DNA of 64,000 nucleotides. It comes from Solirubrobacteraceae bacterium. Lineage in GTDB: Bacteria; Actinomycetota; Thermoleophilia; Solirubrobacterales; Solirubrobacteraceae. A program made the translations under genes and the position numbers. Shown here piece by piece: positions 1 to 64,000 of this stretch. The stretch is from the NCBI GenBank assembly GCA_030447505.1, contig JAUJOT010000006.1, positions 62,001 through 126,000 on the forward strand. The letters run 5' to 3'. The first letter of the stretch is position 1. Each line of letters starts with the position of its first letter. The notes below the pieces were generated by a model. That model was given only the letters and a program-made list of their open reading frames with translations. It was not told the origin of the DNA and did not search any database.

Positions 1-311
1 ACCTGCGCCGCGAAGTGCCGGCCGCGCGCATGCAGCCGTCCGAGCAGCGGCGCCGACAGCGCCTGGGTGAGCGGCACGCTGACGCGCGACGGGCCGAGGA
101 CGGCGATCGTCTGCAGCATCGCGGCGAGGCTCGCGCCGTATCCGATCCGCGCGCCGGCGACCTGCGCCGCGCGGGCAAGCGCGACGCCGCCCGCGAGCGC
201 GACGGCGTAGCCGCCGGTCGGGACGACCCGCGAGGCGAGAAACGACGCGCTCGCGACGTGGGCGAGACCGGCCTGCGCGACGGCCTGCGAAGCGGGCTGA
301 TAGACGCGCAT
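1..311 (-). CDS. Hypothetical protein, N-terminal part (runs off the window)
   Basis: Open reading frame from an ATG at 311 that runs leftward off the window edge; 103 codons are visible with no stop. The peptide begins MRVYQPASQAVAQAGLAHV and is rich in Ala, Gly, Val and Leu, with stretches hydrophobic enough to touch a membrane, but I see no recognisable motif. It starts 16 bp after the stop of the DUF6504 gene on the same strand, so it is probably cotranscribed with the imuB-like gene and shares its LexA control. It is not the N-terminus of DnaE2, which often accompanies imuB. I do not recognise its function. Confidence 0.55.
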   Translation of the reverse strand, partial: MRVYQPASQAVAQAGLAHVASASFLASRVVPTGGYAVALAGGVALARAAQVAGARIGYGASLAAMLQTIAVLGPSRVSVPLTQALSAPLLGRLHARGRHFAAQ

Positions 312-327
312 GGAACGAGAGTGTGGC

Positions 328-573
328 TCAGCGCTGGCGATACCACCCCCGTTGCACGAGGTCGCGGAAGACGACGACGTTGCGCCCGCAGTGCGTGACG
401 ACCTCCCAGTAGCGCCGCCGCAGCGGGCGCTCGGTCCACCAGCGGTCCTCGACGAGCCAGGTTTCGCGGACGGCGTCGACCGCGCGCCCGTCGACCTGCA
501 GCGGTATGCCGGCGCTGTCGGCCTGCACCGTCGCCGGCTGCGGCGCGGCGATCCTCCGCGGACCCGGGCTCAC
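328..573 (-). CDS. DUF6504 family small protein
   Basis: 81-residue protein whose C-terminal half carries the DUF6504 signature: VREtWLVEDRWWTERPLRRRYWEVV followed by GRNVVVFRDLV, here with the conserved WW pair. The start is a GTG at 573 that overlaps the stop of the upstream ImuB-like gene in the form GTGA, so the two are translationally coupled. In many actinobacteria the same domain is fused to, or lies next to, Y-family polymerases; its biochemical role is unknown. Reading the region as one frameshifted polymerase is possible, but the exact GTGA overlap argues for two separate genes. Confidence 0.8.
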   Translation of the reverse strand: MSPGPRRIAAPQPATVQADSAGIPLQVDGRAVDAVRETWLVEDRWWTERPLRRRYWEVVTHCGRNVVVFRDLVQRGWYRQR

Positions 574-1805
574 CGGCTCCCGCTCCCGCTCCCGGCCGGT
601 CCGGGATCGAACGGCGACAGCACGACGCGCCGCTCGGGCACGCGCGAGTCGGGATCGATCTCCAGGACGCGCAGCGCCGCGTCGGGCCCGGCGACGGCGC
701 GCGCCTGGCGAACGGCCTCGCGCAGGCGCTCGTCGCGGCGTGCTGCGCCGTCGTCGAAGAGCGCGCGCGGCTCGCGATCGGGCGGGCCGAAGCGCTCCAC
801 GATGAGCTCCAACGTGTCGGCGGGCGCGGGCAGCAGCGCCAGGCGGCCACCGAGCGCGAGGCGCATCCGTTGGGCGTCGGCGAGCGCCTCGCGAAAGACG
901 ACGCGCTCGCGCCACGTGCCGCCCTCGACGAGCCGCGCCGAGAGCACGACGGAGCGCAGCGTCCGCCCGCGCCGCTCGCGGCGCGCGAGCAGGCGGTCCA
1001 CCAGCAGCCCGAGCGCGCGCCCGAGCTGCTCGCCGGAGCCGGACTCCGGCAGCTCGAGCGCCTCGCGCAGCAGCTCGCCCGGCTGGCGCGGGCGCAGCGG
1101 CGTGTCCTGCCCGCGGGCGAGATCGTGGGCGAGCAGGCCCGGGCGCCCGAAGCGATCGGCGACGGCGTCGCGCGGCAGCGCCGCGAGGTCGCCGAGCGTC
1201 GCGATCCCGAGCCGCTGCAACGGCTCGACGAGAGCCGCGGTCTGCGCGCGACGGCGCAGCAGCTCGACCGGATGCGGGGCGAGCTCGGCCGCCCCGGCGA
1301 CCCGCCGCGGCCGCCGGACGCGCGCGCCGGACGCCGCCACGAACGCACAGAAGCGGGTCGGCCCCTGCCCGATCCGCGGGCCGGCCAGCACCCGCCGCAG
1401 GCGCTCGGAGCCGTCCTGGGCGAGGTAGCCCTCGGCGAGCATCGTCACGATGCGGCCGGCGTGCAGGCGCTCCAGGGCGCGGGCATCGAAGCAGGCCTCG
1501 CCCGGCCGCAGCGACTCGACGGCGGCGCCGAGGCCCTCCAGCCGCGCGAGCGCGCGCTCCCATAGCTCGGCGACGCCGATCGGGTCAGGCGGCACGAGCG
1601 CCAGCCGCGGGCAGCGCGACAGCGCCTCCCCGATCCGCATCCCCGCGTGGATCCCGAACGCCTCAGCGGCCTGCGAGACGGCGCCGACGAACAGCTCGCG
1701 GCCGAGTTCCGGGGCGAGCGCCGCCGGCTCACCGAGCCGAGTGGGACGGAGCCCCGCGGCGACCGCGAGCTCAAATCGCTCGAGCAGGACGCAGACGATC
1801 GTCAT
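570..1805 (-). CDS. imuB-like: ImuB-like Y-family DNA polymerase protein
   Basis: 411-residue protein related to ImuB, the catalytically dead Y-family polymerase that, with ImuA and DnaE2, forms the damage-induced mutasome in many bacteria. The N-terminal VCVLLERFELAVAAG corresponds to the palm strand that carries the first metal-binding Asp in true polymerases; that Asp is absent. Further on are SQAAEAFGIHAGMRIGEAL, the FDARAL strand, and a thumb/little-finger region with RFGRPGLLAHDLARGQD. I chose ATG 1805 (MTIVCVLLERF) over ATG 1823 because a LexA box occupies 1808-1819 directly upstream, which would suit a short or leaderless transcript. DUF6504 follows with a 4-bp overlap. No imuA or dnaE2 lies in the window. 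Confidence 0.85.
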   Translation of the reverse strand: MTIVCVLLERFELAVAAGLRPTRLGEPAALAPELGRELFVGAVSQAAEAFGIHAGMRIGEALSRCPRLALVPPDPIGVAELWERALARLEGLGAAVESLRPGEACFDARALERLHAGRIVTMLAEGYLAQDGSERLRRVLAGPRIGQGPTRFCAFVAASGARVRRPRRVAGAAELAPHPVELLRRRAQTAALVEPLQRLGIATLGDLAALPRDAVADRFGRPGLLAHDLARGQDTPLRPRQPGELLREALELPESGSGEQLGRALGLLVDRLLARRERRGRTLRSVVLSARLVEGGTWRERVVFREALADAQRMRLALGGRLALLPAPADTLELIVERFGPPDREPRALFDDGAARRDERLREAVRQARAVAGPDAALRVLEIDPDSRVPERRVVLSPFDPGPAGSGSGSR

Positions 1806-1807
1806 GA

Positions 1808-1819
1808 GAACGTATGTTC
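1808..1819. promoter_or_regulatory. LexA-binding SOS box upstream of the imuB-like gene
   Basis: GAACGTATGTTC, a perfect GAAC-N4-GTTC palindrome matching the Gram-positive/actinobacterial SOS box. It lies 3 bp upstream of the preferred ATG of the imuB-like gene. A second box of the same form stands in front of lexA in this window. The position predicts direct LexA repression of imuB, DUF6504 and the following gene. Confidence 0.8.
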
Positions 1820-1887
1820 GCATCGATCGAGGAGCCGCGCAAGGAACCTTGGCGGCGCACGGGCACGCTCGTAAGCTGAGCGCCGTG

Positions 1888-4437
1888 ATGCGGGCGCACG
1901 CGATGTTCGATACGCGGACGAAGGCGCGCTCGCTTGCGTTCCTCTACGGCGCCGCGGCGCTCACCTGCGTGCTGACGGTCCTGCTGCCGCACGTCCCGTC
2001 GGTCGAGGAGCGCTCCGTGCTCGTGCTCGGCGCGGTCTCGCTCGCGCTGGCGCTCGTCTTCCTGCGCGTTGCCGGTCAGGTTTCCGACGGTCTCGTGCAC
2101 CTCGCGCTCGCCGTGGTGACGGTGATGCTCAGCCTCGTCATCCACTACACGCACAACACGACGCTCTACGCGCTGATCTACACGTGGCCGGCGCTGTACG
2201 CGTTCTACTTCTTCTCCAGCCCCGTCGCGCTCGGCCACCTCGCGTTCATCGGCGCTGCCTACGCGACCGTCCTGCGCATCGACGACACGATGGACGCGAC
2301 GATCCGCCTCGTGCTCGTCCTCGGCACGCCGCTCGTCGTCGGCCTGCTGATCTCGCGCCTGCTCGGCGTCGTGCGCTCCGGCATCGAGCGCAGTGCCCGC
2401 CAGGAGCGGGCGCTTCGCTCCAGCGAGGGGCGCACGCGGCTGATCGTCGACAGCGCGCGCGACGGCTTCATCTCGACCGACGCGCAGGGGCGCGTGCTCG
2501 ACATCAACGCCGCGGCCGAGCGGCTGCTCGGCCGCTCGCGCGCCGACGTGCTCGGCCGCCCGTTCCAGGAGCTCGGCATCCCGCGCGAGGCGCACGCGAA
2601 GTTCATCCAGCGGCGGCGTGACCTGCTGAAGGCCGCGCGCGAGGGCGGCACGCGCCACCTCGAGCAGCGCGTGACGATCAACCGGCCCGACGGGACGCAG
2701 CTGCGCGGCGAGACGATGATCTGGGTCGTCGAGCGCGACGGCGAGCTGATGTTCAACGCCCGCCTGTCGGACATCGGCGACCGCCTGCTCGAGGAGCGAA
2801 AGCGCGAGCGGCTCGTGCGCGCGGAGGCGGCCCGCGCGGAGGCCGAGCGGGCGGCGCTGACGATCGGGCGGCTGCAGGCGGTCGCCGACGCTGCGCTGAC
2901 GCAGCGCGACCTCGACGCGCTCGGCCCGGAGATCCTCGCCCGCACGCGGGAAGTGCTCGACGCGGAGGCGGCGGCGCTGCTGCTCGTCCAGGACGACGGC
3001 GACCTGTCGCTGCTGAGCTCCGATCCGGTCGTCGCCGAGCGCCGGCCCAACCGCGTGCCGGCCGACGCCGGCATCGCGGGCCGAGTGCTCGCGACGCGGC
3101 GCCCCGTGCTGCTCAACGATCCGCCTGCCTCCGCGCTCGCCGACCCGGCGATCCTCGCTGCCGGCATCTCCTCGCTGCTCGCCGTGCCGCTGATCGCGCA
3201 TGAGGAGATCATCGGCGTCATCGAAGTCGGCGTGCGCCCGCCGCGGCGGCTGAGCGCCGAGGACGTCGACCTGCTGCGGCTGACGGCCGATCGCGTGGCG
3301 CTCGCGATCGAGCACGTGCGCGCCTACGGCCGCGAGCACCGGATCGCCGAGACGCTGCAGCGCAGCCTGCTGCCGCAGACGCTCCCGTCGCTGCCGGGCG
3401 TCGCGCTCGCCGGGCGCTACCTGCCGGCGGCATCGGAGGCCGAGGTCGGCGGCGACTGGTACGACGCGATCGGCCTGAGCGGTGGGCGCGTGCTGCTCGT
3501 CATGGGCGACGTGTCGGGCAAGGGGCTGGCGGCCGCGTCGATGCTCGGGGCGTTGCGCAGCGCCATCCGCGCCTATGCGCTGGAAGGCCACGCGCCCGCG
3601 CAGATCGCCGACCGCCTCAACACGTTCGTGCTCGCCGAGCCGTCGCGCGAGCACATGGCGACGCTCGTGCTCGCGGTCTTCGACCCTGTCGACGCCGAGC
3701 TGTCGTACGTCAACGCCGGCCACCCGCCGCCGCTCGCCCTGAGCGCCGAGGGAACGCCGCAGTTCCTCGACGGCGCGCGCTCGGTGCCGCTCGGCGTGCT
3801 GCCGTTTCCCGGCTATCAGGAGGAGACGGTGACGCTCGAGTCCGGCGGCGCGCTCGTGCTCTACACGGACGGGCTCGTCGAGCGCCGCGCGGAGAACCTC
3901 GACCGCGGACTGGATCGGCTCTCGGTCGCCGCCTCGGAGGGACCGCTGGAGACCGAGGCGCTCTGCGATCGATTGCTGCGCGCGGTACTGCCGAGCGGCG
4001 CGACGAACGACGACGTGGCGCTGCTGACGCTCTGCCACGTGCCGCTCGGCTCGCGTCTGGCGCTCGACCTGCCCAGCGAACCGAGCGCGCTGCGTTCACT
4101 GCGCGCGCTGCTGCGCCGCTGGCTCGCGCAGGCCGAGGCCTCCGACGTCGACGTGCACGCGATCGTGATGGCCTGCAGCGAGGCCTGCACGAACGCGATC
4201 GAGCATGCCGGCGCGGCGCCCGACGAGACGATCGCCTTCGAGGCGGTCCTGCGCGACGGCGAGGTCGACATCGTCGTGCGCGACCGCGGGCAGTGGCGCG
4301 ACGAGTGCCCGCCGAGCGACCAGGGCCGTGGGCTGGAGCTGATCGACGCGCTGATGGACGACGTCGAGCTCGAGCCGACGCCGGACGGGACGACGGTGCG
4401 CCTGCGGCGACGCCTGACCGAGAGCGTGAGCGTATGA
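1888..4437 (+). CDS. Membrane PAS-GAF-SpoIIE phosphatase with HATPase domain
   Basis: 849-residue regulator of a partner-switching pathway. Residues about 15-165 hold roughly six hydrophobic helices, an MASE-like membrane sensor. A PAS domain follows (about 180-300, with GFISTDAQGRVLDIN), then a GAF domain (about 325-480). A PP2C/SpoIIE phosphatase domain spans about 515-715, with GGDWYDA, GDVSGKG and NDDVALLTL carrying the metal-binding Asp residues. A C-terminal anti-sigma-type HATPase (about 720-845) has EACTNAIEHA as N-box and QGRGLELI as G-box. ATG 1888 was chosen over the far longer upstream reading, which runs through the imuB region. The last bases overlap the STAS gene as ATGA. It probably both dephosphorylates and phosphorylates the downstream STAS protein. 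Confidence 0.9.
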   Translation: MRAHAMFDTRTKARSLAFLYGAAALTCVLTVLLPHVPSVEERSVLVLGAVSLALALVFLRVAGQVSDGLVHLALAVVTVMLSLVIHYTHNTTLYALIYTWPALYAFYFFSSPVALGHLAFIGAAYATVLRIDDTMDATIRLVLVLGTPLVVGLLISRLLGVVRSGIERSARQERALRSSEGRTRLIVDSARDGFISTDAQGRVLDINAAAERLLGRSRADVLGRPFQELGIPREAHAKFIQRRRDLLKAAREGGTRHLEQRVTINRPDGTQLRGETMIWVVERDGELMFNARLSDIGDRLLEERKRERLVRAEAARAEAERAALTIGRLQAVADAALTQRDLDALGPEILARTREVLDAEAAALLLVQDDGDLSLLSSDPVVAERRPNRVPADAGIAGRVLATRRPVLLNDPPASALADPAILAAGISSLLAVPLIAHEEIIGVIEVGVRPPRRLSAEDVDLLRLTADRVALAIEHVRAYGREHRIAETLQRSLLPQTLPSLPGVALAGRYLPAASEAEVGGDWYDAIGLSGGRVLLVMGDVSGKGLAAASMLGALRSAIRAYALEGHAPAQIADRLNTFVLAEPSREHMATLVLAVFDPVDAELSYVNAGHPPPLALSAEGTPQFLDGARSVPLGVLPFPGYQEETVTLESGGALVLYTDGLVERRAENLDRGLDRLSVAASEGPLETEALCDRLLRAVLPSGATNDDVALLTLCHVPLGSRLALDLPSEPSALRSLRALLRRWLAQAEASDVDVHAIVMACSEACTNAIEHAGAAPDETIAFEAVLRDGEVDIVVRDRGQWRDECPPSDQGRGLELIDALMDDVELEPTPDGTTVRLRRRLTESVSV

Positions 4438-4787
4438 ACGTCGACGGGGCGACGCTCACGAGCTCCCTGCACGGCAACCACGTGATCGTCTCCGTCGGCG
4501 GCGAGATCGACGTCTTCAACGCCGCCCGGCTGATCGCGCTCGTCGAGGCCGCGGTGCCGACCGACGCTCATGGCGCCGTGCTCGATCTCACGGGCGTCGG
4601 CTTTCTGGACTCGACCGCGATCCGCAAGCTGTTCGCGCTCACGAGCCGGCTGCGCGAGCGCCGCCAGCACGTGCGGGTCGTGACGCCGTGCGGGAGCACG
4701 GTGCTGCGCACGCTCGAGCTCGTGCAGTTCGGACGGGCGGCGCCGATGCACGCATCGCTCGAGGAGGCGCTGGCCGAGCTGGGTTGA
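4434..4787 (+). CDS. STAS-domain anti-sigma factor antagonist
   Basis: 117-residue single-domain STAS protein. It has the typical core VSVGGEIDVFNAARL followed by AVLDLTGVGFLDSTAIRKLF; the Ser in the FLDSTA motif is the expected phosphorylation site. Its start overlaps the stop of the SpoIIE/HATPase gene by the ATGA junction, so the two products are made together. In such pairs the kinase domain phosphorylates the STAS protein and the PP2C domain removes the phosphate, controlling an anti-sigma factor or another effector. No sigma factor gene is nearby, so the downstream target is unknown. Confidence 0.9.
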   Translation: MNVDGATLTSSLHGNHVIVSVGGEIDVFNAARLIALVEAAVPTDAHGAVLDLTGVGFLDSTAIRKLFALTSRLRERRQHVRVVTPCGSTVLRTLELVQFGRAAPMHASLEEALAELG

Positions 4788-4812
4788 AGCGCGGCGGGCG
4801 GGGCGCCGCCCT

Positions 4813-5931
4813 TCAACGCGGCGCGCCGGCAGAGCCGGCGATCCTGTTGGTGGCGTCGCCTGGCGCTGGATGTTCGCGGCTGGCGAGCGAAATTCGGTAG
4901 CGGTAGAGGGTTCCCTCGTCATCGACGAGGTAGGTGTCGGCGTCGTCGCGGTGGTGGTGCAAGATCAGCCGGTCGCTGCGTTCGGCGAGCTGTGCGAGCG
5001 CGTCGATGCTGGTCACGTCGATTTGCCGGCCGTCCTGCGTTGGGCGCGATCCCGGCGATTGGGACGATCAGCTGCTCGTAGCGCGCGTGGATCTGCGCCG
5101 CGGGAGAGGCCGCGCGGCGCCGGCGGCGCAGCGCGCCGAGCAGCGCGGTGGTCGCGAGCAGAAGACCGGCGAGCGCGATCCAGCGGGCGTCGCTACTGGC
5201 AGGCTATGGCCTCTGACGCTCAGGATATTCGGCGCCCTAGCGGGGATCGCGACGGTCGCACGCCGGCTCGGCCGTAGGTCATTCTGCTTGTCGTCGGTGG
5301 AGGTGGTTGCGCTGCTGGCGGGTCGCAGCTGCAGGTCATCGAGCTGAAAGCTCAGTGCGGGGCGGTAGTCGCTGGACAGCGGCTGGCCGGCGAGCGTGCC
5401 GGTGAGGTGCACGCGCGACAGCACGGTGAGGGTGTAGCTGCCGCCGGCGGGAGCGCCGGTGAGCCGCTGCACGCGTCCGATCAGCGATCGCAGGCGGCGC
5501 AGGTCAAGCGTCACCTGGCGGCTGGTCTGGTTGCCCGCGAAGCGGGTGGGAGCGGCGAGCTGAATGCTGCGGCTCCAACCGGTCGGGCTGGTGAGCCGCA
5601 GACGGACGTCCTGCGTACCGCTGATCCTGTGCGCGGCCGCGGTGACCAGTCGGTAGGCGACGCGGACGCGGACGTTCTGCACGAGTCGAACGAAGACGGC
5701 GTCTCCGGTCCTCACGCGCCCGCCGGGGTAGACCGGGCCGCGGGGTGCCTGCGCGCGGTAGCCGAAGCTGACCTGCTCCGTATAAGCCTTCTTCGCCATC
5801 ACCGGTCTGGTCGTCGGGCGCGTAAACGCCGCCAGGCCCAACACGACGAACGCGGCGATTGCCAGGGCTGCTGCAGCGAGGATCTGCTGCGCGCTGATGG
5901 TATGGGCTGCGCGGTGCTGTCGAGAGGTCAC
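4813..5931 (-). pseudogene. Frameshifted DUF5305 family membrane protein
   Basis: Three segments of one protein lie in different frames. From a probable GTG at 5931 comes an N-terminal helix (QQILAAAALAIAAFVVLG), then the extracellular DUF5305 domain (PRGPVYPGGRVRTGDAVFVR) up to about 5330. Near 5190-5060 the reading shifts to a second helix (WIALAGLLLATTALLGAL) and AQIHARYEQLIVPIAG. At about 5030 it shifts again to the conserved cytoplasmic tail SIDALAQLAERSDRLILHHH, ending at 4813. A stop codon precedes the second helix in its own frame, so at least two lesions exist. This protein usually stands next to a signal-peptidase-like gene; only a short hydrophobic stretch (minus strand, about 5990-6050) hints at one, cut off by the adjacent transposase relic. 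Confidence 0.75.
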
Positions 5932-6080
5932 GGGTCGGTCTCCTTGGCGGCGACGGGTTGGGTCGTGGCGGCGACGAGCGCGGCGTCGTCGCCGCGGTTG
6001 GGTGCCCGCCAGCAGCAGCAGGGCGGCGCCACCGATCAGTACGCAGGCTCGTCGGGCTGCACCGTTGCGGCATCGGCCGG

Positions 6081-6425
6081 CATTGGGAGCCCGAGGGACT
6101 GATCGCGTGTTGCACGCTTGTCGACGACGACGGCACTCGGCTTCCGTGAAGCCACCCGTGCCGATGAAGAGCACCTGTCGGCGTGGCTGGCCGACGAGGT
6201 ATGTCCAGGCGAACCGGACGACGTCGTCAGCGCGACGCGCTACTGGGTCGCTGTCGCGACGAGCGGATCGAGCCGCCGGGGCGCCTTGATCGGATCCTCG
6301 GCGCGGCTCGACGGATGGCCGACGAGCGCTTCTGCGATGCAACCGTCGCACGGCTGTCAGCCGCAACGATCGCAAGGCTCGAGGAGCTCGTCGCCGGTCG
6401 ACAGGGCCAGGGCCCGTCGTGTGAC
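6081..6425 (+). mobile_element. Relic of a Tn3-family transposase (DUF4158-type N-terminal region)
   Basis: Fragments of one transposase N-terminal region survive in two frames. The first is HWEPEGLIACCTLVDDDGTRL (6081-6143), which corresponds to the usual LIACWTLVDDD start. The second, from about 6136, is LGFREATRADEEHLSAWLADEVCPG. The third, from about 6228, is DALLGRCRDERIEPPGRLDR and then a segment ending ATIARLEELVAG. The first and second pieces are normally far apart, so an internal deletion has occurred, and the second and third are out of frame. The catalytic C-terminal domain is absent and I saw no terminal inverted repeats. The relic abuts the broken DUF5305 gene, suggesting an old insertion that damaged the neighbouring genes. 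Confidence 0.75.
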
Positions 6426-6460
6426 CGTGACGAGACCCCGGCGAACCGGGGGCATAGAAA

Positions 6461-6480
6461 AGCCCCGCCGGAGCGGGGCT
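6461..6480 (-). terminator. Rho-independent terminator downstream of rnpB
   Basis: A perfect 8-bp stem (AGCCCCGC / GCGGGGCT) with loop CGGA, followed on the minus strand by TTTTCT. It lies just beyond the 3' end of RNase P RNA. On the plus strand it is followed by TTTC, so it may also stop rightward transcription from the transposase relic. Confidence 0.8.
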
Positions 6481-6485
6481 TTCCC

Positions 6486-6820
6486 GTAGCGGACCGGTAA
6501 GCCGGATTCTGTCGTGAGCAGCCATCCATCTGACGCGGCCGACCTGGACCTTGGCGGGCAGCCTGCAAGCGGTCCTGCTTGGCCTTGCATCGAGTGGGGT
6601 TTGCCTGGCCGCCGTGTCGCCACGGCGCCGGTGCGCTCTTACCGCACCTTTTCACCCTTGCCTGTGCGCGAATGAGCGCGATTCGCCCAGCCGCGCCATC
6701 GGCGGTGTGTTTCTGTGGCACTTTCCCGCGGGTTTCCCCGGGTCGGGTTCCCGACCACCCTGCCCTGTGATGTCCGGACTTTCCTCGAAGGACAAGCCTC
6801 CGCGGCTGCTTGGTCTGCCC
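6486..6820 (-). ncRNA. rnpB: RNase P RNA, bacterial type A
   Basis: The minus strand carries the diagnostic RNase P RNA elements: near the 5' end GGCTTGTCCTTCGAGGAAAG followed by TCCGGACAT; in the middle GGGTGAAAAGGTGCGGTAAG and AGCGCACCG; near the 3' end CACGACAGAATCCGGCTTA. The terminal helix P1 can be drawn between 6812-6818 and 6490-6496 (one G-U pair), which sets the approximate ends. The RNA is the catalytic subunit that trims tRNA 5' leaders. A promoter and a terminator flank it. End positions are good to within about 10 bases. Confidence 0.95.
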
Positions 6821-6824
6821 TTTC

Positions 6825-6852
6825 AGGGTAGCTGTGCGCCCTCTGCTCGCAA
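6825..6852 (-). promoter_or_regulatory. Probable housekeeping promoter of rnpB
   Basis: On the minus strand TTGCGA (6852-6847) and TACCCT (6830-6825) are separated by 16 bp. Transcription would start about 6820, matching the 5' end expected from RNase P helix P1. The -10 element is only a moderate match. Confidence 0.5.
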
Positions 6853-6872
6853 GCGTGGATAGGGTCCTGCAG

Positions 6873-7364
6873 ATGGGAGAGGTGCTCGGCCGGCGGATCG
6901 TGGCGGCGGTCATCGACGTCGCGATCATCGGCATCCTGCTCGTCGCGATCGCGAAGGGCCTTGGCAACGAGGAAGCGCGCGAGTATTCGCTGTGGGCCGA
7001 GACGCAGGGCGCCCCGCGGGCGCTCTTCTTTCTGCTGACGTTCGCCTACTTCTTCGGCACGGAGCTCGTCTCGGGGCAGACGCTCGGCAAGCGCGTCATG
7101 AAGCTGCGCGTGGTGTGCGAAGACGGCACGAAGGCTGGAGCCGGACCGGTGTTCGTCCGCAACCTGCTGCGGGCGATCGACTGGCTGCCGAGCCTGTACA
7201 TCGTCGGCGCGATCACCGTCTTCGCGACCCGCCAGCGGCGGATGCGCCTGGGCGACATGGCCGCCAAGACGAAGGTCGTCGGCGACGAGGCCGGTTCTCG
7301 CGAGCCGCCGGAGAAACCCGAGCGGCCCGACGACGAAGACGTCCTCGCGCAGATCCTTCGCTAG
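6873..7364 (+). CDS. RDD family membrane protein
   Basis: 163-residue protein with the RDD-family pattern. The first helix begins GRRIVAAVIDVAIIGILL with the Arg-Asp pair. A second helix (ALFFLLTFAYFFGTELV) is followed by the conserved GQTLGKRVMKLRVV. A third helix (IDWLPSLYIVGAITVFA) precedes QRRMRLGDMAAKTKVV. The C-terminal 30 residues are charged and cytosolic. Members are three-helix inner-membrane proteins of mostly unknown or transport-related role. The start is ATG 6873; a GTG at 6855 is possible. The stop codon lies inside a pentanucleotide repeat shared with the convergent zinc-ribbon gene. Confidence 0.85.
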   Translation: MGEVLGRRIVAAVIDVAIIGILLVAIAKGLGNEEAREYSLWAETQGAPRALFFLLTFAYFFGTELVSGQTLGKRVMKLRVVCEDGTKAGAGPVFVRNLLRAIDWLPSLYIVGAITVFATRQRRMRLGDMAAKTKVVGDEAGSREPPEKPERPDDEDVLAQILR

Positions 7365-7392
7365 CTCAGCTCAGCTCAGCTCAGCTCAGCTC
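7363..7392. repeat. Pentanucleotide tandem repeat (AGCTC)6
   Basis: Six uninterrupted copies of AGCTC. The array spans the stop codon of the RDD gene (7362-7364) and the last codons and stop of the convergent zinc-ribbon gene (stop 7383-7381). Such arrays can change copy number by slippage. Here that could alter the last residues of the zinc-ribbon protein or the convergent 3' ends. Confidence 0.9.
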
Positions 7393-7605
7393 CGTCCGGC
7401 ACTCGCCGCAGCGACCCCCGACCGTCGACGGCCCTGATCCGTAGCGGGGCTCCAGTCCCCCGTGACAGATCGGGCACGTCGCGGTGCGGTGCGCGATGAG
7501 GTCCTCCCAGGCGCCGGAGAGCAGGTCCTCCAGCGTCGGCCCCTCGCGCGGGGACCGGCTCGCCGGCAGCACGGCAAGCGGCCGCTCGAGATCGACGACC
7601 GCCAT
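7381..7605 (-). CDS. Small zinc-ribbon protein downstream of lexA
   Basis: 74-residue protein with a C-terminal treble of paired cysteines, CPICHGG then CGECRTEL, that should bind one zinc ion. The middle reads TLEDLLSGAWEDLIAHRTA. Its ATG (7605-7603) shares one base with the lexA stop codon (TGATG), so it is translationally coupled to lexA and very likely under SOS control. The function is unknown; a DNA- or RNA-contact role is only a guess from the zinc ribbon. The last codons lie in the AGCTC repeat. Confidence 0.75.
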   Translation of the reverse strand: MAVVDLERPLAVLPASRSPREGPTLEDLLSGAWEDLIAHRTATCPICHGGLEPRYGSGPSTVGGRCGECRTELS

Positions 7606-8225
7606 CACTGAACGCTCCTGAACAGGCCGACGACGCGGCCGAGCACGCGCACGTCGCGCGAGCGGATCGGCTCCATCGTGGCGTTCTCGGGCTGCAGGCG
7701 GACGTGGTCGGCCTCACGGAAGTAGCGCTTGACCGTCGCCTCCTCGCCGAGCAGCGCGACGACGATGTCACCGTCCTGGGCGGTGTCCTGGCGCCGTACG
7801 ACGACGTAGTCGTCGGGCAGGATGCCGGCGTCGATCATCGACTCGCCGCGCACGCGCAGGACGTACTCGCCCTCCTCGCCGCCGGCCAGCGACGGCACGT
7901 CGACGTACTCCTCGATGTTCTCCTCGGCAAGCACCGGCGAGCCGGCGGCGACCTGGCCGACGAGCGGCAGCCCGTCCGGCCGCACGATCGACCTGACCTG
8001 CTCGACGCCGCGGCCGAGCAGCTCGATCGCCCGCGGCTTGGATGGGTCGCGGCGCAGCAGGCCGAGCTTCTCGAGGTTCGCGAGGTGCGCGTGCACCGTC
8101 GACGACGAGGCCAGGCCGACTGCCTTGCCGATGTCGCGCACGGTGGGCGGGTAGCCGTGCTTCGCCGAGTGGCGCTTGATGAAGTCGAAGATCTCCTGCT
8201 GGCGCTTCGTCAGATCGAGATCCAT
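7605..8225 (-). CDS. lexA: LexA repressor, SOS regulator
   Basis: 206-residue self-cleaving repressor of DNA-damage genes. The N-terminal winged helix (1-68) contains TKRQQEIFDFIKRH and GYPPTVRDIGKAVGLASSST, the recognition region. The Ala94-Gly95 cleavage site is in QVAAGSPV. The S24 peptidase domain has catalytic Ser129 (GESM) and Lys166 (TVKRY). ATG 8225 (MDLDLTKRQ) was chosen over an upstream in-frame ATG because it gives the standard family N-terminus and leaves the SOS box 45 bp upstream free. A zinc-ribbon gene is coupled downstream. LexA should repress itself and the imuB-like gene, as both have boxes. Confidence 0.97.
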   Translation of the reverse strand: MDLDLTKRQQEIFDFIKRHSAKHGYPPTVRDIGKAVGLASSSTVHAHLANLEKLGLLRRDPSKPRAIELLGRGVEQVRSIVRPDGLPLVGQVAAGSPVLAEENIEEYVDVPSLAGGEEGEYVLRVRGESMIDAGILPDDYVVVRRQDTAQDGDIVVALLGEEATVKRYFREADHVRLQPENATMEPIRSRDVRVLGRVVGLFRSVQ

Positions 8226-8270
8226 GGTGCAGGCTCCTTGGCGCGAGAGGTGGCGGGCTGTCGGCTTCGC

Positions 8271-8282
8271 GAACATGTGTTC
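8271..8282. promoter_or_regulatory. LexA-binding SOS box in the lexA promoter
   Basis: GAACATGTGTTC, a GAAC-N4-GTTC palindrome extended to GCGAAC/GTTCGC on both sides, 46-57 bp upstream of the lexA start. This is the expected autoregulatory operator. Confidence 0.9.
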
Positions 8283-8342
8283 GCATAAGCTAGAGGGGTT
8301 GTCGGACGGAAGTCAAGCGCGCGCCTATACTGAGCGACCCCT

Positions 8343-8428
<86 letters not shown>

Positions 8429-8444
8429 TGCGCGGTCTGTATCG

Positions 8445-8477
8445 GAGCCTGCGTCTCGCTCACGCGAGACGAGGCTC
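8445..8477 (+). terminator. Strong hairpin after tRNA-Leu, possible terminator
   Basis: GAGCC (8445-8449) and CGTCTCGC (8452-8459) pair with GCGAGACG (8464-8471) and GGCTC (8473-8477), giving 13 bp with one small internal bulge and a TCAC loop. No U-run follows, so intrinsic termination is uncertain. It lies 17 bp after the tRNA and may also act as a processing element. Confidence 0.5.
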
Positions 8478-8503
8478 TGGACGGCGGGGCCTGAATGCGC
8501 GGC

Positions 8504-8538
8504 GCGCGGCCGCCCCGAAGCGGAGAGGGCGGCCGCGC
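8504..8538. terminator. 12-bp perfect G+C hairpin between tRNA-Leu and the lysR gene
   Basis: GCGCGGCCGCCC (8504-8515) and GGGCGGCCGCGC (8527-8538) form a perfect 12-bp stem with an 11-nt loop. It sits in the 225-bp gene-free stretch 8429-8653 between the tRNA and the 3' end of the convergent LysR gene. No U-tract is present. Apart from this and the preceding hairpin I see nothing in that stretch. Confidence 0.45.
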
Positions 8539-8653
8539 TGCTTCCGCGGACCCGGAGCGCGCAGGAGGGGGAGGGCGCGTCCGTTGCAACCAGTTTCGCC
8601 GTGCGTGCCGATTCGGATCACACGATCGCCCGACCGATGCGCGTTGGCGCGCA

Positions 8654-9589
8654 CTACCCCGCGAGCGCAAGCGCGCCCTGCTGCTGCGTCCAGTCCGCCG
8701 CGACTTCGCCGAGGATGTCGAGCATCGCTGCGGCCGGCGCCGACACGTATCCGTCGGCGAGGGTCGCGGCCAACACGTGGCGCACGACCGGTCGCCCCTC
8801 CAACCGCCTGATGACGACGTCGTCGCGGACGGCCACGAGCGCGAGGTCCGGGATCAGGCAGACGCCGACGCCCGCCGCGACGAAGCCCTGGATCGCGTTG
8901 TAGTCGTCGGACTGAAACGCGACGCGCGGCTCGAAGCCGGCCCCCTGGCAGGCGCGCTCGAGCACGAGGCCGTCCGGGCAGCGGCCGGTCGTGCCCAGGA
9001 TCCAGGACTCCTCGGCGAGGTCCGCCAGCCGGATCCGGGCCTTCGACGCGACGCGATGGCCGGCTCCGACGCACACGTAGAACGGGTCATCCAAGAGGTG
9101 ATGGCGCTCGATCGCGCGGTCGACGATCGGCTCGAAGCCGGCCTCGACCGTCAGCGCGATGTCGCAGTCGCCCGCCTTCAGGCACTCCAGGCCCTCGTCG
9201 GGCTCGCGTGGCGCGAGCGTCACCTCGACGCCCGGATGGCGCTCGCGAAAGCGCGCGATCGCCAGCGGCGCGATCGTCGCCCCCGCCGTCGGAAAGGACA
9301 CGAGCCGCAGCCGGCCGCCGCGCATCCCGGCGATCGCCTCGAGCTCGGCCTCCGCGTCGGCGAGCCGCGCGAGGATCACGTCGGCGTGCGCGACGAGTGC
9401 ACGGCCGGCGTCGGTCAGCCGCACGCCGCGCGCGTTTCGCTCGACGAGCACCGTCCCCGCCTCGCGCTCGAGAGCGGCGATCTGCTGGGAGATCGCCGAC
9501 TGCGTGTAGGCGAGCGCCTCGGCCGCAGCCGAGAACGAGCCGCGCGCGGCGACCTCGCGAAGGACCCGCAACCGCTTCACGTCAAGCAT
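8654..9589 (-). CDS. LysR-family transcriptional regulator
   Basis: 311-residue LysR-type regulator. The N-terminal winged helix-turn-helix (1-60) reads KRLRVLREVAARGSFSAAA then QSAISQQIAALEREAG. The C-terminal effector-binding domain of two alpha/beta lobes covers about 90-300, with GGRLRLVSFPTAGATIAPLA at its start. The gene is divergent from a short plus-strand gene starting at 9693 and close to an iron-type dehydrogenase at 10058. LysR proteins usually control the divergent neighbour, so these are its most likely targets. The ligand cannot be told from the sequence. Confidence 0.93.
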   Translation of the reverse strand: MLDVKRLRVLREVAARGSFSAAAEALAYTQSAISQQIAALEREAGTVLVERNARGVRLTDAGRALVAHADVILARLADAEAELEAIAGMRGGRLRLVSFPTAGATIAPLAIARFRERHPGVEVTLAPREPDEGLECLKAGDCDIALTVEAGFEPIVDRAIERHHLLDDPFYVCVGAGHRVASKARIRLADLAEESWILGTTGRCPDGLVLERACQGAGFEPRVAFQSDDYNAIQGFVAAGVGVCLIPDLALVAVRDDVVIRRLEGRPVVRHVLAATLADGYVSAPAAAMLDILGEVAADWTQQQGALALAG

Positions 9590-9692
9590 TAGCGGACCTT
9601 ATCGCGGACCCGGCGAAATGTCATTTGTGCTGATGTCGTCGCGTTGCGATCGTGCACCTCGTCGAAGACGCACGAGTGAGGAGCTCACCACG

Positions 9693-10007
9693 ATGACCGC
9701 GAACCACAGCCATGCCGAGGCGATCGTGATACGCCACGCCGGCGACGCCGACGCCAGGACGCTCGTCGACCTCGCGCTGCTCGACGACCGTCCGCCGCTG
9801 ACCGGGCCTGCGCTGATCGCCGAGCTCGACGGGATCGCGCGGGCGGCGCTGGACCTGCACGACGGCAGCGTCGCCGCGGACCCGTTTGCGCGCACCGCGC
9901 AGCTCGTCGAGCTCCTGAAGCTGCACGCGCACGGCACGCGCGCCCGCAGCGGGTCGCTGCGCGGACGTGTGGCCTCGTTCCTGCGGCCGGTCTCCGTCCG
10001 TGGATGA
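9693..10007 (+). CDS. Short hypothetical protein, possible truncated GNAT-like fold
   Basis: 104-residue protein. IVIRHAGDADARTLVDLALLDDRPPLTG resembles the first strand and helix of GNAT acetyltransferases, and LIAELDGIARAALDLHDGSVAADPF resembles the next strands. The acetyl-CoA-binding motif A is missing, so it is unlikely to be an active acetyltransferase. Proteins of this short form recur in related actinobacteria (from memory). ATG 9693 has a good upstream GAGGAG ribosome-binding site at 9679-9684. It is divergent from the LysR gene and could be under its control. Confidence 0.65.
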   Translation: MTANHSHAEAIVIRHAGDADARTLVDLALLDDRPPLTGPALIAELDGIARAALDLHDGSVAADPFARTAQLVELLKLHAHGTRARSGSLRGRVASFLRPVSVRG

Positions 10008-10057
10008 GCGGAAGCCCGTCCGGGGCGCTGGCCGCGCCGCCGTGATGAGATAGCGAG

Positions 10058-11038
10058 CTGCCAGCGGCGAGCTTCACCTGGAAGGACGGCGAGCGCACGA
10101 TCCATTTCGGGCGCGACGCGCTCGACGCGGCGCTGCCCGCGCTCGGCGACGGCTTCACGCTGCTGTCGACCCCGCGCGCGCTCGCGATGGCGCCGGCGCT
10201 CGCCGAGCGCGCGGGCGCGGTGCACGAGGTCCCGTCCGGTCGCGTTGACGAGATCGCGGGCGCGCTGCTCGGCGAGGTCGACCCGGGCGAGCTGATCGTC
10301 GCGCTCGGCGGCGGGCGCGTCGTCGACACCGCCAAGGCGCTCGCGGCGGCTCGCGCGCCGGGCCAGCGCCCGCTCGTCGCTGCCGTCCCGACGACGTTGA
10401 GTGCGGCCGAGATGACCGCCGTGCACCGCCGCGCCGCAGGCGCTGACGCCTCGCTGCCGGGCGTGCGCCCCGCGCGCGTCGTGAACGATCCGGCGCTGAG
10501 CGCGTCGCAGCCGCAGGTCGAGCTCGCCGCAAGCGCCGCGAACGCGCTAGCCCACGCCGCGGAGGGACCGGCGACGCTCCGCGCAAGCCCGGTTCCCGCG
10601 CTGGCGGGGCGCGAGGCGGCGCGCCTGATCGGCGCGGCCTACGCGGACGGCGACGCGGGGCCGGACCGCGACATCCTCGCGCTCGCCGCGCTGCTGTCGG
10701 GGTACACGATCGACAGCGCCGGCTACGGGCTGCACCACGTCCTGTCCCAGACGCTCGCCCGCTTTGGCGCCGTCGGCCACGCACAGGCCAACGCGGTGAT
10801 GCTGCCGCACACGCTCGTCGCGCTCGAGCGACGCGGCGCCGCCGGCGCCGGCACGCTCGTCGCGCTGGCCGGCGACCTCGCCCGCCGCGCGCAGGCCGTC
10901 AGCCTGCGCGAGCTCGGCGTCGACGAGTTCACGCTCGACGCCTGCGCGGACGCGGCCGCCGATCGGGCCGAGCTCGATGCCACCCCCCCACGGCCCGACC
11001 GCGACGAGCTGCGCGCCCTCTACGCCGCGGCGTTCTGA
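10058..11038 (+). CDS. Iron-containing alcohol dehydrogenase / maleylacetate reductase-like protein
   Basis: About 326 residues of the type III dehydrogenase fold. The N-terminal NAD(P) part carries ELIVALGGGRVVDTAKALA and VPTTLSAAEMTAV. The metal-binding C-terminal part has the His pairs in GLHHVLSQTLARFGAVGHAQ and MLPH. The coding signal extends upstream of ATG 10187 (FTWKDGERTIHFGRDAL is a normal family N-terminus), but the frame has a stop at 10046 and no ATG, GTG or TTG before it, so CTG 10058 is the only usable start in that stretch. The closest described activity is maleylacetate reduction in aromatic breakdown. Metal and substrate are not certain. Confidence 0.75.
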   Translation: MPAASFTWKDGERTIHFGRDALDAALPALGDGFTLLSTPRALAMAPALAERAGAVHEVPSGRVDEIAGALLGEVDPGELIVALGGGRVVDTAKALAAARAPGQRPLVAAVPTTLSAAEMTAVHRRAAGADASLPGVRPARVVNDPALSASQPQVELAASAANALAHAAEGPATLRASPVPALAGREAARLIGAAYADGDAGPDRDILALAALLSGYTIDSAGYGLHHVLSQTLARFGAVGHAQANAVMLPHTLVALERRGAAGAGTLVALAGDLARRAQAVSLRELGVDEFTLDACADAAADRAELDATPPRPDRDELRALYAAAF

Positions 11039-11132
11039 TGCCTGATCTGCTGACGGACGTGCTCTCGCGCGCGGCGACGCGGGGCCGATCGGACCTGCGC
11101 TGAAGCCGGTCCTCGGGGAGTACCCTCGACCG

Positions 11133-12740
11133 GTGAGCCCTTCGGGGATAGGCGGAGGCGCCAGCTCCGCCGACGAGCGCCCGGCAGGCCTCGGTCGCCG
11201 GCGCGAGGCGCTCGCGGGTGTGCTCGCGGTCGCGGTGATGATCGGCGTCTCGCAGCCGGTCGCAGCGCTCCTGGCCGCGGGACGGTCGCCGGTCATCGCG
11301 ATCGGAGACGTCGTCATCGACACGGTTCCGGGCTGGCTGGAGCGAGCCGTGATCTCGTGGCTGGGGACCGCCGACAAGCCGTTCTTGATCGGCATGATCC
11401 TGCTCGTCTCGGCGCTCCTCGGCGCCGCGCTGGGCGTCCTCGCCGCGCGGCGCTTCGCGGCCGGCGCCGTGGGTCTCGTCGGCATGATGACCGTCGGCGC
11501 GGCCGCGTCGCTCTCGGACCCGGGGGCAGGCCTGGTCGCTTCGCTGTTCGTCGCTCTGGCCGGCGCGTTCGCCGGTATCGCGACACTCTGGATGCTGCTG
11601 CGCGCGAGCGTTCGCAGCGCGCCCGCGGTACCCACGCCGCCCGGCGCGGGCGCTCCCGTCGCGATCGGGAGTGCCGCCGTGGACCGGCGCCGCTTCGTGC
11701 AGCTGGCGGGGGTCGCGGCCGTCGTCGCGTTCGTCGGCGCCGCCGCCGGCCGCATGCTGGCCGGCAGCGAGCGGATCGAGAAGCTACGCCAGGCGATCCG
11801 ACTGCCGCGGCCGGTCCGCCCGGCTCCGCCTCCCCCGCCTGGCGCCGACCTCGAGATCCGCGGCTTGGCCCCGCTGTTCGTCCCCAACGACGACTTCTAC
11901 CGGATCGACACCGCGCTGCGGATCCCGCAGGTCGAGCCCGACGGCTGGTCGCTGCAGGTCAAGGGGCTCGTCGAGCGGCCGTTCAGCGTGACGTACGACG
12001 AGCTGATGGCGATGCCGCAGATCGAGGCGGACATCACGCTGGCATGCGTCTCGAACGAGGTCGGCGGCGGGCTGGTCGGCAACGCGCGCTGGCAGGGCGT
12101 CCCGCTGTACCGGCTGCTGGAGCGCGCCGGGCTCAAGAAGGGCGCCACACAGCTGATCGGGCGTTCGGTCGATGGGTTCACCGCCGGTTTCCCGACGCTC
12201 ACCGCGCTCGACGTCAAGGAGTCGATGGTGGCGGTCGGGATGAACGGCGAGCCGCTGCCCGCGAGGCACGGGTTTCCGGCACGGCTCGTCATCCCGGGGC
12301 TGTACGGCTACGTGTCGGCGACGAAGTGGCTGTCGGCGATCGAGCTGACCGGCTGGGACGTCGACGGCTACTGGATTCCGCGCGGGTGGGCCAAGAAGGG
12401 CCCGATCAAGACGCAGTCACGGATCGACGTCCCGGCAGCGGGGTCGACGATCCCCGCCGGCCGTCGACCGATCGCCGGCGTCGCCTGGGCACCGACGCGC
12501 GGCATCGAACGCGTCGAGGTCCGCATCGACGGCGGGCGCTGGCTGGAGGCGACGCTCGCCGAGGCACTTGACGTCGACGCCTGGCGTCAGTGGTTCCTGC
12601 CCTGGGAACCGACGCCCGGCCGGCACGTCATCGCGGTCCGCGCAACCGACGGCCGCGGCGAGGTGCAGACCGACGAGCGGACGCCGGTCGCACCCGACGG
12701 CGCCGCCGGCCGTCACACGATCGAGGTCGTCGTCGTCTGA
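11133..12740 (+). CDS. Membrane-anchored molybdopterin-dependent oxidoreductase (sulfite-oxidase family)
   Basis: 535-residue protein. Residues 25-160 hold about four hydrophobic helices. Then comes a twin-arginine-like stretch (DRRRFVQLAGVAAVVAF, about 184-200). The sulfite-oxidase-type molybdopterin domain covers about 235-430, with the molybdenum ligand Cys305 in LACVSNEVGG and YGYVSATKWLSAIEL further on. A C-terminal Mo-co dimerisation domain (about 435-535) is immunoglobulin-like. The catalytic part should face outside the cytoplasmic membrane. No cytochrome partner lies beside it. Bacterial relatives are often called sulfite oxidases, but the substrate is unproven. The start is GTG 11133. 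Confidence 0.88.
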   Translation: MSPSGIGGGASSADERPAGLGRRREALAGVLAVAVMIGVSQPVAALLAAGRSPVIAIGDVVIDTVPGWLERAVISWLGTADKPFLIGMILLVSALLGAALGVLAARRFAAGAVGLVGMMTVGAAASLSDPGAGLVASLFVALAGAFAGIATLWMLLRASVRSAPAVPTPPGAGAPVAIGSAAVDRRRFVQLAGVAAVVAFVGAAAGRMLAGSERIEKLRQAIRLPRPVRPAPPPPPGADLEIRGLAPLFVPNDDFYRIDTALRIPQVEPDGWSLQVKGLVERPFSVTYDELMAMPQIEADITLACVSNEVGGGLVGNARWQGVPLYRLLERAGLKKGATQLIGRSVDGFTAGFPTLTALDVKESMVAVGMNGEPLPARHGFPARLVIPGLYGYVSATKWLSAIELTGWDVDGYWIPRGWAKKGPIKTQSRIDVPAAGSTIPAGRRPIAGVAWAPTRGIERVEVRIDGGRWLEATLAEALDVDAWRQWFLPWEPTPGRHVIAVRATDGRGEVQTDERTPVAPDGAAGRHTIEVVVV

Positions 12741-12917
12741 CTTCGTCCGCGACCGTCAGCATGGCGACGCTCCTCGCCGATTTGAAGGTGCCTTCGGGGA
12801 ACGAGCTGTTGATCCTGCTCGGCAGATTGTCAGCAAGCTCCGCGATCGCCGGCCCCCGCCGGATCGCCTCGTCGCGACTGGTCAGCGAGGGCGACCCACT
12901 AGCTGCGGACGCGCGAG

Positions 12918-13142
12918 CTAGAGCTTCAGCAGGATGATCGTGTTCAGGACCCATGCGATCGCGAACGCGATCGTCCAGCGGTTCAGGTTGCGCTCGACGA
13001 GCGAGCCGCCGCCGAACGGGCCTGACCCGGTGCCGACGCCAAAGGCGCCGGACAGGCCGGCGTCCTTGCCCGAGTGCATGAGGACGAGGAAGATCACCGA
13101 GACCGAGAGCAGGACCTGCAGGCCGTTGAGGATGTTCTCCAT
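12918..13142 (-). CDS. secG: Preprotein translocase subunit SecG
   Basis: 74-residue SecG. Two membrane helices (LQVLLSVSVIFLVLMHS and WTIAFAIAWVLNTIILL) flank the conserved loop with GAFGVGTGSGPFGGGS. It assists SecYE during protein export. In many actinobacteria secG follows tpiA; here it sits 14 bp after the CcmI-like gene at the end of the cytochrome c maturation operon, so it may be cotranscribed with ccmE and ccmF. The 177-bp stretch between it and the molybdopterin oxidoreductase gene holds nothing I recognise. Confidence 0.93.
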   Translation of the reverse strand: MENILNGLQVLLSVSVIFLVLMHSGKDAGLSGAFGVGTGSGPFGGGSLVERNLNRWTIAFAIAWVLNTIILLKL

Positions 13143-13156
13143 CTCGCCAGAGTACC

Positions 13157-13441
13157 TCAGCCGCGCGCGTCGTCGAGCGCCTTGAGGATCTCGACCGCCT
13201 CGGCGCGGAGCTGGCGGTCGAGCGCGCGGTGGTCCTCCTGCGAGAGCTTGCCCGTGCGCATGTCGAGCTCGGCGTCGCGGATCTCGCGGTACTTGGCCTC
13301 CTTGCGCGCCTCGAGCTCGGCGATCTCGTCGTCGGACTCAGCGCGAACACGGTCGACGGCGCGACCGCGCAACGGCGCCGAGACGAGCGCCACGACGGCG
13401 CACAGCACGGCCAGGATGACGAGCAGGGCGACGATGTCCAA
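13157..13441 (-). CDS. CcmI-like small protein of cytochrome c maturation
   Basis: 94-residue protein with one N-terminal membrane helix (DIVALLVILAVLCAVVALV) followed by a charged helical region, EARKEAKYREIRDAELDMRTGKLSQEDHRALDRQL. The pattern (I/L)RDAELDxRTGKLSxEDY is typical of the cytoplasmic helices of CcmI, which helps hand apocytochrome to the haem ligation complex. It lacks the periplasmic TPR domain of long CcmI. It lies between ccmF (10 bp away) and secG on one strand. Confidence 0.75.
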   Translation of the reverse strand: MDIVALLVILAVLCAVVALVSAPLRGRAVDRVRAESDDEIAELEARKEAKYREIRDAELDMRTGKLSQEDHRALDRQLRAEAVEILKALDDARG

Positions 13442-13450
13442 GAACGGGAG

Positions 13451-15637
<2,187 letters not shown>

Positions 15638-15644
15638 CAGAACC

Positions 15645-16049
15645 TCAGGAACGCTGCGTGGCGTCTTCGGTGAACTTCGAAGGGCACTTCGTCACGAGCG
15701 AGTCGCGCTCGCCGACGAACGTCGCGCCTTGCTTGCGGACGGTGATGATGACCTCGCGCCCCTCGCGGAACGGGTCCGGGACCGCGCCGCTGTAGGTCAC
15801 GGGGACCGCGGCCGTCCCCTCGCGGTCACGCACGCGGAAGTCGACGCCGCTGGAGGTGTTGCGCACGGAGCCGTCGACGACCTTCCCCGTCAGCTGGTAG
15901 GAGGCACCGGCCTTGGCGCTCAGCAGGTCGCTCGGCGTGACCGCCTTGTTGGAGCTCAGCAGGCTCGTGTAGACGAGCGCGCCGGCCAGCAGGACCGCCG
16001 CCGACAGTGCGACGACGAGGCGGATCTTGCGTTTGCGAGCGGGCGCCAT
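15645..16049 (-). CDS. ccmE: Haem chaperone CcmE, cysteine variant
   Basis: 134-residue haem chaperone: one N-terminal membrane anchor (VVALSAAVLLAGALVYTSLL) and an OB-fold domain with YQLTGKVVDGSV, DFRVRD and VPVTYSGAVPDPFREG. In E. coli haem is bound covalently by the His of HxxxY. Here the matching position reads KCPSKF, so Cys122 replaces His and Phe126 replaces Tyr. Cys-type CcmE (CxxxY) is known from Desulfovibrio and some Gram-positives and archaea; the Phe is a further change. ATG 16049 (MAPARKRK) was preferred over longer upstream starts because it places the anchor correctly. Confidence 0.93.
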   Translation of the reverse strand: MAPARKRKIRLVVALSAAVLLAGALVYTSLLSSNKAVTPSDLLSAKAGASYQLTGKVVDGSVRNTSSGVDFRVRDREGTAAVPVTYSGAVPDPFREGREVIITVRKQGATFVGERDSLVTKCPSKFTEDATQRS

Positions 16050-16168
16050 CCGCGCTCCAGTATCGCATTCGCGAAGCGTTGCCAAGCTGGTCGCATGCGC
16101 CATCAACGAGGAAAAGTCCGCCCCGCAGAGAAACCCTTGGCGTCCTCAGGAGTCCTACAGATAGACCG

Positions 16169-16411
16169 ATGAGACCGAGGACCGTCCGACAGCTGGCACG
16201 TGCGCACAAGACCCCGGCCGCCCGGCGCCTGCACGTCGTGCCCGCGCCGCAGCCGCCGCCCGAGCCGATGCACCCGGCCGAGCGCCGCATCCGCGACGCC
16301 GGTGGACCCGACGACCGCGGCTGCTACTCCTGCGGTTGCGGCTTGGTCTTCGTGGCGCCTGTCTCGACCTCGGTGCGCTGCCCGCGCTGCGACGCCGCGC
16401 AGGCCTGGTAG
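16169..16411 (+). CDS. Small zinc-ribbon protein
   Basis: 80-residue basic protein. The C-terminal third contains CYSCGCGLVFVAPVSTSVRC followed by PRC, a zinc-ribbon arrangement with two CxxC-type knuckles. The N-terminal half is Arg- and Pro-rich. ATG 16169 is preceded by CAGGAG at 16147-16152, a workable though rather distant ribosome-binding site. It is divergent from ccmE and convergent with the hypothetical gene at 16421. The function is unknown; nucleic-acid binding would fit a small basic zinc ribbon. Confidence 0.7.
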   Translation: MRPRTVRQLARAHKTPAARRLHVVPAPQPPPEPMHPAERRIRDAGGPDDRGCYSCGCGLVFVAPVSTSVRCPRCDAAQAW

Positions 16412-16420
16412 CGCCGCGCG

Positions 16421-16858
16421 CTACAGCAGGACGGTCGAGCCGGCGTTCTGGAACTCGATGTTGCGCGCGAGCCCCTCGAGCTCGAGCGGCTCGGAGCCGC
16501 CCTCGGCGATGTCGGAGACCATCGCGCGGCGGCGCGTCGCGTGGATCCCGACCGTCTGGAAGCTCAACTCCGTCGTCGCGTCGCCGAACTCGAGGTCGGG
16601 GAGGAAGACCGTCAGCGTGATCGTCCGAAGATGCGAGATGCGGTCCAGCGTGACGCTGACCTCGAGGCCGCGCGCACTGCGATAGCTCTGGATCTCGTCG
16701 CCCTCGAAGACGTGCTCGCCCATCGGGCCGTCGTAGTGCAGGCGAGGCGCGCCGCCGAATCCGACCGGGCCGTATGTGATCTTCGTGTCCTCACACGTCA
16801 GCTCGAACATCGTCGGTGCTGCGGTGTCACTGCGCCCTGCCGTTTGCACAGCGGTCAT
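16421..16858 (-). CDS. Conserved hypothetical protein, beta-rich
   Basis: 145-residue soluble protein with alternating hydrophobic patterning typical of a beta sandwich: TMFELTCEDTKITYGPVGFGG, LHYDGPMGEHVFEGDEIQ, EVSVTLDRISHLRTITLTVFLPDL, then TVGIHATRR. I recall similar stand-alone proteins with FELTCxxTKITY in many proteobacteria and actinobacteria, all without assigned function. The start is ATG 16858. The gene is alone between a zinc-ribbon gene and the SRPBCC gene, with no clear operon. Confidence 0.7.
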   Translation of the reverse strand: MTAVQTAGRSDTAAPTMFELTCEDTKITYGPVGFGGAPRLHYDGPMGEHVFEGDEIQSYRSARGLEVSVTLDRISHLRTITLTVFLPDLEFGDATTELSFQTVGIHATRRRAMVSDIAEGGSEPLELEGLARNIEFQNAGSTVLL

Positions 16859-16981
16859 TGATGCCCCTCGATCGGCCCTTGGCACGTTGACGCCGAATGG
16901 TGAGGCTGCGACGCCTCGCTGTCCAGCACGTGAGGACGGTTTTATCCATCGCTTACGGATTTGATGCGCGCCCGACCGTGC

Positions 16982-17455
16982 TCAGTCGTGCGCGATCAGC
17001 TCGACGTCGAGCCGCTGCGCGAGGCCGCGGGCGCCCTGGCGCATCACGTGGTCGTGATTCCAGGCGAACACCCGCCGGCCGAGCGGCGCGATGCGATTCA
17101 TCCAGGCGCGCTTCGTCGACACGTTCCAGCTGTAGATCAGCGCGGCGCCGGCCGGGCTCTCGTACAGTCGCCAGATCCCGACGCCCTCGAGCTCGCCGCT
17201 GGCCTGCGCCTCGAGCAGGTACGGCGGCTGCGAGCGCGTGACGCGCATGTCGAACTCGAGCGAGTAGGGGAGCCTGCTGCGCCATTGGAAGCGCGACAGC
17301 GCGCCGACCCCGTGCTCGCCGCCGGGCTCGAGCTCGGTCACCCTGCGCACGCCTCTCCACCACTCGGGGTAGCGGTCGCTGGCGGAGATGACGTCCCAGG
17401 CGTCCTGGACCGGCGCCGCGACGCACCACGTCGTGAGGAAGCTGTAGGCGGGCAT
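16982..17455 (-). CDS. SRPBCC / polyketide cyclase-like protein
   Basis: 157-residue single-domain START/Bet v1-like protein. It begins YSFLTTWCVAAPVQDAWDVI with the expected first strand and helix, then DRYPEWWRGVRRVTELEPGG, GALSRFQWRSRLPYSLEFDM, and a long C-terminal helix carrying RRVFAWNHDHVMRQGARGL. Members bind hydrophobic ligands in an internal cavity. The ligand cannot be inferred. It lies 10 bp before the tRNA-Gly gene on the same strand, which is therefore upstream of it. Confidence 0.88.
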   Translation of the reverse strand: MPAYSFLTTWCVAAPVQDAWDVISASDRYPEWWRGVRRVTELEPGGEHGVGALSRFQWRSRLPYSLEFDMRVTRSQPPYLLEAQASGELEGVGIWRLYESPAGAALIYSWNVSTKRAWMNRIAPLGRRVFAWNHDHVMRQGARGLAQRLDVELIAHD

Positions 17456-17465
17456 CGAAGGCGAG

Positions 17466-17538
17466 AGCGGACGACGGGGGTCGAACCCGCGACCTTCGGC
17501 TTGGGAAGCCGACGCTCTACCAACTGAGCTACGTCCGC
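17466..17538 (-). tRNA. tRNA-Gly (anticodon CCC)
   Basis: 73-nt tRNA on the minus strand. The acceptor GCGGACG pairs with CGTCCGC, discriminator T. The D-arm is TAGCTCAGTTGGTAGAGC, the anticodon stem TCGGC/GCCGA encloses loop TTCCCAA, and the T-arm contains GGGTTCGACCCCC. No CCA is encoded. The CCC anticodon reads GGG glycine codons. Confidence 0.97.
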
Positions 17539-17602
17539 GCTGAGCGCGGATTCTACGGCGCTGCCGCGAGCGGCGAGCGGACGGCTCTACCCTGGATGTC
17601 CT

Positions 17603-18142
17603 GTGAAGCGCGCGCTCGTACCGGCCATCGCGACCGTCCTCGCCCTGTCGCTCGTGGGCCTGCTGGCCTACGGGCTCGTCTCACGTTCGGTCGACGACTC
17701 GATCGAGCAGTCCGTCGCCCGCGGCGAGTTCCCGCCGGCGCCGAGCAGCACCCTGCCGGTGCTCGGCGGCACGGGCACGCAGTCGATCGCCGGGCTGCGC
17801 GGCAAGGTCGTGGTGCTCAACTTCTGGGCTTCGTGGTGCAAGCCGTGCGAAGCCGAGGCGCCGCTCCTCGAGCGCACGCACAAGGCGCTTCAGAGCTCCG
17901 GCACGGGCACCGTCCTCGGCGTCACCCACCACGACTCGACGCCCGCCTCGATGAAGTTCGCCCGCGACAACGGCATCAGCTTCCCGAGCCTGCGCGACGT
18001 CGGGACGAAGCTCGCCGACCGCTACGGGACGAACAACATCCCCGAGACGTTCGTCATCGACCGCAGCGGGCGCATCGTCGACGTCTTCCGCGGCCAGATC
18101 GACCAGCGCTTCATCGACCGCGCGCTGGCGAAGGTCCGCTGA
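17603..18142 (+). CDS. ccmG: Thioredoxin-like cytochrome c maturation protein (CcmG/ResA/TlpA)
   Basis: 179-residue membrane-anchored thioredoxin-fold protein. An N-terminal helix (ALVPAIATVLALSLVGLLAYGL) is followed by a TlpA-type domain with the redox pair Cys79/Cys82 in FWASWCKPCEAEAP and the cis-Pro loop NNIPETFVID. It should act outside the membrane, reducing the apocytochrome CxxCH cysteines before haem attachment. It starts at GTG 17603, and its stop overlaps the ccmH ATG (TGATG), which supports the Ccm assignment. Confidence 0.92.
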   Translation: MKRALVPAIATVLALSLVGLLAYGLVSRSVDDSIEQSVARGEFPPAPSSTLPVLGGTGTQSIAGLRGKVVVLNFWASWCKPCEAEAPLLERTHKALQSSGTGTVLGVTHHDSTPASMKFARDNGISFPSLRDVGTKLADRYGTNNIPETFVIDRSGRIVDVFRGQIDQRFIDRALAKVR

Positions 18143-18627
18143 TGGCACGACGCGCACGTGCTCTCGCGCTCGCGGCGCTCGTGGCCGCCCTGCTCGGCCC
18201 TGCCCACGCGCCGGCCGCCGCGCCGAAGACGGACCTCGTCGACGTCGAGGACGAGGTCATGTGCGTGACGTGCAAGGTGCCGCTGAACATCGCCGAGGGC
18301 CCGCAGCCCGACAGCCAGCGGGCACTGATCCGCGACCTCATCGCGCAGGGCAGGACGAAGGCGCAGATCAAGCAGGCGCTCGTCGGCGAGTACGGCCCCG
18401 ACGTGCTCGCGCTGCCCGACGACGAGGGCTTCGGCGTCACCGCATACGCGATCCCGCTCGTGCTGGGCGCGCTCGTGATCGCGGGCCTCGCCCTGCTCGT
18501 GCCGCGCTGGCGGCGCCGCCCGGCCACGGGCATGACGAGCGCCGGCGGCCGCGACCGCGACGGGGCCGATGTCAGCGCCGCCGACGCCAGGCGCCTCGAC
18601 GAGGACCTCGCCCGCTACGACGGCTGA
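18142..18627 (+). CDS. ccmH: Cytochrome c maturation protein CcmH
   Basis: 161-residue CcmH. A signal peptide (ALALAALVAALLGPAHAPAAA) is followed by the compact helical domain with Cys41/Cys44 in EVMCVTCKVPLNIAEGPQ and the typical LIRDLIAQGRTKAQIKQALV. A membrane helix (IPLVLGALVIAGLALLVP) and a short charged tail end the protein. It reduces the apocytochrome disulfide together with CcmG and presents the protein to CcmF. The gene is coupled to ccmG by a one-base overlap. Confidence 0.93.
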   Translation: MARRARALALAALVAALLGPAHAPAAAPKTDLVDVEDEVMCVTCKVPLNIAEGPQPDSQRALIRDLIAQGRTKAQIKQALVGEYGPDVLALPDDEGFGVTAYAIPLVLGALVIAGLALLVPRWRRRPATGMTSAGGRDRDGADVSAADARRLDEDLARYDG

Positions 18628-18634
18628 TGCGAGC

Positions 18635-20269
18635 TCACATCTGCTCGGGCGCGCTCACGCCGAGCAGATCCAGTGCCCGCGCGATCGTCCGCTTCGTCGC
18701 GACGCTGAGCGCGAGCCGGAACGCCTCGACGCCGTCGCCCTGGGCTCCGACGACCTGGCAGTCGCGGTAGAAGGCCGTGAACGTCTGGGCGAGCTCGAGC
18801 GCGTAGGCGGCGATCCTGTGCGGCGCGCGCCGCTCGGTCGCCTCCGCCAGCTCGTCGGGAAACGCCAGCAGCTTCTTGACGAGCGTGCGCTCGGCGGGCT
18901 CGAGCGCGCCGTCGAAGCGCGCCGCGACGTCGAGCGCCGCCGACACCCGGGTCGCAGCGGCCTTCTTCAGGATCGAGGCGATCCGCGCGTGCGCGTACTG
19001 GACGTAGTAGACCGGGTTCTCGTTGGACTGCTCGCGCGCGAGGTCGAGGTCGAGGTCGACCATCGTGTCGTGCGAGCGCTGCAGCATGAAGAAGCGCGCC
19101 GCGTCGACGCCGATCTGATCGAGCAGCTCGTCGAGCGTCACGAAGTCGCCGCGGCGCTTGGAGATCGAGACGAGCTCGCCGCGCTCGATCAGGTTGACGA
19201 ACTGCATGATGATCAGCTCGAGCGCGCCCTTCGGCGCCCCCAGCGACTCGAACGCGGCGTGCATCCGCCCGACGTAGCCGTGGTGGTCAGCGCCCCAGAC
19301 GTCGATCAGCCGGTCGAAGCCGCGCTCGAGCTTGTTGAGGTGATAGGCGATGTCCGACGCGAAGTACGTGTGCTCGCCGCTGGAACGCTCGAGCACGCGG
19401 TCCTTGTCGTCGCCGTGCGCGCTGGTGCGCAGCCACAGCGCGCCCTCGGAGCGGTAGGTCTGGCCCCGCGACGCGAGCTCCTCGAACGCGTGGCGCACCG
19501 CCGACGGCTCGCCGGCGTGCAGCGAGCCCTCCGAGAACCAGACGTCGAACTCGACGCCGATCGCCTCCATCGACCTGCGGATCCTCTCCAGCAGGAGCTG
19601 CACCCCGCGCTCGGCGACGACGGCGACGTCGTCGCTCGCGGCGCCCGGGATCCGCTCGGCGATCTCGAGCACGTAGTCGCCCTCGTAGCCGCCCTCCGGG
19701 ACGGCCTCGCCGCGCGCGCGCGCCTGGATCGACTCGCCGAGCCGGCGCACCTGACCGCCGATGTCGTTGATGTAGAACTCGCGCGTCACGTCGTGGCCGG
19801 CGAACGCGAGCAGCCGCGCGAGCGAGTCGCCATAGGCGGCATGGCGGCCGCCGGCGGCGGTCATCGGCCCGGTCGGGTTGGCCGACACGAACTCGACGCT
19901 GACGCGCTCGGCGGGATCGGCGCTGCCGGCACCGAACGCGTCGCCGGCGGCGAGCACGTGCGCGAGCGCGTCGATGTACCACGGATCTGACAGGAAGAGG
20001 TTCAGGAAGCCGGGTCCGGCGATCTCGACACGCTCGAGCGACGGGCCCAGGCGCTGCTCGAGCTCGTCCGCAAGCCGTCCCGCCACGTCGCGCGGCGGCA
20101 CGCCGGCACGCGGTGCGAGCAACATCGCCGCGTTCGTCGCGTAGTCGCCGAAGCCGGCCTTCTTCGGGCGCTCGAGCGTCGGCGGCGCCGACGACCCGCC
20201 CGCCGAGCCGGCGACGGCTCCCGAGGCGGCGACGACCGCTTCGCGCAGATCTGACAGTGGGCCTGACAC
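18635..20269 (-). CDS. argS: Arginyl-tRNA synthetase
   Basis: 544-residue class I aminoacyl-tRNA synthetase. The N-terminal Arg-tRNA-recognition domain holds KKAGFGDYATNAAMLLA. The HIGH-equivalent region is VEFVSANPTGPMTAAGGRHA, and the KMSKS loop is replaced by SISKRRGDFV, as usual for many bacterial ArgS. The DALR anticodon-binding domain lies at the C-terminus (FYRDCQVVGA). The start is GTG 20269 (SGPLSDLREAVV). It is convergent with ccmH (7 bp apart) and follows rlmH on the same strand. Confidence 0.97.
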   Translation of the reverse strand: MSGPLSDLREAVVAASGAVAGSAGGSSAPPTLERPKKAGFGDYATNAAMLLAPRAGVPPRDVAGRLADELEQRLGPSLERVEIAGPGFLNLFLSDPWYIDALAHVLAAGDAFGAGSADPAERVSVEFVSANPTGPMTAAGGRHAAYGDSLARLLAFAGHDVTREFYINDIGGQVRRLGESIQARARGEAVPEGGYEGDYVLEIAERIPGAASDDVAVVAERGVQLLLERIRRSMEAIGVEFDVWFSEGSLHAGEPSAVRHAFEELASRGQTYRSEGALWLRTSAHGDDKDRVLERSSGEHTYFASDIAYHLNKLERGFDRLIDVWGADHHGYVGRMHAAFESLGAPKGALELIIMQFVNLIERGELVSISKRRGDFVTLDELLDQIGVDAARFFMLQRSHDTMVDLDLDLAREQSNENPVYYVQYAHARIASILKKAAATRVSAALDVAARFDGALEPAERTLVKKLLAFPDELAEATERRAPHRIAAYALELAQTFTAFYRDCQVVGAQGDGVEAFRLALSVATKRTIARALDLLGVSAPEQM

Positions 20270-20310
20270 GGCCCCAGCGTACCGGCAGGGGCTGCGCGCG
20301 ACGGCCGGCC

Positions 20311-20718
20311 TCAGTAGTGGTACGGCTCGCCCGCGAGGATCTTGTGCCCGCGGTAGAGCTGCTCGAGCAGGACGACGCGCGCGAGCTGGTGGGGCAGCGT
20401 CAGCGGGCCGAGCGAGAAGCGGTGATCGACCTCCTCGAGCTGCAGGCCCAGCGGGCCGCCGATCACGAAGCAGACGTCGAGTCCGGCCATCCGCCGCTGC
20501 CCGAGAAACCGCGCGAACGACAGCGAGTCGAACTGCTCCCCGTCGCGCGTCAGCAGCGACACGAAGGCGCGATCGGGGATCCGAGCGGCGACGCGCTCCT
20601 CCTGGCGCACCTCGATCATCTCGACGCGCGCGTGGCGCGCCAGCATCTTGAGGTAGTGCTGCACATCGTCCGCGTACGGCGGGCGCAGATGCCCGACGGC
20701 GAGGACGATCAGGCGCAC
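20311..20718 (-). CDS. rlmH: 23S rRNA (pseudouridine1915-N3)-methyltransferase RlmH
   Basis: 135-residue SPOUT-fold methyltransferase. RLIVLAVGHLRPPYADDVQHY starts the protein. The SAM-binding knot has VCFVIGGPLGLQ and FSLGPLTLPHQLARVVLLEQ, and the C-terminal YRGHKILAGEPYHY is the invariant family end. It methylates pseudouridine 1915 in helix 69 of 23S rRNA in assembled 70S ribosomes. It lies 41 bp upstream of argS on the same strand. Confidence 0.97.
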   Translation of the reverse strand: MRLIVLAVGHLRPPYADDVQHYLKMLARHARVEMIEVRQEERVAARIPDRAFVSLLTRDGEQFDSLSFARFLGQRRMAGLDVCFVIGGPLGLQLEEVDHRFSLGPLTLPHQLARVVLLEQLYRGHKILAGEPYHY

Positions 20719-20738
20719 GCTGCGATACTAGGGGCGCG

Positions 20739-21065
20739 ATGGCAGACGAAGACGAACGAGAGCGCCACATCAACATCCACTTCGCGCCGGAGGACATGGC
20801 GGGGCACTACGCGAACTTCGCGAACGTATCGTTCTCCGATTACGAGTTCACGATCACGTTCGCGCGCGTCGACCACGAGATCGACGCGGACGAGATTCCG
20901 GGCGTCGTCGTGACACGCGTCAACCTCGCGCCGAAGTTCATGGCCGAGCTCGCCGAAGCGCTCGCCGATTCGTACTCGAAGTACCGCACGCGCGAGGGCA
21001 TCAAGAACTTGCCCGAGTTCGGCGGCGGCGCTGCTGGCGCCCCACCGAGCCCGCCCGAGAGCTAG
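20739..21065 (+). CDS. DUF3467 family protein
   Basis: 108-residue protein matching DUF3467. RHINIHFAPEDMAGHYANFA begins the domain, followed by SFSDYEFTITFARVD and VVVTRVNLAPKFMAELAEAL with the conserved N-x-KFM turn. A Pro/Gly-rich tail of about 20 residues follows. Family members are small cytosolic proteins of unknown function. Its stop overlaps the stop of the convergent M48 protease gene in CTAG. It is divergent from rlmH with only 20 bp between them, so the two promoters must overlap or be very short. Confidence 0.85.
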   Translation: MADEDERERHINIHFAPEDMAGHYANFANVSFSDYEFTITFARVDHEIDADEIPGVVVTRVNLAPKFMAELAEALADSYSKYRTREGIKNLPEFGGGAAGAPPSPPES

Positions 21066-22282
21066 CCGCGCTCGCCGCGCTCGTAGGCGACGCCGATCCC
21101 GATCCGCTCGATCGTCGGCGGGTGCGTGGAGAGCAGGAACGTCTGCCAGTCCGGTGGGTCCGGGTCTGAGAGGTTGCGCAGCGCGATCTGCTTCTCAAAG
21201 GAGATGAACGGCTCGGGCTCGTCGGTGAGCGTCAGCGCGTAGGAGTCCGCGCGCGCCTCGACGTCGCGGCTGAGCTGGTTGGAGATCATCGTGATCGTCG
21301 TCGTCATCACGACGATGCCGAGCGCGAGCGCCGGCAGCGCCGCGGGCCCCGGCTCGGCGCCCGGCGTCAGGCGCCGCGTGAGCTGCGCGACGGCGAAGAG
21401 CCCGAACGGCGCCACGATCGCCAGGTACAGCAGACCGTTGGGAACGTCGCGATGGCGCACGTGCGCGAGCTCGTGCGCGACGACGAGCCGCACCTCGTCG
21501 CGCTCGAAGTTCTCCAGCAGCGTGTCGTAGAGCACGACGCGCTTCGTCTTCCCCAGGCCGGCGACGTACGCGTTGGCCGCGCTCGTGCGGCGGCTGGCGT
21601 CGACGCTGTAGACCTCGCCGACGTCGACCCCGGCACGCTCGGCGAGCTCGAGCACGTCCTCGCGCAGCTGACCGGCCGGCAGCGGGCGGAACGTGTTGAA
21701 CAGCGGGTCGAGCACGACCGGCCCGGCGTAGATGCTCAGCACGCCGAACGCGACGACGATCACCGAGCCCGGCGCCCACCACGTGCGCGGCATGCGGCGC
21801 ATGAGGCCGACCGCGGTCGCCGCCCCGAGGCCCGCGAGCAGCGCCCCGATCGCAGCGGAGATCGCCTTGTCGCGGGCGTAGCCGCTCCACGACTGCGTGA
21901 CGAGCCCGACGTCCTTGGCGCGCTCGCGCGAGACGACCTGCAGGGGCAGGACCGCGACGGTCACGGCGATCGACAGCGCTGCTCCCGCGGCCGCTCCGAC
22001 CAGCAGCGGGCGCTTGAAGGGCTCGCGCAGACGGCGCGGCGGGCGGGCCACGATCAGCGCCAGAACACCGAGCTCGACCGCCAGGACGCCGCCGTAGATC
22101 GCAAGCTGCGGGCGCCTGTAGTCGCGCGCGCGCTCGATCTGCGAGGCGCTGAAGTACGATTCGGTGCGGACGGGAGCGGGCTCGATCACTCCGGTGCGCG
22201 GCCGTAGGAGCATCACCGCCACCTCCGCGACAACGACGGCGGCGGCGATCGCCACTCCCCAGCGCACGCGCGTCCGGCCCAC
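21062..22282 (-). CDS. M48-family membrane metalloprotease (CAAX-prenyl-protease-1-like)
   Basis: 406-residue zinc protease with six or more hydrophobic helices, as in Ste24/HtpX-like enzymes. The active site is in LVVAHELAHVRHRDV (HExxH), with the third zinc ligand in RDVEARADSYAL, where the Glu lies in the second helix. LSTHPPTIERIGI is the usual C-terminal signature. Such proteases degrade or process membrane proteins; a CAAX role is not expected in bacteria. It is divergent from the metallophosphoesterase gene, 16 bp apart. Confidence 0.92.
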   Translation of the reverse strand: MGRTRVRWGVAIAAAVVVAEVAVMLLRPRTGVIEPAPVRTESYFSASQIERARDYRRPQLAIYGGVLAVELGVLALIVARPPRRLREPFKRPLLVGAAAGAALSIAVTVAVLPLQVVSRERAKDVGLVTQSWSGYARDKAISAAIGALLAGLGAATAVGLMRRMPRTWWAPGSVIVVAFGVLSIYAGPVVLDPLFNTFRPLPAGQLREDVLELAERAGVDVGEVYSVDASRRTSAANAYVAGLGKTKRVVLYDTLLENFERDEVRLVVAHELAHVRHRDVPNGLLYLAIVAPFGLFAVAQLTRRLTPGAEPGPAALPALALGIVVMTTTITMISNQLSRDVEARADSYALTLTDEPEPFISFEKQIALRNLSDPDPPDWQTFLLSTHPPTIERIGIGVAYERGERG

Positions 22283-22298
22283 GGTCTCACTCTACGAG

Positions 22299-23036
22299 AT
22301 GCAGGTCGCCATCCTCTCCGACATCCACGGCAACCGGCACGCCTTCGAAGCGGTGCTCGCCGACGCCGAGCTCGTCGGCGCCGACGAGATGTGGTGCCTC
22401 GGCGACCTCGTCGGCTACGGCGCCGAGCCTGACGCCTGCGTCGAGCTGGCGCGGCGGCATGCGGCGATCTGCCTGGCCGGAAACCACGACATGGGCGTCA
22501 CCGGCGCGATCGGGCTGGAGGAGTTCTCGACCGGCGCCGCGATCGCGGCACGCTGGACGCAGGAGACGATCAGCGACGCGAACATGCAGTTCCTGGCCGC
22601 CCTGCAGCCGGCCGGCGAGGAGGACTCGGTCGGCCTCTACCACGCCAGCCCGCGCGATCCGGTCTGGGAATACGTGCTCAGCGCGCTGCTCGCCGAGCTG
22701 TGCCTGGACTCGCAGCCCCAGCGCGTCGCGCTGATCGGCCACTCGCATGTCGCGCTGTCGTTCGTGCGCCCCGAGGGCGACGTCGCGACGGGCGAGGCGC
22801 GGCGCGATGGCGACGACCTCGACATCGGCCGCGGCACGGGCGAGTGGCTGCTCAACCCCGGCTCCGTCGGACAGCCGCGCGACGGCGATCCGCGCGCGGC
22901 GTGGATGCTGCTCGACCTCGATCGCTGGCAGGCGCGCTGGCGCCGTGTGCAGTACGACGTGGCCGGCGCGGCGGCGGCGATCCGCGCCGCCCGGCTGCCT
23001 GACTCGCTCGCCGAGCGGCTGGGGTACGGTCAGTGA
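22299..23036 (+). CDS. Metallophosphoesterase
   Basis: 245-residue calcineurin-like phosphoesterase of the YfcE/DevR-like group. Metal-binding motifs are present in order: AILSDIHGNRHAFEAV (DxH), WCLGDLVGYGAEP (GDxxGYG), LAGNHDMGV (GNHD) and IGHSHVAL (GHSH), then LLNPGSVGQPRDGDPRAAW, typical of the family end. It should hydrolyse phosphodiesters with two metal ions. Its stop overlaps the GTG of the following lipoprotein gene, and a Ser/Thr kinase gene comes next, so the three may form a small regulatory operon. Confidence 0.9.
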   Translation: MQVAILSDIHGNRHAFEAVLADAELVGADEMWCLGDLVGYGAEPDACVELARRHAAICLAGNHDMGVTGAIGLEEFSTGAAIAARWTQETISDANMQFLAALQPAGEEDSVGLYHASPRDPVWEYVLSALLAELCLDSQPQRVALIGHSHVALSFVRPEGDVATGEARRDGDDLDIGRGTGEWLLNPGSVGQPRDGDPRAAWMLLDLDRWQARWRRVQYDVAGAAAAIRAARLPDSLAERLGYGQ

Positions 23037-23593
23037 CCGTGCGCCGGACGCTCACCTACCTGCTCGCCGCCGTCCTCGGCGTCGCCGCCGCGCTGCTCGC
23101 CGCCTGCGGCTCGGGCACGAGTGCGGGGATCCCCGCCGCCAACGCGAACGATCTCAAGGACGAGATCAACGACGTGCGGCGGGCGGTCGAAGAGGGCCGC
23201 TGCTCGGAGGTCCCGGGGCAGCTCAGGCAGGTCGACGAACGCATCGACGACCTGCCGCCGTCGACCGACGACCAGCTCGTCAACAACCTGCGCGACGGCG
23301 CCGACAGGCTGCTGAGCGTCTCGCGCGAGGAGTGCGACGCGACGCCCACCGAGACGACGACGACCGAGACCGAGACCGACACGACGGAGACCTCGCCGAC
23401 GGAGACCGAGCCGACCGAGACGAGCACGGCCCCGGAGCAGACCACGACGAGCGGGACGCCGACGGCGACGACCGGCGAGCAGACGGCGCCGCAGCCGCCG
23501 CCGCCGCCTGAGCCGACGCCGGACCCCGCCCCCGTCCCGCCGCCCCCGCCGGCGGGCACGCCGGGCGGCGGCGTGCAGCCGGAGATCCCATGA
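23033..23593 (+). CDS. Putative lipoprotein with Thr/Glu- and Pro-rich tail
   Basis: 186-residue secreted protein. A signal peptide ends in a lipobox (GVAAALLAAC), giving a lipid-anchored Cys. Residues about 35-105 form a helical domain (NDLKDEINDVRRAVEEGRC and LRQVDERIDDLPPSTDDQLV). The remainder is low-complexity, first Thr/Glu repeats and then Pro-rich, typical of cell-wall spanning tails. It starts at GTG 23033 within the stop of the phosphoesterase gene. It lies 55 bp before the Ser/Thr kinase and may be its extracytoplasmic partner. No function is assigned. Confidence 0.8.
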   Translation: MTVRRTLTYLLAAVLGVAAALLAACGSGTSAGIPAANANDLKDEINDVRRAVEEGRCSEVPGQLRQVDERIDDLPPSTDDQLVNNLRDGADRLLSVSREECDATPTETTTTETETDTTETSPTETEPTETSTAPEQTTTSGTPTATTGEQTAPQPPPPPEPTPDPAPVPPPPPAGTPGGGVQPEIP

Positions 23594-23648
23594 CAGCGCG
23601 TCACCGCTCGGCCGTCGCCGGCTCGCAGCTCGAAGGCCGATCGCCGCG

Positions 23649-24860
23649 ATGAGCGCCACCGTCATCGCGGGCCGCTACGAGCTCGGAGAGCGCCTCGGCT
23701 ACGGCGGCATGTCGACCGTCCACCTGGCCGTCGACCGGCGGCTCGAGCGCCAGGTCGCCGTCAAGCTCCTGGCCGAGCACCTCGCCGACGACAGCCAGTT
23801 CGTCTCGCGCTTTCGTCGCGAGGCGCTGTCGGCCGCGCGCCTGGTGCACCCGAACATCGTGCAGGTCTTCGACTTCGGCCTCGACGAGACGAGCGGCCGG
23901 CACTACATCGTGATGGAGTACATCCACGGTCGCTCGGGCGCCGAGATCCTGCGCGAGGAGACGCGCCTCGGCGTCGGCGACGCGCTCGAGCTCGTCGACG
24001 GCGCGTGCCGCGGCCTGGCGCACGCGCACCGGATGGGCGTCGTGCACCGCGACGTCAAGCCCGGCAACATCATGCGCTCCGACGACGGCGCCGTGAAGCT
24101 CGCGGACTTCGGGATCGCCAAGGCGATGGTCGGCCAGACGTCGCAGATCACCCAGGCCGGCTCCGTGCTCGGCACCGCGGCGTACCTCGCGCCCGAGCAG
24201 GCGAGCGGCGCGGAGGTCGGCCCGCCGGCCGACCTGTACGGCCTCGGCGTCGTCACGTACCAGCTGCTCGCCGGCCGCCTGCCCTACGACGCGAGCTCGC
24301 TGACAGAGCTCGCGCTGATGCAGCAGCGCGAGTACCCGATCCGCCTCGACGAGGTGGCGCCCGAGGTGCCCGGCGCGCTCGCGCTGGCGGTCGAGAAGGC
24401 GCTCGCGCTCGCGCCCGAGGACCGCTACGCCAGCGCCGAGGAGATGCGCGGCGCGCTGCACGACGGGGCGCGCGGAATCGCCCCCGCCGGCGGCGACGCG
24501 ACTGCCGCGACGGCGATGCTCGCGGGCGACGAGCAGAGCGCGGCCACGCGCGCCGTGCCGAGCTCGCAGCGCAGCGCCCGGCGCCTGCAGCCGACCCCGG
24601 CGCCCGGCGCGGTGGCGCCGGCGCAATACGCGCCGATCCCGGAGATCCCGCCGTCGCGGCGCGACGCCCCGCCGCAGCGCGGTGGCACGGGCCGGATCCT
24701 CGCCGTCGTGCTGATCGCCGGCGTTCTGGCTGCCGCGCTCGCGTTTGCGATCGCAAACGGGCAGGGCGGCTCGTCGGTGAAGCTCTCCCCGGTCGACGGC
24801 GAGACCACGAGCGACATCGTCGAGCAGATGAACGGGCTGATCGACGACAACACGCAGTAG
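23649..24860 (+). CDS. Transmembrane serine/threonine protein kinase (PknB type)
   Basis: 403-residue Hanks-type kinase. Gly-rich loop LGYGGMSTVHLA, ATP-binding Lys39 in QVAVKLL, catalytic loop HRDVKPGNI, metal-binding KLADFGIAKA, and activation segment ending GTAAYLAPEQA are all intact. A Pro/Ala-rich juxtamembrane linker (about 275-345) leads to one helix (ILAVVLIAGVLAAALAFAIA) and a short outer tail of about 35 residues without PASTA repeats. The missing PASTA part suggests that the sensing input comes from another protein, perhaps the lipoprotein made just upstream. Confidence 0.95.
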   Translation: MSATVIAGRYELGERLGYGGMSTVHLAVDRRLERQVAVKLLAEHLADDSQFVSRFRREALSAARLVHPNIVQVFDFGLDETSGRHYIVMEYIHGRSGAEILREETRLGVGDALELVDGACRGLAHAHRMGVVHRDVKPGNIMRSDDGAVKLADFGIAKAMVGQTSQITQAGSVLGTAAYLAPEQASGAEVGPPADLYGLGVVTYQLLAGRLPYDASSLTELALMQQREYPIRLDEVAPEVPGALALAVEKALALAPEDRYASAEEMRGALHDGARGIAPAGGDATAATAMLAGDEQSAATRAVPSSQRSARRLQPTPAPGAVAPAQYAPIPEIPPSRRDAPPQRGGTGRILAVVLIAGVLAAALAFAIANGQGGSSVKLSPVDGETTSDIVEQMNGLIDDNTQ

Positions 24861-24875
24861 GGCGCGGCCGGGCGC

Positions 24876-26063
24876 TCAGGGTGCGGCGCCGGCGCGCAGC
24901 GCCGCGGCCTGCGTGGCGAGCGTGCCCGCGGCGATCGCGGCGCGCAGGCCGGCCATCAGCCGCGCGAGGTAGGCGAGGTTGTGCAGGGTCAGCAGTCGCA
25001 CGGCGGTCAGCTCTCGGTTCTTGAGCAGGTAGCGCAGGTAGCCGCGCGAGTGCCCGGCGCTACAGGCCGGGCACGGGCAGCCCTCCATGATCGGCTCGTG
25101 CGACTCCTTGTGGCGAGCAGCGGTGAGATCGACGCGCCAGCGGCCGGCGGGATCGGGCACGATCGCGACGCCGTGACGGCCCAGGCGCGTCGGCATCGCG
25201 CAGTCGAACGTGTCGACGCCGAGCTCGACGCCGCGGATCAGGTCGTCGACGTCGCCGATTCCCAGCAGGTGGCGCGGGCGGGCCTCGTCGATGCCCGAGA
25301 TCGCCCAGCCGACGACCTCGTACATCTGCGCCTTCTCACCGCCGAGCGAGCCGCCGATCGCGATCCCGCCGACGCCACGGCCGGCGACCTCCTGCGCCGA
25401 GGCGATGCGCAGATCCTCGTGCACGCCTCCCTGGACGATCCCGTAGACGAGCTGGTCCTGCGACCCGTTGGCGTCATGCCAGGCGAGGCAGCGATCGAGC
25501 CAGCGGTGGGTGCGCTGCGTCGAGCGCGCGGTGTACTCACGATCGACGTGAAACGGCGTGCACTCGTCGAAGACGAGCGCGATATCCGAGCCGAGCTTGG
25601 CCTGGACCTCCATCGAGGTCTCGGGCCCCATGAAGCGCTCGGAGCCGTCGATGTAGGAGCGAAAGCGCACTCCCTGCTCGTCGATCGCCAGCACCCGGCC
25701 GATCCGGTCCGGCCCGCTCGGCGCGCGGCCCTTGATCTCGTCGGCGACCGTTCCGTGGCCCATGCTGAAGACCTGAAAGCCGCCCGAGTCGGTGATGATC
25801 GGCCGGCGCCAGCCCATGAACTCGTGCAGGCCGTCGAAGCGGGCGATCAGGTCCGGGCCGGGCTCGAGGAACAGGTGAAACGTGTTGCCGAGCACCATGT
25901 CGTAGCCCAGCGCGGCGACCTCGCGCGGCTCGAGGCCCTTGACCGTGCCCTTCGTCGCCAGCGGCACGAACGCCGGCGTGCGGACCTCGCCGTGCGCAAC
26001 GCGAAGGACCCCGGCGCGCGCCTGCGAGCCGGGGTCCCGATGGAGGATCTGCAGGGCGCTCAT
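24876..26063 (-). CDS. tgt: tRNA-guanine transglycosylase
   Basis: 395-residue TIM-barrel enzyme that exchanges guanine 34 of GUN-anticodon tRNAs for preQ1 on the way to queuosine. Signatures are ITDSGGFQVFSMG (catalytic Asp), MEVQAKLGSDIALVFDECTP, YGIVQGGVHEDLR, GVDTFDCAMPTRLGR (nucleophile Asp region), and a zinc site CPCPAC with later histidines. The length is normal for bacterial Tgt. No queuosine-synthesis genes lie in the window. It is convergent with the kinase gene (15 bp apart). Confidence 0.96.
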   Translation of the reverse strand: MSALQILHRDPGSQARAGVLRVAHGEVRTPAFVPLATKGTVKGLEPREVAALGYDMVLGNTFHLFLEPGPDLIARFDGLHEFMGWRRPIITDSGGFQVFSMGHGTVADEIKGRAPSGPDRIGRVLAIDEQGVRFRSYIDGSERFMGPETSMEVQAKLGSDIALVFDECTPFHVDREYTARSTQRTHRWLDRCLAWHDANGSQDQLVYGIVQGGVHEDLRIASAQEVAGRGVGGIAIGGSLGGEKAQMYEVVGWAISGIDEARPRHLLGIGDVDDLIRGVELGVDTFDCAMPTRLGRHGVAIVPDPAGRWRVDLTAARHKESHEPIMEGCPCPACSAGHSRGYLRYLLKNRELTAVRLLTLHNLAYLARLMAGLRAAIAAGTLATQAAALRAGAAP

Positions 26064-26087
26064 GCGCCCCGCAGACTATGGACACTC

Positions 26088-26603
26088 CTACTCGGAGCTG
26101 GTGTGGGCCTTGTCGTCGGCGTCGGACTCGATCGTCTTCGGCGCGGCGCCGCCGACGCCGATCTGCACGCGGCGCGGCTGGGCCTGGGCGGGCTTGGGGA
26201 TGCGCACCTCGAGGACGCCGTTGTCGAACGTCGCCGTCACGGCGTCGGCGTCGATTCCCTCCGGCAGCGTGAGCGAGCGGGAGAACGCGCCGGTCGAGCG
26301 CTCGATCCGGTAGTACCCCTCGTGCTTCTCCTCGTGCTCGGTCTTACGCTCACCGGAGACGGTGAGGACGTTGTTCTCGAGCTCGATGTTGACGTCGTTC
26401 TCGGTCATGCCGGGCAGATCCGCCTTCAGGACGAAGTGCTCGCCGGTCTCGACGAGGTCCATCGCCGGCATCCAGCGACGCGCGCCCGCATTGCCGTTGC
26501 CGCCGCGGGTCGTCGGCGTGTCGAAGAAGCTCGAGAAGAGGCGGTTCATCTCCCCCTGCAGGGAGTCGATCTCACGGATCGGGTCCCAACGTACGAGTGC
26601 CAT
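26088..26603 (-). CDS. Small heat-shock protein, Hsp20/alpha-crystallin family
   Basis: 171-residue ATP-independent chaperone. The N-terminal arm MALVRWDPIREIDSLQGEMN is typical of actinobacterial Hsp20. The alpha-crystallin domain (about 48-140) contains DLVETGEHFVLKADLPGM, VNIELENNVLTVSGER and the GVLEVRIPKP strand with the oligomer-forming IP-K. A strong AGGAGG site and a near-consensus promoter precede ATG 26603. It binds unfolding proteins during heat or other stress. I found no clear HAIR or CIRCE operator. Confidence 0.95.
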   Translation of the reverse strand: MALVRWDPIREIDSLQGEMNRLFSSFFDTPTTRGGNGNAGARRWMPAMDLVETGEHFVLKADLPGMTENDVNIELENNVLTVSGERKTEHEEKHEGYYRIERSTGAFSRSLTLPEGIDADAVTATFDNGVLEVRIPKPAQAQPRRVQIGVGGAAPKTIESDADDKAHTSSE

Positions 26604-26642
26604 GTCTGACCTCCTGTGGTCCATTCGTTCTGCTTGCTCAAA

Positions 26643-26671
26643 GGTATAAAACCTAAGTCCAACGCTGTCAA
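26643..26671 (-). promoter_or_regulatory. Sigma70-type promoter of the hsp20 gene
   Basis: On the minus strand TTGACA (26671-26666), a 17-bp spacer and TATACC (26648-26643) give a near-consensus vegetative promoter. The -10 lies within an imperfect palindrome AGGTATAAAACCT, which could be an operator. This AT-rich patch stands out in the G+C-rich window. The start codon is 40 bp downstream behind AGGAGG. Confidence 0.75.
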
Positions 26672-26754
26672 GTCTAGACATGCCGGAAGCGTAACTCCAC
26701 GGCACGGTCGTGGAGCCGCTCGCGACGCGCCGCGCGCCGCGCGCCGGCGCGGTC

Positions 26755-27240
26755 CTATCTGCAGCAGCCCCAGCCGGTCTTGGCGAGCACGCGGTCCCAG
26801 CAGTCGCCGAGCTGATCGAGCTCGGCGGGCGTGAAGAGATCGAGGAACATCGCTCGCACACCGGCCAGATGGGTGGCGCGCGCGGCACGAAGCTTCTCGC
26901 GACCGGCGGGCGTCAGCTTGGCAAAGGCGCCGCGGGCATCGTCGCTGCAGGCCACGCGCTCGAGCAGGCCCTCGCGCTGCAGCCGGTCGACGAGCCGCGT
27001 CAGGCCGCTGCGGCTGAGCAGGATCGAGGACGCGAGGTCGCACATGCGCATGCGCTCGTCCTCGGCGTCCGCGAGGTACATCAGCACCTCATAGGAGCTG
27101 AGCTGCAGGCCGTGCGCGGCCTCGAGCTGGGCGTCGAGCGCCTTGGCGAGCGCGGCCTGCGCTCGCAGCATCCCACGCCACGCGCGCAGCTCCTGCGGGC
27201 TGAGCAGGCGCAGCTCGGGGGTGTCGCCGATGGTCGCCAT
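26755..27240 (-). CDS. MarR-family transcriptional regulator
   Basis: 161-residue MarR protein with a winged helix: LQLSSYEVLMYLADAEDERM, DLASSILLSRSGLTRLVDRL (recognition helix) and RVACSDDARGAFAKLTPAGR (wing). Flanking helices form the dimer interface. It has a C-terminal CC pair (GWGCCR) and one Cys in the wing that might sense oxidants or quinones. It is divergent from a dioxygenase relic and an esterase gene. In Bacillus the MarR-type MhqR regulates a ring-cleaving dioxygenase and a carboxylesterase, so a similar role is plausible here (inference). Confidence 0.9.
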   Translation of the reverse strand: MATIGDTPELRLLSPQELRAWRGMLRAQAALAKALDAQLEAAHGLQLSSYEVLMYLADAEDERMRMCDLASSILLSRSGLTRLVDRLQREGLLERVACSDDARGAFAKLTPAGREKLRAARATHLAGVRAMFLDLFTPAELDQLGDCWDRVLAKTGWGCCR

Positions 27241-27330
27241 GCATCGAGGATAGTCGCTGCTGATTGCGCGCACAACGACTTGCGGCCGCTGCGGGCGGAT
27301 CGCCTGTCACGTGTCCTAACGTTGACCGCG

Positions 27331-27396
27331 ATGGCACTCGAGCGACTGCAGCACGTCACGGCGATCAGCTCGGACGCCGCGTGCGTCGCGACATGA
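27331..27396 (+). pseudogene. N-terminal relic of a ring-cleaving (glyoxalase-fold) dioxygenase
   Basis: A 21-codon ORF encodes MALERLQHVTAISSDAACVAT. It matches the first 16 residues of the intact dioxygenase at 62802 (MNLDGIHHITAITGDAARNV) and the common family start MALxxLHHVTAI. All the remaining roughly 295 residues are gone. Its TGA overlaps the ATG of the esterase gene (ATGA), as a full-length dioxygenase's stop would in the usual pair. A large deletion has probably removed the dioxygenase body while keeping the start and coupling junction. Confidence 0.75.
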
Positions 27397-28055
27397 GCCG
27401 CGAGCCGCTCGTCCACGTCGTGCGCGAGGCCGCCGGCCAAGCGGAGGGCGCGCTGATCCTCCTGCACGGACGCGGCGCCGACGAGCACGACCTGACGTCG
27501 GTGCTCGACACGCTCGATCCCGAGCGCCGGCTCGTCGGGCTGACCCCGGGCGCCCCGTTGCCCGGCCCCGGCGGCGCCGGCGGGCGCTGGTGGTACATGG
27601 TGCCGCGCGTCGGCTACCCCGACACGCGCACGTTCCACGCGACGTACGCGCAGCTGACGAGCTTTCTCGACGCCTGGCTCGCCGAGCGCGCCATCCCCTG
27701 GCAGCGCGCGTTGATCGGCGGCTTCTCGATGGGCTGCGTCATGTCCTACGCGACCGGCCTCGGCCCGGGCCGCCCCTCGCCGGCCGGCATCCTCGCGATC
27801 AGCGGCTTCATCCCGGCGGTCGAAGGCTGGCAGGCCGAGCTCGCCAGACGCGCCGCCCTGCCCGTCTTCGTCGCGCACGGCTCGCGCGACCCCGTCATCT
27901 CGGTCGACTTCGCGCGCGACGCGCGCCGGCGACTGGAGGCCGCCGACCTCGCCGTCGAGTACCACGAGCACGAGGGCGAACATCATCTCGATCCGCGGAC
28001 GCTGCCGCTGATGACCGAGTGGGTCGGCGCGCGGCGGGCATCGTTCACGGCCTGA
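27393..28055 (+). CDS. Phospholipase/carboxylesterase family hydrolase
   Basis: 220-residue alpha/beta hydrolase of the carboxylesterase/thioesterase group (MhqD-like). The oxyanion region is LILLHGRGADEHDL. The nucleophile is Ser112 in GGFSMGCVMS, the acid Asp lies in AHGSRDPVISV, and the catalytic His in HEGEHHLDP. It starts at ATG 27393 overlapping the stop of the dioxygenase relic. In intact arrangements the dioxygenase and this esterase act in detoxification of hydroquinone or catechol-like compounds; here only the esterase remains. Confidence 0.9.
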   Translation: MSREPLVHVVREAAGQAEGALILLHGRGADEHDLTSVLDTLDPERRLVGLTPGAPLPGPGGAGGRWWYMVPRVGYPDTRTFHATYAQLTSFLDAWLAERAIPWQRALIGGFSMGCVMSYATGLGPGRPSPAGILAISGFIPAVEGWQAELARRAALPVFVAHGSRDPVISVDFARDARRRLEAADLAVEYHEHEGEHHLDPRTLPLMTEWVGARRASFTA

Positions 28056-28184
28056 ACGGCCGCCTGCACCGGTGGCGAACGGTGTTCACCACGACGTCAC
28101 GCCCAGAAGGCAGGTGTTCGACAACGCGGCAATCGGATGGAGGGGAAGCGTCGCCCGCCCGGTGCGGCTGACGAGAGGTCCGAG

Positions 28185-28607
28185 ATGATCGAAGTCGCAG
28201 CCGTCGGCGCGCTCCTGGCGCCCGCGCTCCCATACCTCCTGAGATCCGCAGAGCATGCCGCGTCGCAGGCCGCGACCGCGATCGGCGACAAGACCTGGGA
28301 GTACGCCCAGCGCGTCTGGGACAAGCTCTCCGGGCGCCTGAGCGAGCGTCCGGGCGCCCTCGAGGCCGCCGCGGACGTCGCCGCCGATCCCGCTGACGAG
28401 GAGGCCAGGGATGTGCTCACCTATCAGCTGCGCAAGCTGCTCGAGCGCGACGCGGAGCTCGTCGCCGAGATCGAGGCGCTGATGGCCGAGGCCGCGCAGC
28501 ACGTCGAGATCGCCGTCGCCGGCGATCGCAACGTGACGATGAACGACGCCGTCGTCAGGGACACCACGATCGTCACCGGGGACGGCAACACCCTCAGCGG
28601 CCGCTGA
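28185..28607 (+). CDS. Small helical protein with C-terminal GDxN motif (conflict-system component)
   Basis: 140-residue protein. The N-terminal hydrophobic segment is AVGALLAPALPYLL. A helical domain (about 20-105) reads GDKTWEYAQRVWDKLSGRL then EEARDVLTYQLRKLLERDAEL. The last 30 residues, VEIAVAGDRNVTMNDA and TIVTGDGNTLSG, form a two-strand beta motif with paired GDRN/GDGN turns. Such modules are common next to STAND-type NTPases in cyanobacteria and actinobacteria. The next gene begins with the same motif 7 bp later, suggesting that the two products pair through it. ATG 28185 was chosen because it opens the conserved helical region. The exact function is unknown. Confidence 0.7.
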   Translation: MIEVAAVGALLAPALPYLLRSAEHAASQAATAIGDKTWEYAQRVWDKLSGRLSERPGALEAAADVAADPADEEARDVLTYQLRKLLERDAELVAEIEALMAEAAQHVEIAVAGDRNVTMNDAVVRDTTIVTGDGNTLSGR

Positions 28608-28614
28608 CCCGGCG

Positions 28615-29475
28615 ATGGCCACCCGGACCGCGATCGTCGAGGGCGACCGCAACGTCCTGATCACGGCGCCGACGAACAACGCGCTGATCGTCACGGGAGA
28701 TCGCAACACCGTCGAGATGACGCTCGAGGGCGCAGGCGCCGCGCTCGCCTTCGCCTTCCGCTGGAACCGGCCGAAGCCGCGCAAGCGCGGCGACCGCCCG
28801 GCCCCGCCGGCGCGCTTCGAGCGCCATGTCGACCGCGAGGCCGAGGTGCTCGCGCTCGCGCCCGGCGACGATCCGCCGCGCGTCGTCAACCTCTACGGCG
28901 CGGCCGGCATCGGCAAGACCCACGTGCTCGTCGAGGCGCTCACCGCCGCGAGTGCGAGATGCGCGACGGCACCGTCTACCTCGACGGCCGCGCCCGCGAC
29001 GCCGAGGATCTGCTGCACGCCGTGTTCGACGCGCTGTTCGAGACGCGCGTCCCGCTGCGCGACCTGCAGATCGAGCGCCACCTGAAGGATCGCCGCGCGC
29101 TGCTGGCGCTGGAGAACGTCGAGCTGCCGCCCGATGGCGCGCAGCGCCTCGCGCTCGGGGCGCCCGAGGGGCGCCTGTTCGTCACCTCGCGCGAGCGCGT
29201 GCTCTTCGACGGCGTGCCGCTGAAGATCGACGGTCTCGCCACCGAGCATGCCGTCGCGATCGCCGAGCAGGAGCTCGGTCGCCCGCTGACGGGGCGCGAG
29301 CGCGCGGCCGCGGAGTCGGTCGCCGAGGGGCTGCGCGGACACCCGCTGCAGCTGCGCCAGACGTTCGGCCGTGCGCGGGACGCGGGTCTGAGCATCGAGC
29401 AGCTCGCGCCCCGCGCAGCGAGCGCGTACGACCGCGCGCAGCAGCTCTCGGCGCACGAGCGCGACGTCGCGCACG
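28615..29475 (+). pseudogene. Frameshifted STAND/NB-ARC-like ATPase
   Basis: The product begins with a GDRN motif pair (IVEGDRNVLI, IVTGDRNTVEM), then a linker and a P-loop NTPase: FERHVDREAEVLAL, VVNLYGAAGIGKTHVLVEAL (Walker A). Near 28957 the frame shifts by one base into DGTVYLDGRARDAEDLLHAV, KDRRALLALENVEL (Walker B-like), LFVTSRERVL (RNBS-B/sensor-like) and LRGHPLQLRQTFGRARDAGL (GxP motif). Coding similarity stops at about LSAHERDV (29465), where winged-helix and repeat regions would be expected. So it carries one internal frameshift and a missing C-terminal half. It may have been a defence or programmed-death switch. Confidence 0.7.
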
Positions 29476-29479
29476 CTCG

Positions 29480-30812
29480 CGGATCGCCGCGGTGCTCGTC
29501 ATCGGCGCCGGGGTGGCGGGAGCGGGCATCCTCGGCGATGGCACACCTCGTCCTGACGATCCCGCGAAGCAGGCGCACGTCGTGGTCGCGGTCACCGGCC
29601 CGGGGACGGTTGCGACGACAGACGGAGCGATCGCGTGCGAGCCCGCCTGCGAGGCCTCGTTCGAGCGCGGCACGAGCGTCGTGCTGGAGGCAGACCCGGA
29701 GGAGCGGGCCGAGTTCCGCGGCTGGAGCGGATCGTGCACGGGGCTGGGTCGCTGCCGGCTGACCGTGGACGAGGACAGGAAGGTCAGCGCGACCTTCGCC
29801 GCGCTGCCGGATCCGGTGCTGCTCAACGTGAACGTGTCGGGCAGGGGCAGCGTCGTCAGCAAGCCCGCCGGGATCGACTGTCCCGGTGAATGCAGCGCGA
29901 GCTTCGCCCGCGGCCGCACGGTGCAGCTCTACGCCACCGCCGGCACGGGCTCGAGCCTCGCCGGCTGGTCGGGCGGCGGATGCTCGCAGACCACGAAGCG
30001 CCGCTGCGACGTGACCATGAACGGCCGGCAGTCTGTCACCGCGCGCTTCAGGCCAGACGCGGCCGGGCCCGGCGACGCCGCCACGCTCAGGATCACGCCG
30101 TCCGGCGATGGATCGGGGACCGTGACCGGCCCGCGCGGGTTCGGCCTCGACTGCCCGCCGGACTGCAGCGCGACGTTCAGGCGCGGTGCGACCGTGGAGC
30201 TTGCCGCGACCGGGACGAGGGGTCGCGGCTGACGAGATAGGGCGGCGCCTGCGACGGCGCGCCCGCGACCTGCGCGGTACGCCTCGACGGCGACCGGACC
30301 GTGCAACCGGAGTTCGTGCGCGACGATGCGGGCATCGAGTTGTCCGTGGCGATCGGCAACCCCGGGCACGGCGTCGTGACGAGCAGCCCGGCCGGCATAC
30401 GCTGCCGGGACGCGTGCGCCGCGGTGTTCGAACGCGGGCGCGAGGTCACGCTGGTCGCGCACCCCGACGACGGCTGGCGTTTTGCGGGCTGGGGTGGTGC
30501 ATGCGCAGGAACGCGGTCGTGCCTCGTGACGCTCGACGAGCCGATGCGCGTGACCGCAGACTTCCGACAGCAGATGCACACGTTGACCACGATCGTCGAG
30601 GGCGACGGCACGATCCTCGCGAACGGGCGGGACTGCTCGGGCGGCTGCGACTTCACGGCGGGCCTGACCGTGACGCTGGAGGCGAGGGCCGGGTCCGGCA
30701 GCTACCACGGAGGGGGAGGACCGGCTGCGACTCGACGGGCCCCGGGCAGTGCACGGTGAGGATGGACGGCGACCGCAAGGTCTCCGCTCTGTTCTACAAG
30801 TTCCCGAGCTGA
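29480..30812 (+). pseudogene. Decayed membrane-anchored protein with Trp/Cys InlB-type repeats
   Basis: From about 29480 one helix (SRIAAVLVIGAGVAGAGILG) is followed by four or five extracellular repeats of about 75 residues. Each has a GxGxV turn, a CxxxC pair, RGxxVxLxA, a WxGxC motif and a CxVxMxxxxxVxAxF end (for example EFRGWSGSCTGLGRCRLTV), like divergent InlB B-repeats. The reading breaks near 30220 by one base. In the restored frame the Trp of the next WGGAC is a TAG stop (30238-30240). A third break lies near 30715, before the final repeat ending KVSALFYKFPS. Three lesions indicate a true pseudogene. Its junction with the ATPase fragment looks like a deletion fusion. Confidence 0.75.
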
Positions 30813-30815
30813 TGC

Positions 30816-31553
30816 CTACACCACGCTCGCCAGCAGCGCCACGAGCGCCGTGAGCACCAGCAGCGCTATGACCGCACGCTCGTAGCGCTCGCCGCGCAGC
30901 CAGGCGAACGCGCGGCGGCCGAGCAACTGGCCCGCCAGCCCCGCCGCCAGCAGCGCCCACGCGCCGGCGGGAATGTCGAACGTGCCGCTGACGAGCAGGG
31001 CCGGCAGGCCGAGCAGCGCCTGCACGATGAAGATCGCCGCCAGCGTGTCGCGCATCGGCGCCGGCGCGCTGCGTGCGAGCAGGTAGAACACAAGCGGCGG
31101 GCCGCTCAGCGAGGCCGACGTGGAGAGCGCGCCGCTCGCCACGCCCGCGGCCGGCGCGTGCCAGACGCGCGGCCGTGCCGCCACCTCGACCGCCAGGCGA
31201 CGCGCGCGCGAGCGCACGCGCAGCGCCAGCGCGGCCAGCACGGCGAGCGCCACGAGCGCCGACAGCAGCTGCTCGGACAGCTCGCGCAACGCAAGCGCGC
31301 CCGCGGCCAGCCCGGGCAGCGACCAGCCGACGAGCAGCGCCGCGTCGCGCGCGAGCACCGCTGGCCGGCGCCGCTCGGTCGCGAGCGTCAGCGCGTTGAG
31401 CATCAGCCCGAGCAGAACGCCCGCCGTCACCGCCTGCTGCGGCCCGAGCAGCGCGAACAGGATCGGCGCCGCGACCAGCGCGAACCCGAAGCCGGTCGCC
31501 GATTGCAGCGCCGCGCCGACGAAGACCGCGAGCGCCGCGAGTGCGACCATCAC
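30816..31553 (-). CDS. TauE/SafE family sulfite/anion exporter
   Basis: 245-residue membrane protein with about eight hydrophobic helices. The family signature FVGAALQSATGFGFALVAAPIL opens the first repeat, and GVASGALSTSASLSGPPLVFYLLA opens the second. Members export sulfite, sulfoacetate or other small organic anions. It is the last gene of the leftward chain that begins at the XRE-cupin regulator, 18 bp after the 108-residue gene. It might export a product or waste anion of the pathway, but the substrate is not readable. Confidence 0.88.
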   Translation of the reverse strand: MMVALAALAVFVGAALQSATGFGFALVAAPILFALLGPQQAVTAGVLLGLMLNALTLATERRRPAVLARDAALLVGWSLPGLAAGALALRELSEQLLSALVALAVLAALALRVRSRARRLAVEVAARPRVWHAPAAGVASGALSTSASLSGPPLVFYLLARSAPAPMRDTLAAIFIVQALLGLPALLVSGTFDIPAGAWALLAAGLAGQLLGRRAFAWLRGERYERAVIALLVLTALVALLASVV

Positions 31554-31571
31554 GGCGCCTGAGGCCGGGCG

Positions 31572-31898
31572 TCAGGCCGCCGGCGGCTGCTCCGGCGGAT
31601 CGGCGGATGCCGATCGCGTGGCGCCTGCGGGGGGACGCCAGGGCTCGCCCGGCTTGCGCGCCGGCGGCTGCCACCCCTTGGCGGTCATGCCGAGCGCGCT
31701 CATAGCCCGCTCTTTGGCGGTCCAAGGGATGCGGCGGTACAGCGGCACGAACAGCAGCCGCCAGAACCGGTCGCCCTTCGGCCGGTAGGGCTCGACCGTT
31801 CCCGGCTGATCGCGACCCAGCTCGCTGAGCACCTCGCGGCGCAGGGCGCCCTCGGCGCGCTCGCGCAGGTTGCGCTTGGCATCGGACAACGAGCTCAC
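31572..31898 (-). CDS. Small hypothetical protein of the nitrogen-pathway operon
   Basis: 108-residue soluble protein. SSLSDAKRNLRERAEGALRR is an amphipathic helix. The middle, RPKGDRFWRLLFVPLYRRIPW, is basic and aromatic, and the tail is Pro-rich (RKPGEPWRPPAGA). Its GTG start overlaps the stop of the flavoprotein gene (GTGA), so it is made together with that enzyme. I recognise no family. A membrane-surface or accessory role would fit the basic aromatic patch, but that is a guess. Confidence 0.65.
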   Translation of the reverse strand: MSSLSDAKRNLRERAEGALRREVLSELGRDQPGTVEPYRPKGDRFWRLLFVPLYRRIPWTAKERAMSALGMTAKGWQPPARKPGEPWRPPAGATRSASADPPEQPPAA

Positions 31899-33250
31899 GT
31901 CACGACCGCCAGCTTGTTCTCCCGCTGCGCGGCCAGCGCGTTCTGCGCGGCGATCTGGATCGGCTCGAAGAGCGCGCCGATCGGCGGCGAGTAGATGTTC
32001 TCCATGTACGCGAGGTCGTACAGCGTCGCGCCCCGCTTGGCCGCGAAGGCGAGGAAGTCACAGCGCTCCTTGACGCCCTCGCCGCCGTGGATGACCCCGC
32101 CGATGAGCCGCAGCGTGTCCGGCTCGGCGAGCAGCTTGACGTACGTCTTCTCGGCACCGGGGTAGTAGCGCGCCTTCGTGATGCCGACGCCCTTGGCCAG
32201 CACGTAGGGGATCCCGAGCGTCTTCGCGAGGTTCTCGCCCATCGAGAACCCGCCGATCGTGTAGTCGCCGCCGACCATCCCCCACGGCACCCAGACCGGG
32301 TCGTAGGCGAGCTCGCCGCCGGTGATGTTGACCGCGGCGACGCGTCCCTGGGCGTAGCCATGGGCGCCCGTGAGTCCGGTGATCGGGATCATGTTCAGCC
32401 CGTGCGGGATCTCGACGACGTCGCCTGCCGCCCAGACGCCCGGCGCCGACGTGCGCATGTGGTCGTCCACCACGACCGCGCCGGTCGTGCCGAGCTTCAG
32501 GCCCGCCGCCTCTGCGAGCTTCGTGTTGGGGATCTTGTGCAGCCCGGTCACGACGGCGTCGCACTCGAAGACGCCGTCGGTCGTCGTCACCGCCGCGACG
32601 TGGCCGTCGGCATTGCCGTCGAAGGACTCGGTCTTCGTGCCGAGGTGCAGCGTCACGCCGCGCGCCTCGAGCGAGTCGTGCACGGGCTTGGCGACGTCCG
32701 GGTCGAGGATCTCGTGCAGCACCCACGGCCCTTCGTCGACGAGGTCGACGTGCAGCCCGCGGCGGGCGAGCCCGCCGGCCATCTCGACCCCGACCGGCCC
32801 GGCCCCGACGACGACGATCCGCTTCATGGAGTCCAGCTGCTCGTCGAACTCCATCGACTTGCGGATGTCCTTGACGTAGTGCAGGCCGTCGAGGTTGGCG
32901 CCCGGCACGTCGGGCTGCTCCCAGACGAAGCCGGTGCAGAGGACGAGCTGGTCAAAGCCCTCGGGCTGGTTCTTCGCGGTGATCGTGCGCCGGTCGAGGT
33001 CGATATCGGTGACGACCGTCTCCATCCGCATGTCGAGGCCCTCCTCCTCGTAGCGCTCGACGGTGGACAGGAAGAGGTCCTCGAACTTCGGGATCTCGCG
33101 GCCGTGCACGAACGGGATCCCGCAGGGCGAGTAGGCGATGTCCGAGAACTCCGTGAAGACGCTCACCTTGAGCGCCGGGTTCAGGCGTTTCGTGATGGTG
33201 GCGGCTGCCGTTCCCGCGCCGCCACCGCCGATGACGATCACGCGCTCCAT
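31895..33250 (-). CDS. FAD/NAD-dependent oxidoreductase (NADH oxidase / CoA-disulfide reductase family)
   Basis: 451-residue two-dinucleotide-binding flavoprotein. The FAD site is VIVIGGGGAGTAAATI; the NAD site is RIVVVGAGPVGVEMAGGLAR; the second FAD contact is GVWAAGDVVEIP. Redox-active Cys43 in AYSPCGIPF is the single Cys typical of NADH oxidase, NADH peroxidase and CoA-disulfide reductase. A C-terminal dimerisation domain follows. The gene overlaps the PLP decarboxylase by 13 bp and the next small gene by GTGA. In classical Nit1C clusters the flavoprotein (NitH) is a monooxygenase-type enzyme, so this is a different family in a comparable place. Confidence 0.9.
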   Translation of the reverse strand: MERVIVIGGGGAGTAAATITKRLNPALKVSVFTEFSDIAYSPCGIPFVHGREIPKFEDLFLSTVERYEEEGLDMRMETVVTDIDLDRRTITAKNQPEGFDQLVLCTGFVWEQPDVPGANLDGLHYVKDIRKSMEFDEQLDSMKRIVVVGAGPVGVEMAGGLARRGLHVDLVDEGPWVLHEILDPDVAKPVHDSLEARGVTLHLGTKTESFDGNADGHVAAVTTTDGVFECDAVVTGLHKIPNTKLAEAAGLKLGTTGAVVVDDHMRTSAPGVWAAGDVVEIPHGLNMIPITGLTGAHGYAQGRVAAVNITGGELAYDPVWVPWGMVGGDYTIGGFSMGENLAKTLGIPYVLAKGVGITKARYYPGAEKTYVKLLAEPDTLRLIGGVIHGGEGVKERCDFLAFAAKRGATLYDLAYMENIYSPPIGALFEPIQIAAQNALAAQRENKLAVVT

Positions 33251-34461
33251 GATGGTTCCTCTCGGTCCGAGATGATCAGGTCTGAAAGCTCCTCGCGCCG
33301 GCGGTGCAGGCGCCATGTCCCGCCCTCGCGGGCCACGACGGCTGGCCGCAGGTCGCCGAACTGCGTCGACTGGACCTGCTGGTAGGCGCCCACCTCGCGC
33401 GCCATCAGCACGTCGCCCGGCGCCAGCTCGCCGAGCTCGGCGGCGGGGGCGACGACGTCGATGTTCAGGCACAGCGGGCCGGCGACGAGCGTCGGCGCCG
33501 ACCCCGTCCCGCCCATCCGCGGCGCCAGCGCCTCGAGCCGCGGCCACGCCCACAGGGCCCCGGGCAGCAGGTCGGTGCCGGCGTCGACGACCGCGCAGGT
33601 CGTGCCGTCGGCGAGCGTCTTGACGGCGACGACGCTGCACGCGAGGTCGACCGCGTCGGCGACGAGCGCGCGCCCGGGCTCGAGCATCAGTCGCCCGCTG
33701 AACGCCTCGCGGTGCAGGACGTCGGCGACCGCCGCGCCATGGCCCGCGACGGCGGGAGCGGCCGGGAAGCCGCCGCCGAGGTCGATCGTCGCGACGCCGA
33801 TCTCGGCCGCCAGCCGCGCCAGGGTCGTCGCCGCCTGCGCGTGCACGGTCGGCGCCTTGGCCCACCCGACGCGGACGTTCGCCGCGAGCGTCCCCGCGTG
33901 CTCCCCGCCCAGCGCGGCGGTGCAGTCCGTCGAGACGAGGTGCAGCGACAGCACCTCGAGCGTGAGGCCGAGGTCGCGCGCGCGGCGGGCCGCGCCGACG
34001 ACGTCAGCGGGTGCGATCCCGAACCGGCTCGGGTGTCCCTCGGGCCCGGGCAGCCCGACGCGCAGCCCGGCGCGGGTCACGCCGGCCACCGTCAGCCGCT
34101 CCAGCTCCGCGACGCTGTCGGCGATCACGAGCGCGCGATCGGCGGCGCAGCGCTCGAGCAGCGCGTCCGGCTTCGCCGGGCCGTTGACCGTGATGCGCGC
34201 GCCGTCGACGCCGACGACGTCTCGTGCCAGCGCGTATTCGGCGGCACAGACGACCTCCGCCCCCGCATCGTCGTCGGCGAAGGCCCGCAGGAACGCCGTC
34301 GTACGGTTGGTCTTGTAGGAGTAGGCGACCTCGACCCCGTCCCCGCCCGCCCAGGCCGCCGACCATGCCGCGCGAAAGGCGGCCAGCCGGTCGCGCGCGC
34401 GGTCGACGTCGGCCAGCCAGAGCGGCGAGCCGTGCTCGGCGAGCAGCTCGGCGACGCTCAT
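33238..34461 (-). CDS. Fold-type III PLP decarboxylase, LysA-like
   Basis: 407-residue protein of the diaminopimelate/ornithine decarboxylase family. The PLP lysine is in VAYSYKTNRTTAF. Other conserved parts are IDLGGGFPAAP (Gly-rich phosphate loop), LEPGRALVADA (EPGR) and GPLCLNIDVVA, which matches the GPLCxSxD active-site Cys-Asp motif with Asn in place of the usual Ser/Glu. The barrel and C-terminal beta domain are full length. It is unlikely to be the housekeeping lysine gene, given its location in an 11-gene overlapping chain between an aminotransferase-like gene (ATGA) and a flavoprotein (13-bp overlap). The substrate is probably an unusual amino acid. Confidence 0.85.
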   Translation of the reverse strand: MSVAELLAEHGSPLWLADVDRARDRLAAFRAAWSAAWAGGDGVEVAYSYKTNRTTAFLRAFADDDAGAEVVCAAEYALARDVVGVDGARITVNGPAKPDALLERCAADRALVIADSVAELERLTVAGVTRAGLRVGLPGPEGHPSRFGIAPADVVGAARRARDLGLTLEVLSLHLVSTDCTAALGGEHAGTLAANVRVGWAKAPTVHAQAATTLARLAAEIGVATIDLGGGFPAAPAVAGHGAAVADVLHREAFSGRLMLEPGRALVADAVDLACSVVAVKTLADGTTCAVVDAGTDLLPGALWAWPRLEALAPRMGGTGSAPTLVAGPLCLNIDVVAPAAELGELAPGDVLMAREVGAYQQVQSTQFGDLRPAVVAREGGTWRLHRRREELSDLIISDREEPSWSA

Positions 34462-35819
34462 GACCCGGCCCGCACCGTCGCGGCGAGGTCGAGCGCCCGC
34501 GCCGTGCCCTTGCTCTCCAGCAGGGCCGCCACCGGGTCGCGCCAGCGCCCGGATGCCGCCTCGGCGATCGCCTCGGGCAGCATTGCGCGCAGGTGCTCCA
34601 TCGCCCACGGGTCGGGGCGCGACAGGTTCAGCCGCAGCGTCGTGGCCGCTCCGGTCGTGCCCATCCCGTCGCCGGGATACGTGGCGACGTGGCGGGCGAA
34701 CAGCGCGACCATCAGCTCCTGCGCGGTGACCCCTGCGCCCGATGTGTCGAGCGCACACGCGAGCCCGCGCACCGGTGACGTCGCAAGCGCGATCGTGTCG
34801 ACGTCGGCAAGCGTCACCTGCAGGTGGGCGAGGTTGCCGCGCACGACCTCTTCGGCATGCGCGAGGTAGTGCTCGTCCTGCAACGCCGCGAGCGCTCCAT
34901 GCTGGGCGATGAGGCTCGTGTTCAGGCGCGTCAGCGCGGCCTTCAGGCGCAGGCAGCTGCGCATGAGGCGCGAGGGGCCCGCGAGGAAGCCGATCCGCGC
35001 GCCCGCCATGCCGTAGCAGTGCGAGACCGAGAACGTGGCGACCGCGTTGTCGGTGAGCTCCAACGCCGGGAGCGATGCGAACGGCACGTCGGGATCGATC
35101 ACGATCGCGCCGTGCGTCACGTCGTGGATGAGCAGCAGGTCGTGCTCGTCGGCGAGATGCGCCAGAGCCGCCAGCTCGTCCCCGGTCTGGACGGTGCCGT
35201 ACGGGTTCAGCGGATCGACGATCACGATCGCGCGGCTGCGCGGGGTGATCGCAGCGGCCACGACGTCGGGATCGAGGCGATAGCCGTGGGCGGCGTCGAT
35301 CGAGACCGTGACCGGAACCGCACCCGCGGCGATCACCGCCGACGGCACGTGGAAGTAGCCCGGGTCCGACAGGATGACCTCGTCGCCGGGCCCGGCGACC
35401 GCCATCAGCGACAGCGCGATGCCCGCCTGCGCGCCCTCGGTGCCGACGACCTCGAAGCCGTCGTCGCGGTCGCGGCCGAGCACGCCCGCGGCGGCGTCAC
35501 GCAGCGGCTCGATGAGGTCGGGGCTGTACTGGTTGAGGTGCTCGGTGGTGACGGCGTCGCGCATCGCGCGCACGGCGCTCGCCGGCGGCCCGGCGAAGCA
35601 CGTCAGCCAGCCCAGGTCGGCCCACGTCGCGGGATCCAGGCGCGTCGTTCCGCCGGGATAGAGCGCGGCGGGGTCGAGGCCGACGATCCCGATCGCGTCG
35701 CGATAGGTCAGGTAGTTCCACATCGCGTGGTGCGAGCGCTCGAGCGCGCGCAGCCGCTCGGACGCAAGCTGCGGCGTGGTGGCGGGATCGGCGCCCCACG
35801 TCAGGACCGAGGAGCTCAT
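34458..35819 (-). CDS. Aminotransferase class I/II-fold protein lacking the PLP lysine
   Basis: 453-residue protein with the fold-type I aminotransferase layout. GTEGAQAGIAL is the phosphate-binding turn, AGPGDEVILSDPGYFHVPS the usual large-domain strand, VDPLNPYGTV holds Asn205, and LIHDVTHG holds Asp233 (the usual Tyr three residues later is His). The Schiff-base motif normally written SxSKxxxxxGxRxG reads SVSHCYGMAGARIG here. Position 267 is His, encoded by CAC, while the phosphate-binding Arg275 is kept. The protein may bind PLP or a PLP adduct non-covalently, or act by another chemistry or as a partner of the decarboxylase, to which it is coupled by ATGA. There is no frameshift, so it is not simply broken. 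Confidence 0.85.
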   Translation of the reverse strand: MSSSVLTWGADPATTPQLASERLRALERSHHAMWNYLTYRDAIGIVGLDPAALYPGGTTRLDPATWADLGWLTCFAGPPASAVRAMRDAVTTEHLNQYSPDLIEPLRDAAAGVLGRDRDDGFEVVGTEGAQAGIALSLMAVAGPGDEVILSDPGYFHVPSAVIAAGAVPVTVSIDAAHGYRLDPDVVAAAITPRSRAIVIVDPLNPYGTVQTGDELAALAHLADEHDLLLIHDVTHGAIVIDPDVPFASLPALELTDNAVATFSVSHCYGMAGARIGFLAGPSRLMRSCLRLKAALTRLNTSLIAQHGALAALQDEHYLAHAEEVVRGNLAHLQVTLADVDTIALATSPVRGLACALDTSGAGVTAQELMVALFARHVATYPGDGMGTTGAATTLRLNLSRPDPWAMEHLRAMLPEAIAEAASGRWRDPVAALLESKGTARALDLAATVRAGS

Positions 35820-36691
35820 CGCACCGCTCCCGTCGCGACGTCACGGCGAACGAAGCGCATGACGCGATAGATGCCGTGGCGATCGGAGGTCACGGCTGTG
35901 GGCTCCCACCCGGCGGCGCGCGCATAACGCTCGATCTGCTCGGGCGGGCGCAAACGCCACACGCAGCGCCCGCCCTCGGCGTTGCGCCAGACGCGCGCGA
36001 TGTACTCGATCTCGGGGTTGGCGACCTGCACGTTGCAGACGATCTGGGCCGGCGCCACGGTCTCGGCGAGATCGGCGAAGTGCCGCTCGAGGATGCGGTC
36101 GTCGTGGTAGATGCCGTAGAGGCCGAGCTCGCAGACGATGTGCGGCGGCGGCGTGAGCGCCGCGAGCGCGGCCCGGTCGAACGCGCTGGCCTGGCGGGTG
36201 GTCACACGGTCCTGCACGCCGAGCTCGCGCGCCGCGGCGGACGCCTGCTCGAGCGCGGCGGCGTCTACGTCGCACAGCACCGCGCTCGCGGCGGGACGCC
36301 GGCGGAGGGCGTGCAGCAGATAAGGGCTCGGCCCGGCGGCGAGATCGGCTACGACGGGACGATCGGACTCCGCGGCGTCGATCGCCTGCAGCACGGCCGC
36401 CTCGGCGAGGCGGCGGGCGTCGCGAAAGGCCTGGCAGGTCGCGCGGTCCAGCAGCCGCCGGTCCAGCCGCCGCCCCAGCGGCGTGCGCCCGAGCGCGTGG
36501 TCGGCGTAGACGTGCGCCATGAAGGGGCCCGAGTCGAAGCCGTGCCGATGGCCGATCCGCGCGCCCTCGGACAGGCATGCGCCCGCGCGCGACGCGAGCG
36601 ACAGCGCGGCGAAGCGCCACGCGCGCGGCGAGCTGCGCGGCAGGTCGGCGCGCAGCGCCTCGAATCGGCGTGTGGCAAGATCAGCCGACAT
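35816..36691 (-). CDS. Class I SAM-dependent methyltransferase (putative methyltransferase family PF12147-like)
   Basis: 291-residue protein. The N-terminal helical cap includes HRHGFDSGPFMAHVYADHAL. The Rossmann core has PVVADLAAGPSPYLLHAL (motif I), AVLCDVDAAALEQAS (motif II, acidic ribose-binding Asp) and HIVCELGLYGIYHDDR. A C-terminal segment is GWEPTAVTSDRHGIYRVMRF. The FDSG-type cap resembles the putative methyltransferases often fused to lipases. It overlaps the ferritin-like gene by 11 bp and the aminotransferase-fold gene by ATGA. The acceptor substrate is unknown. Confidence 0.8.
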   Translation of the reverse strand: MSADLATRRFEALRADLPRSSPRAWRFAALSLASRAGACLSEGARIGHRHGFDSGPFMAHVYADHALGRTPLGRRLDRRLLDRATCQAFRDARRLAEAAVLQAIDAAESDRPVVADLAAGPSPYLLHALRRRPAASAVLCDVDAAALEQASAAARELGVQDRVTTRQASAFDRAALAALTPPPHIVCELGLYGIYHDDRILERHFADLAETVAPAQIVCNVQVANPEIEYIARVWRNAEGGRCVWRLRPPEQIERYARAAGWEPTAVTSDRHGIYRVMRFVRRDVATGAVR

Positions 36692-37217
36692 ACAGCCCGG
36701 TCTCGACGAGCTCGCGCAGCCGGTAGAGCTCGTGGGCGTCGAACGCGGCGCTGTGCGGTCGCGACATCACCGTCGCGAGGCGCTCGCGCGCGAGGTCGTT
36801 GTCGGCGGTGACGATCGCGATCGTGACCGCATCCTCGCCGGTGGCGCGCGCGGCGTACGTGTCCAGCAGCTGCCCGAAGTGGTCCAGCGAGCCGGCCGCG
36901 TAGGCGACGAGCTCGTCGAAGTTCTCGATGACCTCTATGCGCTCGTAGATCGCCTCGCCCTCGGGCGGCGCGACGTACGCGTCGGGCTCGACGCCGTGCG
37001 CGATCGCGCGTGCCCGGAAGAGGTTCATGTGGCGGGCATTGGCGGCGACGATCTCGGCGAGCAGCTGCTTGGCATCCGGATCGTCGGTCAGCGGCACGCG
37101 GGCCGAGAACAGGTCGACCCAGCGCCGCATGCCGTAGGCGTGGCGCGCGAAGACCTTGCCGATCCGCCGCGGGTCGTCCGCGAGGACGTCGAGCAGCTCC
37201 TCGCGGTTATCGAGCAT
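36681..37217 (-). CDS. Helical protein, possibly ferritin-like
   Basis: 178-residue all-helical protein, with segments EELLDVLADDPRRIGKVFAR, LLAEIVAANARHMNLFRARA, IYERIEVIENFDELVAYAAG and SLDHFGQLLDTYAAR. Glu and His residues sit at the spacings seen in ferritin-like four-helix bundles (E-x6-Y, E/D-x2-H), so a di-metal site is possible but unproven. Its start lies inside the 3' end of the OsmC gene (11-bp overlap), and its end overlaps the methyltransferase gene by 11 bp. ATG 37217 is the only start that fits this coupling. Confidence 0.65.
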   Translation of the reverse strand: MLDNREELLDVLADDPRRIGKVFARHAYGMRRWVDLFSARVPLTDDPDAKQLLAEIVAANARHMNLFRARAIAHGVEPDAYVAPPEGEAIYERIEVIENFDELVAYAAGSLDHFGQLLDTYAARATGEDAVTIAIVTADNDLARERLATVMSRPHSAAFDAHELYRLRELVETGLYVG

Positions 37218-37635
37218 CGCCGGGTGGGCTGTCGAGGACGACGGGCACGTAGGAGACCTCGAGGTCGGAGGCGAGCATGTTCGAGACCCAGCAGAAGGAC
37301 TTGGCGCGTTCGACGAGGGCGGCGAGGTCGTGCTCGCCCGACGCCGCCGCGACCTCGACCCGCAGCCGGCTGTAGCGCAGCTCGCGGCCGACCCGCTCGG
37401 CATCGACGGCCACGCGCAGCCCCGGCAGCTCGATGTCGCGCTTGGCCGCGACATGCGCCACGGCGAGGCAGAAGCAGCTCGCCAGGCCGGCGAAGAACAG
37501 CTCGGTCGGCATCATGCCCCGGTTGCCGCCGCCGTACGTCTCGGGCTCGTCGGCGATCAGCTCGTGGTCGCGCGCGGTCACGGCTGCGGCGAGCTCCCCC
37601 TGCCAGCGCGCCTCGACGTGTCGCGCCTCGCTCAT
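37207..37635 (-). CDS. OsmC/Ohr family thiol peroxidase-like protein
   Basis: 142-residue OsmC-fold protein. NRGMMPTELFFAGLASCFCL carries the first reactive Cys54 and KSFCWVSNML the second, Cys115, the two residues used to reduce organic hydroperoxides. The beta-sheet start EARWQGELAAAVTAR is also typical. It is one base overlapped with the glycosyltransferase gene upstream (TGATG). A peroxide- or thiol-handling protein within the chain suggests that the pathway makes a reactive sulfur, peroxide or cyanide-like intermediate (inference). Confidence 0.88.
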   Translation of the reverse strand: MSEARHVEARWQGELAAAVTARDHELIADEPETYGGGNRGMMPTELFFAGLASCFCLAVAHVAAKRDIELPGLRVAVDAERVGRELRYSRLRVEVAAASGEHDLAALVERAKSFCWVSNMLASDLEVSYVPVVLDSPPGDAR

Positions 37636-38801
37636 CAGAGCGCTCCGATCGGATCGGCGTCGAACGACCGGTACGCGTCCTCGTGGGCGGCGGCCGCCGT
37701 GTCCCAGCCGTAGGCGTCGACGACGTCGCGGCCACCGGCGACGAGCCGGCTGCGCAGTGCCGGCTCGCGCGCGACGCGCGCCAACGTCCGGCCCAGCGCG
37801 GCGCCGTCGCCCGCGGGCGACAGCAGCGCGCTTTTCCCGTGGGCCAGAAAGGTGCGAAGGACGTCGATCTCCGACGCGACGACCGGCAGCCCGGTCGCCA
37901 GCGCCTCGAGCGCAACGAGGCCGAAGCCCTCCTTCGTCGACGGAAACGCGAAGACGTCGGCTGCGCGGTAGTGGCGTTCGAGCTCGGCCGGGCTGACCGT
38001 GCCGACGACGCGCACGTGCTCGCTGACGCCGAGCTCGCGCGCGCGCACGTCGAACCGCCCGATCTCGTCGCGATAGTCGAACAGGGTCGCGCCGCCGACG
38101 ATGAGCAGCAGCGGATCGAGGTCGGGAGCCTGCTCGCGCAGGTGGGCGAAGCCCTCGAGCAGCGTCAGCGACCCCTTGCGCGGCTCGATGCCGCCGACGG
38201 TGAGCACCGCGAACCGGTCGCCGAGCGCGAGCGCATCGCGGTCGGCTGCCCGCTCGGCGTCGTCGCGCGGCGCGCGGAAGCGGTCGCAGTCGACGCCGTT
38301 GCGCACCAGCCGCGCTTCAACGCCGAACTCGTCCGCCAGGCGCTCGATCCACGGCTGCGAGACGCAGAGCACGAGATCGGGCGCGAGGATCGACCGGTCC
38401 TGACAGGCGATGAGCGACGGGGAGATGAAGTCGTCGACATGGTGGACGGTGCGCACCACGTGCCGGATGACGCCCTCGTCGCGCAGGTCGAGCGCCGCGT
38501 TGGCCGAGATGCAGTCCTGCGCGTGGACGACGTCGAAGTCACCCTCGGCCAGCAGCGGGCGCAGGCCGTCGCGATAGGCATCGACCATCGCCAGGATGCG
38601 CTCGTCGAAGACTTCGGCGGTGGGGACGTGCTCGACGAGCCGCGTACCGGCGGCGGTCGCCCGGAAGAACGTCTCGCCCGGTTGCGCCAGGGCCGACACG
38701 CAGACCTCGTGGCCGCGGCCTGCCAGCGCCTCGGCGACCGCGAGCGCGTGCTCGACGCCGCCGCGCGGCTTGACCGAGTAGGTCAGCATCGCGATCTTCA
38801 C
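37635..38801 (-). CDS. GT4 glycosyltransferase, MSMEG_0565 family
   Basis: 388-residue GT-B glycosyltransferase. KIAMLTYSVKPRGGVEHALA is the diagnostic start of the MSMEG_0565 family. GDFDVVHAQDCISANAALDL and RHVVRTVHHVDDF follow in the acceptor domain. The donor domain has RFAVLTVGGIEPRKG and the E-x7-E motif in FAFPSTKEGFGLVALEALA. This family recurs next to Sll0783/MSMEG_0572-type nitrogen starvation genes, which links the leftward arm to the rightward arm. It starts at GTG 38801 within the fdrA stop (GTGA). The sugar donor and acceptor are unknown. Confidence 0.9.
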   Translation of the reverse strand: MKIAMLTYSVKPRGGVEHALAVAEALAGRGHEVCVSALAQPGETFFRATAAGTRLVEHVPTAEVFDERILAMVDAYRDGLRPLLAEGDFDVVHAQDCISANAALDLRDEGVIRHVVRTVHHVDDFISPSLIACQDRSILAPDLVLCVSQPWIERLADEFGVEARLVRNGVDCDRFRAPRDDAERAADRDALALGDRFAVLTVGGIEPRKGSLTLLEGFAHLREQAPDLDPLLLIVGGATLFDYRDEIGRFDVRARELGVSEHVRVVGTVSPAELERHYRAADVFAFPSTKEGFGLVALEALATGLPVVASEIDVLRTFLAHGKSALLSPAGDGAALGRTLARVAREPALRSRLVAGGRDVVDAYGWDTAAAAHEDAYRSFDADPIGAL

Positions 38802-40279
38802 GCCGCAGCGCCCTCCGGCGCGATCGTCCGCAGCGCGAGGCGGCTGGCGGCGGCGTTCGAGGGCGCGACGATCGCGCCCGCCTCCCGCAGGATCCGCGTC
38901 TGGCGAACGGCGTCCTGCGGGTCGCCGCGCGTTCCGCAGACGCGCGCGAGCACGACCGCGTCCTCCGCCGCGGCGGCGATCGCGTCCGACAGGCCGGATG
39001 CCGGATCCGCGTGGCCGCCGTGGCCGAGCACGACGTCGAGCAGCACGCAGCCGACCGCGTCGTCCTCGGCCGCCTCCTGCAGGAACCCGAGCCGGACGTC
39101 GAGGTCGACCATCGGGTGCGGGCGGCCCTGCGTGTATTCCTCCTCGCCGAGGTCCAGCACGGCGTGGCCACCGTTGCGCTCGTCGGGGCCGTGGCCGACG
39201 TTGCCCTCCAGCGGGCCGAGCGCGGGCTCGAGCAGCGTGACCGCCTCGTGCGCGAGCGAGCCGCCGGAGAACAGGCCGAGCAGGCGCCGTCCGGCGCAGC
39301 GCTCGCGGGCGGCGTCGGCCGCGGCCTCGAGCTCGCCGAGATCCTCGGGCTCGGTGCCGGCCGCGGCGCGCGCCGCGGCCTCGAGCGTGTCGTGGATCTC
39401 GAACGGCGCCGCGCCACCGTCCCAGCCGACGAAGGCGGCGACGACCCGCTTGCCGTCGGGCAGATCGTCGGCCAGCGACGCGACGACCTCCGCGGCCGGG
39501 GGCTTGGAGACGAGCAGCAGCGTCTCGGTCTCGTCGTCGGCCGCGAGCAGGTGCATCGCCTGGCGGAACATGATCCCCCCGATATCGGCCGACAGGTCGC
39601 GGCCGCCGACGCCGACGATCTGCGAGACCCCGACGCCGGCGGCGTCGAGCAGGCAGGCCGACTCCTGCGCGCCCGTGCCCGCGGCGGCGACGATGCCGAC
39701 GGGCCCAGCCGTGACGACGTTCGCGAAGCCGAGCCCGACGTTGGCGAGCATCGCGGTCCCGCAGCCGGGTCCCATCACGAGCAGCCCGAGCTCCTCGCCG
39801 CGCTGCTTGAGAGCCAGCTCGTCCTCGAGCGAGACGTGGTCGGAGAAGAGAAAGACGTGCATACCGGCGCTGAGCGCGCGGTGCGCCTCGAGCGTCGCGT
39901 ACTCGCCGGCCACGGAGATGAGCGCGACGTTGGGCTCGGAGAGCTGCCGCAGCGCCGAGACCAGCGACCGCGGCGGCTCGCGCTTGGCGGTCGCGCCCGC
40001 GGCAGCGGCCTCGCCTCCCCCGCTCGACAGCTCCTCCTCGGCCTTCGCGATCGTTTCCGCGGCGACCTCCTCGCTGTCGGCCTCGACCGCGACGATCAGA
40101 TCCGACGGCCCCGCCTGCGCCTCGACGCCGCGCGCGGCGAGCGCGTCGAGGTTGGCCGCGGTGCCCATTCCCATCTCGCAGCCCGACACGCCGTCGCGCG
40201 CGCGCAGGCCGCGGGCGATGCCCATGAGCTTGACGCTGTCGGCGTACCGGTTGGCGATGACCTTCACGTGCCAGCTCAC
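38798..40279 (-). CDS. fdrA: FdrA/AllF-type acyl-CoA-synthetase-like carbamoyltransferase subunit
   Basis: 493-residue protein of the FdrA family, built like fused succinyl-CoA synthetase alpha and beta parts. It begins HVKVIANRYADSVKLMGIAR. It contains VFLFSDHVSLEDELALKQRG, GLLVMGPGCGTAMLANVGLG, VGIVAAAGTGAQESACLLDAAG, VGGRDLSADIGG, GLFSGGSLAHEA and YTQGRPHPMVDLDVR. In E. coli FdrA is AllF, one of three subunits (AllFGH) assigned as oxamate carbamoyltransferase. The other two, DUF1116 and DUF2877, are encoded in the opposite arm of this locus. It is coupled by GTGA to the carbamate kinase and to the glycosyltransferase. Confidence 0.92.
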   Translation of the reverse strand: MSWHVKVIANRYADSVKLMGIARGLRARDGVSGCEMGMGTAANLDALAARGVEAQAGPSDLIVAVEADSEEVAAETIAKAEEELSSGGGEAAAAGATAKREPPRSLVSALRQLSEPNVALISVAGEYATLEAHRALSAGMHVFLFSDHVSLEDELALKQRGEELGLLVMGPGCGTAMLANVGLGFANVVTAGPVGIVAAAGTGAQESACLLDAAGVGVSQIVGVGGRDLSADIGGIMFRQAMHLLAADDETETLLLVSKPPAAEVVASLADDLPDGKRVVAAFVGWDGGAAPFEIHDTLEAAARAAAGTEPEDLGELEAAADAARERCAGRRLLGLFSGGSLAHEAVTLLEPALGPLEGNVGHGPDERNGGHAVLDLGEEEYTQGRPHPMVDLDVRLGFLQEAAEDDAVGCVLLDVVLGHGGHADPASGLSDAIAAAAEDAVVLARVCGTRGDPQDAVRQTRILREAGAIVAPSNAAASRLALRTIAPEGAAA

Positions 40280-41217
40280 AGCAGCACGGCCTCCTGCTCG
40301 GCCTGGATCCACGTTCCGTCCTCGCCGCGGATCGCGGCCAGCAGCGAGTCGGCGTCGGTGATGATCGCCGCGTGCCCGCCGCCGGTGGCGAATCGCTGGG
40401 CCGACTCGATCTTCGGGCCCATGCTGCCAGCCGGGAACTCGCCCGCGTCCAGCCGGCGGCGCGTCTCGGCAACGCTCATGTGCCACAGCGGGCGCTCCCA
40501 GCGCGTGCCGAAGTCCTCCACGACCCGCGGAACCGCGGTCAGCAGCACGAGGATGTCGAACCCGAGCGCGATCCCGAGCTCCGCCGAGCAGCGGTCCTTG
40601 TCGATCACGGCCGCCATGCCGGAAAGCGTGCCGCCGCGCGTGCTCACCGGGATGCCGCCGCCGCCGGCGGCGATCACGATCGAGCCGCTCTCGGCGAGCA
40701 CCCGGATCGCCTCGAGCTCGAGGATCTCGACCGGCTTCGGGCTCGCGACCATGCAGCGCCAGCCGCGCCCGGAGTCCTCGCCGACGACCCAGCCGCGCTC
40801 GCGCGACAGCCGCTGGGCCTCCTCCTCGCTGTAGTACGGGCCGACCGGCTTCGTCGGGTTCTCGAAGGCGGGGTCGTCGTCCTCGACGCGCACGCGGGTC
40901 AGGACCGCCGCGGTCGGCGCGGCGGGATCGATCTCGGCGATGCTCGTCTGCAGCAGGTAGCCGAGCTCGCCCTGTGTCATCGCGCCGAGCGCGTGCAGCG
41001 GAAGCGCCGGCACCTGCGGCTCGCCCATCGCGTGCTGGAGCATGAGCGTGCCGACCTGGGGCCCGTTGCCGTGCGTCAGCACGACCTGGTGTCCTTCATG
41101 GCGCAGCGCCACCACGGCTTCTGCCACCGGCCGTGCGCTGTGCAGCTGATCGGCCCACGTGCCGCGCTGGTTCTCCTTGAGCAGGGCGTTGCCGCCCACG
41201 GCGATCACGATGCGCAT
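40276..41217 (-). CDS. arcC: Carbamate kinase
   Basis: 313-residue amino-acid-kinase-fold enzyme. RIVIAVGGNALLKENQRGTW and VLTHGNGPQVGTLMLQHAMG are the ATP- and carbamate-binding loops. VIAAGGGGIPV and VIDKDRCSAELGIALGFDIL are the second half of the site. It converts carbamoyl phosphate and ADP to carbamate and ATP (reversible). It lies 3 bp after the XRE-cupin regulator and directly before fdrA, the arrangement of the allantoin/oxamate route, where it corresponds to AllK. No arginine deiminase genes are present, so an arginine pathway is unlikely. Confidence 0.95.
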   Translation of the reverse strand: MRIVIAVGGNALLKENQRGTWADQLHSARPVAEAVVALRHEGHQVVLTHGNGPQVGTLMLQHAMGEPQVPALPLHALGAMTQGELGYLLQTSIAEIDPAAPTAAVLTRVRVEDDDPAFENPTKPVGPYYSEEEAQRLSRERGWVVGEDSGRGWRCMVASPKPVEILELEAIRVLAESGSIVIAAGGGGIPVSTRGGTLSGMAAVIDKDRCSAELGIALGFDILVLLTAVPRVVEDFGTRWERPLWHMSVAETRRRLDAGEFPAGSMGPKIESAQRFATGGGHAAIITDADSLLAAIRGEDGTWIQAEQEAVLL

Positions 41218-41220
41218 GAG

Positions 41221-41829
41221 TCAGTCAACTCCCCTCACCATGAACCAGAGCGCGCGCGCCGGGCGCTCGGTCGGATTTGCCCACCTGTGCGGCCGGTCGG
41301 TCCGGAAGTGGATCGAGTCGCCGGGCCCGAGATCGATCGCCTCGCCGTCGACCGTGAAGCACATCGCCCCCTCGAGCAGGTAGACGAGCTCCTCGCCGGG
41401 ATGGCGCATCGGGTCGCGGCCGCTGTTGGCGAGTGGCTCGACGCGCGCCTCGGCGCCGGCCAGCCGGTAGCGGCCGTAGCGCCCGGAGACGTTGTCGAGC
41501 GCGATCCCGGACTTCGAGGTGTACAGGCGAGCGCGCTCGTCGCGGCGAACGACGATCGCCGCCGGCACCGCGACATCCTCGTCGATGAAGAAGCTCACGC
41601 TCGTGTCGAGCGCGGCCGCCACCTTCATGAGCGTCGCGATCGTCGGCGTCATGCCGCTCTTCTCGATCTTGTGCACCGAAGCGGTCGAGACCCCCGCGCG
41701 GCGGGCGAGTTCGGCGAGCGACCAGCCGCGCTCGGTGCGAGCCATCGCGAGCTTCGCGCCCAGCGCCGAGACCGTGCGCTCGATGTCGGGAAGCGTCAGC
41801 GGAGTGATCTTGCGTCCGTCCGTGTCCAA
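41221..41829 (-). CDS. XRE-family regulator with C-terminal cupin domain
   Basis: About 202 residues. The helix-turn-helix (about 15-75) reads LAMARTERGWSLAELARRAG, then VSTASVHKIEKSGMTPTIAT. The cupin sensor domain (about 125-195) contains MRHPGEELVYLLEGAMCFTV and GPGDSIHFRTDRPHRWANP. Such regulators bind a small metabolite in the cupin and often control the genes beside them. The start is uncertain: TTG 41829 gives a normal family N-terminus and lies just after a plausible -10 element, which would give an almost leaderless message. It is the first gene of the leftward chain and faces the Sll0783-like gene across a 196-bp gap. Confidence 0.85.
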   Translation of the reverse strand: MDTDGRKITPLTLPDIERTVSALGAKLAMARTERGWSLAELARRAGVSTASVHKIEKSGMTPTIATLMKVAAALDTSVSFFIDEDVAVPAAIVVRRDERARLYTSKSGIALDNVSGRYGRYRLAGAEARVEPLANSGRDPMRHPGEELVYLLEGAMCFTVDGEAIDLGPGDSIHFRTDRPHRWANPTERPARALWFMVRGVD

Positions 41830-41839
41830 GATGTGTCGG

Positions 41840-41867
41840 ATAGTACACGTCGCGCGACTTGCCGCAA
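41840..41867 (-). promoter_or_regulatory. Possible promoter of the XRE-cupin operon
   Basis: On the minus strand TTGCGG (41867-41862), 16 bp and TACTAT (41845-41840). Transcription would start about 41833, four bases before the TTG start codon, giving a leaderless or nearly leaderless transcript. The match is moderate. Confidence 0.4.
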
Positions 41868-41923
41868 CACAACCGTAACCCGGCCGAAACACTGGGGTTG
41901 TGCGTCCGAATGGCCGTTCCGAC

Positions 41924-41952
41924 TTGACGCTCGGACTGTGTCGCGCTAGGAA
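41924..41952 (+). promoter_or_regulatory. Possible promoter of the Sll0783-like operon
   Basis: TTGACG (41924-41929), a 17-bp spacer and TAGGAA (41947-41952). A start near 41959 would give a leader of about 67 nt that contains two hairpins before the AGGAGG site. The -35 is strong and the -10 weak, as expected for a regulated promoter. Confidence 0.5.
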
Positions 41953-41971
41953 TGCGTACACAATCCGATAT

Positions 41972-42007
41972 GGGTCCCGAGGCGGGACCCGGCCGGCGTC
42001 AAGCCGG
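41972..42007 (+). promoter_or_regulatory. Two-hairpin 5' leader of the Sll0783-like gene
   Basis: Hairpin 1: GGGTCCCG (41972-41979) with CGGGACCC (41983-41990), perfect 8 bp and a 3-nt loop. Hairpin 2: CCGGC (41993-41997) with GCCGG (42003-42007), loop GTCAA. The GGGTCCC arm could instead pair with GGGAC or ACCC around the ribosome-binding site at 42010-42024, so a switch is possible. No known riboswitch consensus is recognised. Alternatively hairpin 1 is a palindromic protein operator. Confidence 0.4.
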
Positions 42008-42025
42008 TATACCCAGGAGGGACGC

Positions 42026-42502
42026 ATGGCCGACAACTTGACTGCCGCCGGAACCGAGCTGTTCAACACCGAGGAGAAGCTCTTCGAGGACATCCAGGCC
42101 GAGCCCGGGCAATCGGCGTACACGTTCATGCACACGGTGCCCTACGAGGGCTCGGTCGGCCTCGTGAACCTGCTCACGACGACCCGCATCCTGCGCAAGG
42201 GATTCCAGACCAACCTCATCCTGTACGGGCCCGGCATCCTGATGGCCTCGGGTACTCGCGGCTTCCCGAAGGTCGGCGACGAGGCGTTCCCCGGGCACAT
42301 GGCGATCAACAACCAGATCGGCCAGTTCATGGAGGAGGGCGGCAACGTCTACGCCTGCCGCTTCGCCGCCGGCGCGCTCTACGGCTTCCCAGAGGACAAC
42401 TTCATGCCGGGCGTCAAGCCGTTCCATCCGCTCGACGTGCTGGATGCCGCGCTGACGGCGTGGCGCGACAAGGCGTTCCAGCTCAACACCTGGACCGTCT
42501 AG
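42026..42502 (+). CDS. Sll0783/MSMEG_0572 family nitrogen starvation response protein (NitB-like)
   Basis: 158-residue protein with the full family pattern: [80 protein letters not shown] and [20 protein letters not shown]. This DsrE-like small protein is the first gene of Nit1C clusters, which are induced by nitrogen starvation and linked to cyanide assimilation in pseudomonads and other bacteria. A strong AGGAGG site (42015-42020) and a structured leader precede it. The next gene in canonical clusters is a nitrilase; here it is an unrelated 209-residue gene. Confidence 0.93.
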
Positions 42503-42506
42503 GGCC

Positions 42507-43136
42507 GTGCTGGTGCTGGACCGGGACGCAGCGGTGGCGGCGTGGCGCCGCGCCGAGGGGCACATCTACCCCTCGGTCATGCTCAACGCCTCGCTCTACC
42601 AGGAGTACGTGGCGGTCATCAAGGGGATCGCGGAGGAGCTCGGCGACGTGCGCACCGAGGACGACCTCGTGCTCGCCTGGCACGAGCGCCGCGACCTCGC
42701 CCACGAGGTGATCGCCCGCACCGCTCCGTCGATGGGCCAGCTCATGAACCGAGACGGCCTGCGCGATGCCGCCTTCTGCCACCGCCACCGCGAGATCACG
42801 CGTGAGCAGGGCAAGGAGCTCGCCGCGCAGCGCCTGGAGGAAGCAAAGCGCAGCGGTGCCGAGTGGGTGACGTTGTTCGACGACGTGACCCCGCTCGGCG
42901 CCCAGCGCCTGGAGATGCACATCCGCAGCGGGCGGGCACTGCACACGAGCGCGCAGCTGCCGCTCGACGGCACGCGGCCGTCGTGGGAGCTCGAGGTCGT
43001 CCAGCTCGACCCCGGCGACGGCGCCTGGCTGCTGGACAAGCCCCCGCTGCTGAAGACCCAGAAGTTCGACCGTCAAGACGAATGGGAGGCGCGCGTCCAG
43101 CAGGCCCGGTCCTCCTTCGGAGGTGACCACCTGTGA
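42507..43136 (+). CDS. Unrecognised protein between NitB-like and amidohydrolase genes
   Basis: 209-residue soluble protein, start GTG 42507, four bases after the NitB-like gene. Segments: AVAAWRRAEGHIYPSVMLNA, YQEYVAVIKGIAEELGDVRT, DLAHEVIARTAPSMGQLMNR, DAAFCHRHREITREQGKEL, then a beta-rich end with EWVTLFDDVTPLGAQRLEMH and SWELEVVQLDPGDGAWLLDK. The first half is helical with several His, Cys and Arg residues, and the second half looks like a small beta domain. I do not recognise the family and it is not NitG. Its overlap with the amidohydrolase (GTGA) implies that they work together. Confidence 0.7.
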   Translation: MLVLDRDAAVAAWRRAEGHIYPSVMLNASLYQEYVAVIKGIAEELGDVRTEDDLVLAWHERRDLAHEVIARTAPSMGQLMNRDGLRDAAFCHRHREITREQGKELAAQRLEEAKRSGAEWVTLFDDVTPLGAQRLEMHIRSGRALHTSAQLPLDGTRPSWELEVVQLDPGDGAWLLDKPPLLKTQKFDRQDEWEARVQQARSSFGGDHL

Positions 43137-43993
43137 CGACGCACCCCAAGAAGATCATCGATGCGCACTGCCACATCGGCGAGATCCCGCCCTGGAAGTA
43201 CTACGACCTCGAGCATCCCGTGAAGCCGACGGTCTACGACTGGCCCGACACGAAGTCGTTCATGAAGGGCCACATGGAGGAGTTCAAGGTCGAGCGCGCC
43301 CTCGTGATGTCCAACTACGGGGTGCCGGTCCACGAGTTGTCCTTCGACCTCAACGACGTCGTCATGGACGCTGCGACCTCCACCGACCGCCTGCTCGCTG
43401 CGATCTGGGTCTCGTTCCTGCCGCGCAACGCGGAGATGACGCGCCAAGCGCTCAAGCTTGCGTCCGAGTCGAGGGTCGTCGCGCTGAAGACGACGTTCCT
43501 GCTCGGCGGCAACCCCGATCCCAACACTTGGGACGAGGAGGCGACGGCGCTCGCCGACGAGATCTTCGACGTCGCCGAGAAGCACGACCTGATGTTCCAC
43601 TTCCACACGAGCCCGGGCGGCAACTCGGACTTCGGCAACTTCGTGCCGCTCGTCGAGAAGTACGGCAAGCGCTGCAAGATCTACCTCGTCCACATGGGCG
43701 GCGGCGTCTCGGGCCACATCAAGCTCGTCCCGAAGTTCCTCGAGTGGGTGCAGCAGGGCTACAAGGTCTACACCGACACGTCATGGGCCGTGGGCTTCGG
43801 AGCGCGCTGGCTGCTGACGGAGATCGAGCGGACCGGCGTCGGCGGCGACCGCGTCTTCTTCGGCTCCGACGAGCCGTGGTCGGACTTCGACTCGGAGTAC
43901 TGGAAGCTCAACTGCGTGCGCGGGATCTCGCAGGAACTGAAGGACAACGTCTTCTGGCGCAACTTCGAGACCGTGTACGAGGGACGTGGCTGA
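43133..43993 (+). CDS. Amidohydrolase-2 family metal-dependent hydrolase or decarboxylase
   Basis: 286-residue TIM-barrel protein of the PF04909 type. KIIDAHCHIGEIPPWKYYDL carries the two N-terminal His ligands (His12, His14). LMFHFHTSPGGNSD and IYLVHMGGGVSGH carry the middle His residues, and VFFGSDEPWSDFDS the final Asp. Relatives are decarboxylases such as ACMSD or hydrolases of C-N bonds. It occupies the operon place where nitrilase NitC usually stands, overlapping the 209-residue gene by 4 bp and the radical SAM gene by 8 bp. It is the best candidate to replace the nitrilase step (inference). Confidence 0.88.
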   Translation: MTTHPKKIIDAHCHIGEIPPWKYYDLEHPVKPTVYDWPDTKSFMKGHMEEFKVERALVMSNYGVPVHELSFDLNDVVMDAATSTDRLLAAIWVSFLPRNAEMTRQALKLASESRVVALKTTFLLGGNPDPNTWDEEATALADEIFDVAEKHDLMFHFHTSPGGNSDFGNFVPLVEKYGKRCKIYLVHMGGGVSGHIKLVPKFLEWVQQGYKVYTDTSWAVGFGARWLLTEIERTGVGGDRVFFGSDEPWSDFDSEYWKLNCVRGISQELKDNVFWRNFETVYEGRG

Positions 43994-45149
43994 GCAGCGC
44001 GTCATCGACGGGCCGCTGTCGCTCGACGACCGCCGCCTGCTCGTCGAGCTGCAGTCCTTCGGCGTGCGCGTCGTCGGTGCCGACGGCACGCTCGGGCGGC
44101 GCGGCGGCGCGGGCCCGTCGGATGCGCTGTTCATGTACGTCCGCGGGCTGCCGCTGACGGTGCCCCAGCACGCCGAGTTCGTCGCTGGTTCGCCGTACAC
44201 GCTGCGCCTCGACGGCGCCAAGCCGTCGCTGTTTCGCGAGGAGGAGCTCGTCGGCGTCGTCGGGCTTCCGCGGCGACCGAAGATCTACGACATGCAGACC
44301 GCGGACGGGATCCCGTACTGGAAGATCGCGCTGCTGCACCTCGACTCGATCGCCTCGACCGTCGTGCAGAAGTGCATCTACTGGGGCACGCCGGAGCAGT
44401 GCGGCTTCTGCGGGATCGAGCTCACGCGCGGCGAGCAGACGATCCCGGTCAAGACCCCGGCCCAGCTCGCCGAGGTCTGCAGCGCCGCGCACGAGCTCGA
44501 CGGGGCCGTCGACGCGACGCTGACGACGGGCTCGATCAACCGGCGCGACCGCGGCGCGCTGTACATCTCGCGCTGCGCGGCCGCGATCAAGGACGCCTGC
44601 GCGATGCCCGTCCAAGTCCAGTTCGAGCCCCCCGACGAGCTCTCGGTGATCGACGACGTGCACCGCGCGGGCGTCGACGCGGTCGGCATCCACATCGAGA
44701 CGTTCGACCCCGACGTGCTCGCGCGCGTCGCGGCCGGCAAGGCGCAGTGCGGCGTCGAGGGCTACTTCCGCACATGGGAGCGCGCCGTCGAGGTGTTCGG
44801 CCGCGGGCGCGTCACGACCTACGTGATCCTGGGCATGGGCGAGCGCCGCGAGCTCATCGAGGAAGGCTGCCGGCGGGCGATCGAGATGGGCGTGTACCCC
44901 TTCGTGGTGCCGATCCGGCCCGTGCCGGGGACGCTGCTGGCCGACACCCCGACGCCCGATCCCGATTACGTCGCGGCGATCTACCGCAGCGTGTCGGCGA
45001 TGCTCGCCGAATCGGGCCTCGACCACGTCGAGGCCGCGGCGGGCTGCGCGCGCTGCCAGGCCTGCTCGGGCCTCTCGGCCTGGGAGCGCGTCTTCGAGAA
45101 GGAGGCCAACGGTGGCCATTTCCAGCTCGGCACCGTCCACGCTTCCTGA
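43986..45149 (+). CDS. MSMEG_0568 family radical SAM protein (NitD-like)
   Basis: 387-residue Elp3-like radical SAM protein of the Nit1C set. The cluster-binding cysteines are Cys130, Cys139 and Cys142 in KCIYWGTPEQCGFCGIEL, an unusual CX8CX2C spacing that is the norm for this family. Other landmarks are VDATLTTGSINRRDRGALY, PVQVQFEPPDELSVIDDVHR, VGIHIETFDPDVLARVAAGK and YPFVVPIRPVPGTLLAD. A C-terminal Cys trio (GCARCQACSG) may bind another cluster. It starts at GTG 43986 and overlaps the acetyltransferase gene by 38 bp. Confidence 0.94.
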   Translation: MAEQRVIDGPLSLDDRRLLVELQSFGVRVVGADGTLGRRGGAGPSDALFMYVRGLPLTVPQHAEFVAGSPYTLRLDGAKPSLFREEELVGVVGLPRRPKIYDMQTADGIPYWKIALLHLDSIASTVVQKCIYWGTPEQCGFCGIELTRGEQTIPVKTPAQLAEVCSAAHELDGAVDATLTTGSINRRDRGALYISRCAAAIKDACAMPVQVQFEPPDELSVIDDVHRAGVDAVGIHIETFDPDVLARVAAGKAQCGVEGYFRTWERAVEVFGRGRVTTYVILGMGERRELIEEGCRRAIEMGVYPFVVPIRPVPGTLLADTPTPDPDYVAAIYRSVSAMLAESGLDHVEAAAGCARCQACSGLSAWERVFEKEANGGHFQLGTVHAS

Positions 45150-45615
45150 GCAGCGGCTCGCCCCGGTGTGCGCGCTCGCGCGCGGACCGGCCGAGCTGGC
45201 GGCGCATTTCGCGATCCGGCGCACTGTGTTCGTCGACGCGCAGGGCCTGTTCGAGCGCGACGACCGCGATGACCGCGACGAGGACCGGGCGACGCTGCAC
45301 GTCGTCGGCCTGACCGCCGAGGACGTCGCCGGGGCCGTGCGCCTCTATCCGCTCGACGACGACGGCCTCTGGAAGGGCGATCGGCTCGCCGTCCTGCCCA
45401 CCGAGCGCGCGCTGCGACTGGGTGCGATGCTCGTGCGCTTCGCGGTGCGCACCGCGGCCGAGCGCGGCGGCCGGCGGATGGTGGCGCAGATTCAGGTCCC
45501 CAACGTCCGCTTCTTCGAACGGCTGGGCTGGGCGCCCGACGGCGATCCCGCGCCGATGCTCGGCGTCGAGCACCAGCCGATGGCGATCGAGCTCAGCCGC
45601 CGCCCAGGCCGGTGA
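45112..45615 (+). CDS. MSMEG_0567/Sll0786 family nitrogen starvation N-acetyltransferase (NitE-like)
   Basis: 167-residue GNAT protein. AHFAIRRTVFVDAQGLFERD is the family's substrate-binding start. VAGAVRLYPLDDDGLWKGDR and LRLGAMLVRFAVRTAAERGG form the acetyl-CoA site. NVRFFERLGWAPDGDPAPML is the C-terminal lobe. GTG 45112 gives a 38-bp overlap with the radical SAM gene; an internal GTG at 45162 would be a shorter alternative. The 3' end overlaps the oppositely directed AIR-synthase-like gene by 23 bp. The substrate is unknown in all Nit1C clusters. Confidence 0.9.
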   Translation: MAISSSAPSTLPEQRLAPVCALARGPAELAAHFAIRRTVFVDAQGLFERDDRDDRDEDRATLHVVGLTAEDVAGAVRLYPLDDDGLWKGDRLAVLPTERALRLGAMLVRFAVRTAAERGGRRMVAQIQVPNVRFFERLGWAPDGDPAPMLGVEHQPMAIELSRRPGR

Positions 45616-46534
45616 GCGGCGCGACGGCGAAGTCCCACACGGTCGCGCGGCTGCGCCCGGACTGCAGCTCGAGCGCGCGCGAGTCGGTGAAGTGCCCGCA
45701 GGGCTCGCAGGCAAGGCCGCGCCGCGTGAACAGCTCCCGGGCGGCGTCGGCGTGCTCCGCGCTAACGGCGAGGAGGAAGCCGAAGCTCGGGAACGTCCGC
45801 AGCCAGCGCTCGGCCGATACGCCGTCCGGGCGCGGCAGCCGCTCGACGTCGAGCACCGCCCCGCAACCCGCCGCTTCGAGCAGCTGCAGCAGCGACCCGG
45901 CGGCGCCGGGCATCGAGACGTCGCGCGCCGCGCGGCACAGCCCCGCCTCCGCGACCTCGACGAGCGCCTCTCCGTCGCTGCGCAGACGCTCCGGCGCGCG
46001 GTCGCGCAGGGATGTGAAGAAGTCGTTGCGGTCGTCCATGTACCGGCCCTCGAGGCAGAATGCGGCGAGCAGCACGTCGCCTGCTCGGGCAGCGGCGCCA
46101 CGCAGCGGCCGCCGCGCGACACCCGTGCACGTCGCCGACAGCGACGCCGCGCCGCCCAGCGTCAGGTGCCCACCGACCACCTCGACGCCGAGCAGCTCCG
46201 CGGCCCACGCAAGGCCCTCGAGCACGAGCTCGGCATGAGCCTCGTCGGGGCTGACGAGCATGTCCAGGATCGCAAGCGGCCGCCCGCCCATCGCGCGTAT
46301 GTCGGAGACGTTCGTAACCACGGCCGAGGCGCCGGCCGCGCGCGGCTGCGCGGCCACGAACGACGGCAGGATTGCCTCGCCGCAGAGCACGATCCACTCG
46401 TCGCCGTGGGCGACGAGCGCCCCGTCGTCGCCGTCGCCGACGCGACCCAGCCGCCGCACGAGCCGCAGATCGCGCTTGGCGTGCAGGGCCGGCAGGTCGC
46501 GGACGGCGGCCGCGAGCGCTTGGGCGTCGGACAC
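45593..46534 (-). CDS. Sll0787 family AIR-synthase-related protein (NitF-like)
   Basis: 313-residue member of the AIR synthase/selenophosphate synthetase/ThiL superfamily. The ATP- and metal-binding parts include LGRVGDGDDGALVAHGDEWI, VTNVSDIRAMGGRPLAILDM and VEVVGGHLTLGG. DVSMPGAAGSLLQLLEAAG and FPSFGFLLAV are in the second domain. It should activate a carbonyl or amide oxygen with ATP. It is the only right-arm gene on the minus strand and lies 35 bp from the divergent DUF1116 gene, so the arm is split between two or more transcripts. The start is GTG 46534. Confidence 0.9.
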   Translation of the reverse strand: MSDAQALAAAVRDLPALHAKRDLRLVRRLGRVGDGDDGALVAHGDEWIVLCGEAILPSFVAAQPRAAGASAVVTNVSDIRAMGGRPLAILDMLVSPDEAHAELVLEGLAWAAELLGVEVVGGHLTLGGAASLSATCTGVARRPLRGAAARAGDVLLAAFCLEGRYMDDRNDFFTSLRDRAPERLRSDGEALVEVAEAGLCRAARDVSMPGAAGSLLQLLEAAGCGAVLDVERLPRPDGVSAERWLRTFPSFGFLLAVSAEHADAARELFTRRGLACEPCGHFTDSRALELQSGRSRATVWDFAVAPLTGLGGG

Positions 46535-46569
46535 CCGCGCGACCCTAATCGACCAACCCGGACGGGAGA

Positions 46570-47997
46570 ATGGACGTGACGCTTGATCAGGCGGTGCTGC
46601 GCAAGGTGGAGGTCGTCAACGTCGGGCTGCTGGCGTTCGGCGACGCGATCCGCGACCAGGACGCCCCGGTCGTCGACGTCGACTGGCGCCCGCCGGCGTC
46701 CGGCGATCCCGAGGCCGTCGCCGCGCTCGAGCGCCTGTGGGGGATTCACGCAGACACCGTCGCCCAGGCCAACGAGCAGGTCGTCGAGCGGATGGAGGCG
46801 TGCAGCCCGCGCGCCGTCGCGGTCGCCGCCGCACGGGACGTCCTGCCCGTGCTGGGCGAGGGCCGCACCCTCATCCACGCCGGGCCGCCGATCGAGCCGC
46901 ACCGGCTCGCCGATCCGCAGCGGCGCGCGCTCGTCGCCGCCTGCCTGTTCGAGGACTGGGCCGACGACCGCGGTCGGGCCCGCGCGATGATCGAGGACGG
47001 CGAGATCGGGCTGGCCTCCGGCAACGAGCACAACCACGTCGGCGCGATGACCGGCGTGTGCTCGCCCTCGATGCCGGTGTGGGTCGTCGAGGACGAGGGC
47101 TCGGGGGCGCGTGCGTTCTCGACGTTCAACGAGGGTGCCGGAAAGACGCTGTGGTTCGGCACCGACGCCGACGAGGCGATCGAGCGCCTGCGCTTCTTCC
47201 GCGACGACCTCGGCCCGCTCATGAACCGCCTGCTCGAGCGCCTTGGCCCGATCGAGATCTTCAAGCTCGCCGCGCAGGGGCTGCATCAGGGCGACGAGCT
47301 GCACATGCGCAGCCAGGCGACCGGCAACCTGCTCATCCGCGACCTGCTGCCGGACTTCGCCGCGCTCGGTGGCGAGAATGCGGCGCGCTTCCTGTCGACG
47401 AACTGGCACTTCTTCCTCAGCCTCACGATGTGCGCCTCGAAGTGCACGCTGCTGGCGGGATCGGGGGTCCCGGGGTCCAGCCTGGTCTCGCTCATGTCGC
47501 GCAACGGCACCGACATGGGGCTGCAGATCGCCGCGATGCCGGGCCGCTGGTTCATCGCGGGCGCTCCCCCGGTCAAGGACGCGCTGCTGCGCGAGGGCTA
47601 CCAGGAGTCCGACGCGGCGAAGGACATCGGCGACTCGGCGGTGATCGAATGCGTCGGGCTCGGCGGCATGGCCGTCGGGGCCGCACCGGCCGTCGCGGCC
47701 TTCTTCGGCGGCGACGCCGCCGACGCGATCGCGCGCACGGAGCGCATGCGCGAGATCTGCGCCGGGCGCTCGACGCGCTTCACGATCCCGTCGATGGACT
47801 CTGCGCCGACGCCCGTCGGGATCGACGCACGGCTCGTCTGCGAGCTCGACATCGCTCCGCAGATCACGACCGGGGTGCTGCACGTCAGCGAGGGCGTCGG
47901 CCAGATCGGCGCCGGCATCGCCCACCAGCCGACCGGGCCCTTCCGTGCGGCCACGATCGCCCTCGCCGCCGAGCTGCAAGCGGCGCGCGCGGCCTGA
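46570..47997 (+). CDS. allG-like: DUF1116 family protein, AllG/YlbE-type carbamoyltransferase subunit
   Basis: 475-residue protein with the DUF1116 pattern: VEVVNVGLLAFGDAIRDQDA, GRTLIHAGPPIEPHRLADP, LASGNEHNHVGAMTGVCSPS, FSTFNEGAGKTLWFGTDADE, GLHQGDELHMRSQATGNLL, LTMCASKCTLLAGSG and VTLSRNG-like SLMSRNGTDMGLQIAAMPGR. In E. coli the homologue YlbE is AllG, working with FdrA and YlbF as oxamate carbamoyltransferase. It is divergent from the Sll0787-like gene and followed two bases later by DUF2877. Confidence 0.92.
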   Translation: MDVTLDQAVLRKVEVVNVGLLAFGDAIRDQDAPVVDVDWRPPASGDPEAVAALERLWGIHADTVAQANEQVVERMEACSPRAVAVAAARDVLPVLGEGRTLIHAGPPIEPHRLADPQRRALVAACLFEDWADDRGRARAMIEDGEIGLASGNEHNHVGAMTGVCSPSMPVWVVEDEGSGARAFSTFNEGAGKTLWFGTDADEAIERLRFFRDDLGPLMNRLLERLGPIEIFKLAAQGLHQGDELHMRSQATGNLLIRDLLPDFAALGGENAARFLSTNWHFFLSLTMCASKCTLLAGSGVPGSSLVSLMSRNGTDMGLQIAAMPGRWFIAGAPPVKDALLREGYQESDAAKDIGDSAVIECVGLGGMAVGAAPAVAAFFGGDAADAIARTERMREICAGRSTRFTIPSMDSAPTPVGIDARLVCELDIAPQITTGVLHVSEGVGQIGAGIAHQPTGPFRAATIALAAELQAARAA

Positions 47998-47999
47998 GC

Positions 48000-48860
48000 T
48001 TGACCGCGCCCGCCGGCACCCGTCACAGGCGTGCGCTCGTCATCGGTCCGGGCGCGCGGCGGACGCTGCGCGAGGGTGCGCACGGGACCGTCGAGCTCGT
48101 CTTCGGCCGGGGCGGCTACGTACGCCTCGGCGAGCAGCACGTCCTGCTCGCTCCGGCGCGCTCGCCGCTGGGCCCCCTGTCGATCCTCGTCGCCGGGCTG
48201 GTGTGCGGAGACCTCGTCCCGGGCGGCCCCGCGCGCGTGTCGGGCGGGGCGCTGACGGCCGCCGGGCTGCGAGTCGAACTGACGGGCGCAAACGAGCCGG
48301 TCCCCGCGCGGGCGGGCGACCTCGCACCGGATGCGCCGTCGGCCCTGGCCGCGGCGCTCGCGGTGGTCTTGCCGGCACCGGACGCGCTGGCGCCGGGCCT
48401 CGCGGCGCTGGCGGCCGGCGATCTCGCAGAGGCGGTGGCGCAGCTCGCCGGTCGCGGCGACGGGCTGACGCCGGCGGGCGACGACGCGCTCGCCGGCTAC
48501 GCCGCCTGGCGCTGGGCGGCCGCGGCGCCGGTCGCGCTGCCGGCGCAGCGCTGCGCCCCGCTCGGGCGCGGGTACCTGCGCTGCGCCGAGCGCGGCGAGC
48601 TGCCGCAGCCGGCGGCGCGCGTCCTGCAGACGATCCGCGCCGGGGATCGGCGCGCGGCGGCCCGGCGGGCGAACGGGCTGGCCGATTGGGGCGCCAGCTC
48701 CGGCGCCGCGTTGCTGTGGGGGATCGCCGCCGGCGCGGCGGGAGCAACGCCAGGCGCGACAGGCGGCCGCGGACCGCGGCGGCGACGTGCGGGCGGCCGG
48801 CTCAGCCCGGTGGCGCGGCCGCCAGCAGCGAGCGCCCCGTCATCTCCGCCGGCTGCGTGA
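48000..48860 (+). CDS. allH-like: DUF2877 family protein, AllH/YlbF-type carbamoyltransferase subunit
   Basis: About 286 residues. The family motif GRGDGLTPAGDDALAGYAAW is present (canonical GLGxGLTPSGDD), with WGASSGAALLWGIAAGA in the later helix. The start TTG 48000 lies two bases after the DUF1116 stop. The C-terminal 40 residues are Arg/Pro-rich and run 59 bp into the convergent gpmI gene, so the native end may have been extended by loss of an earlier stop. With DUF1116 and FdrA it completes the three-subunit carbamoyltransferase set. Confidence 0.85.
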   Translation: MTAPAGTRHRRALVIGPGARRTLREGAHGTVELVFGRGGYVRLGEQHVLLAPARSPLGPLSILVAGLVCGDLVPGGPARVSGGALTAAGLRVELTGANEPVPARAGDLAPDAPSALAAALAVVLPAPDALAPGLAALAAGDLAEAVAQLAGRGDGLTPAGDDALAGYAAWRWAAAAPVALPAQRCAPLGRGYLRCAERGELPQPAARVLQTIRAGDRRAAARRANGLADWGASSGAALLWGIAAGAAGATPGATGGRGPRRRRAGGRLSPVARPPAASAPSSPPAA

Positions 48861-50334
48861 TCCCGAGCAGCGCCAGCGCCGTCGGCGCGACGTCGGCGAG
48901 GATCCCCGGCGCGGGATCGAGCTCGGCGCCGTCGAGCGTCACGATCAGCGGCACCGGGTTGAGCGAGTGCGCCGTGTTCGGCGAGCCGTCGGGCTCGAGC
49001 ATCTGGTCGGCGTTGCCGTGGTCGGCCGTGACGATGCAGACGCCACCGGTCGCGTGGACTGCCTCGACGACCCTGCCCAGGCAGCTGTCGACCGTCTCGA
49101 CGGCGCGGACGGCGGCCGGGATGACGCCCGTGTGCCCGACCATGTCGGGGTTGGCGAAGTTGATGATCGCGAAGAGGAACTGCTGCTCGTGCCAGGCCCC
49201 GACGAACGCCTGCGTGGCGCTCGGGGCGCTCATCTCCGGCTTCTGGTCGTAGGTCGCCACGTCGCGCGGCGAGGGCACGAGCTCGCGCCGCTCGCCCTCC
49301 TCCGGGCGCTCCACGCCGCCGCCGAAGAAGTACGTCACGTGCGGGTACTTCTCGGTCTCCGCGACGTGCAGCTGCAAGCCGCCGCGGGCAGCGATCACGC
49401 GCGACAGCGTCACCTTCGGCCGTGCCGGGCGGAAGGCCACCGGGCGGCTCGCATGCGCGCCGCCGTACTCCGTCAGCGTCGTGTATCGCGCGACCGGCGC
49501 GGCACCGTGGCGGTCGATCGCGGGGCAGGTCGGCTCGGCCAGCGCGCACGAGATCTCGCGCATCCGATCGGGCCGGAAGTTGAACGCGATGACGGAGTCG
49601 GCGGGCCCGATCGTCCCCTCTTCGCCGACGCGCGTCGCGCTGATGAACTCGTCGGTCTCGCCGCGCTCGTAGGCGGCGAGCACCGCGGCGCGGCCGGTCG
49701 CCGCGCTGTGCGCGGCGATCCCGTGCGCGAGCAGGTCGTAGGCCTGCTGGACGCGGTCCCAGCGGCCGTCGCGGTCCATCGCGAAGTAGCGCCCGACGAC
49801 GCTTGCGACGCGCCCGACGCCCTCCTGCGCACACCACCGCTCGACGGTCCCGACGAACTCGGACCCCGCCGTCGGCAGCGTGTCGCGCCCGTCGGTGAAG
49901 GCGTGGATCACGAGATCCTCGACGCCGGCGCGCGCCGCGGCCTGCAGCAGCGTGTGGACGTGCGCGATGCTCGAGTGCACGCCGCCGTCGGAGGCGAGGC
50001 CGATGAGGTGCACGCGCGGCGCGCCCGCCATCGCCGCCAGCAGCACCTCGTTGCCGCCGAACGCCGGCAGCTTCGCGGCCTCGTCGATCAGCGTCAGGTC
50101 CTGCTTGACGACGGCCCCGGCGCCGAGGTTCAGATGGCCGACCTCGGAGTTGCCCATCTGCCCCTCGGGCAGGCCGACGGCCTCGCCGCAGGCGGTCAGC
50201 GTCGTGTGCGGGTAGCGCTTCCAGAGCGCGTCGAAGACGGGCGTGCCGGCGAGCGCGACGGCGTTGCCCGGCGCGGCGGGGGCGAGGCCCCAGCCGTCGA
50301 GGACGACGAGGCAGACCGAGGAGGGACCGCTCAC
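48802..50334 (-). CDS. gpmI: 2,3-bisphosphoglycerate-independent phosphoglycerate mutase
   Basis: 510-residue two-manganese alkaline-phosphatase-superfamily enzyme. SVCLVVLDGWGLAPAAPGNA has the first metal Asp. MGNSEVGHLNLGAGAVVKQD contains the phosphoserine. VHLIGLASDGGVHSSIAH, AFTDGRDTLP and IVTADHGNADQML are the remaining active-site motifs. It interconverts 3- and 2-phosphoglycerate. It starts at GTG 50334, two bases after tpiA, as the last gene of the gap-pgk-tpiA-gpmI chain. Confidence 0.97.
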   Translation of the reverse strand: MSGPSSVCLVVLDGWGLAPAAPGNAVALAGTPVFDALWKRYPHTTLTACGEAVGLPEGQMGNSEVGHLNLGAGAVVKQDLTLIDEAAKLPAFGGNEVLLAAMAGAPRVHLIGLASDGGVHSSIAHVHTLLQAAARAGVEDLVIHAFTDGRDTLPTAGSEFVGTVERWCAQEGVGRVASVVGRYFAMDRDGRWDRVQQAYDLLAHGIAAHSAATGRAAVLAAYERGETDEFISATRVGEEGTIGPADSVIAFNFRPDRMREISCALAEPTCPAIDRHGAAPVARYTTLTEYGGAHASRPVAFRPARPKVTLSRVIAARGGLQLHVAETEKYPHVTYFFGGGVERPEEGERRELVPSPRDVATYDQKPEMSAPSATQAFVGAWHEQQFLFAIINFANPDMVGHTGVIPAAVRAVETVDSCLGRVVEAVHATGGVCIVTADHGNADQMLEPDGSPNTAHSLNPVPLIVTLDGAELDPAPGILADVAPTALALLGITQPAEMTGRSLLAAAPPG

Positions 50335-50336
50335 CG

Positions 50337-51116
50337 CTAGGAAGCGGCAGCAGCCACAAGCTGTGCTGCGGCGTCCACGATCCGGGCGAGGTTCTCCGGG
50401 TCCAGAGAGGCACCGCCGACGAGGGCGCCGTCGACGTCGGGCAGCGCCAGCAGCTCAGGAGCGTTGTCCGGCGTCACCGAGCCGCCGTAGAGAACGCGCG
50501 CCAGCGGCGCCGCGGCGGGCGCCTTGTCCTCGATCAGCGCGCGCACGAAGGCGATCGCCTCCTGCGCCTGCTCGGGCGTCGCGACCCTGCCCGTGCCGAT
50601 CGCCCAGATCGGCTCGTAGGCCACCGTCACGGCGGCGATCTGCTCGGGCGTCAGGCGCTCGAGCCCCTCCTGGACCTGGTGGCGCAGCTTGCGCTCGGTG
50701 TCGCCGCGCTCGCGCTCCTCCTCCGTCTCGCCGACGCAGAGGATCGGCTTCAGGCCGGCGTCGAACGCCGTCACCATCTTCTGTGAGAGGGCCTTGTCGG
50801 TCTCGTTGAAGTACTGCCGGCGCTCGGAGTGCCCGAGCACCACGCCGTGGACGTCGATCTCGGAGAGCATCGGCGCCGAGATCTCACCCGTGAACGCGCC
50901 GTGGGGCGCCTCGTGCATGTTCTGCGCGAAGACCTCGACGCGCGAGCCGCGCGTCGAGTCGACCATCGCCTGCAGATCGGTGTACGGAACGCAGATCGCG
51001 ACATCGACGCCGTCGGCGCTGTACACGCGCGGGAGGAAGGCCTGGATGTGGTCCTCGGCCTCCGCGACCGTCTTGTGCATCTTCCAGTTGCCGGCGATGA
51101 AGGGCGTGCGGGCCAT
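50337..51116 (-). CDS. tpiA: Triose-phosphate isomerase
   Basis: 259-residue TIM barrel. FIAGNWKMHKTVAEA has the catalytic Asn/Lys pair, VVLGHSERRQYFNET the catalytic His, VAYEPIWAIGTG the catalytic Glu and loop 6, and VLYGGSVTPDN the phosphate-binding loop. It interconverts dihydroxyacetone phosphate and glyceraldehyde-3-phosphate. It lies 21 bp after pgk and 2 bp before gpmI on one strand. Confidence 0.98.
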   Translation of the reverse strand: MARTPFIAGNWKMHKTVAEAEDHIQAFLPRVYSADGVDVAICVPYTDLQAMVDSTRGSRVEVFAQNMHEAPHGAFTGEISAPMLSEIDVHGVVLGHSERRQYFNETDKALSQKMVTAFDAGLKPILCVGETEEERERGDTERKLRHQVQEGLERLTPEQIAAVTVAYEPIWAIGTGRVATPEQAQEAIAFVRALIEDKAPAAAPLARVLYGGSVTPDNAPELLALPDVDGALVGGASLDPENLARIVDAAAQLVAAAAS

Positions 51117-51137
51117 CTGCGTGCCTGGCCTTTCCCG

Positions 51138-52286
51138 CTACGCCTTGAGGGCTTCGAGCCCCGGCAGCGTCGTTCCCTCGATCAGCTTCAGCGCCGCGCC
51201 GCCGCCCGTCGACAGGTGCGTGACGCTGTGGGCGAGGCCGAACTCGGCCAGCGCCGCGGCCGAGTCGCCGCCGCCGACGACGGTCGTCGCCTCGGTCTGT
51301 GCCATCGCCTGTGCGACGGCGAGCGAACCGGCCGCGAAGGGCTTGTGCTCGAACGCGCCGATCGGCCCGTTCCAGAAGATCGTCCGCGCCTTGCGGATCT
51401 CGGCGACGTACTCCGTCCGCGTCTTGGAGCCGATGTCGAGCTGCATCCAGCCGTCGGGCACGTCGACGCCGGGAAGGATCTGCACCTCGGCGTCGCCCGA
51501 GAAGCTGTCGGCGACGACGAGATCGACCGGCAGCCGCAGCTTGCCGCCGGGGTAGCCGTCCTTCTCGAGCGCTCGGCGCGCGGGCTCGAGGCCCGCCTCC
51601 TCGCACAGGCCCTCGCCGATCTCGTGGCCGAGGACCTTGAGAAACGGCGTCGCCATCGCGCCGCCGACGAGGACGACGTCGGCGACGTCGAGGAACCTGT
51701 CCATGACCGCGATCTTGTCGCTGACCTTGGCGCCGCCCATGATCGCCAGGAACGGGCGATCGGCGTGGTTCATGATCAGCCGGATCGTGTCGACCTCGCT
51801 CTGGAAGAGCAGCCCTGCGGCCGAGCGCCTGACGAGCGGGATGATGCCCGCCGTCGACGCGTGCTCGCGATGCGACGTGCCGAACGCGTCGTTGACGTAG
51901 TAGTCGGCCAGCGACGCCAGGCGCCTGGCGAGCTCGGGGTCGTTCTTCGTCTCGCCCGGCTCGTAGCGGATGTTCTCGAGCATGACGACGTCGCCGTCGG
52001 GGACGTCGTCGAGGTCGGGCGCGAGCTGGACCTCCGCGTGCAGCAGCTGACCCGCGCGCTCGGCCACCGGCGCGAGCGACAACTCGGGCTCGCGATCCTT
52101 CGGCCGACCGAGGTGCGAGACGAGCAGCAGCTTCGCGCCGCGCTCGCGCAGCGCCTCGAGCGTCGGGATCGCACGCCGCATCCGCGTGTCGTCGCCGACC
52201 TTGCCATCGAGGATCGGCACGTTGAAGTCGACCCGGACGAGGACGCGCTGTCCGTCGATCTCTCCCAGGCTGTCGATCGTCCGCAC
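51138..52286 (-). CDS. pgk: Phosphoglycerate kinase
   Basis: 382-residue monomeric kinase. RVLVRVDFNVPILDGKVGDD opens the 3-phosphoglycerate domain, then LLLVSHLGRPKDREPELSLA, AFGTSHREHAST and FLAIMGGAKVSDKI. The nucleotide domain has IFWNGPIGAFEHKPF and VVGGGDSAAALAEFGLAHSV. It makes ATP from 1,3-bisphosphoglycerate. It lies 48 bp after gap and 21 bp before tpiA. Confidence 0.98.
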   Translation of the reverse strand: MRTIDSLGEIDGQRVLVRVDFNVPILDGKVGDDTRMRRAIPTLEALRERGAKLLLVSHLGRPKDREPELSLAPVAERAGQLLHAEVQLAPDLDDVPDGDVVMLENIRYEPGETKNDPELARRLASLADYYVNDAFGTSHREHASTAGIIPLVRRSAAGLLFQSEVDTIRLIMNHADRPFLAIMGGAKVSDKIAVMDRFLDVADVVLVGGAMATPFLKVLGHEIGEGLCEEAGLEPARRALEKDGYPGGKLRLPVDLVVADSFSGDAEVQILPGVDVPDGWMQLDIGSKTRTEYVAEIRKARTIFWNGPIGAFEHKPFAAGSLAVAQAMAQTEATTVVGGGDSAAALAEFGLAHSVTHLSTGGGAALKLIEGTTLPGLEALKA

Positions 52287-52334
52287 GTCAGTGCTCCGTC
52301 TCGCGAGGCGCGCGGATCGTTGCGAGACGGCCCA

Positions 52335-53420
<1,086 letters not shown>

Positions 53421-53544
53421 CTATCGGTACGGCGCGCCAGGTTCTGTCTCGGCGAAGATGGCACCGCTGCGGTCGCTGGCAGCCCCGCGCCGCGGCTGCC
53501 GCCGCGCGCACGGCGTCGTGGCAGCCTCGCGCTACGGTGAGCGC

Positions 53545-53928
53545 ATGGGAGACAGGATCCGCAACGTCGGCGCGACCGCCGCGCTGAACCACGAGGCTCC
53601 CGACGACCCCGACTTCGCGGTCGTCGACATCCGCCTGTTCGCGCTGACCGATGGCGGCGAGCAGGTCGACGATCCGCAGCCGGCGTCGACGAGCGTGCGC
53701 TGCGAGCGCTCGAAGCTCGCCGCGCTCGAGCTCTCCGTGCAGATGTCGCTGCGTCTGCGCCAGCCGCCGACCGGCGCTCGCCTGCAGGCCTGGCAGCGCA
53801 TCTGCGAGCAGCTCGCCGCGCGCGGCATCGAGACCGACCCGGCGACGCTGCACCGCTCGACGTTTCGCTTCGTCCCCGACGAGGAGCTGCGCGCCGCCCA
53901 GCAGGTCGTCTGGCCCGACCGGCGCTGA
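53545..53928 (+). CDS. Hypothetical protein
   Basis: 127-residue soluble protein: ALNHEAPDDPDFAVVDIRLF, QPASTSVRCERSKLAALELS, RLQAWQRICEQLAARGIETD, ATLHRSTFRFVPDEELRAAQ. I do not recognise a family. ATG 53545 is the first start with a plausible context. It is divergent from gap and convergent with the ROK kinase gene, 13 bp apart. Codon use is like that of its neighbours, and it looks like a genuine gene rather than a shadow, as the opposite strand there has no recognisable product. Confidence 0.6.
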   Translation: MGDRIRNVGATAALNHEAPDDPDFAVVDIRLFALTDGGEQVDDPQPASTSVRCERSKLAALELSVQMSLRLRQPPTGARLQAWQRICEQLAARGIETDPATLHRSTFRFVPDEELRAAQQVVWPDRR

Positions 53929-53941
53929 CGGCGCTCGGCGC

Positions 53942-54898
53942 CTACGGCGGCGGCAGCAGGCTCGCCCCGATCGCGCCGCCGAGATCGCCGAGCGCGGCGA
54001 CGACGACCGGCGGCGGGCGGTCGCTGAAGAACAGGTGCGGCAGCATCGCCTCGGCGATGCGGTCCGCGTAGGGCTGACCGAGCCGGACGCCGAGACCGCC
54101 GCCGAGGATGATGATCTCGACGTCGAGGACGTTGTCGCACGAGGCGATGCCGACTGCGAGCATCGCCACCGCGCGGTCGATCAGCTTCGTCGCCAGCGCG
54201 TCCTCGCGCTCCAGCGCCGCCGCCCAGATGCCGCTCGTCAGCCGCTCGCGGCCGCGCTTGCGGGCGATCTTGAACAGCTCGGTGTGCTCGCCCTTGGCGT
54301 GCAGCTCGCGCGCGTCGCGCTCGAGCGCGTTGCGCCCGGCGTAGGCCTCCATGCAGCCGCGCCGCCCGCACGGGCACTGCGCGCCGTCGACCTGCACGAC
54401 GACGTGGCCGATCTCCCCCGCGCCGCCGCGCCCGAGCCAGGGCCTGCCGTTCAGGACGATCCCGCCGCCGACGCCGGTGCCCCAGAACACGCCCAGCATC
54501 GAGTCGTGGTCGCGGCCGGCGCCGAGCGCGGCTTCGGCGTCGGTGGCGACCTGGACGTCGTTGCCGACCGCGACCGGCGCGCCGAGCTTGCCGGCGAGCG
54601 TCGCGCCGAGCGGGTAGGTCCCGGCCCAGTCGGGCAGGTTCCTGGCGCTCGAGACGCTGCCCCTGGCTGCGTCGACCGTGCCCGGCGAGCCGACGCCGAC
54701 GTGCGCCAGCTCGCCGGTCTCGATGCTCGCCCCCGCAGCCGCGTCGCGCATCGCCTCCGCCATCGCCTCGGCGACGTCGGCGGGGCCGCCCTTCGTCGGC
54801 GTCGGGCGGCGCGCCTGCCCGAGCACCGCATGCGCCTCGTCGACGACGACCGCCTGGATCTTCGTGCCACCGAGGTCGATGCCGCCGCGCGCAGCCAT
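53942..54898 (-). CDS. ROK family sugar kinase, glucokinase-like
   Basis: 318-residue ROK kinase. GGIDLGGTKIQAVVVDE is the phosphate-1 loop. VGNDVQVATDAEAALGAGRD and FWGTGVGGGIVLNGRPWLG hold the catalytic region. GAGEIGHVVVQVDGAQCPCG and RRGCMEAYAG give the zinc-binding CxCGxxGCxE of this family. It probably phosphorylates glucose with ATP. It overlaps the DUF4186 stop by one base and lies close to the glycolytic operon, on the same strand. Confidence 0.93.
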   Translation of the reverse strand: MAARGGIDLGGTKIQAVVVDEAHAVLGQARRPTPTKGGPADVAEAMAEAMRDAAAGASIETGELAHVGVGSPGTVDAARGSVSSARNLPDWAGTYPLGATLAGKLGAPVAVGNDVQVATDAEAALGAGRDHDSMLGVFWGTGVGGGIVLNGRPWLGRGGAGEIGHVVVQVDGAQCPCGRRGCMEAYAGRNALERDARELHAKGEHTELFKIARKRGRERLTSGIWAAALEREDALATKLIDRAVAMLAVGIASCDNVLDVEIIILGGGLGVRLGQPYADRIAEAMLPHLFFSDRPPPVVVAALGDLGGAIGASLLPPP

Positions 54899-55257
54899 CA
54901 GCCGCTCGCCTCGAGCTCGCGCTCGATCCAGCGGCAGATGACGTCGACCGCGTAGGCCTGCTCGCCCGGCTCGAGCGCGCGCCCCTTCGGGATCTCGTGC
55001 CAGCGCTCCAGACAGGTGCGACAGCAGGTCGCCGTCGCGTGCTGCGCGACGAAGACCGGATGCCCGCGGTACGGCGTCTGGCGGCCGTCCCTGTGCGGCT
55101 CAGCGGGCGCGACGCGACGCGCGAACAGCTCCTCGGCGTGGTCGCGCAGCGCGCGCATCCCGCGCAGCTGCACGATCGCGCGCTCGCGGCCGCGCAGCCG
55201 GAAGCGCGCGCGAAACGGGTGGCGCCCGATGGAGTCGATCCGATCGTCGATCTGCAT
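54898..55257 (-). CDS. DUF4186 family protein
   Basis: 119-residue protein with the DUF4186 pattern: FRARFRLRGRERAIVQLRG, LRDHAEELFARRVAPAEPHR, DGRQTPYRGHPVFVAQHATA, TCCRTCLERWHEIPKGRALE. The invariant RGHPVFVAQHATATCCR holds His and Cys residues that could bind a metal. The function is unknown. Its stop overlaps the start of the ROK kinase gene by one base, so they are probably cotranscribed. Confidence 0.9.
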   Translation of the reverse strand: MQIDDRIDSIGRHPFRARFRLRGRERAIVQLRGMRALRDHAEELFARRVAPAEPHRDGRQTPYRGHPVFVAQHATATCCRTCLERWHEIPKGRALEPGEQAYAVDVICRWIERELEASG

Positions 55258-55418
55258 CGCCCGACCCTAATGCTCGGAGAAGCTGGGACTCATGCACGCG
55301 GCAGATACTGCTGCCGGCTGACGGTCGGGCCGACAGCCCGAGCAGCTGCGCTGGCGGTTCGCGGCGGCGGCACGTGGGTAACAAGCCGGCGTCGTACCGA
55401 TCGACACAAGGAGGTTGC

Positions 55419-55997
55419 ATGCGCAGCGCCGCGCCGAACACCGCGAGGACCATCGAGGCAGGGGTGCTGCTGATCGGCCTGGGCGCCATCCTGCTCCTCG
55501 CAAGCCTCTTCCTCGAGTGGTACCAGCCGGGCGCCGAGGCCTGGGACGTCTTCGAGGTCTGGGACCTCGTGCTGGCGCTGCTCGCGATCGCCGCCCTCGT
55601 CGCGGTCGCGAGCCGGCTCGGCTTCGGGCCGCAGCGACCCGCCCCGTGGTTGATCGTGCCCGCGGTCGCGACGCTCGTCATCGTGCTCTACGCGCTCGTC
55701 GACCCGCCGCCGATCACTGCTGCTCTGCCCGACGGCGACCCGGGAACGGGTCTGTGGCTCGCGCTTGCGGGCGCGATCCTGATGGCGGCGGGCGCGCTGC
55801 TGTCGGTGGCGCGGATCTCCGTCGCGATCTCCACCGCATCCCCGGGCGCGGGCGACCCGTCCGCCGTCCCGCACGACATCGCGACCCCGGCGGCCGGCGG
55901 GCCGCGAGTGGGCGATAGCAGCATGGGCGGCGGAACGACGCAGGACGCACCGGCGCAGCCGGTCGTGCCGCCGACGGAGCCGACGAGGCGCTTGTAG
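55419..55997 (+). CDS. Four-helix membrane protein of unknown function
   Basis: 192-residue protein with four predicted helices: TIEAGVLLIGLGAILLLASL, WDLVLALLAIAALVAVAS, PWLIVPAVATLVIVLYALV and GLWLALAGAILMAAGALLSV. A 45-residue disordered tail rich in Gly, Pro and Ala follows. The loop FLEWYQPGAEAWDVFEVWD after the first helix is typical of a common actinobacterial small membrane family of unknown role. ATG 55419 is preceded by AAGGAGG. It stands alone between the DUF4186 and glyoxalase genes. Confidence 0.8.
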   Translation: MRSAAPNTARTIEAGVLLIGLGAILLLASLFLEWYQPGAEAWDVFEVWDLVLALLAIAALVAVASRLGFGPQRPAPWLIVPAVATLVIVLYALVDPPPITAALPDGDPGTGLWLALAGAILMAAGALLSVARISVAISTASPGAGDPSAVPHDIATPAAGGPRVGDSSMGGGTTQDAPAQPVVPPTEPTRRL

Positions 55998-56103
55998 GGT
56001 CGCGGGCAGCGCCAGGCCGGGCGCTGGGCTGCGTCAGCTTGATGATCCACCGCATGCGCGAGGTCGGCTGACCGTGCGCGCCCGGTAGCGACCGCGGCCG
56101 CCC

Positions 56104-56469
56104 TCAGCGGGCGCCGGCGACGAGCTCGAGCCGCAGGCCATCCGGGTCGAGCAGGTACGCCGCGTAGTACATCGGCCCGTACTGCGGCCGTGGCCCCGGC
56201 TCGCCGTCGTCGCTGCCGCCGTTGGCAAGCCCGGCCTCGTAGCCCGCGTCGACGGCCGCGCGGCCGGCTGCCGCGAGCGCCACGTGGCCGTAGCCGGGCG
56301 CGGGCCTGCGCCCGCGGGCGACGATCCAGAACTGCTCGTGGTCGCGGCCGTAGGCGATCGCGCGTTCGCTCTCGAACGTGCGGCGCGCGCCGAGGGCGTG
56401 GAAGATCGCGTCGTAGAACCGCGCCGCGCGGGCGAGGTCGGCGACCTCGAAGCCGATGTGCACGATCAT
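56104..56469 (-). CDS. VOC (glyoxalase/bleomycin-resistance) family protein
   Basis: 121-residue single-domain protein with the paired beta-alpha-beta-beta-beta modules of the vicinal oxygen chelate fold: VHIGFEVADLARAARFYDAI, HEQFWIVARG, GYGHVALAAAGRAAVDAG, YYAAYLLDPDGLRLELVAG. Candidate metal ligands are His4, Glu in the first module, His in GYGHVAL and Glu in RLELV. The function is not determined. It lies 55 bp downstream of rapZ on the same strand. Confidence 0.88.
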   Translation of the reverse strand: MIVHIGFEVADLARAARFYDAIFHALGARRTFESERAIAYGRDHEQFWIVARGRRPAPGYGHVALAAAGRAAVDAGYEAGLANGGSDDGEPGPRPQYGPMYYAAYLLDPDGLRLELVAGAR

Positions 56470-56524
56470 CGCAAGCGGTCGCGTCGAGGGTCGCCCCGGA
56501 CCGTCGTCGAGTGCCGGCGAGCTG

Positions 56525-57430
56525 TCATCGCGTCGAGAGTCCCACGTCGCGGTGGGCGACCTCGACCTCGACGTCGTCGCGCGCGCGCAGGCGCGCGGCG
56601 AGCGCCTCGGTGATCGCGACAGAGCGGTGGCGGCCGCCGGTGCAGCCGACGGCGATCGAGAGGTGCGCCTTGCCCTCGGCGATGTACTCGGGGATGAGGA
56701 AGTCCAGCAGCGGCGCAAGGTGCTCGTAGAACGCGTCGAGCTTGCCGCCCCGCGCCACGTACTCGACGACCTGCGGGTCGAAGCCCGTCAGCGGGCGCAG
56801 CTCGGCCTCCCAGTGCGGGTTGGGCAGGAAGCGCAGGTCCAGGACGATGTCGGAGTCCCTCGGCAGGCCGTGCTTGTGCCCGAACGACGTCAGCGTGACG
56901 GCGAGCTTCGAACGCCCCTGGCGCGGCAGGAACTCGTCGGCGATCCGCCGGCGCAGCGTGGCCGCGGTGATCCCGCTCGTGTCGAGCACGAAGTCCGCGC
57001 GCGCCCTGATGTTGCCGAGCGCCGCGCGCTCGGCGGCGATGCCCTGCGCGACCGATCCCGTCGGGCTGAGCGGGTGGCGCCGGCGCGTCTCCTTGTAGCG
57101 CCCCAGCAGCGTGTCCTCGTCGGCATCGAGGAACAGGACGCGGTGCGCCACGCCACGCGCCGAGAAGTCGTCGAGCACGGCGCCGAGCGTCTCGAACAGC
57201 CCGCGCGCGCGCACGTCTGAGACGACCGCCGCACGCCGCACCTTCGATCCGCCGTACACGAACAGGTCGACGAGGCCGCGGATCATCTCGGGCGGCAGGT
57301 TGTCGACGCAGAAGTAGCCGTCGTCCTCGAAGACGTTCATCGCCGTCGACTTGCCGGCCCCGGAGAAGCCGGTGATGACGACGAGGTCCTCGAGGCTGGT
57401 CGTGGCTGGTGCCTCGTCTGCGACGGTCAC
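56525..57430 (-). CDS. rapZ: RNase adapter / nucleotide-binding protein RapZ
   Basis: 301-residue P-loop protein. LVVITGFSGAGKSTAMNVFE is Walker A, YFCVDNLPPEMI and VLFLDADEDTLLGRYKETRR follow, and the C-terminal signaling domain has LTGFDPQVVEYV and IAVGCTGGRHRSVAITEAL. It binds GlcN6P or nucleotides and in enterobacteria controls glucosamine-6-phosphate synthase via sRNA decay; its actinobacterial role is unclear. The start is GTG 57430, 26 bp after uvrC. The yvcK and whiA genes that often follow rapZ are absent here. Confidence 0.95.
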   Translation of the reverse strand: MTVADEAPATTSLEDLVVITGFSGAGKSTAMNVFEDDGYFCVDNLPPEMIRGLVDLFVYGGSKVRRAAVVSDVRARGLFETLGAVLDDFSARGVAHRVLFLDADEDTLLGRYKETRRRHPLSPTGSVAQGIAAERAALGNIRARADFVLDTSGITAATLRRRIADEFLPRQGRSKLAVTLTSFGHKHGLPRDSDIVLDLRFLPNPHWEAELRPLTGFDPQVVEYVARGGKLDAFYEHLAPLLDFLIPEYIAEGKAHLSIAVGCTGGRHRSVAITEALAARLRARDDVEVEVAHRDVGLSTR

Positions 57431-57456
57431 GCCCGCAACTATGCCGGGCGCCTCGG

Positions 57457-59343
57457 TCAACCACTCGTACGGTTGAGATATGCGTACAGGTCGCGCGCCG
57501 TCTTGGATGGCAGCCCCGGCACCGCCTCGAGCTCCTCGCGCGACGCGCCGAGCATCGCCTCCGGCGAGCCGAAGTGCTTGAGCAGTGCGCGCTTGCGCTT
57601 CGGGCCCACAGCCGGCAGCCCGTCGAGCACGGACTCGGTCATCTGCCGGTCGCGGCGCTGGCGATGGTGCGTGATCGCAAAGCGGTGGGCCTCGTCGCGC
57701 AGCCGCTGCAGAAGCTGCAGCGCCGGCGTGTCGTGTGCCAGGCGCAGCGGCGCGCGGTGCCCGGGCACGTAGACCTCCTCGAGCTGCTTCGCCAGCGAGA
57801 TGACGGCGACGCCGCGATCGCGGAAGCCCTGCAGCGCACGGACGCCCGCCGACAGCTGTCCCGGGCCACCGTCGATGACGATCAGCGACGGCAGCGTCGC
57901 GAAGGACTCGTTGCGCTTCGGGTCGTTGGGGCTGAGGTCCTGCTCGGACTCCCAGCGCGCCAGGCGCCGCCCGAGCACCTCCTCCATCGCCGCGAAGTCG
58001 TCGGGCACCCCCTCTGTCGTCGAGCGCACGTTGAAGCGCCGGTAGTCGCTCTTCTTCGGCGCGCCGCCCTCGAAGACGACCATCGACGCCGTCGTGTTCG
58101 TGCCCATCAGGTTCGAGATGTCGAAGCACTCGATACGCAGCGGAAGCGATTCGAGGCCGAGTGCCTGCTGCAGGCCGTCCAGGGCCTCGACGCGCTGCTG
58201 GCGACGGCGCTCGTCCTTCAACCGCTCCTGGTCGAGCGCGAGCGCCGCGTTGCGCTCGGCCAGCTCGAGGATCCGGCGCTTGTCGCCGCGCTCGGGCACG
58301 CGCACCTCGACGCGCGCGCCCCGCAGCTCGCTCAAGACCTCGCCGAGCACGTCGAGCTCGACGACGTCGCGCTGGACGAGCACCTGCGGCGGGACGGCCA
58401 TCGCGTCGCCGTAGTACTGCAGGAGGAACTCCTCGGCGACCTCGCCGGTCGCGTAGCCGCCCTCGTTGGAGAGATAGAACGACTGGCGGTCGGAGAGCAC
58501 GCCGTCGCGGATCTGGAAGACCTGCGCGTTGGCGTCGATGCCGTCGACGGCGATTGCGACGGCGTCGAGCGTACCGACCGCCTCGTTGGCGACGCGCTGG
58601 CGCTCGAGCAGCGAGCGCACGGCCCTCAGCCGGTTGCGCTCCAGCGCCGCCTGCTCGAACTCCTGCGCGGCGGCGGCCTGCTTCATGCGCTGCTCGAGGT
58701 CACGCTCGATCTGCCGGTAGCGCCCCGACAGGAAGTCGGCGACGCCGTCGATCGCGGCCCTGTACTCCTCCTTTGACTGATAGCCGACGCACGGCGCGCC
58801 GCAGCGCTTGATGTAGAAGTCCAGGCACGGCGAGCCGCTGCGCCGCCCCGGGTCCGATCCGTTGCAGGAACGGAAGGCGAAGACCTTCTGCAGCAGGTCC
58901 AGCGTGCCGCGGACCTTCTTTGCGTTCGAGTACGGGCCGAAGTACAGCCGGTCGCGGCGGTGGCGCTCGCGCGTGAAGTACACGCGCGGGAAGTCCTCGT
59001 CGATCGAGATCGCGAGAAACGGATAGGACTTGTCGTCGCGCAGGCGGATGTTGAAGCGCGGCTTGTACTGCTTGATGAACTGGTTCTCCGCCAGCAGCGC
59101 CTCGGCCTCGGAGGCCACGAGCAGGAAGTCGATCGAGTGGACCATGTCGACCATCTCGACGGCTCCGCGCGTGACGCGATTGGAGAAGTGGCCGGCGACG
59201 CGCCTGCGGATCGACTTCGCCTTGCCGACGTAGATGACCTGGCCGCCGATGTCGCGAAAGAGATAGACCCCGGGCCCCTCGGGCAGGCTGCGGCGCTGCT
59301 CGCGCAAGCGGGTGGAGGCGGTCGGTGGAGTGGTCGCGGCCAC
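57457..59343 (-). CDS. uvrC: UvrABC excinuclease subunit C
   Basis: 628-residue nucleotide-excision repair nuclease. The GIY-YIG domain (about 15-95) has GPGVYLFRDIGGQVIYVGKA. A UvrB-interacting UVR helix is IERDLEQRMKQAAAAQEFEQ. The RNase H-like C-terminal nuclease has RIECFDISNLMGTNTTASMV and LPSLIVIDGGPGQLSAGVRA, and a helix-hairpin-helix pair near the end is VGPKRKRALLKHFGSPEAML. It starts at GTG 59343 and is followed by rapZ. The 290-bp stretch 59344-59633 upstream holds nothing I recognise and no SOS box. Confidence 0.97.
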   Translation of the reverse strand: MAATTPPTASTRLREQRRSLPEGPGVYLFRDIGGQVIYVGKAKSIRRRVAGHFSNRVTRGAVEMVDMVHSIDFLLVASEAEALLAENQFIKQYKPRFNIRLRDDKSYPFLAISIDEDFPRVYFTRERHRRDRLYFGPYSNAKKVRGTLDLLQKVFAFRSCNGSDPGRRSGSPCLDFYIKRCGAPCVGYQSKEEYRAAIDGVADFLSGRYRQIERDLEQRMKQAAAAQEFEQAALERNRLRAVRSLLERQRVANEAVGTLDAVAIAVDGIDANAQVFQIRDGVLSDRQSFYLSNEGGYATGEVAEEFLLQYYGDAMAVPPQVLVQRDVVELDVLGEVLSELRGARVEVRVPERGDKRRILELAERNAALALDQERLKDERRRQQRVEALDGLQQALGLESLPLRIECFDISNLMGTNTTASMVVFEGGAPKKSDYRRFNVRSTTEGVPDDFAAMEEVLGRRLARWESEQDLSPNDPKRNESFATLPSLIVIDGGPGQLSAGVRALQGFRDRGVAVISLAKQLEEVYVPGHRAPLRLAHDTPALQLLQRLRDEAHRFAITHHRQRRDRQMTESVLDGLPAVGPKRKRALLKHFGSPEAMLGASREELEAVPGLPSKTARDLYAYLNRTSG

Positions 59344-59633
59344 CGTTCGAGGATAGATCCGCGGGCGGGCTGCGCCGCCACGAGGTGCTGCTGCGGCGCC
59401 GGTCGAGCGCTCGCGCAGCGAGCTCGAGGCGATCTCGCGACGCGCATGGTCGAGCTGACGCGGCGCAGATCGCAGGGGGTGACCCTTGCTGCAGCCACTT
59501 CGGCCGGGCTTGCGCAGATCGCGGCAGAGGGGGTCGTGCTGATCTCGACGTACCGGCGAGCCCCAACGCGAGCACGCCGTGGCGCCGGGTCTCGTCCCTC
59601 GATGCACGTCTGGGAGCAACCCGATGCCCGATA

Positions 59634-60029
59634 GTGAGGCCGCTGCCAACGAGCAAGCACGGCAGCCTGAGCGCGATCTCGAACGAGATGGTGCGGATCT
59701 ACAAGGACCAGTTCGGGCGCGGGCCGACGAAGACGCGCACGCAGCGGGCGGGGCCGGACGTCCTCGTGGTCACGCTCGAGCAGACCTTCACGCCGGCCGA
59801 GCGCAGGCTCTGCGAGATGGGCGAGCACGCCCGGCTGCGCGAGCTGCGCCTGCTGTTCCAGTACGCGGAGACGACGGTCTTCTGCGAGCCGATCGAGCGT
59901 CTCACCGGTCGCACGGTGCGCGCGTTCGTCAGCGGCATCGACACCTATGCCGACCTCGCCACCGAGCTGTTCGTGCTGCACCCGTCGGAGTACGACGGAC
60001 CGTCGCGCGGCGCCGTCGAGCACGAGTGA
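59634..60029 (+). CDS. DUF2294 family protein
   Basis: 131-residue protein with the DUF2294 pattern: SLSAISNEMVRIYKDQFGRG then TRTQRAGPDVLVVTLEQTFT, PAERRLCEMGEHARLRELRL, TVFCEPIERLTGRTVRAFVS and GIDTYADLATELFVL. Members occur in bacteria with Na+-translocating or stress roles, but no activity is proven. GTG 59634 gives a normal N-terminus (VRPLPTSKHGSLSAI); ATG 59688 would cut into the domain. It is divergent from uvrC and 40 bp before the MBL gene. Confidence 0.85.
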   Translation: MRPLPTSKHGSLSAISNEMVRIYKDQFGRGPTKTRTQRAGPDVLVVTLEQTFTPAERRLCEMGEHARLRELRLLFQYAETTVFCEPIERLTGRTVRAFVSGIDTYADLATELFVLHPSEYDGPSRGAVEHE

Positions 60030-60069
60030 GGAACCTGCCGTTTTGAAGTGATGGCGGCCGGACATCCGT

Positions 60070-60816
60070 GTGCCCGTGCTGCATCCCAACGCCACCGCCG
60101 GAATCCACCGCATCGAGAACTCGTACACGAACTGGTACCTCGTCGAGGACGGCGACCGGCTGACGGTCGTCGACGCCGGGGTGCCGACGTCGTGGCGCTC
60201 CTTCCACGACGCGCTGCGGCGCCTCGGTCGCAGCCCGGACGACGTCGAAGCGGTGGTTCTGACGCACGGGCACTTCGACCACCTGGGGTTCGCGGAGAGG
60301 GCGCGGCGCGAGCTCGGCGTTCCGGTCTACGTGCACGAGAACGACGTGCCGCTGACCCGGCACCCCTGGCGCTACGACCATGAACGTCCGCGGTCCTGGT
60401 ACGTCGCGACCCAGATCGACGCGCTGCCGATGGTCGCCGCCTTCGTGCGCAACCGCGCCTGGTTTGCGCGGCCCGTCAAGGAGGTCGTGCGCTACGAGAA
60501 CGGCACGCTGCCGGTTCCGGGCTCGCCGCGCGTCGTGTTCTGCCCGGGCCACACGCACGGTCACTGCGCGCTGCATTTCCCCGATCGCGACGTGCTGATC
60601 GCCGGCGACGCGTTCGTGACGCTCGATCCGTACACGGCGCGGCGCGGGCCGTGCCTCGTAGCGCGCGCTGCGACCGCCGACAGCGACCGCAACATGCGCT
60701 CGCTCGACGCGCTCGCCGAGACCGGCGCCGGCACGGTTCTCGTCGGTCACGGCGAGCCGTGGACCGCCGGCGTGGAAGACGCCGTCGTCCGCGCCCGCGC
60801 CGCCGGCAGCGCGTGA
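60070..60816 (+). CDS. Metallo-beta-lactamase fold hydrolase
   Basis: 248-residue MBL-fold protein. NWYLVEDGDRLTVVDAGVPT starts the fold. AVVLTHGHFDHLGFAERARR is the HxHxDH zinc motif, VFCPGHTHGHCALHFPDRDV the second His, LIAGDAFVTLDPYTARRG the Asp bridge, and LVGHGEPWTAG the last His. This is the glyoxalase-II-like branch with two metals. The substrate is unknown. The start is GTG 60070; the gamma-glutamyltransferase gene follows after 89 bp, so a link to glutathione- or mycothiol-like thiols is possible. Confidence 0.92.
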   Translation: MPVLHPNATAGIHRIENSYTNWYLVEDGDRLTVVDAGVPTSWRSFHDALRRLGRSPDDVEAVVLTHGHFDHLGFAERARRELGVPVYVHENDVPLTRHPWRYDHERPRSWYVATQIDALPMVAAFVRNRAWFARPVKEVVRYENGTLPVPGSPRVVFCPGHTHGHCALHFPDRDVLIAGDAFVTLDPYTARRGPCLVARAATADSDRNMRSLDALAETGAGTVLVGHGEPWTAGVEDAVVRARAAGSA

Positions 60817-60905
60817 CTCAGGATCTGGCGTCAGGCTTAAAGCAGCGCGCAGGCGAACCGCCGCAGTCGAGCGTGAACTCGCGGCCGCGCGGGAAGGAGG
60901 GGCCC

Positions 60906-62684
60906 ATGCGCTCGCTCCTCGCCACGACCGCCGCCACGGTCGTCGCGCTCGTCGCCTTCGCCCCCGTGACGTGGGCCTCCGGCCCGCCCACGTCGATCGG
61001 CCGCCACGGCGCTGCCGCGACCGTCGACCGGCTCGCAACCCAGGCCGCGATCGCCACGCTGCGGCGCGGTGGCAACGCGACGGACGCCGCCGTCACGGCG
61101 GCCGCCGTGCTCGGCGTCACCGAGCCGTTCTCGTGCGGGATCGGCGGCGGCGGCTTCATGGTCTCCTACGACGCGCGCGCACGCGAGGTCACGACCAGCG
61201 ACCACCGCGAGCGCGCGCCGCAGGCGATGGGCCCCGACGCGTTCTTCGAGAACGGCGTGCCGCTGGCGTTCAGCGACGCCCGCTACAGCGGGCTGTCGGT
61301 CGGCGTGCCGGGAACGGTGCGCGGCTGGGCCCGCGCGCTGCGCAAGCACGGGACGATCTCGCTCGCCGAGGCGCTCGCGCCCGCGATCCGCGTCGCGCGG
61401 CGCGGCTTCGTCGTCGACGAGACGTTCGCCGCACAGACGCAGGAGAACCTCGACTTCTTCGACGACGTGCCTGCGACGGCCGCGCTGTACCTCGATCCTG
61501 ACGGCACGCCGCGTGACGTCGGCAGCGTCTTTCGCAACCCCGATCTGGCCCGCAGCTACGAGCTGATCGCGCACCGCGGCGCGCGCGCCTTCTACCGCGG
61601 TGCGATCGCCGACGCGATCGTGCAGACCGTCCGCAACCCGCCCGTCGGCCCGTCGGCGAACCACGTCTTCCGGCCCGGCGTGATGGAGCCGAAGGACCTG
61701 CGCACGTACAGGGCGCCCGAGCGCCCGCCGGTCCACTCGACGTATCGCGGCCTCGACGTCTTCGGTATGGGGCCGCCGTCGAGCGGCGGTTCCACCGTCG
61801 CCGAGGCGCTGAACATCCTCGAGGGCTACGAGCTCGGCTCGATGACGCGCGCCGACGCGCTGCACCTCGAGCTCGAGGCGGCACGCCTGGCCTTCGCCGA
61901 TCGCGGCGCTTACGTCGCCGATCCCGACTTCTTCGACGTCCCGCTCGCCGGGCTGATCTCAAAGGACTTCGCGGCGACGCGGCGCGCCCTGATCGGCGAG
62001 ACGGCGCCGACGAGCCCCGTCGCCCCCGGCGACCCGTACCCGTTCGACGATCGCGCGGGCGCCGCCGGCGGCGAGCCCTCGGTGACATCGACGCGCGCGG
62101 GCACGACGACGCACATCACGGTCGCCGACAAGCGCGGCGACATCGTCTCCTACACGTTCACGATCGAATCGACGGGCGGGTCGGGCCTCGTCGTGCCGGG
62201 CTACGGGTTCCTGCTCAACAACGAGCTGACGGACTTCAACTTCAACTCGACGACGCACCCCAACCGGGTCGAGGGCGGCAAGCGCCCGCGCAGCTCGATG
62301 GCGCCGACGATCGTCCTGCGCGACCGGCGGCCGTGGCTCGGGCTCGGCTCGCCCGGCGGCTCGACGATCATCACAACCGTCCTGGGGATCCTCGTCGATC
62401 GGGTCGACCGCGCCAGGACGCTGCCCGCCGCGATCGCGGCCCCGCGCGCGAGTCAGCGCAACACCCCCGCGACGACGGCCGAGCCGGCGTTCATCGCCTC
62501 GCCAGAGGCAGCGGCGCTCGTCGCACGCGGGCACACGTTCGCGCCGCCGCCGGCGACAGGCGGCGTATCGGAGATCGGAGCCGCGACCGCCGTCGAGTTC
62601 CTCCGCAGGCACCGCCTGCTGGCGGCCGCCGAGCCGGTACGGCGCGGTGGCGGCAGCGCGCTCGTGGTGCGCCCGGCGCGGTGA
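60906..62684 (+). CDS. ggt: Gamma-glutamyltransferase, secreted
   Basis: 592-residue Ntn-hydrolase. A signal peptide (LLATTAATVVALVAFAPVTWA) is followed by the large subunit: AIATLRRGGNATDAAVTAAA, GIGGGGFMVSYDARAREV, GMGPPSSGGSTVAEALNILE. Autocleavage should occur before the Thr in AGTTTHITVADKRGDIVSYT, which becomes the nucleophile of the small subunit. GSGLVVPGYGFLLNNELTDF and LGSPGGSTIITTVLGI complete the site. It hydrolyses or transfers gamma-glutamyl groups outside the membrane. ATG 60906 follows a GGAGG site. Confidence 0.95.
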   Translation: MRSLLATTAATVVALVAFAPVTWASGPPTSIGRHGAAATVDRLATQAAIATLRRGGNATDAAVTAAAVLGVTEPFSCGIGGGGFMVSYDARAREVTTSDHRERAPQAMGPDAFFENGVPLAFSDARYSGLSVGVPGTVRGWARALRKHGTISLAEALAPAIRVARRGFVVDETFAAQTQENLDFFDDVPATAALYLDPDGTPRDVGSVFRNPDLARSYELIAHRGARAFYRGAIADAIVQTVRNPPVGPSANHVFRPGVMEPKDLRTYRAPERPPVHSTYRGLDVFGMGPPSSGGSTVAEALNILEGYELGSMTRADALHLELEAARLAFADRGAYVADPDFFDVPLAGLISKDFAATRRALIGETAPTSPVAPGDPYPFDDRAGAAGGEPSVTSTRAGTTTHITVADKRGDIVSYTFTIESTGGSGLVVPGYGFLLNNELTDFNFNSTTHPNRVEGGKRPRSSMAPTIVLRDRRPWLGLGSPGGSTIITTVLGILVDRVDRARTLPAAIAAPRASQRNTPATTAEPAFIASPEAAALVARGHTFAPPPATGGVSEIGAATAVEFLRRHRLLAAAEPVRRGGGSALVVRPAR

Positions 62685-62728
62685 CGCGCGGCGACCGCGC
62701 GCGCGTCGGCGTACGCCGCCGACGGTCG

Positions 62729-62767
62729 TTGCACGCGCAATCATGATCGCTATACTTGCGCTAGCAA
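62729..62767 (+). promoter_or_regulatory. Dioxygenase promoter with two TTGC-N4-GCAA operator-like boxes
   Basis: -35 TTGCAC (62729-62734), 16-bp spacer, -10 TATACT (62751-62756). Two boxes of the same form overlap it: TTGCACGCGCAA (62729-62740) over the -35, and TTGCGCTAGCAA (62756-62767) over the -10/+1 region. Their centres are 27 bp apart. The arrangement suggests repression by a dimeric regulator of the MarR kind. Confidence 0.65.
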
Positions 62768-62801
62768 CTACGGCAAGCCCAGCCCTCCCAAAAGGATCAG
62801 C

Positions 62802-63752
62802 ATGAACCTCGACGGCATCCACCACATCACCGCGATCACCGGCGACGCGGCGCGCAACGTCGACTTCTACACGCGCGTGCTCGGGCTGCGGATGACCGCG
62901 AAGACCGTCAACCAGGACGACCCGAGCGTCTACCACCTCTTCTACGGTGACGAGAACGCGCAGCCCGGCGCCGACCTGACGTTCTTCGAGTACCCGAGTG
63001 CGATGCCCGGCCGGCCGGGCGCCGGGATGGTCCACCGTGTCGTGTGGCGCGTCGCGTCGCCGGACGCGATCGCCTTCTGGGCCGCGCGCCTCGAGGACGA
63101 CGGCATCACGACCGAGCGCCTCGACGGGGGCAGCCTGCTGTTCGCCGACCCCGAGGGGCTCGACCACGAGCTGATCGTCGACGACAGCAGCGACGAGCCG
63201 CTGATCGCCGAGCACCCCGAGATCCCGCCAGCGCTCGCGCTGCAGGGCTTCGCGGGCGTGCGCGCCTACAGCGCGCATCTCGAGGGCAGCTCGCTGATCC
63301 TCGAGCGGTTGATGGGCGCCACGCGCCGCGAGGGCGAAGGCGAGACGTTCGAGCTGCGCGGCGAGCGCCGCGGCGGCTGGATCGCCTGGGATCCGGCGCC
63401 CGACGCGCCGGGCCGTCAGAGCGCGGGCACCGTCCACCACGTGGCCTGGGCGACGAGCGACGCCGACATGCCGAGCTGGATCGAGACCGTGACGAACGCG
63501 GGCATCCCCAACTCGGGCTATGTCGACCGCCACTACTTCCACTCGCTGTACTTCCGCGAGCCGGGCGGTGTGCTCTACGAGCTGGCGACGCGCGAGCCCG
63601 GCTTCACGGTCGACGGACCCGTCGAGGAGCTCGGCACGAAGCTCATCCTGCCGCCGTTCCTCGAGCCGCGGCGCGAGCAGATCGCGGCCCGGCTGACGCC
63701 GCTGCCGGACCCGCGCGCGGCCTGGAGGCCCGCCGAGACGACGCAGGCGTAG
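62802..63752 (+). CDS. Ring-cleaving dioxygenase, glyoxalase (VOC) fold
   Basis: 316-residue two-domain VOC protein of the MhqO/LinE-like group. DGIHHITAITGDAARNVDFY has the first metal His. TVHHVAWATSDADMPSWIET holds the second-domain His, and SLYFREPGGVLYELATREPG the metal Glu. NQDDPSVYHLFYGDENAQPG and the final ILPPFLEPRREQI are family landmarks. Relatives cleave hydroquinone- or catechol-like rings with Fe2+. ATG 62802 has AAAGGA upstream and a promoter with twin operators. The same family's N-terminal remnant lies at 27331 next to a MarR gene. Confidence 0.92.
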   Translation: MNLDGIHHITAITGDAARNVDFYTRVLGLRMTAKTVNQDDPSVYHLFYGDENAQPGADLTFFEYPSAMPGRPGAGMVHRVVWRVASPDAIAFWAARLEDDGITTERLDGGSLLFADPEGLDHELIVDDSSDEPLIAEHPEIPPALALQGFAGVRAYSAHLEGSSLILERLMGATRREGEGETFELRGERRGGWIAWDPAPDAPGRQSAGTVHHVAWATSDADMPSWIETVTNAGIPNSGYVDRHYFHSLYFREPGGVLYELATREPGFTVDGPVEELGTKLILPPFLEPRREQIAARLTPLPDPRAAWRPAETTQA

Positions 63753-63766
63753 AGCGTGCCCGTGCC

Positions 63767-63795
63767 GCGGCCCCGGCGGCTTCCGACGGGGCCGC
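63767..63795. terminator. Hairpin between convergent dioxygenase and lytic transglycosylase genes
   Basis: GCGGCCCC (63767-63774) pairs with GGGGCCGC (63788-63795), a perfect 8-bp stem with a 13-nt loop, midway between two convergent genes. No U-run is present on either strand, so its strength as a terminator is uncertain. Confidence 0.45.
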
Positions 63796-63839
63796 TACGG
63801 CGCGCGGGGGCGAAACGAGCGGTGCGGGCGCAGCACGTC

Positions 63840-64000
63840 TCACTTCACCAGACGCACCTCGAGCGCGCCGCCGGCGACCGCCTCGCCGGCCCCGCCGAGC
63901 AGACCGAGGACCCGCGCGACGTAGCCGCGCGTCTCGCGATAGGGCGGCACGCAGCCGCAGTCGGCGACGCGCGCCGGGCCGGCGTTGTAGGCGGCGAGCG
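63840..64000 (-). CDS. Lytic transglycosylase (SLT domain), C-terminal end, cut by the window
   Basis: The last 52 codons of a minus-strand gene entering from the right edge. LAAYNAGPARVADCGCVPPY and RETRGYVARVLGLLG match the conserved end of the Slt/goose-lysozyme-like domain (AAYNAGPGxV ... PPYxETxxYV). The enzyme cleaves peptidoglycan glycan chains outside the membrane. The catalytic Glu and N-terminal part lie beyond the window. The stop is TGA at 63842-63840. Confidence 0.9.
   Translation of the reverse strand, partial: LAAYNAGPARVADCGCVPPYRETRGYVARVLGLLGGAGEAVAGGALEVRLVK

Follow-up and report, generated by a model that had tools for sequence, protein, structure and literature searches.

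Loss of the catalytic Lys is rare in the aminotransferase fold, and the well-studied cases in which His takes its place, ColD, E1, and SpnQ, all act on sugars; in these enzymes the His serves as an acid/base and PMP is the cofactor (PMC8987622). GntC needs K219 for activity, and its His250, which lies 31 residues past Lys219, comes from the other subunit (PMC10367076). In E. coli aspartate aminotransferase (AspAT), the Arg for the substrate α-carboxylate is Arg386, and Arg292 serves dicarboxylic substrates (PMC6411801). As to gene clusters, Nit1C, which has been tied to cyanide assimilation in Pseudomonas (PMC11049912), is recognised by its radical SAM, GNAT, and AIR-like genes, and AllFGH of E. 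coli is an oxamate carbamoyltransferase (PMC11326118). Here we describe a Lys-less aminotransferase-fold protein and its gene cluster in a window of 64,000 nucleotides (the whole stretch of DNA analysed) from a Solirubrobacteraceae bacterium.

The original prediction described the gene as full length and in frame, with His267 (CAC) in place of the Lys of the Schiff-base motif, another His in place of the active-site Tyr after Asp, and Asn205, Asp233, and Arg275 kept. ORF translation and codon checks bore out all of these points. The ORF is intact from the ATG at 35819 to the TGA at 34458 on the minus strand, its Schiff-base-type motif reads SVSHCYGMAGARIG, and the second His is His236 (Table 1), at what we take to be the position of the Tyr contacting PLP O3′ in AspAT. 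The gene overlaps the upstream methyltransferase gene (35816–35819) and the downstream decarboxylase gene (34458–34461) by 4 bp each, and therefore is probably translationally coupled to both.

Table 1 Features of the Lys-less aminotransferase-fold gene and its surrounding cluster (positions in the window).
Feature	Position	Strand	Basis or remark
CoA-disulfide-reductase/NADH-oxidase-like flavoprotein, conserved in cluster	31895..33250	-	profile matches, cluster comparison
LysA-like fold type III decarboxylase, 407 aa	33238..34461	-	PF02784/PF00278; TIGR01048 below cut-off
Lys-less aminotransferase-fold protein	34458..35819	-	453 aa; His267 at Schiff-base position, His236 at usual Tyr position
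Codon CAC, His267, in place of PLP Schiff-base Lys	35019..35021	-	codon check; profile alignment to PDB aminotransferases
Codon CAC, His236, at usual Tyr position; invariant in family	35112..35114	-	codon and alignment
SAM methyltransferase	35816..36691	-	PF12147
Helical protein, weak TenA/CADD (heme-oxygenase-like) fold resemblance	36681..37217	-	structure and cluster comparison
OsmC-like protein	37207..37635	-	PF02566
MSMEG_0565 family glycosyltransferase (Nit1C-type marker)	37635..38801	-	TIGR04047 above cut-off
AllF/FdrA-like oxamate carbamoyltransferase subunit	38798..40279	-	NF004760 405.6 bits, cut-off 433; PF00549
Carbamate kinase (ArcC/AllK-like)	40276..41217	-	TIGR00746 335 bits, cut-off 358; PRK12352 above cut-off
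HTH-cupin regulator	41221..41829	-	PF01381, PF07883
MSMEG_0572/Sll0783 family nitrogen starvation response protein (probably NitB-like)	42026..42502	+	TIGR04044 above cut-off
Uncharacterised protein, conserved in cluster	42507..43136	+	no Pfam or NCBIfam family match
Amidohydrolase	43133..43993	+	PF04909
MSMEG_0568 family radical SAM protein (NitD-like)	43986..45149	+	TIGR04043 above cut-off
MSMEG_0567/Sll0786 family acetyltransferase (NitE-like, GNAT)	45166..45615	+	TIGR04045 above cut-off
sll0787 family AIR-synthase-like protein (NitF-like)	45593..46534	-	TIGR04049 283 bits, cut-off 321
Oxamate carbamoyltransferase subunit AllG	46570..47997	+	PF06545 E=3.2e-66
Oxamate carbamoyltransferase subunit AllH	48000..48860	+	PF11392 E=2.2e-15

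Judged by its profile match and predicted fold, the Lys-less protein belongs with the class I/II aminotransferases. Residues 78–410 matched Pfam PF00155 (aminotransferase class I/II; E = 1.4e-32, 113.8 bits, cut-off 19.7). An AlphaFold2 model derived from the orthologue alignment (mean pLDDT 88.3, pTM 0.89) was compared with solved structures using Foldseek and VIA-align; it matched Thermus thermophilus AspAT (1bjw) with Z 40.7 and rmsd 2.4 over 372 residues, and GntC (8fft), tied with class I aminotransferases, with Z 40.3 and rmsd 2.2 over 344 residues. In the family-profile alignment, His267 fell on the Schiff-base Lys of the solved class I aminotransferases 1gd9/1dju, 1j32, and 1b5o, and no alternative or shifted Lys was found near it. 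Membership in the GntC family (NF041364) was rejected (152.3 bits against a cut-off of 415, catalytic Lys absent), as was membership in the capreomycidine synthase family VioD (TIGR03947; 97 bits against 390.9). The ColD/E1/SpnQ group was also rejected because DegT/DnrJ/EryC1 was not the best match; the DegT match was partial (residues 125–237 only) and, at 57.4 bits, weaker than that of PF00155. ColD was absent among the best 50 structural matches in the Foldseek and VIA-align lists, with which structural kinship is still compatible. The His in place of Lys is common to the Lys-less family and ColD/E1/SpnQ, and although the protein lies outside the ColD group, it may have a ColD-like mode of action.

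Orthologues in two genomes of the same genus showed 90–91% identity, both with the His, and searches of the phylum and class yielded full-length orthologues at 47–69% identity. A scan of GTDB contigs gave further orthologues at 45–51% identity in Candidatus Dadabacteria, other 'Deltaproteobacteria'/Desulfobacterota MAGs, and bacterium HR37. An alignment of homologues had been proposed as a check on the His, with homologues carrying Lys, or a true Lys elsewhere, as the contrary outcome. Among 28 distinct orthologues from two or more phyla, the Schiff-base site was His in 27, a gap in one, and Lys in none, and the alignment contained no replacement Lys; Lys was kept in all 40 Lys-type relatives of the control set. 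The gap belongs to L054 (the same gene as L083), in which a one-residue deletion removes the His. Either the His may not be strictly essential, or this copy may be dead or mis-assembled.

In the phylogenetic tree, the Lys-less proteins formed one clade (100/100), separate from the Lys-type relatives, with one Lys-to-His change; the long-branch warning for this tree applies to the point at which a Lys-type row attaches to the His group, and the unity of the His group is not at issue. The replacement of Lys by His is one ancestral change that has been retained over long divergence. The dN/dS of the Lys-less gene in close pairs was 0.13–0.19, similar to that of the adjacent genes, which is a sign of purifying selection, and together with the near-invariant cofactor-site residues, this indicates that the gene is not decaying. 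No plasmid-borne relatives of the protein were found at E ≤ 1e-30. The Lys-less proteins apparently constitute an undescribed, widely conserved bacterial family; a description of a His-type class I/II aminotransferase family was not found in the literature searched (open-licence papers, no preprints).

Tyr98, Gly129, Gln131, Asn205, Asp233, His236, Arg275, Arg298, Asn300, and Thr301 were invariant in 28/28 orthologues, and Arg396 was invariant in the 27 orthologues with sequence reaching that position. By homology, the residues that contact the phosphate, the pyridine N, and O3′ are predicted to be among this set, as is the Arg for the substrate α-carboxylate; matched to AspAT, Asp presumably contacts pyridine N1, Asn contacts O3′, and Arg contacts the phosphate. 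The protein was rejected as an internal-aldimine PLP aminotransferase by the absence of the Lys of SxSKxxxxxGxR, while the remaining contacts of such an enzyme (Asp, Asn, Arg, and the C-terminal Arg) are present as D233, N205, R275, and R396. The two losses from the pocket thus appear to be exactly the Lys and the O3′-contacting Tyr, each of which is now His. Arg298 lies 31 residues past His267, and from this residue spacing, which is that of His250 in GntC, we infer that Arg298 is a substrate contact from the partner subunit. Lys293, in helix 283–297 of the predicted model, is the sole invariant lysine (28/28).

The retained cofactor and carboxylate contacts and the fixed His pair would fit a PMP/PLP enzyme whose substrate is an α-amino or α-keto acid. 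Our preferred reading takes the Lys-less protein for a catalytically active enzyme of fold type I that would hold PMP or PLP non-covalently, form no internal aldimine, and act in the pathway of the surrounding cluster; on the sequence evidence, we put its probability at roughly 0.55. This reading is favoured because a drifting pseudoenzyme should lose some of the invariant pocket residues. The predicted fold, the conserved His, the purifying selection, the precedent of E1, ColD, and SpnQ, and the recurrence of the cluster and the co-occurrence of its genes also speak for it. The original prediction had offered either a new reaction or a pseudoenzyme partner. The kept cofactor residues and carboxylate Arg favour an active enzyme; a specific partnership with the adjacent decarboxylase proved weaker than supposed.

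In the proposed mechanism, an amino acid donor would aminate PLP, or PMP would be taken up directly, and PMP would condense with the carbonyl of an α-keto acid intermediate; as an alternative entry, an amino acid and free PLP could form an external aldimine. His267, as the acid/base in the place of Lys, would shift the proton at C4′ and Cα, and the outcome would be dehydration/deoxygenation or one-way transamination (compare the sugar 3-dehydratases ColD/E1). The cofactor would be held by Asp233, Asn205, Arg275, Tyr98, and the GxQ loop, the carboxylate of an α-amino or α-keto acid substrate by Arg396, and a second polar or acidic group by Arg298 of the neighbouring subunit. Judged by its parts, the pathway of the cluster would lead to carbamoyl phosphate and from there to ATP, NH3, and CO2. 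A dedicated reductase completing an E1-type cycle was not identified.

By analogy, the nearest mechanistic precedent is most likely ColD/E1/SpnQ, and the comparison with ColD made at the outset is apt, His for Lys with PMP being confirmed in the literature (PMC8987622). The Lys-less family probably carries out B6 chemistry along a seldom used route, within an unexplored nitrogen-related cluster. If true, a conserved His family outside the sugar group would mean that Lys gave way to His on more than one occasion, and the family would point to new B6-dependent reactions of amino or keto acids. A fuller proposal, which we advance only tentatively, is that PMP/PLP catalysis with His for Lys has arisen a second time, independently, among class I/II aminotransferases, where the substrate would be an amino or keto acid instead of a sugar and the His267/His236 pair would carry out a reaction new to fold type I, within an undescribed Nit1C–AllFGH pathway.

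Some observations speak against an enzyme. Loss of the Lys abolishes activity in GntC, the best-scoring characterised family, in which there is no compensating His (PMC10367076). The L054/L083 orthologue lacks the His, and the change of Tyr to His at position 236 alters the O3′ environment.

As the main alternative, the Lys-less protein could be a non-catalytic aminotransferase-fold partner that stabilises or regulates another enzyme of the cluster, for example the decarboxylase or the carbamate kinase, much as SPT1/LCB1 is paired with SPT2; we consider this unlikely but worth weighing. The Lys is gone in every family member, and Lys-less partners of PLP enzymes are known, SPT1 being without the PLP Lys and SPT2 with it (PMC6148460). 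The decarboxylase of the same cluster scored 126.9 bits against the LysA profile (TIGR01048; cut-off 297.9) and retains its own PLP Lys (YSYK) and the GGG, EPGR, GPLCL, and GAY motifs in all lineages; it therefore looks active on its own, as far as its motifs indicate. Its tight coupling to the Lys-less gene, claimed in the original prediction, holds for the overlap in the window and for the shared cluster, but direct adjacency occurs only in some lineages. A cysteine-synthase-like gene lies between the two genes in several Dadabacteria-type loci, and a luciferase-like gene lies between them in other Thermoleophilia. Exclusive coupling to the decarboxylase is thus unsupported across lineages. 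Besides this lineage-specific adjacency and the different fold of the decarboxylase (type III), a partner role is at odds with the almost perfect retention of the cofactor and substrate-carboxylate contacts, with the conservation of one specific His instead of free drift, and with a cluster that has no Lys-bearing close paralogue to pair with.

It is improbable that the protein is a sensor or carrier that binds PLP–amino acid adducts or a substrate-like ligand without turnover. The covalent anchor has been lost while the residues for cofactor and carboxylate persist, as such a role would allow; however, the protein carries no DNA-binding or other effector domain, and the conserved His pair is better suited to acid/base chemistry than to plain binding. 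A PLP enzyme with another Schiff-base nucleophile is very improbable. Lys293 is the candidate, being the only lysine that never varies among the orthologues, but it lies 26 residues downstream of His267 in a helix after the strand, where the aligned AspAT positions are ordinary helix residues. To our knowledge, no fold type I enzyme uses the equivalent position as a nucleophile. A sequencing error, a point mutation, or pseudogene decay can practically be discounted, since the residue recurs across independent genomes from at least two phyla, the frames are intact, and dN/dS is 0.13–0.19.

In the window, the minus strand carries, in reading order, the genes for the HTH-cupin regulator, carbamate kinase, AllF/FdrA, MSMEG_0565, the OsmC-like protein, the helical protein, the methyltransferase, the Lys-less protein, the decarboxylase, and the flavoprotein. 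The plus strand carries those for MSMEG_0572, the uncharacterised protein, the amidohydrolase, MSMEG_0568, MSMEG_0567, AllG, and AllH, with the minus-strand sll0787 AIR-like gene standing between MSMEG_0567 and AllG. The same gene set around the Lys-less gene recurs, with its order changed, in other Thermoleophilia and Dadabacteria. The helical protein gene adjoins the methyltransferase gene in Actinomycetota and Dadabacteria clusters, the order helical protein–methyltransferase–Lys-less gene is common to the lineage of the window and Dadabacteria, and in one lineage the carbamate kinase gene directly precedes the Lys-less gene. The Lys-less gene was present in 16 of the 399 class genomes; AllF occurred in 14 of these 16 versus 22 of the other 383, and the PF12147 methyltransferase occurred in six of the 399, all six with the Lys-less gene. 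The p-values for this co-occurrence take no account of relatedness among the genomes.

The predicted oxamate carbamoyltransferase set of AllFGH with carbamate kinase is complete by profiles, with the AllF-like protein slightly below the NF004760 cut-off. There was no support for allantoin catabolism as the role of AllFGH, since the genome (97.65% complete) contained no match to AllD and no allantoinase above the cut-off (best match 199 bits, cut-off 358). A full Nit1C cluster was rejected as well; the radical SAM, GNAT, AIR-like, and MSMEG_0572 genes are present, though the nitrilase gene (NitC) is absent from the window cluster, and five CN_hydrolase genes sit on other contigs of the genome. 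A link between Nit1C and AllFGH was not found described in the open-licence papers searched (no preprints). The cluster offers a testable handle on the roles of the Nit1C genes and on AllFGH in genomes without a recognisable allantoin pathway.

Compared with known proteins, the Lys-less family has in common with class I aspartate/aromatic aminotransferases (among them AspAT 1bjw and Pyrococcus 1gd9) the whole fold (Z about 40, rmsd 2.2–2.6), the Asp/Asn/Arg contact positions, and the C-terminal carboxylate Arg, and differs in His267 for Lys, His236 for Tyr, its own N-terminal motif NYxTYRD, and the family-specific R298-L-N-T. Among the cyclic-arginine cyclases GntC/VioD/OrfR, GntC is the best NCBIfam match (152 bits) and 8fft a structural match (Z 40.3), but the protein is far below the GntC and VioD cut-offs (415 and 391) and lacks the equivalent of K219. 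ColD/E1/SpnQ likewise have the aminotransferase fold and His for the PLP Lys; however, they are relatives of sugar aminotransferases and act on nucleotide sugars, whereas the Lys-less protein belongs to the PF00155 group. SPT1/LCB1 of serine palmitoyltransferase is, like the Lys-less protein, a natural fold type I protein without the PLP Lys (PMC6148460), but it pairs in a heterodimer with a homologous subunit that bears the Lys, and no such subunit was seen in the Lys-less cluster. At the level of the cluster, NitD/E/F-type genes, MSMEG_0572, and the MSMEG_0565 glycosyltransferase are shared with Nit1C, and AllF, AllG, AllH, and carbamate kinase are shared with allFGHK of E. coli. In contrast to both, the window cluster joins the two modules together and adds the Lys-less protein.

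Nit1C-type genes without the nitrilase, the genes of the oxamate carbamoyltransferase AllFGH and a carbamate kinase gene form one conserved cluster, present in the window and in loci L054, L079, L086 and L088 of other genomes (Thermoleophilia and Dadabacteria). No description of this joint cluster was found in the searched literature. Outside the cluster, a run of paired-cysteine repeat units spread over overlapping ORFs is perhaps a surface protein with repeats and a frameshift.

Coordinates of the features described
Feature	Locus	Position (strand)
Conserved cluster	Window	31895-48860
Paired-cysteine repeat run	Window	28826-30812 (+)
Helical protein	Window	36681-37217 (-)
Gene without family	Window	42507-43136 (+)
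His-deleted orthologue	L054	7064-8437
Same gene	L083	10001-11353
SsuD-like monooxygenase	L054	8450-9451
Small AllF/AllG-like protein	L086	8057-8509
	L088	8071-8526
	L073	7859-8317
Cysteine-synthase-like protein	L086	11365-12303

The His at the Schiff-base Lys position of the Lys-less aminotransferase-fold protein is deleted in a single orthologue (L054/L083), whose motif reads SGLA-GLGLASIRLG. The reading frame is intact; therefore, this is either a dead copy or an assembly error, or the His is dispensable in that lineage.

Between the Lys-less and decarboxylase genes lie a luciferase-family, SsuD-like monooxygenase gene in the cluster of other Thermoleophilia (L054) and a cysteine-synthase-like fold type II PLP gene (PF00291) in a Dadabacteria-type locus (L086); some other loci of this type show a gap of about the same size between the two genes. 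Dadabacteria-type loci also encode a small protein (about 150 aa) that is similar to portions of AllF and AllG; its gene is flanked by those for the OsmC and helical proteins.

A gene conserved in the cluster between the MSMEG_0572 and amidohydrolase genes encodes a product matching no Pfam or NCBIfam family. The conserved helical protein, whose gene adjoins the methyltransferase gene, was confidently predicted (pLDDT 93.7) and is possibly a diiron or oxygenase-like protein; its model only weakly resembles heme-oxygenase-like proteins of the TenA/CADD kind, the lowest E-value from Foldseek being 1.3e-3.
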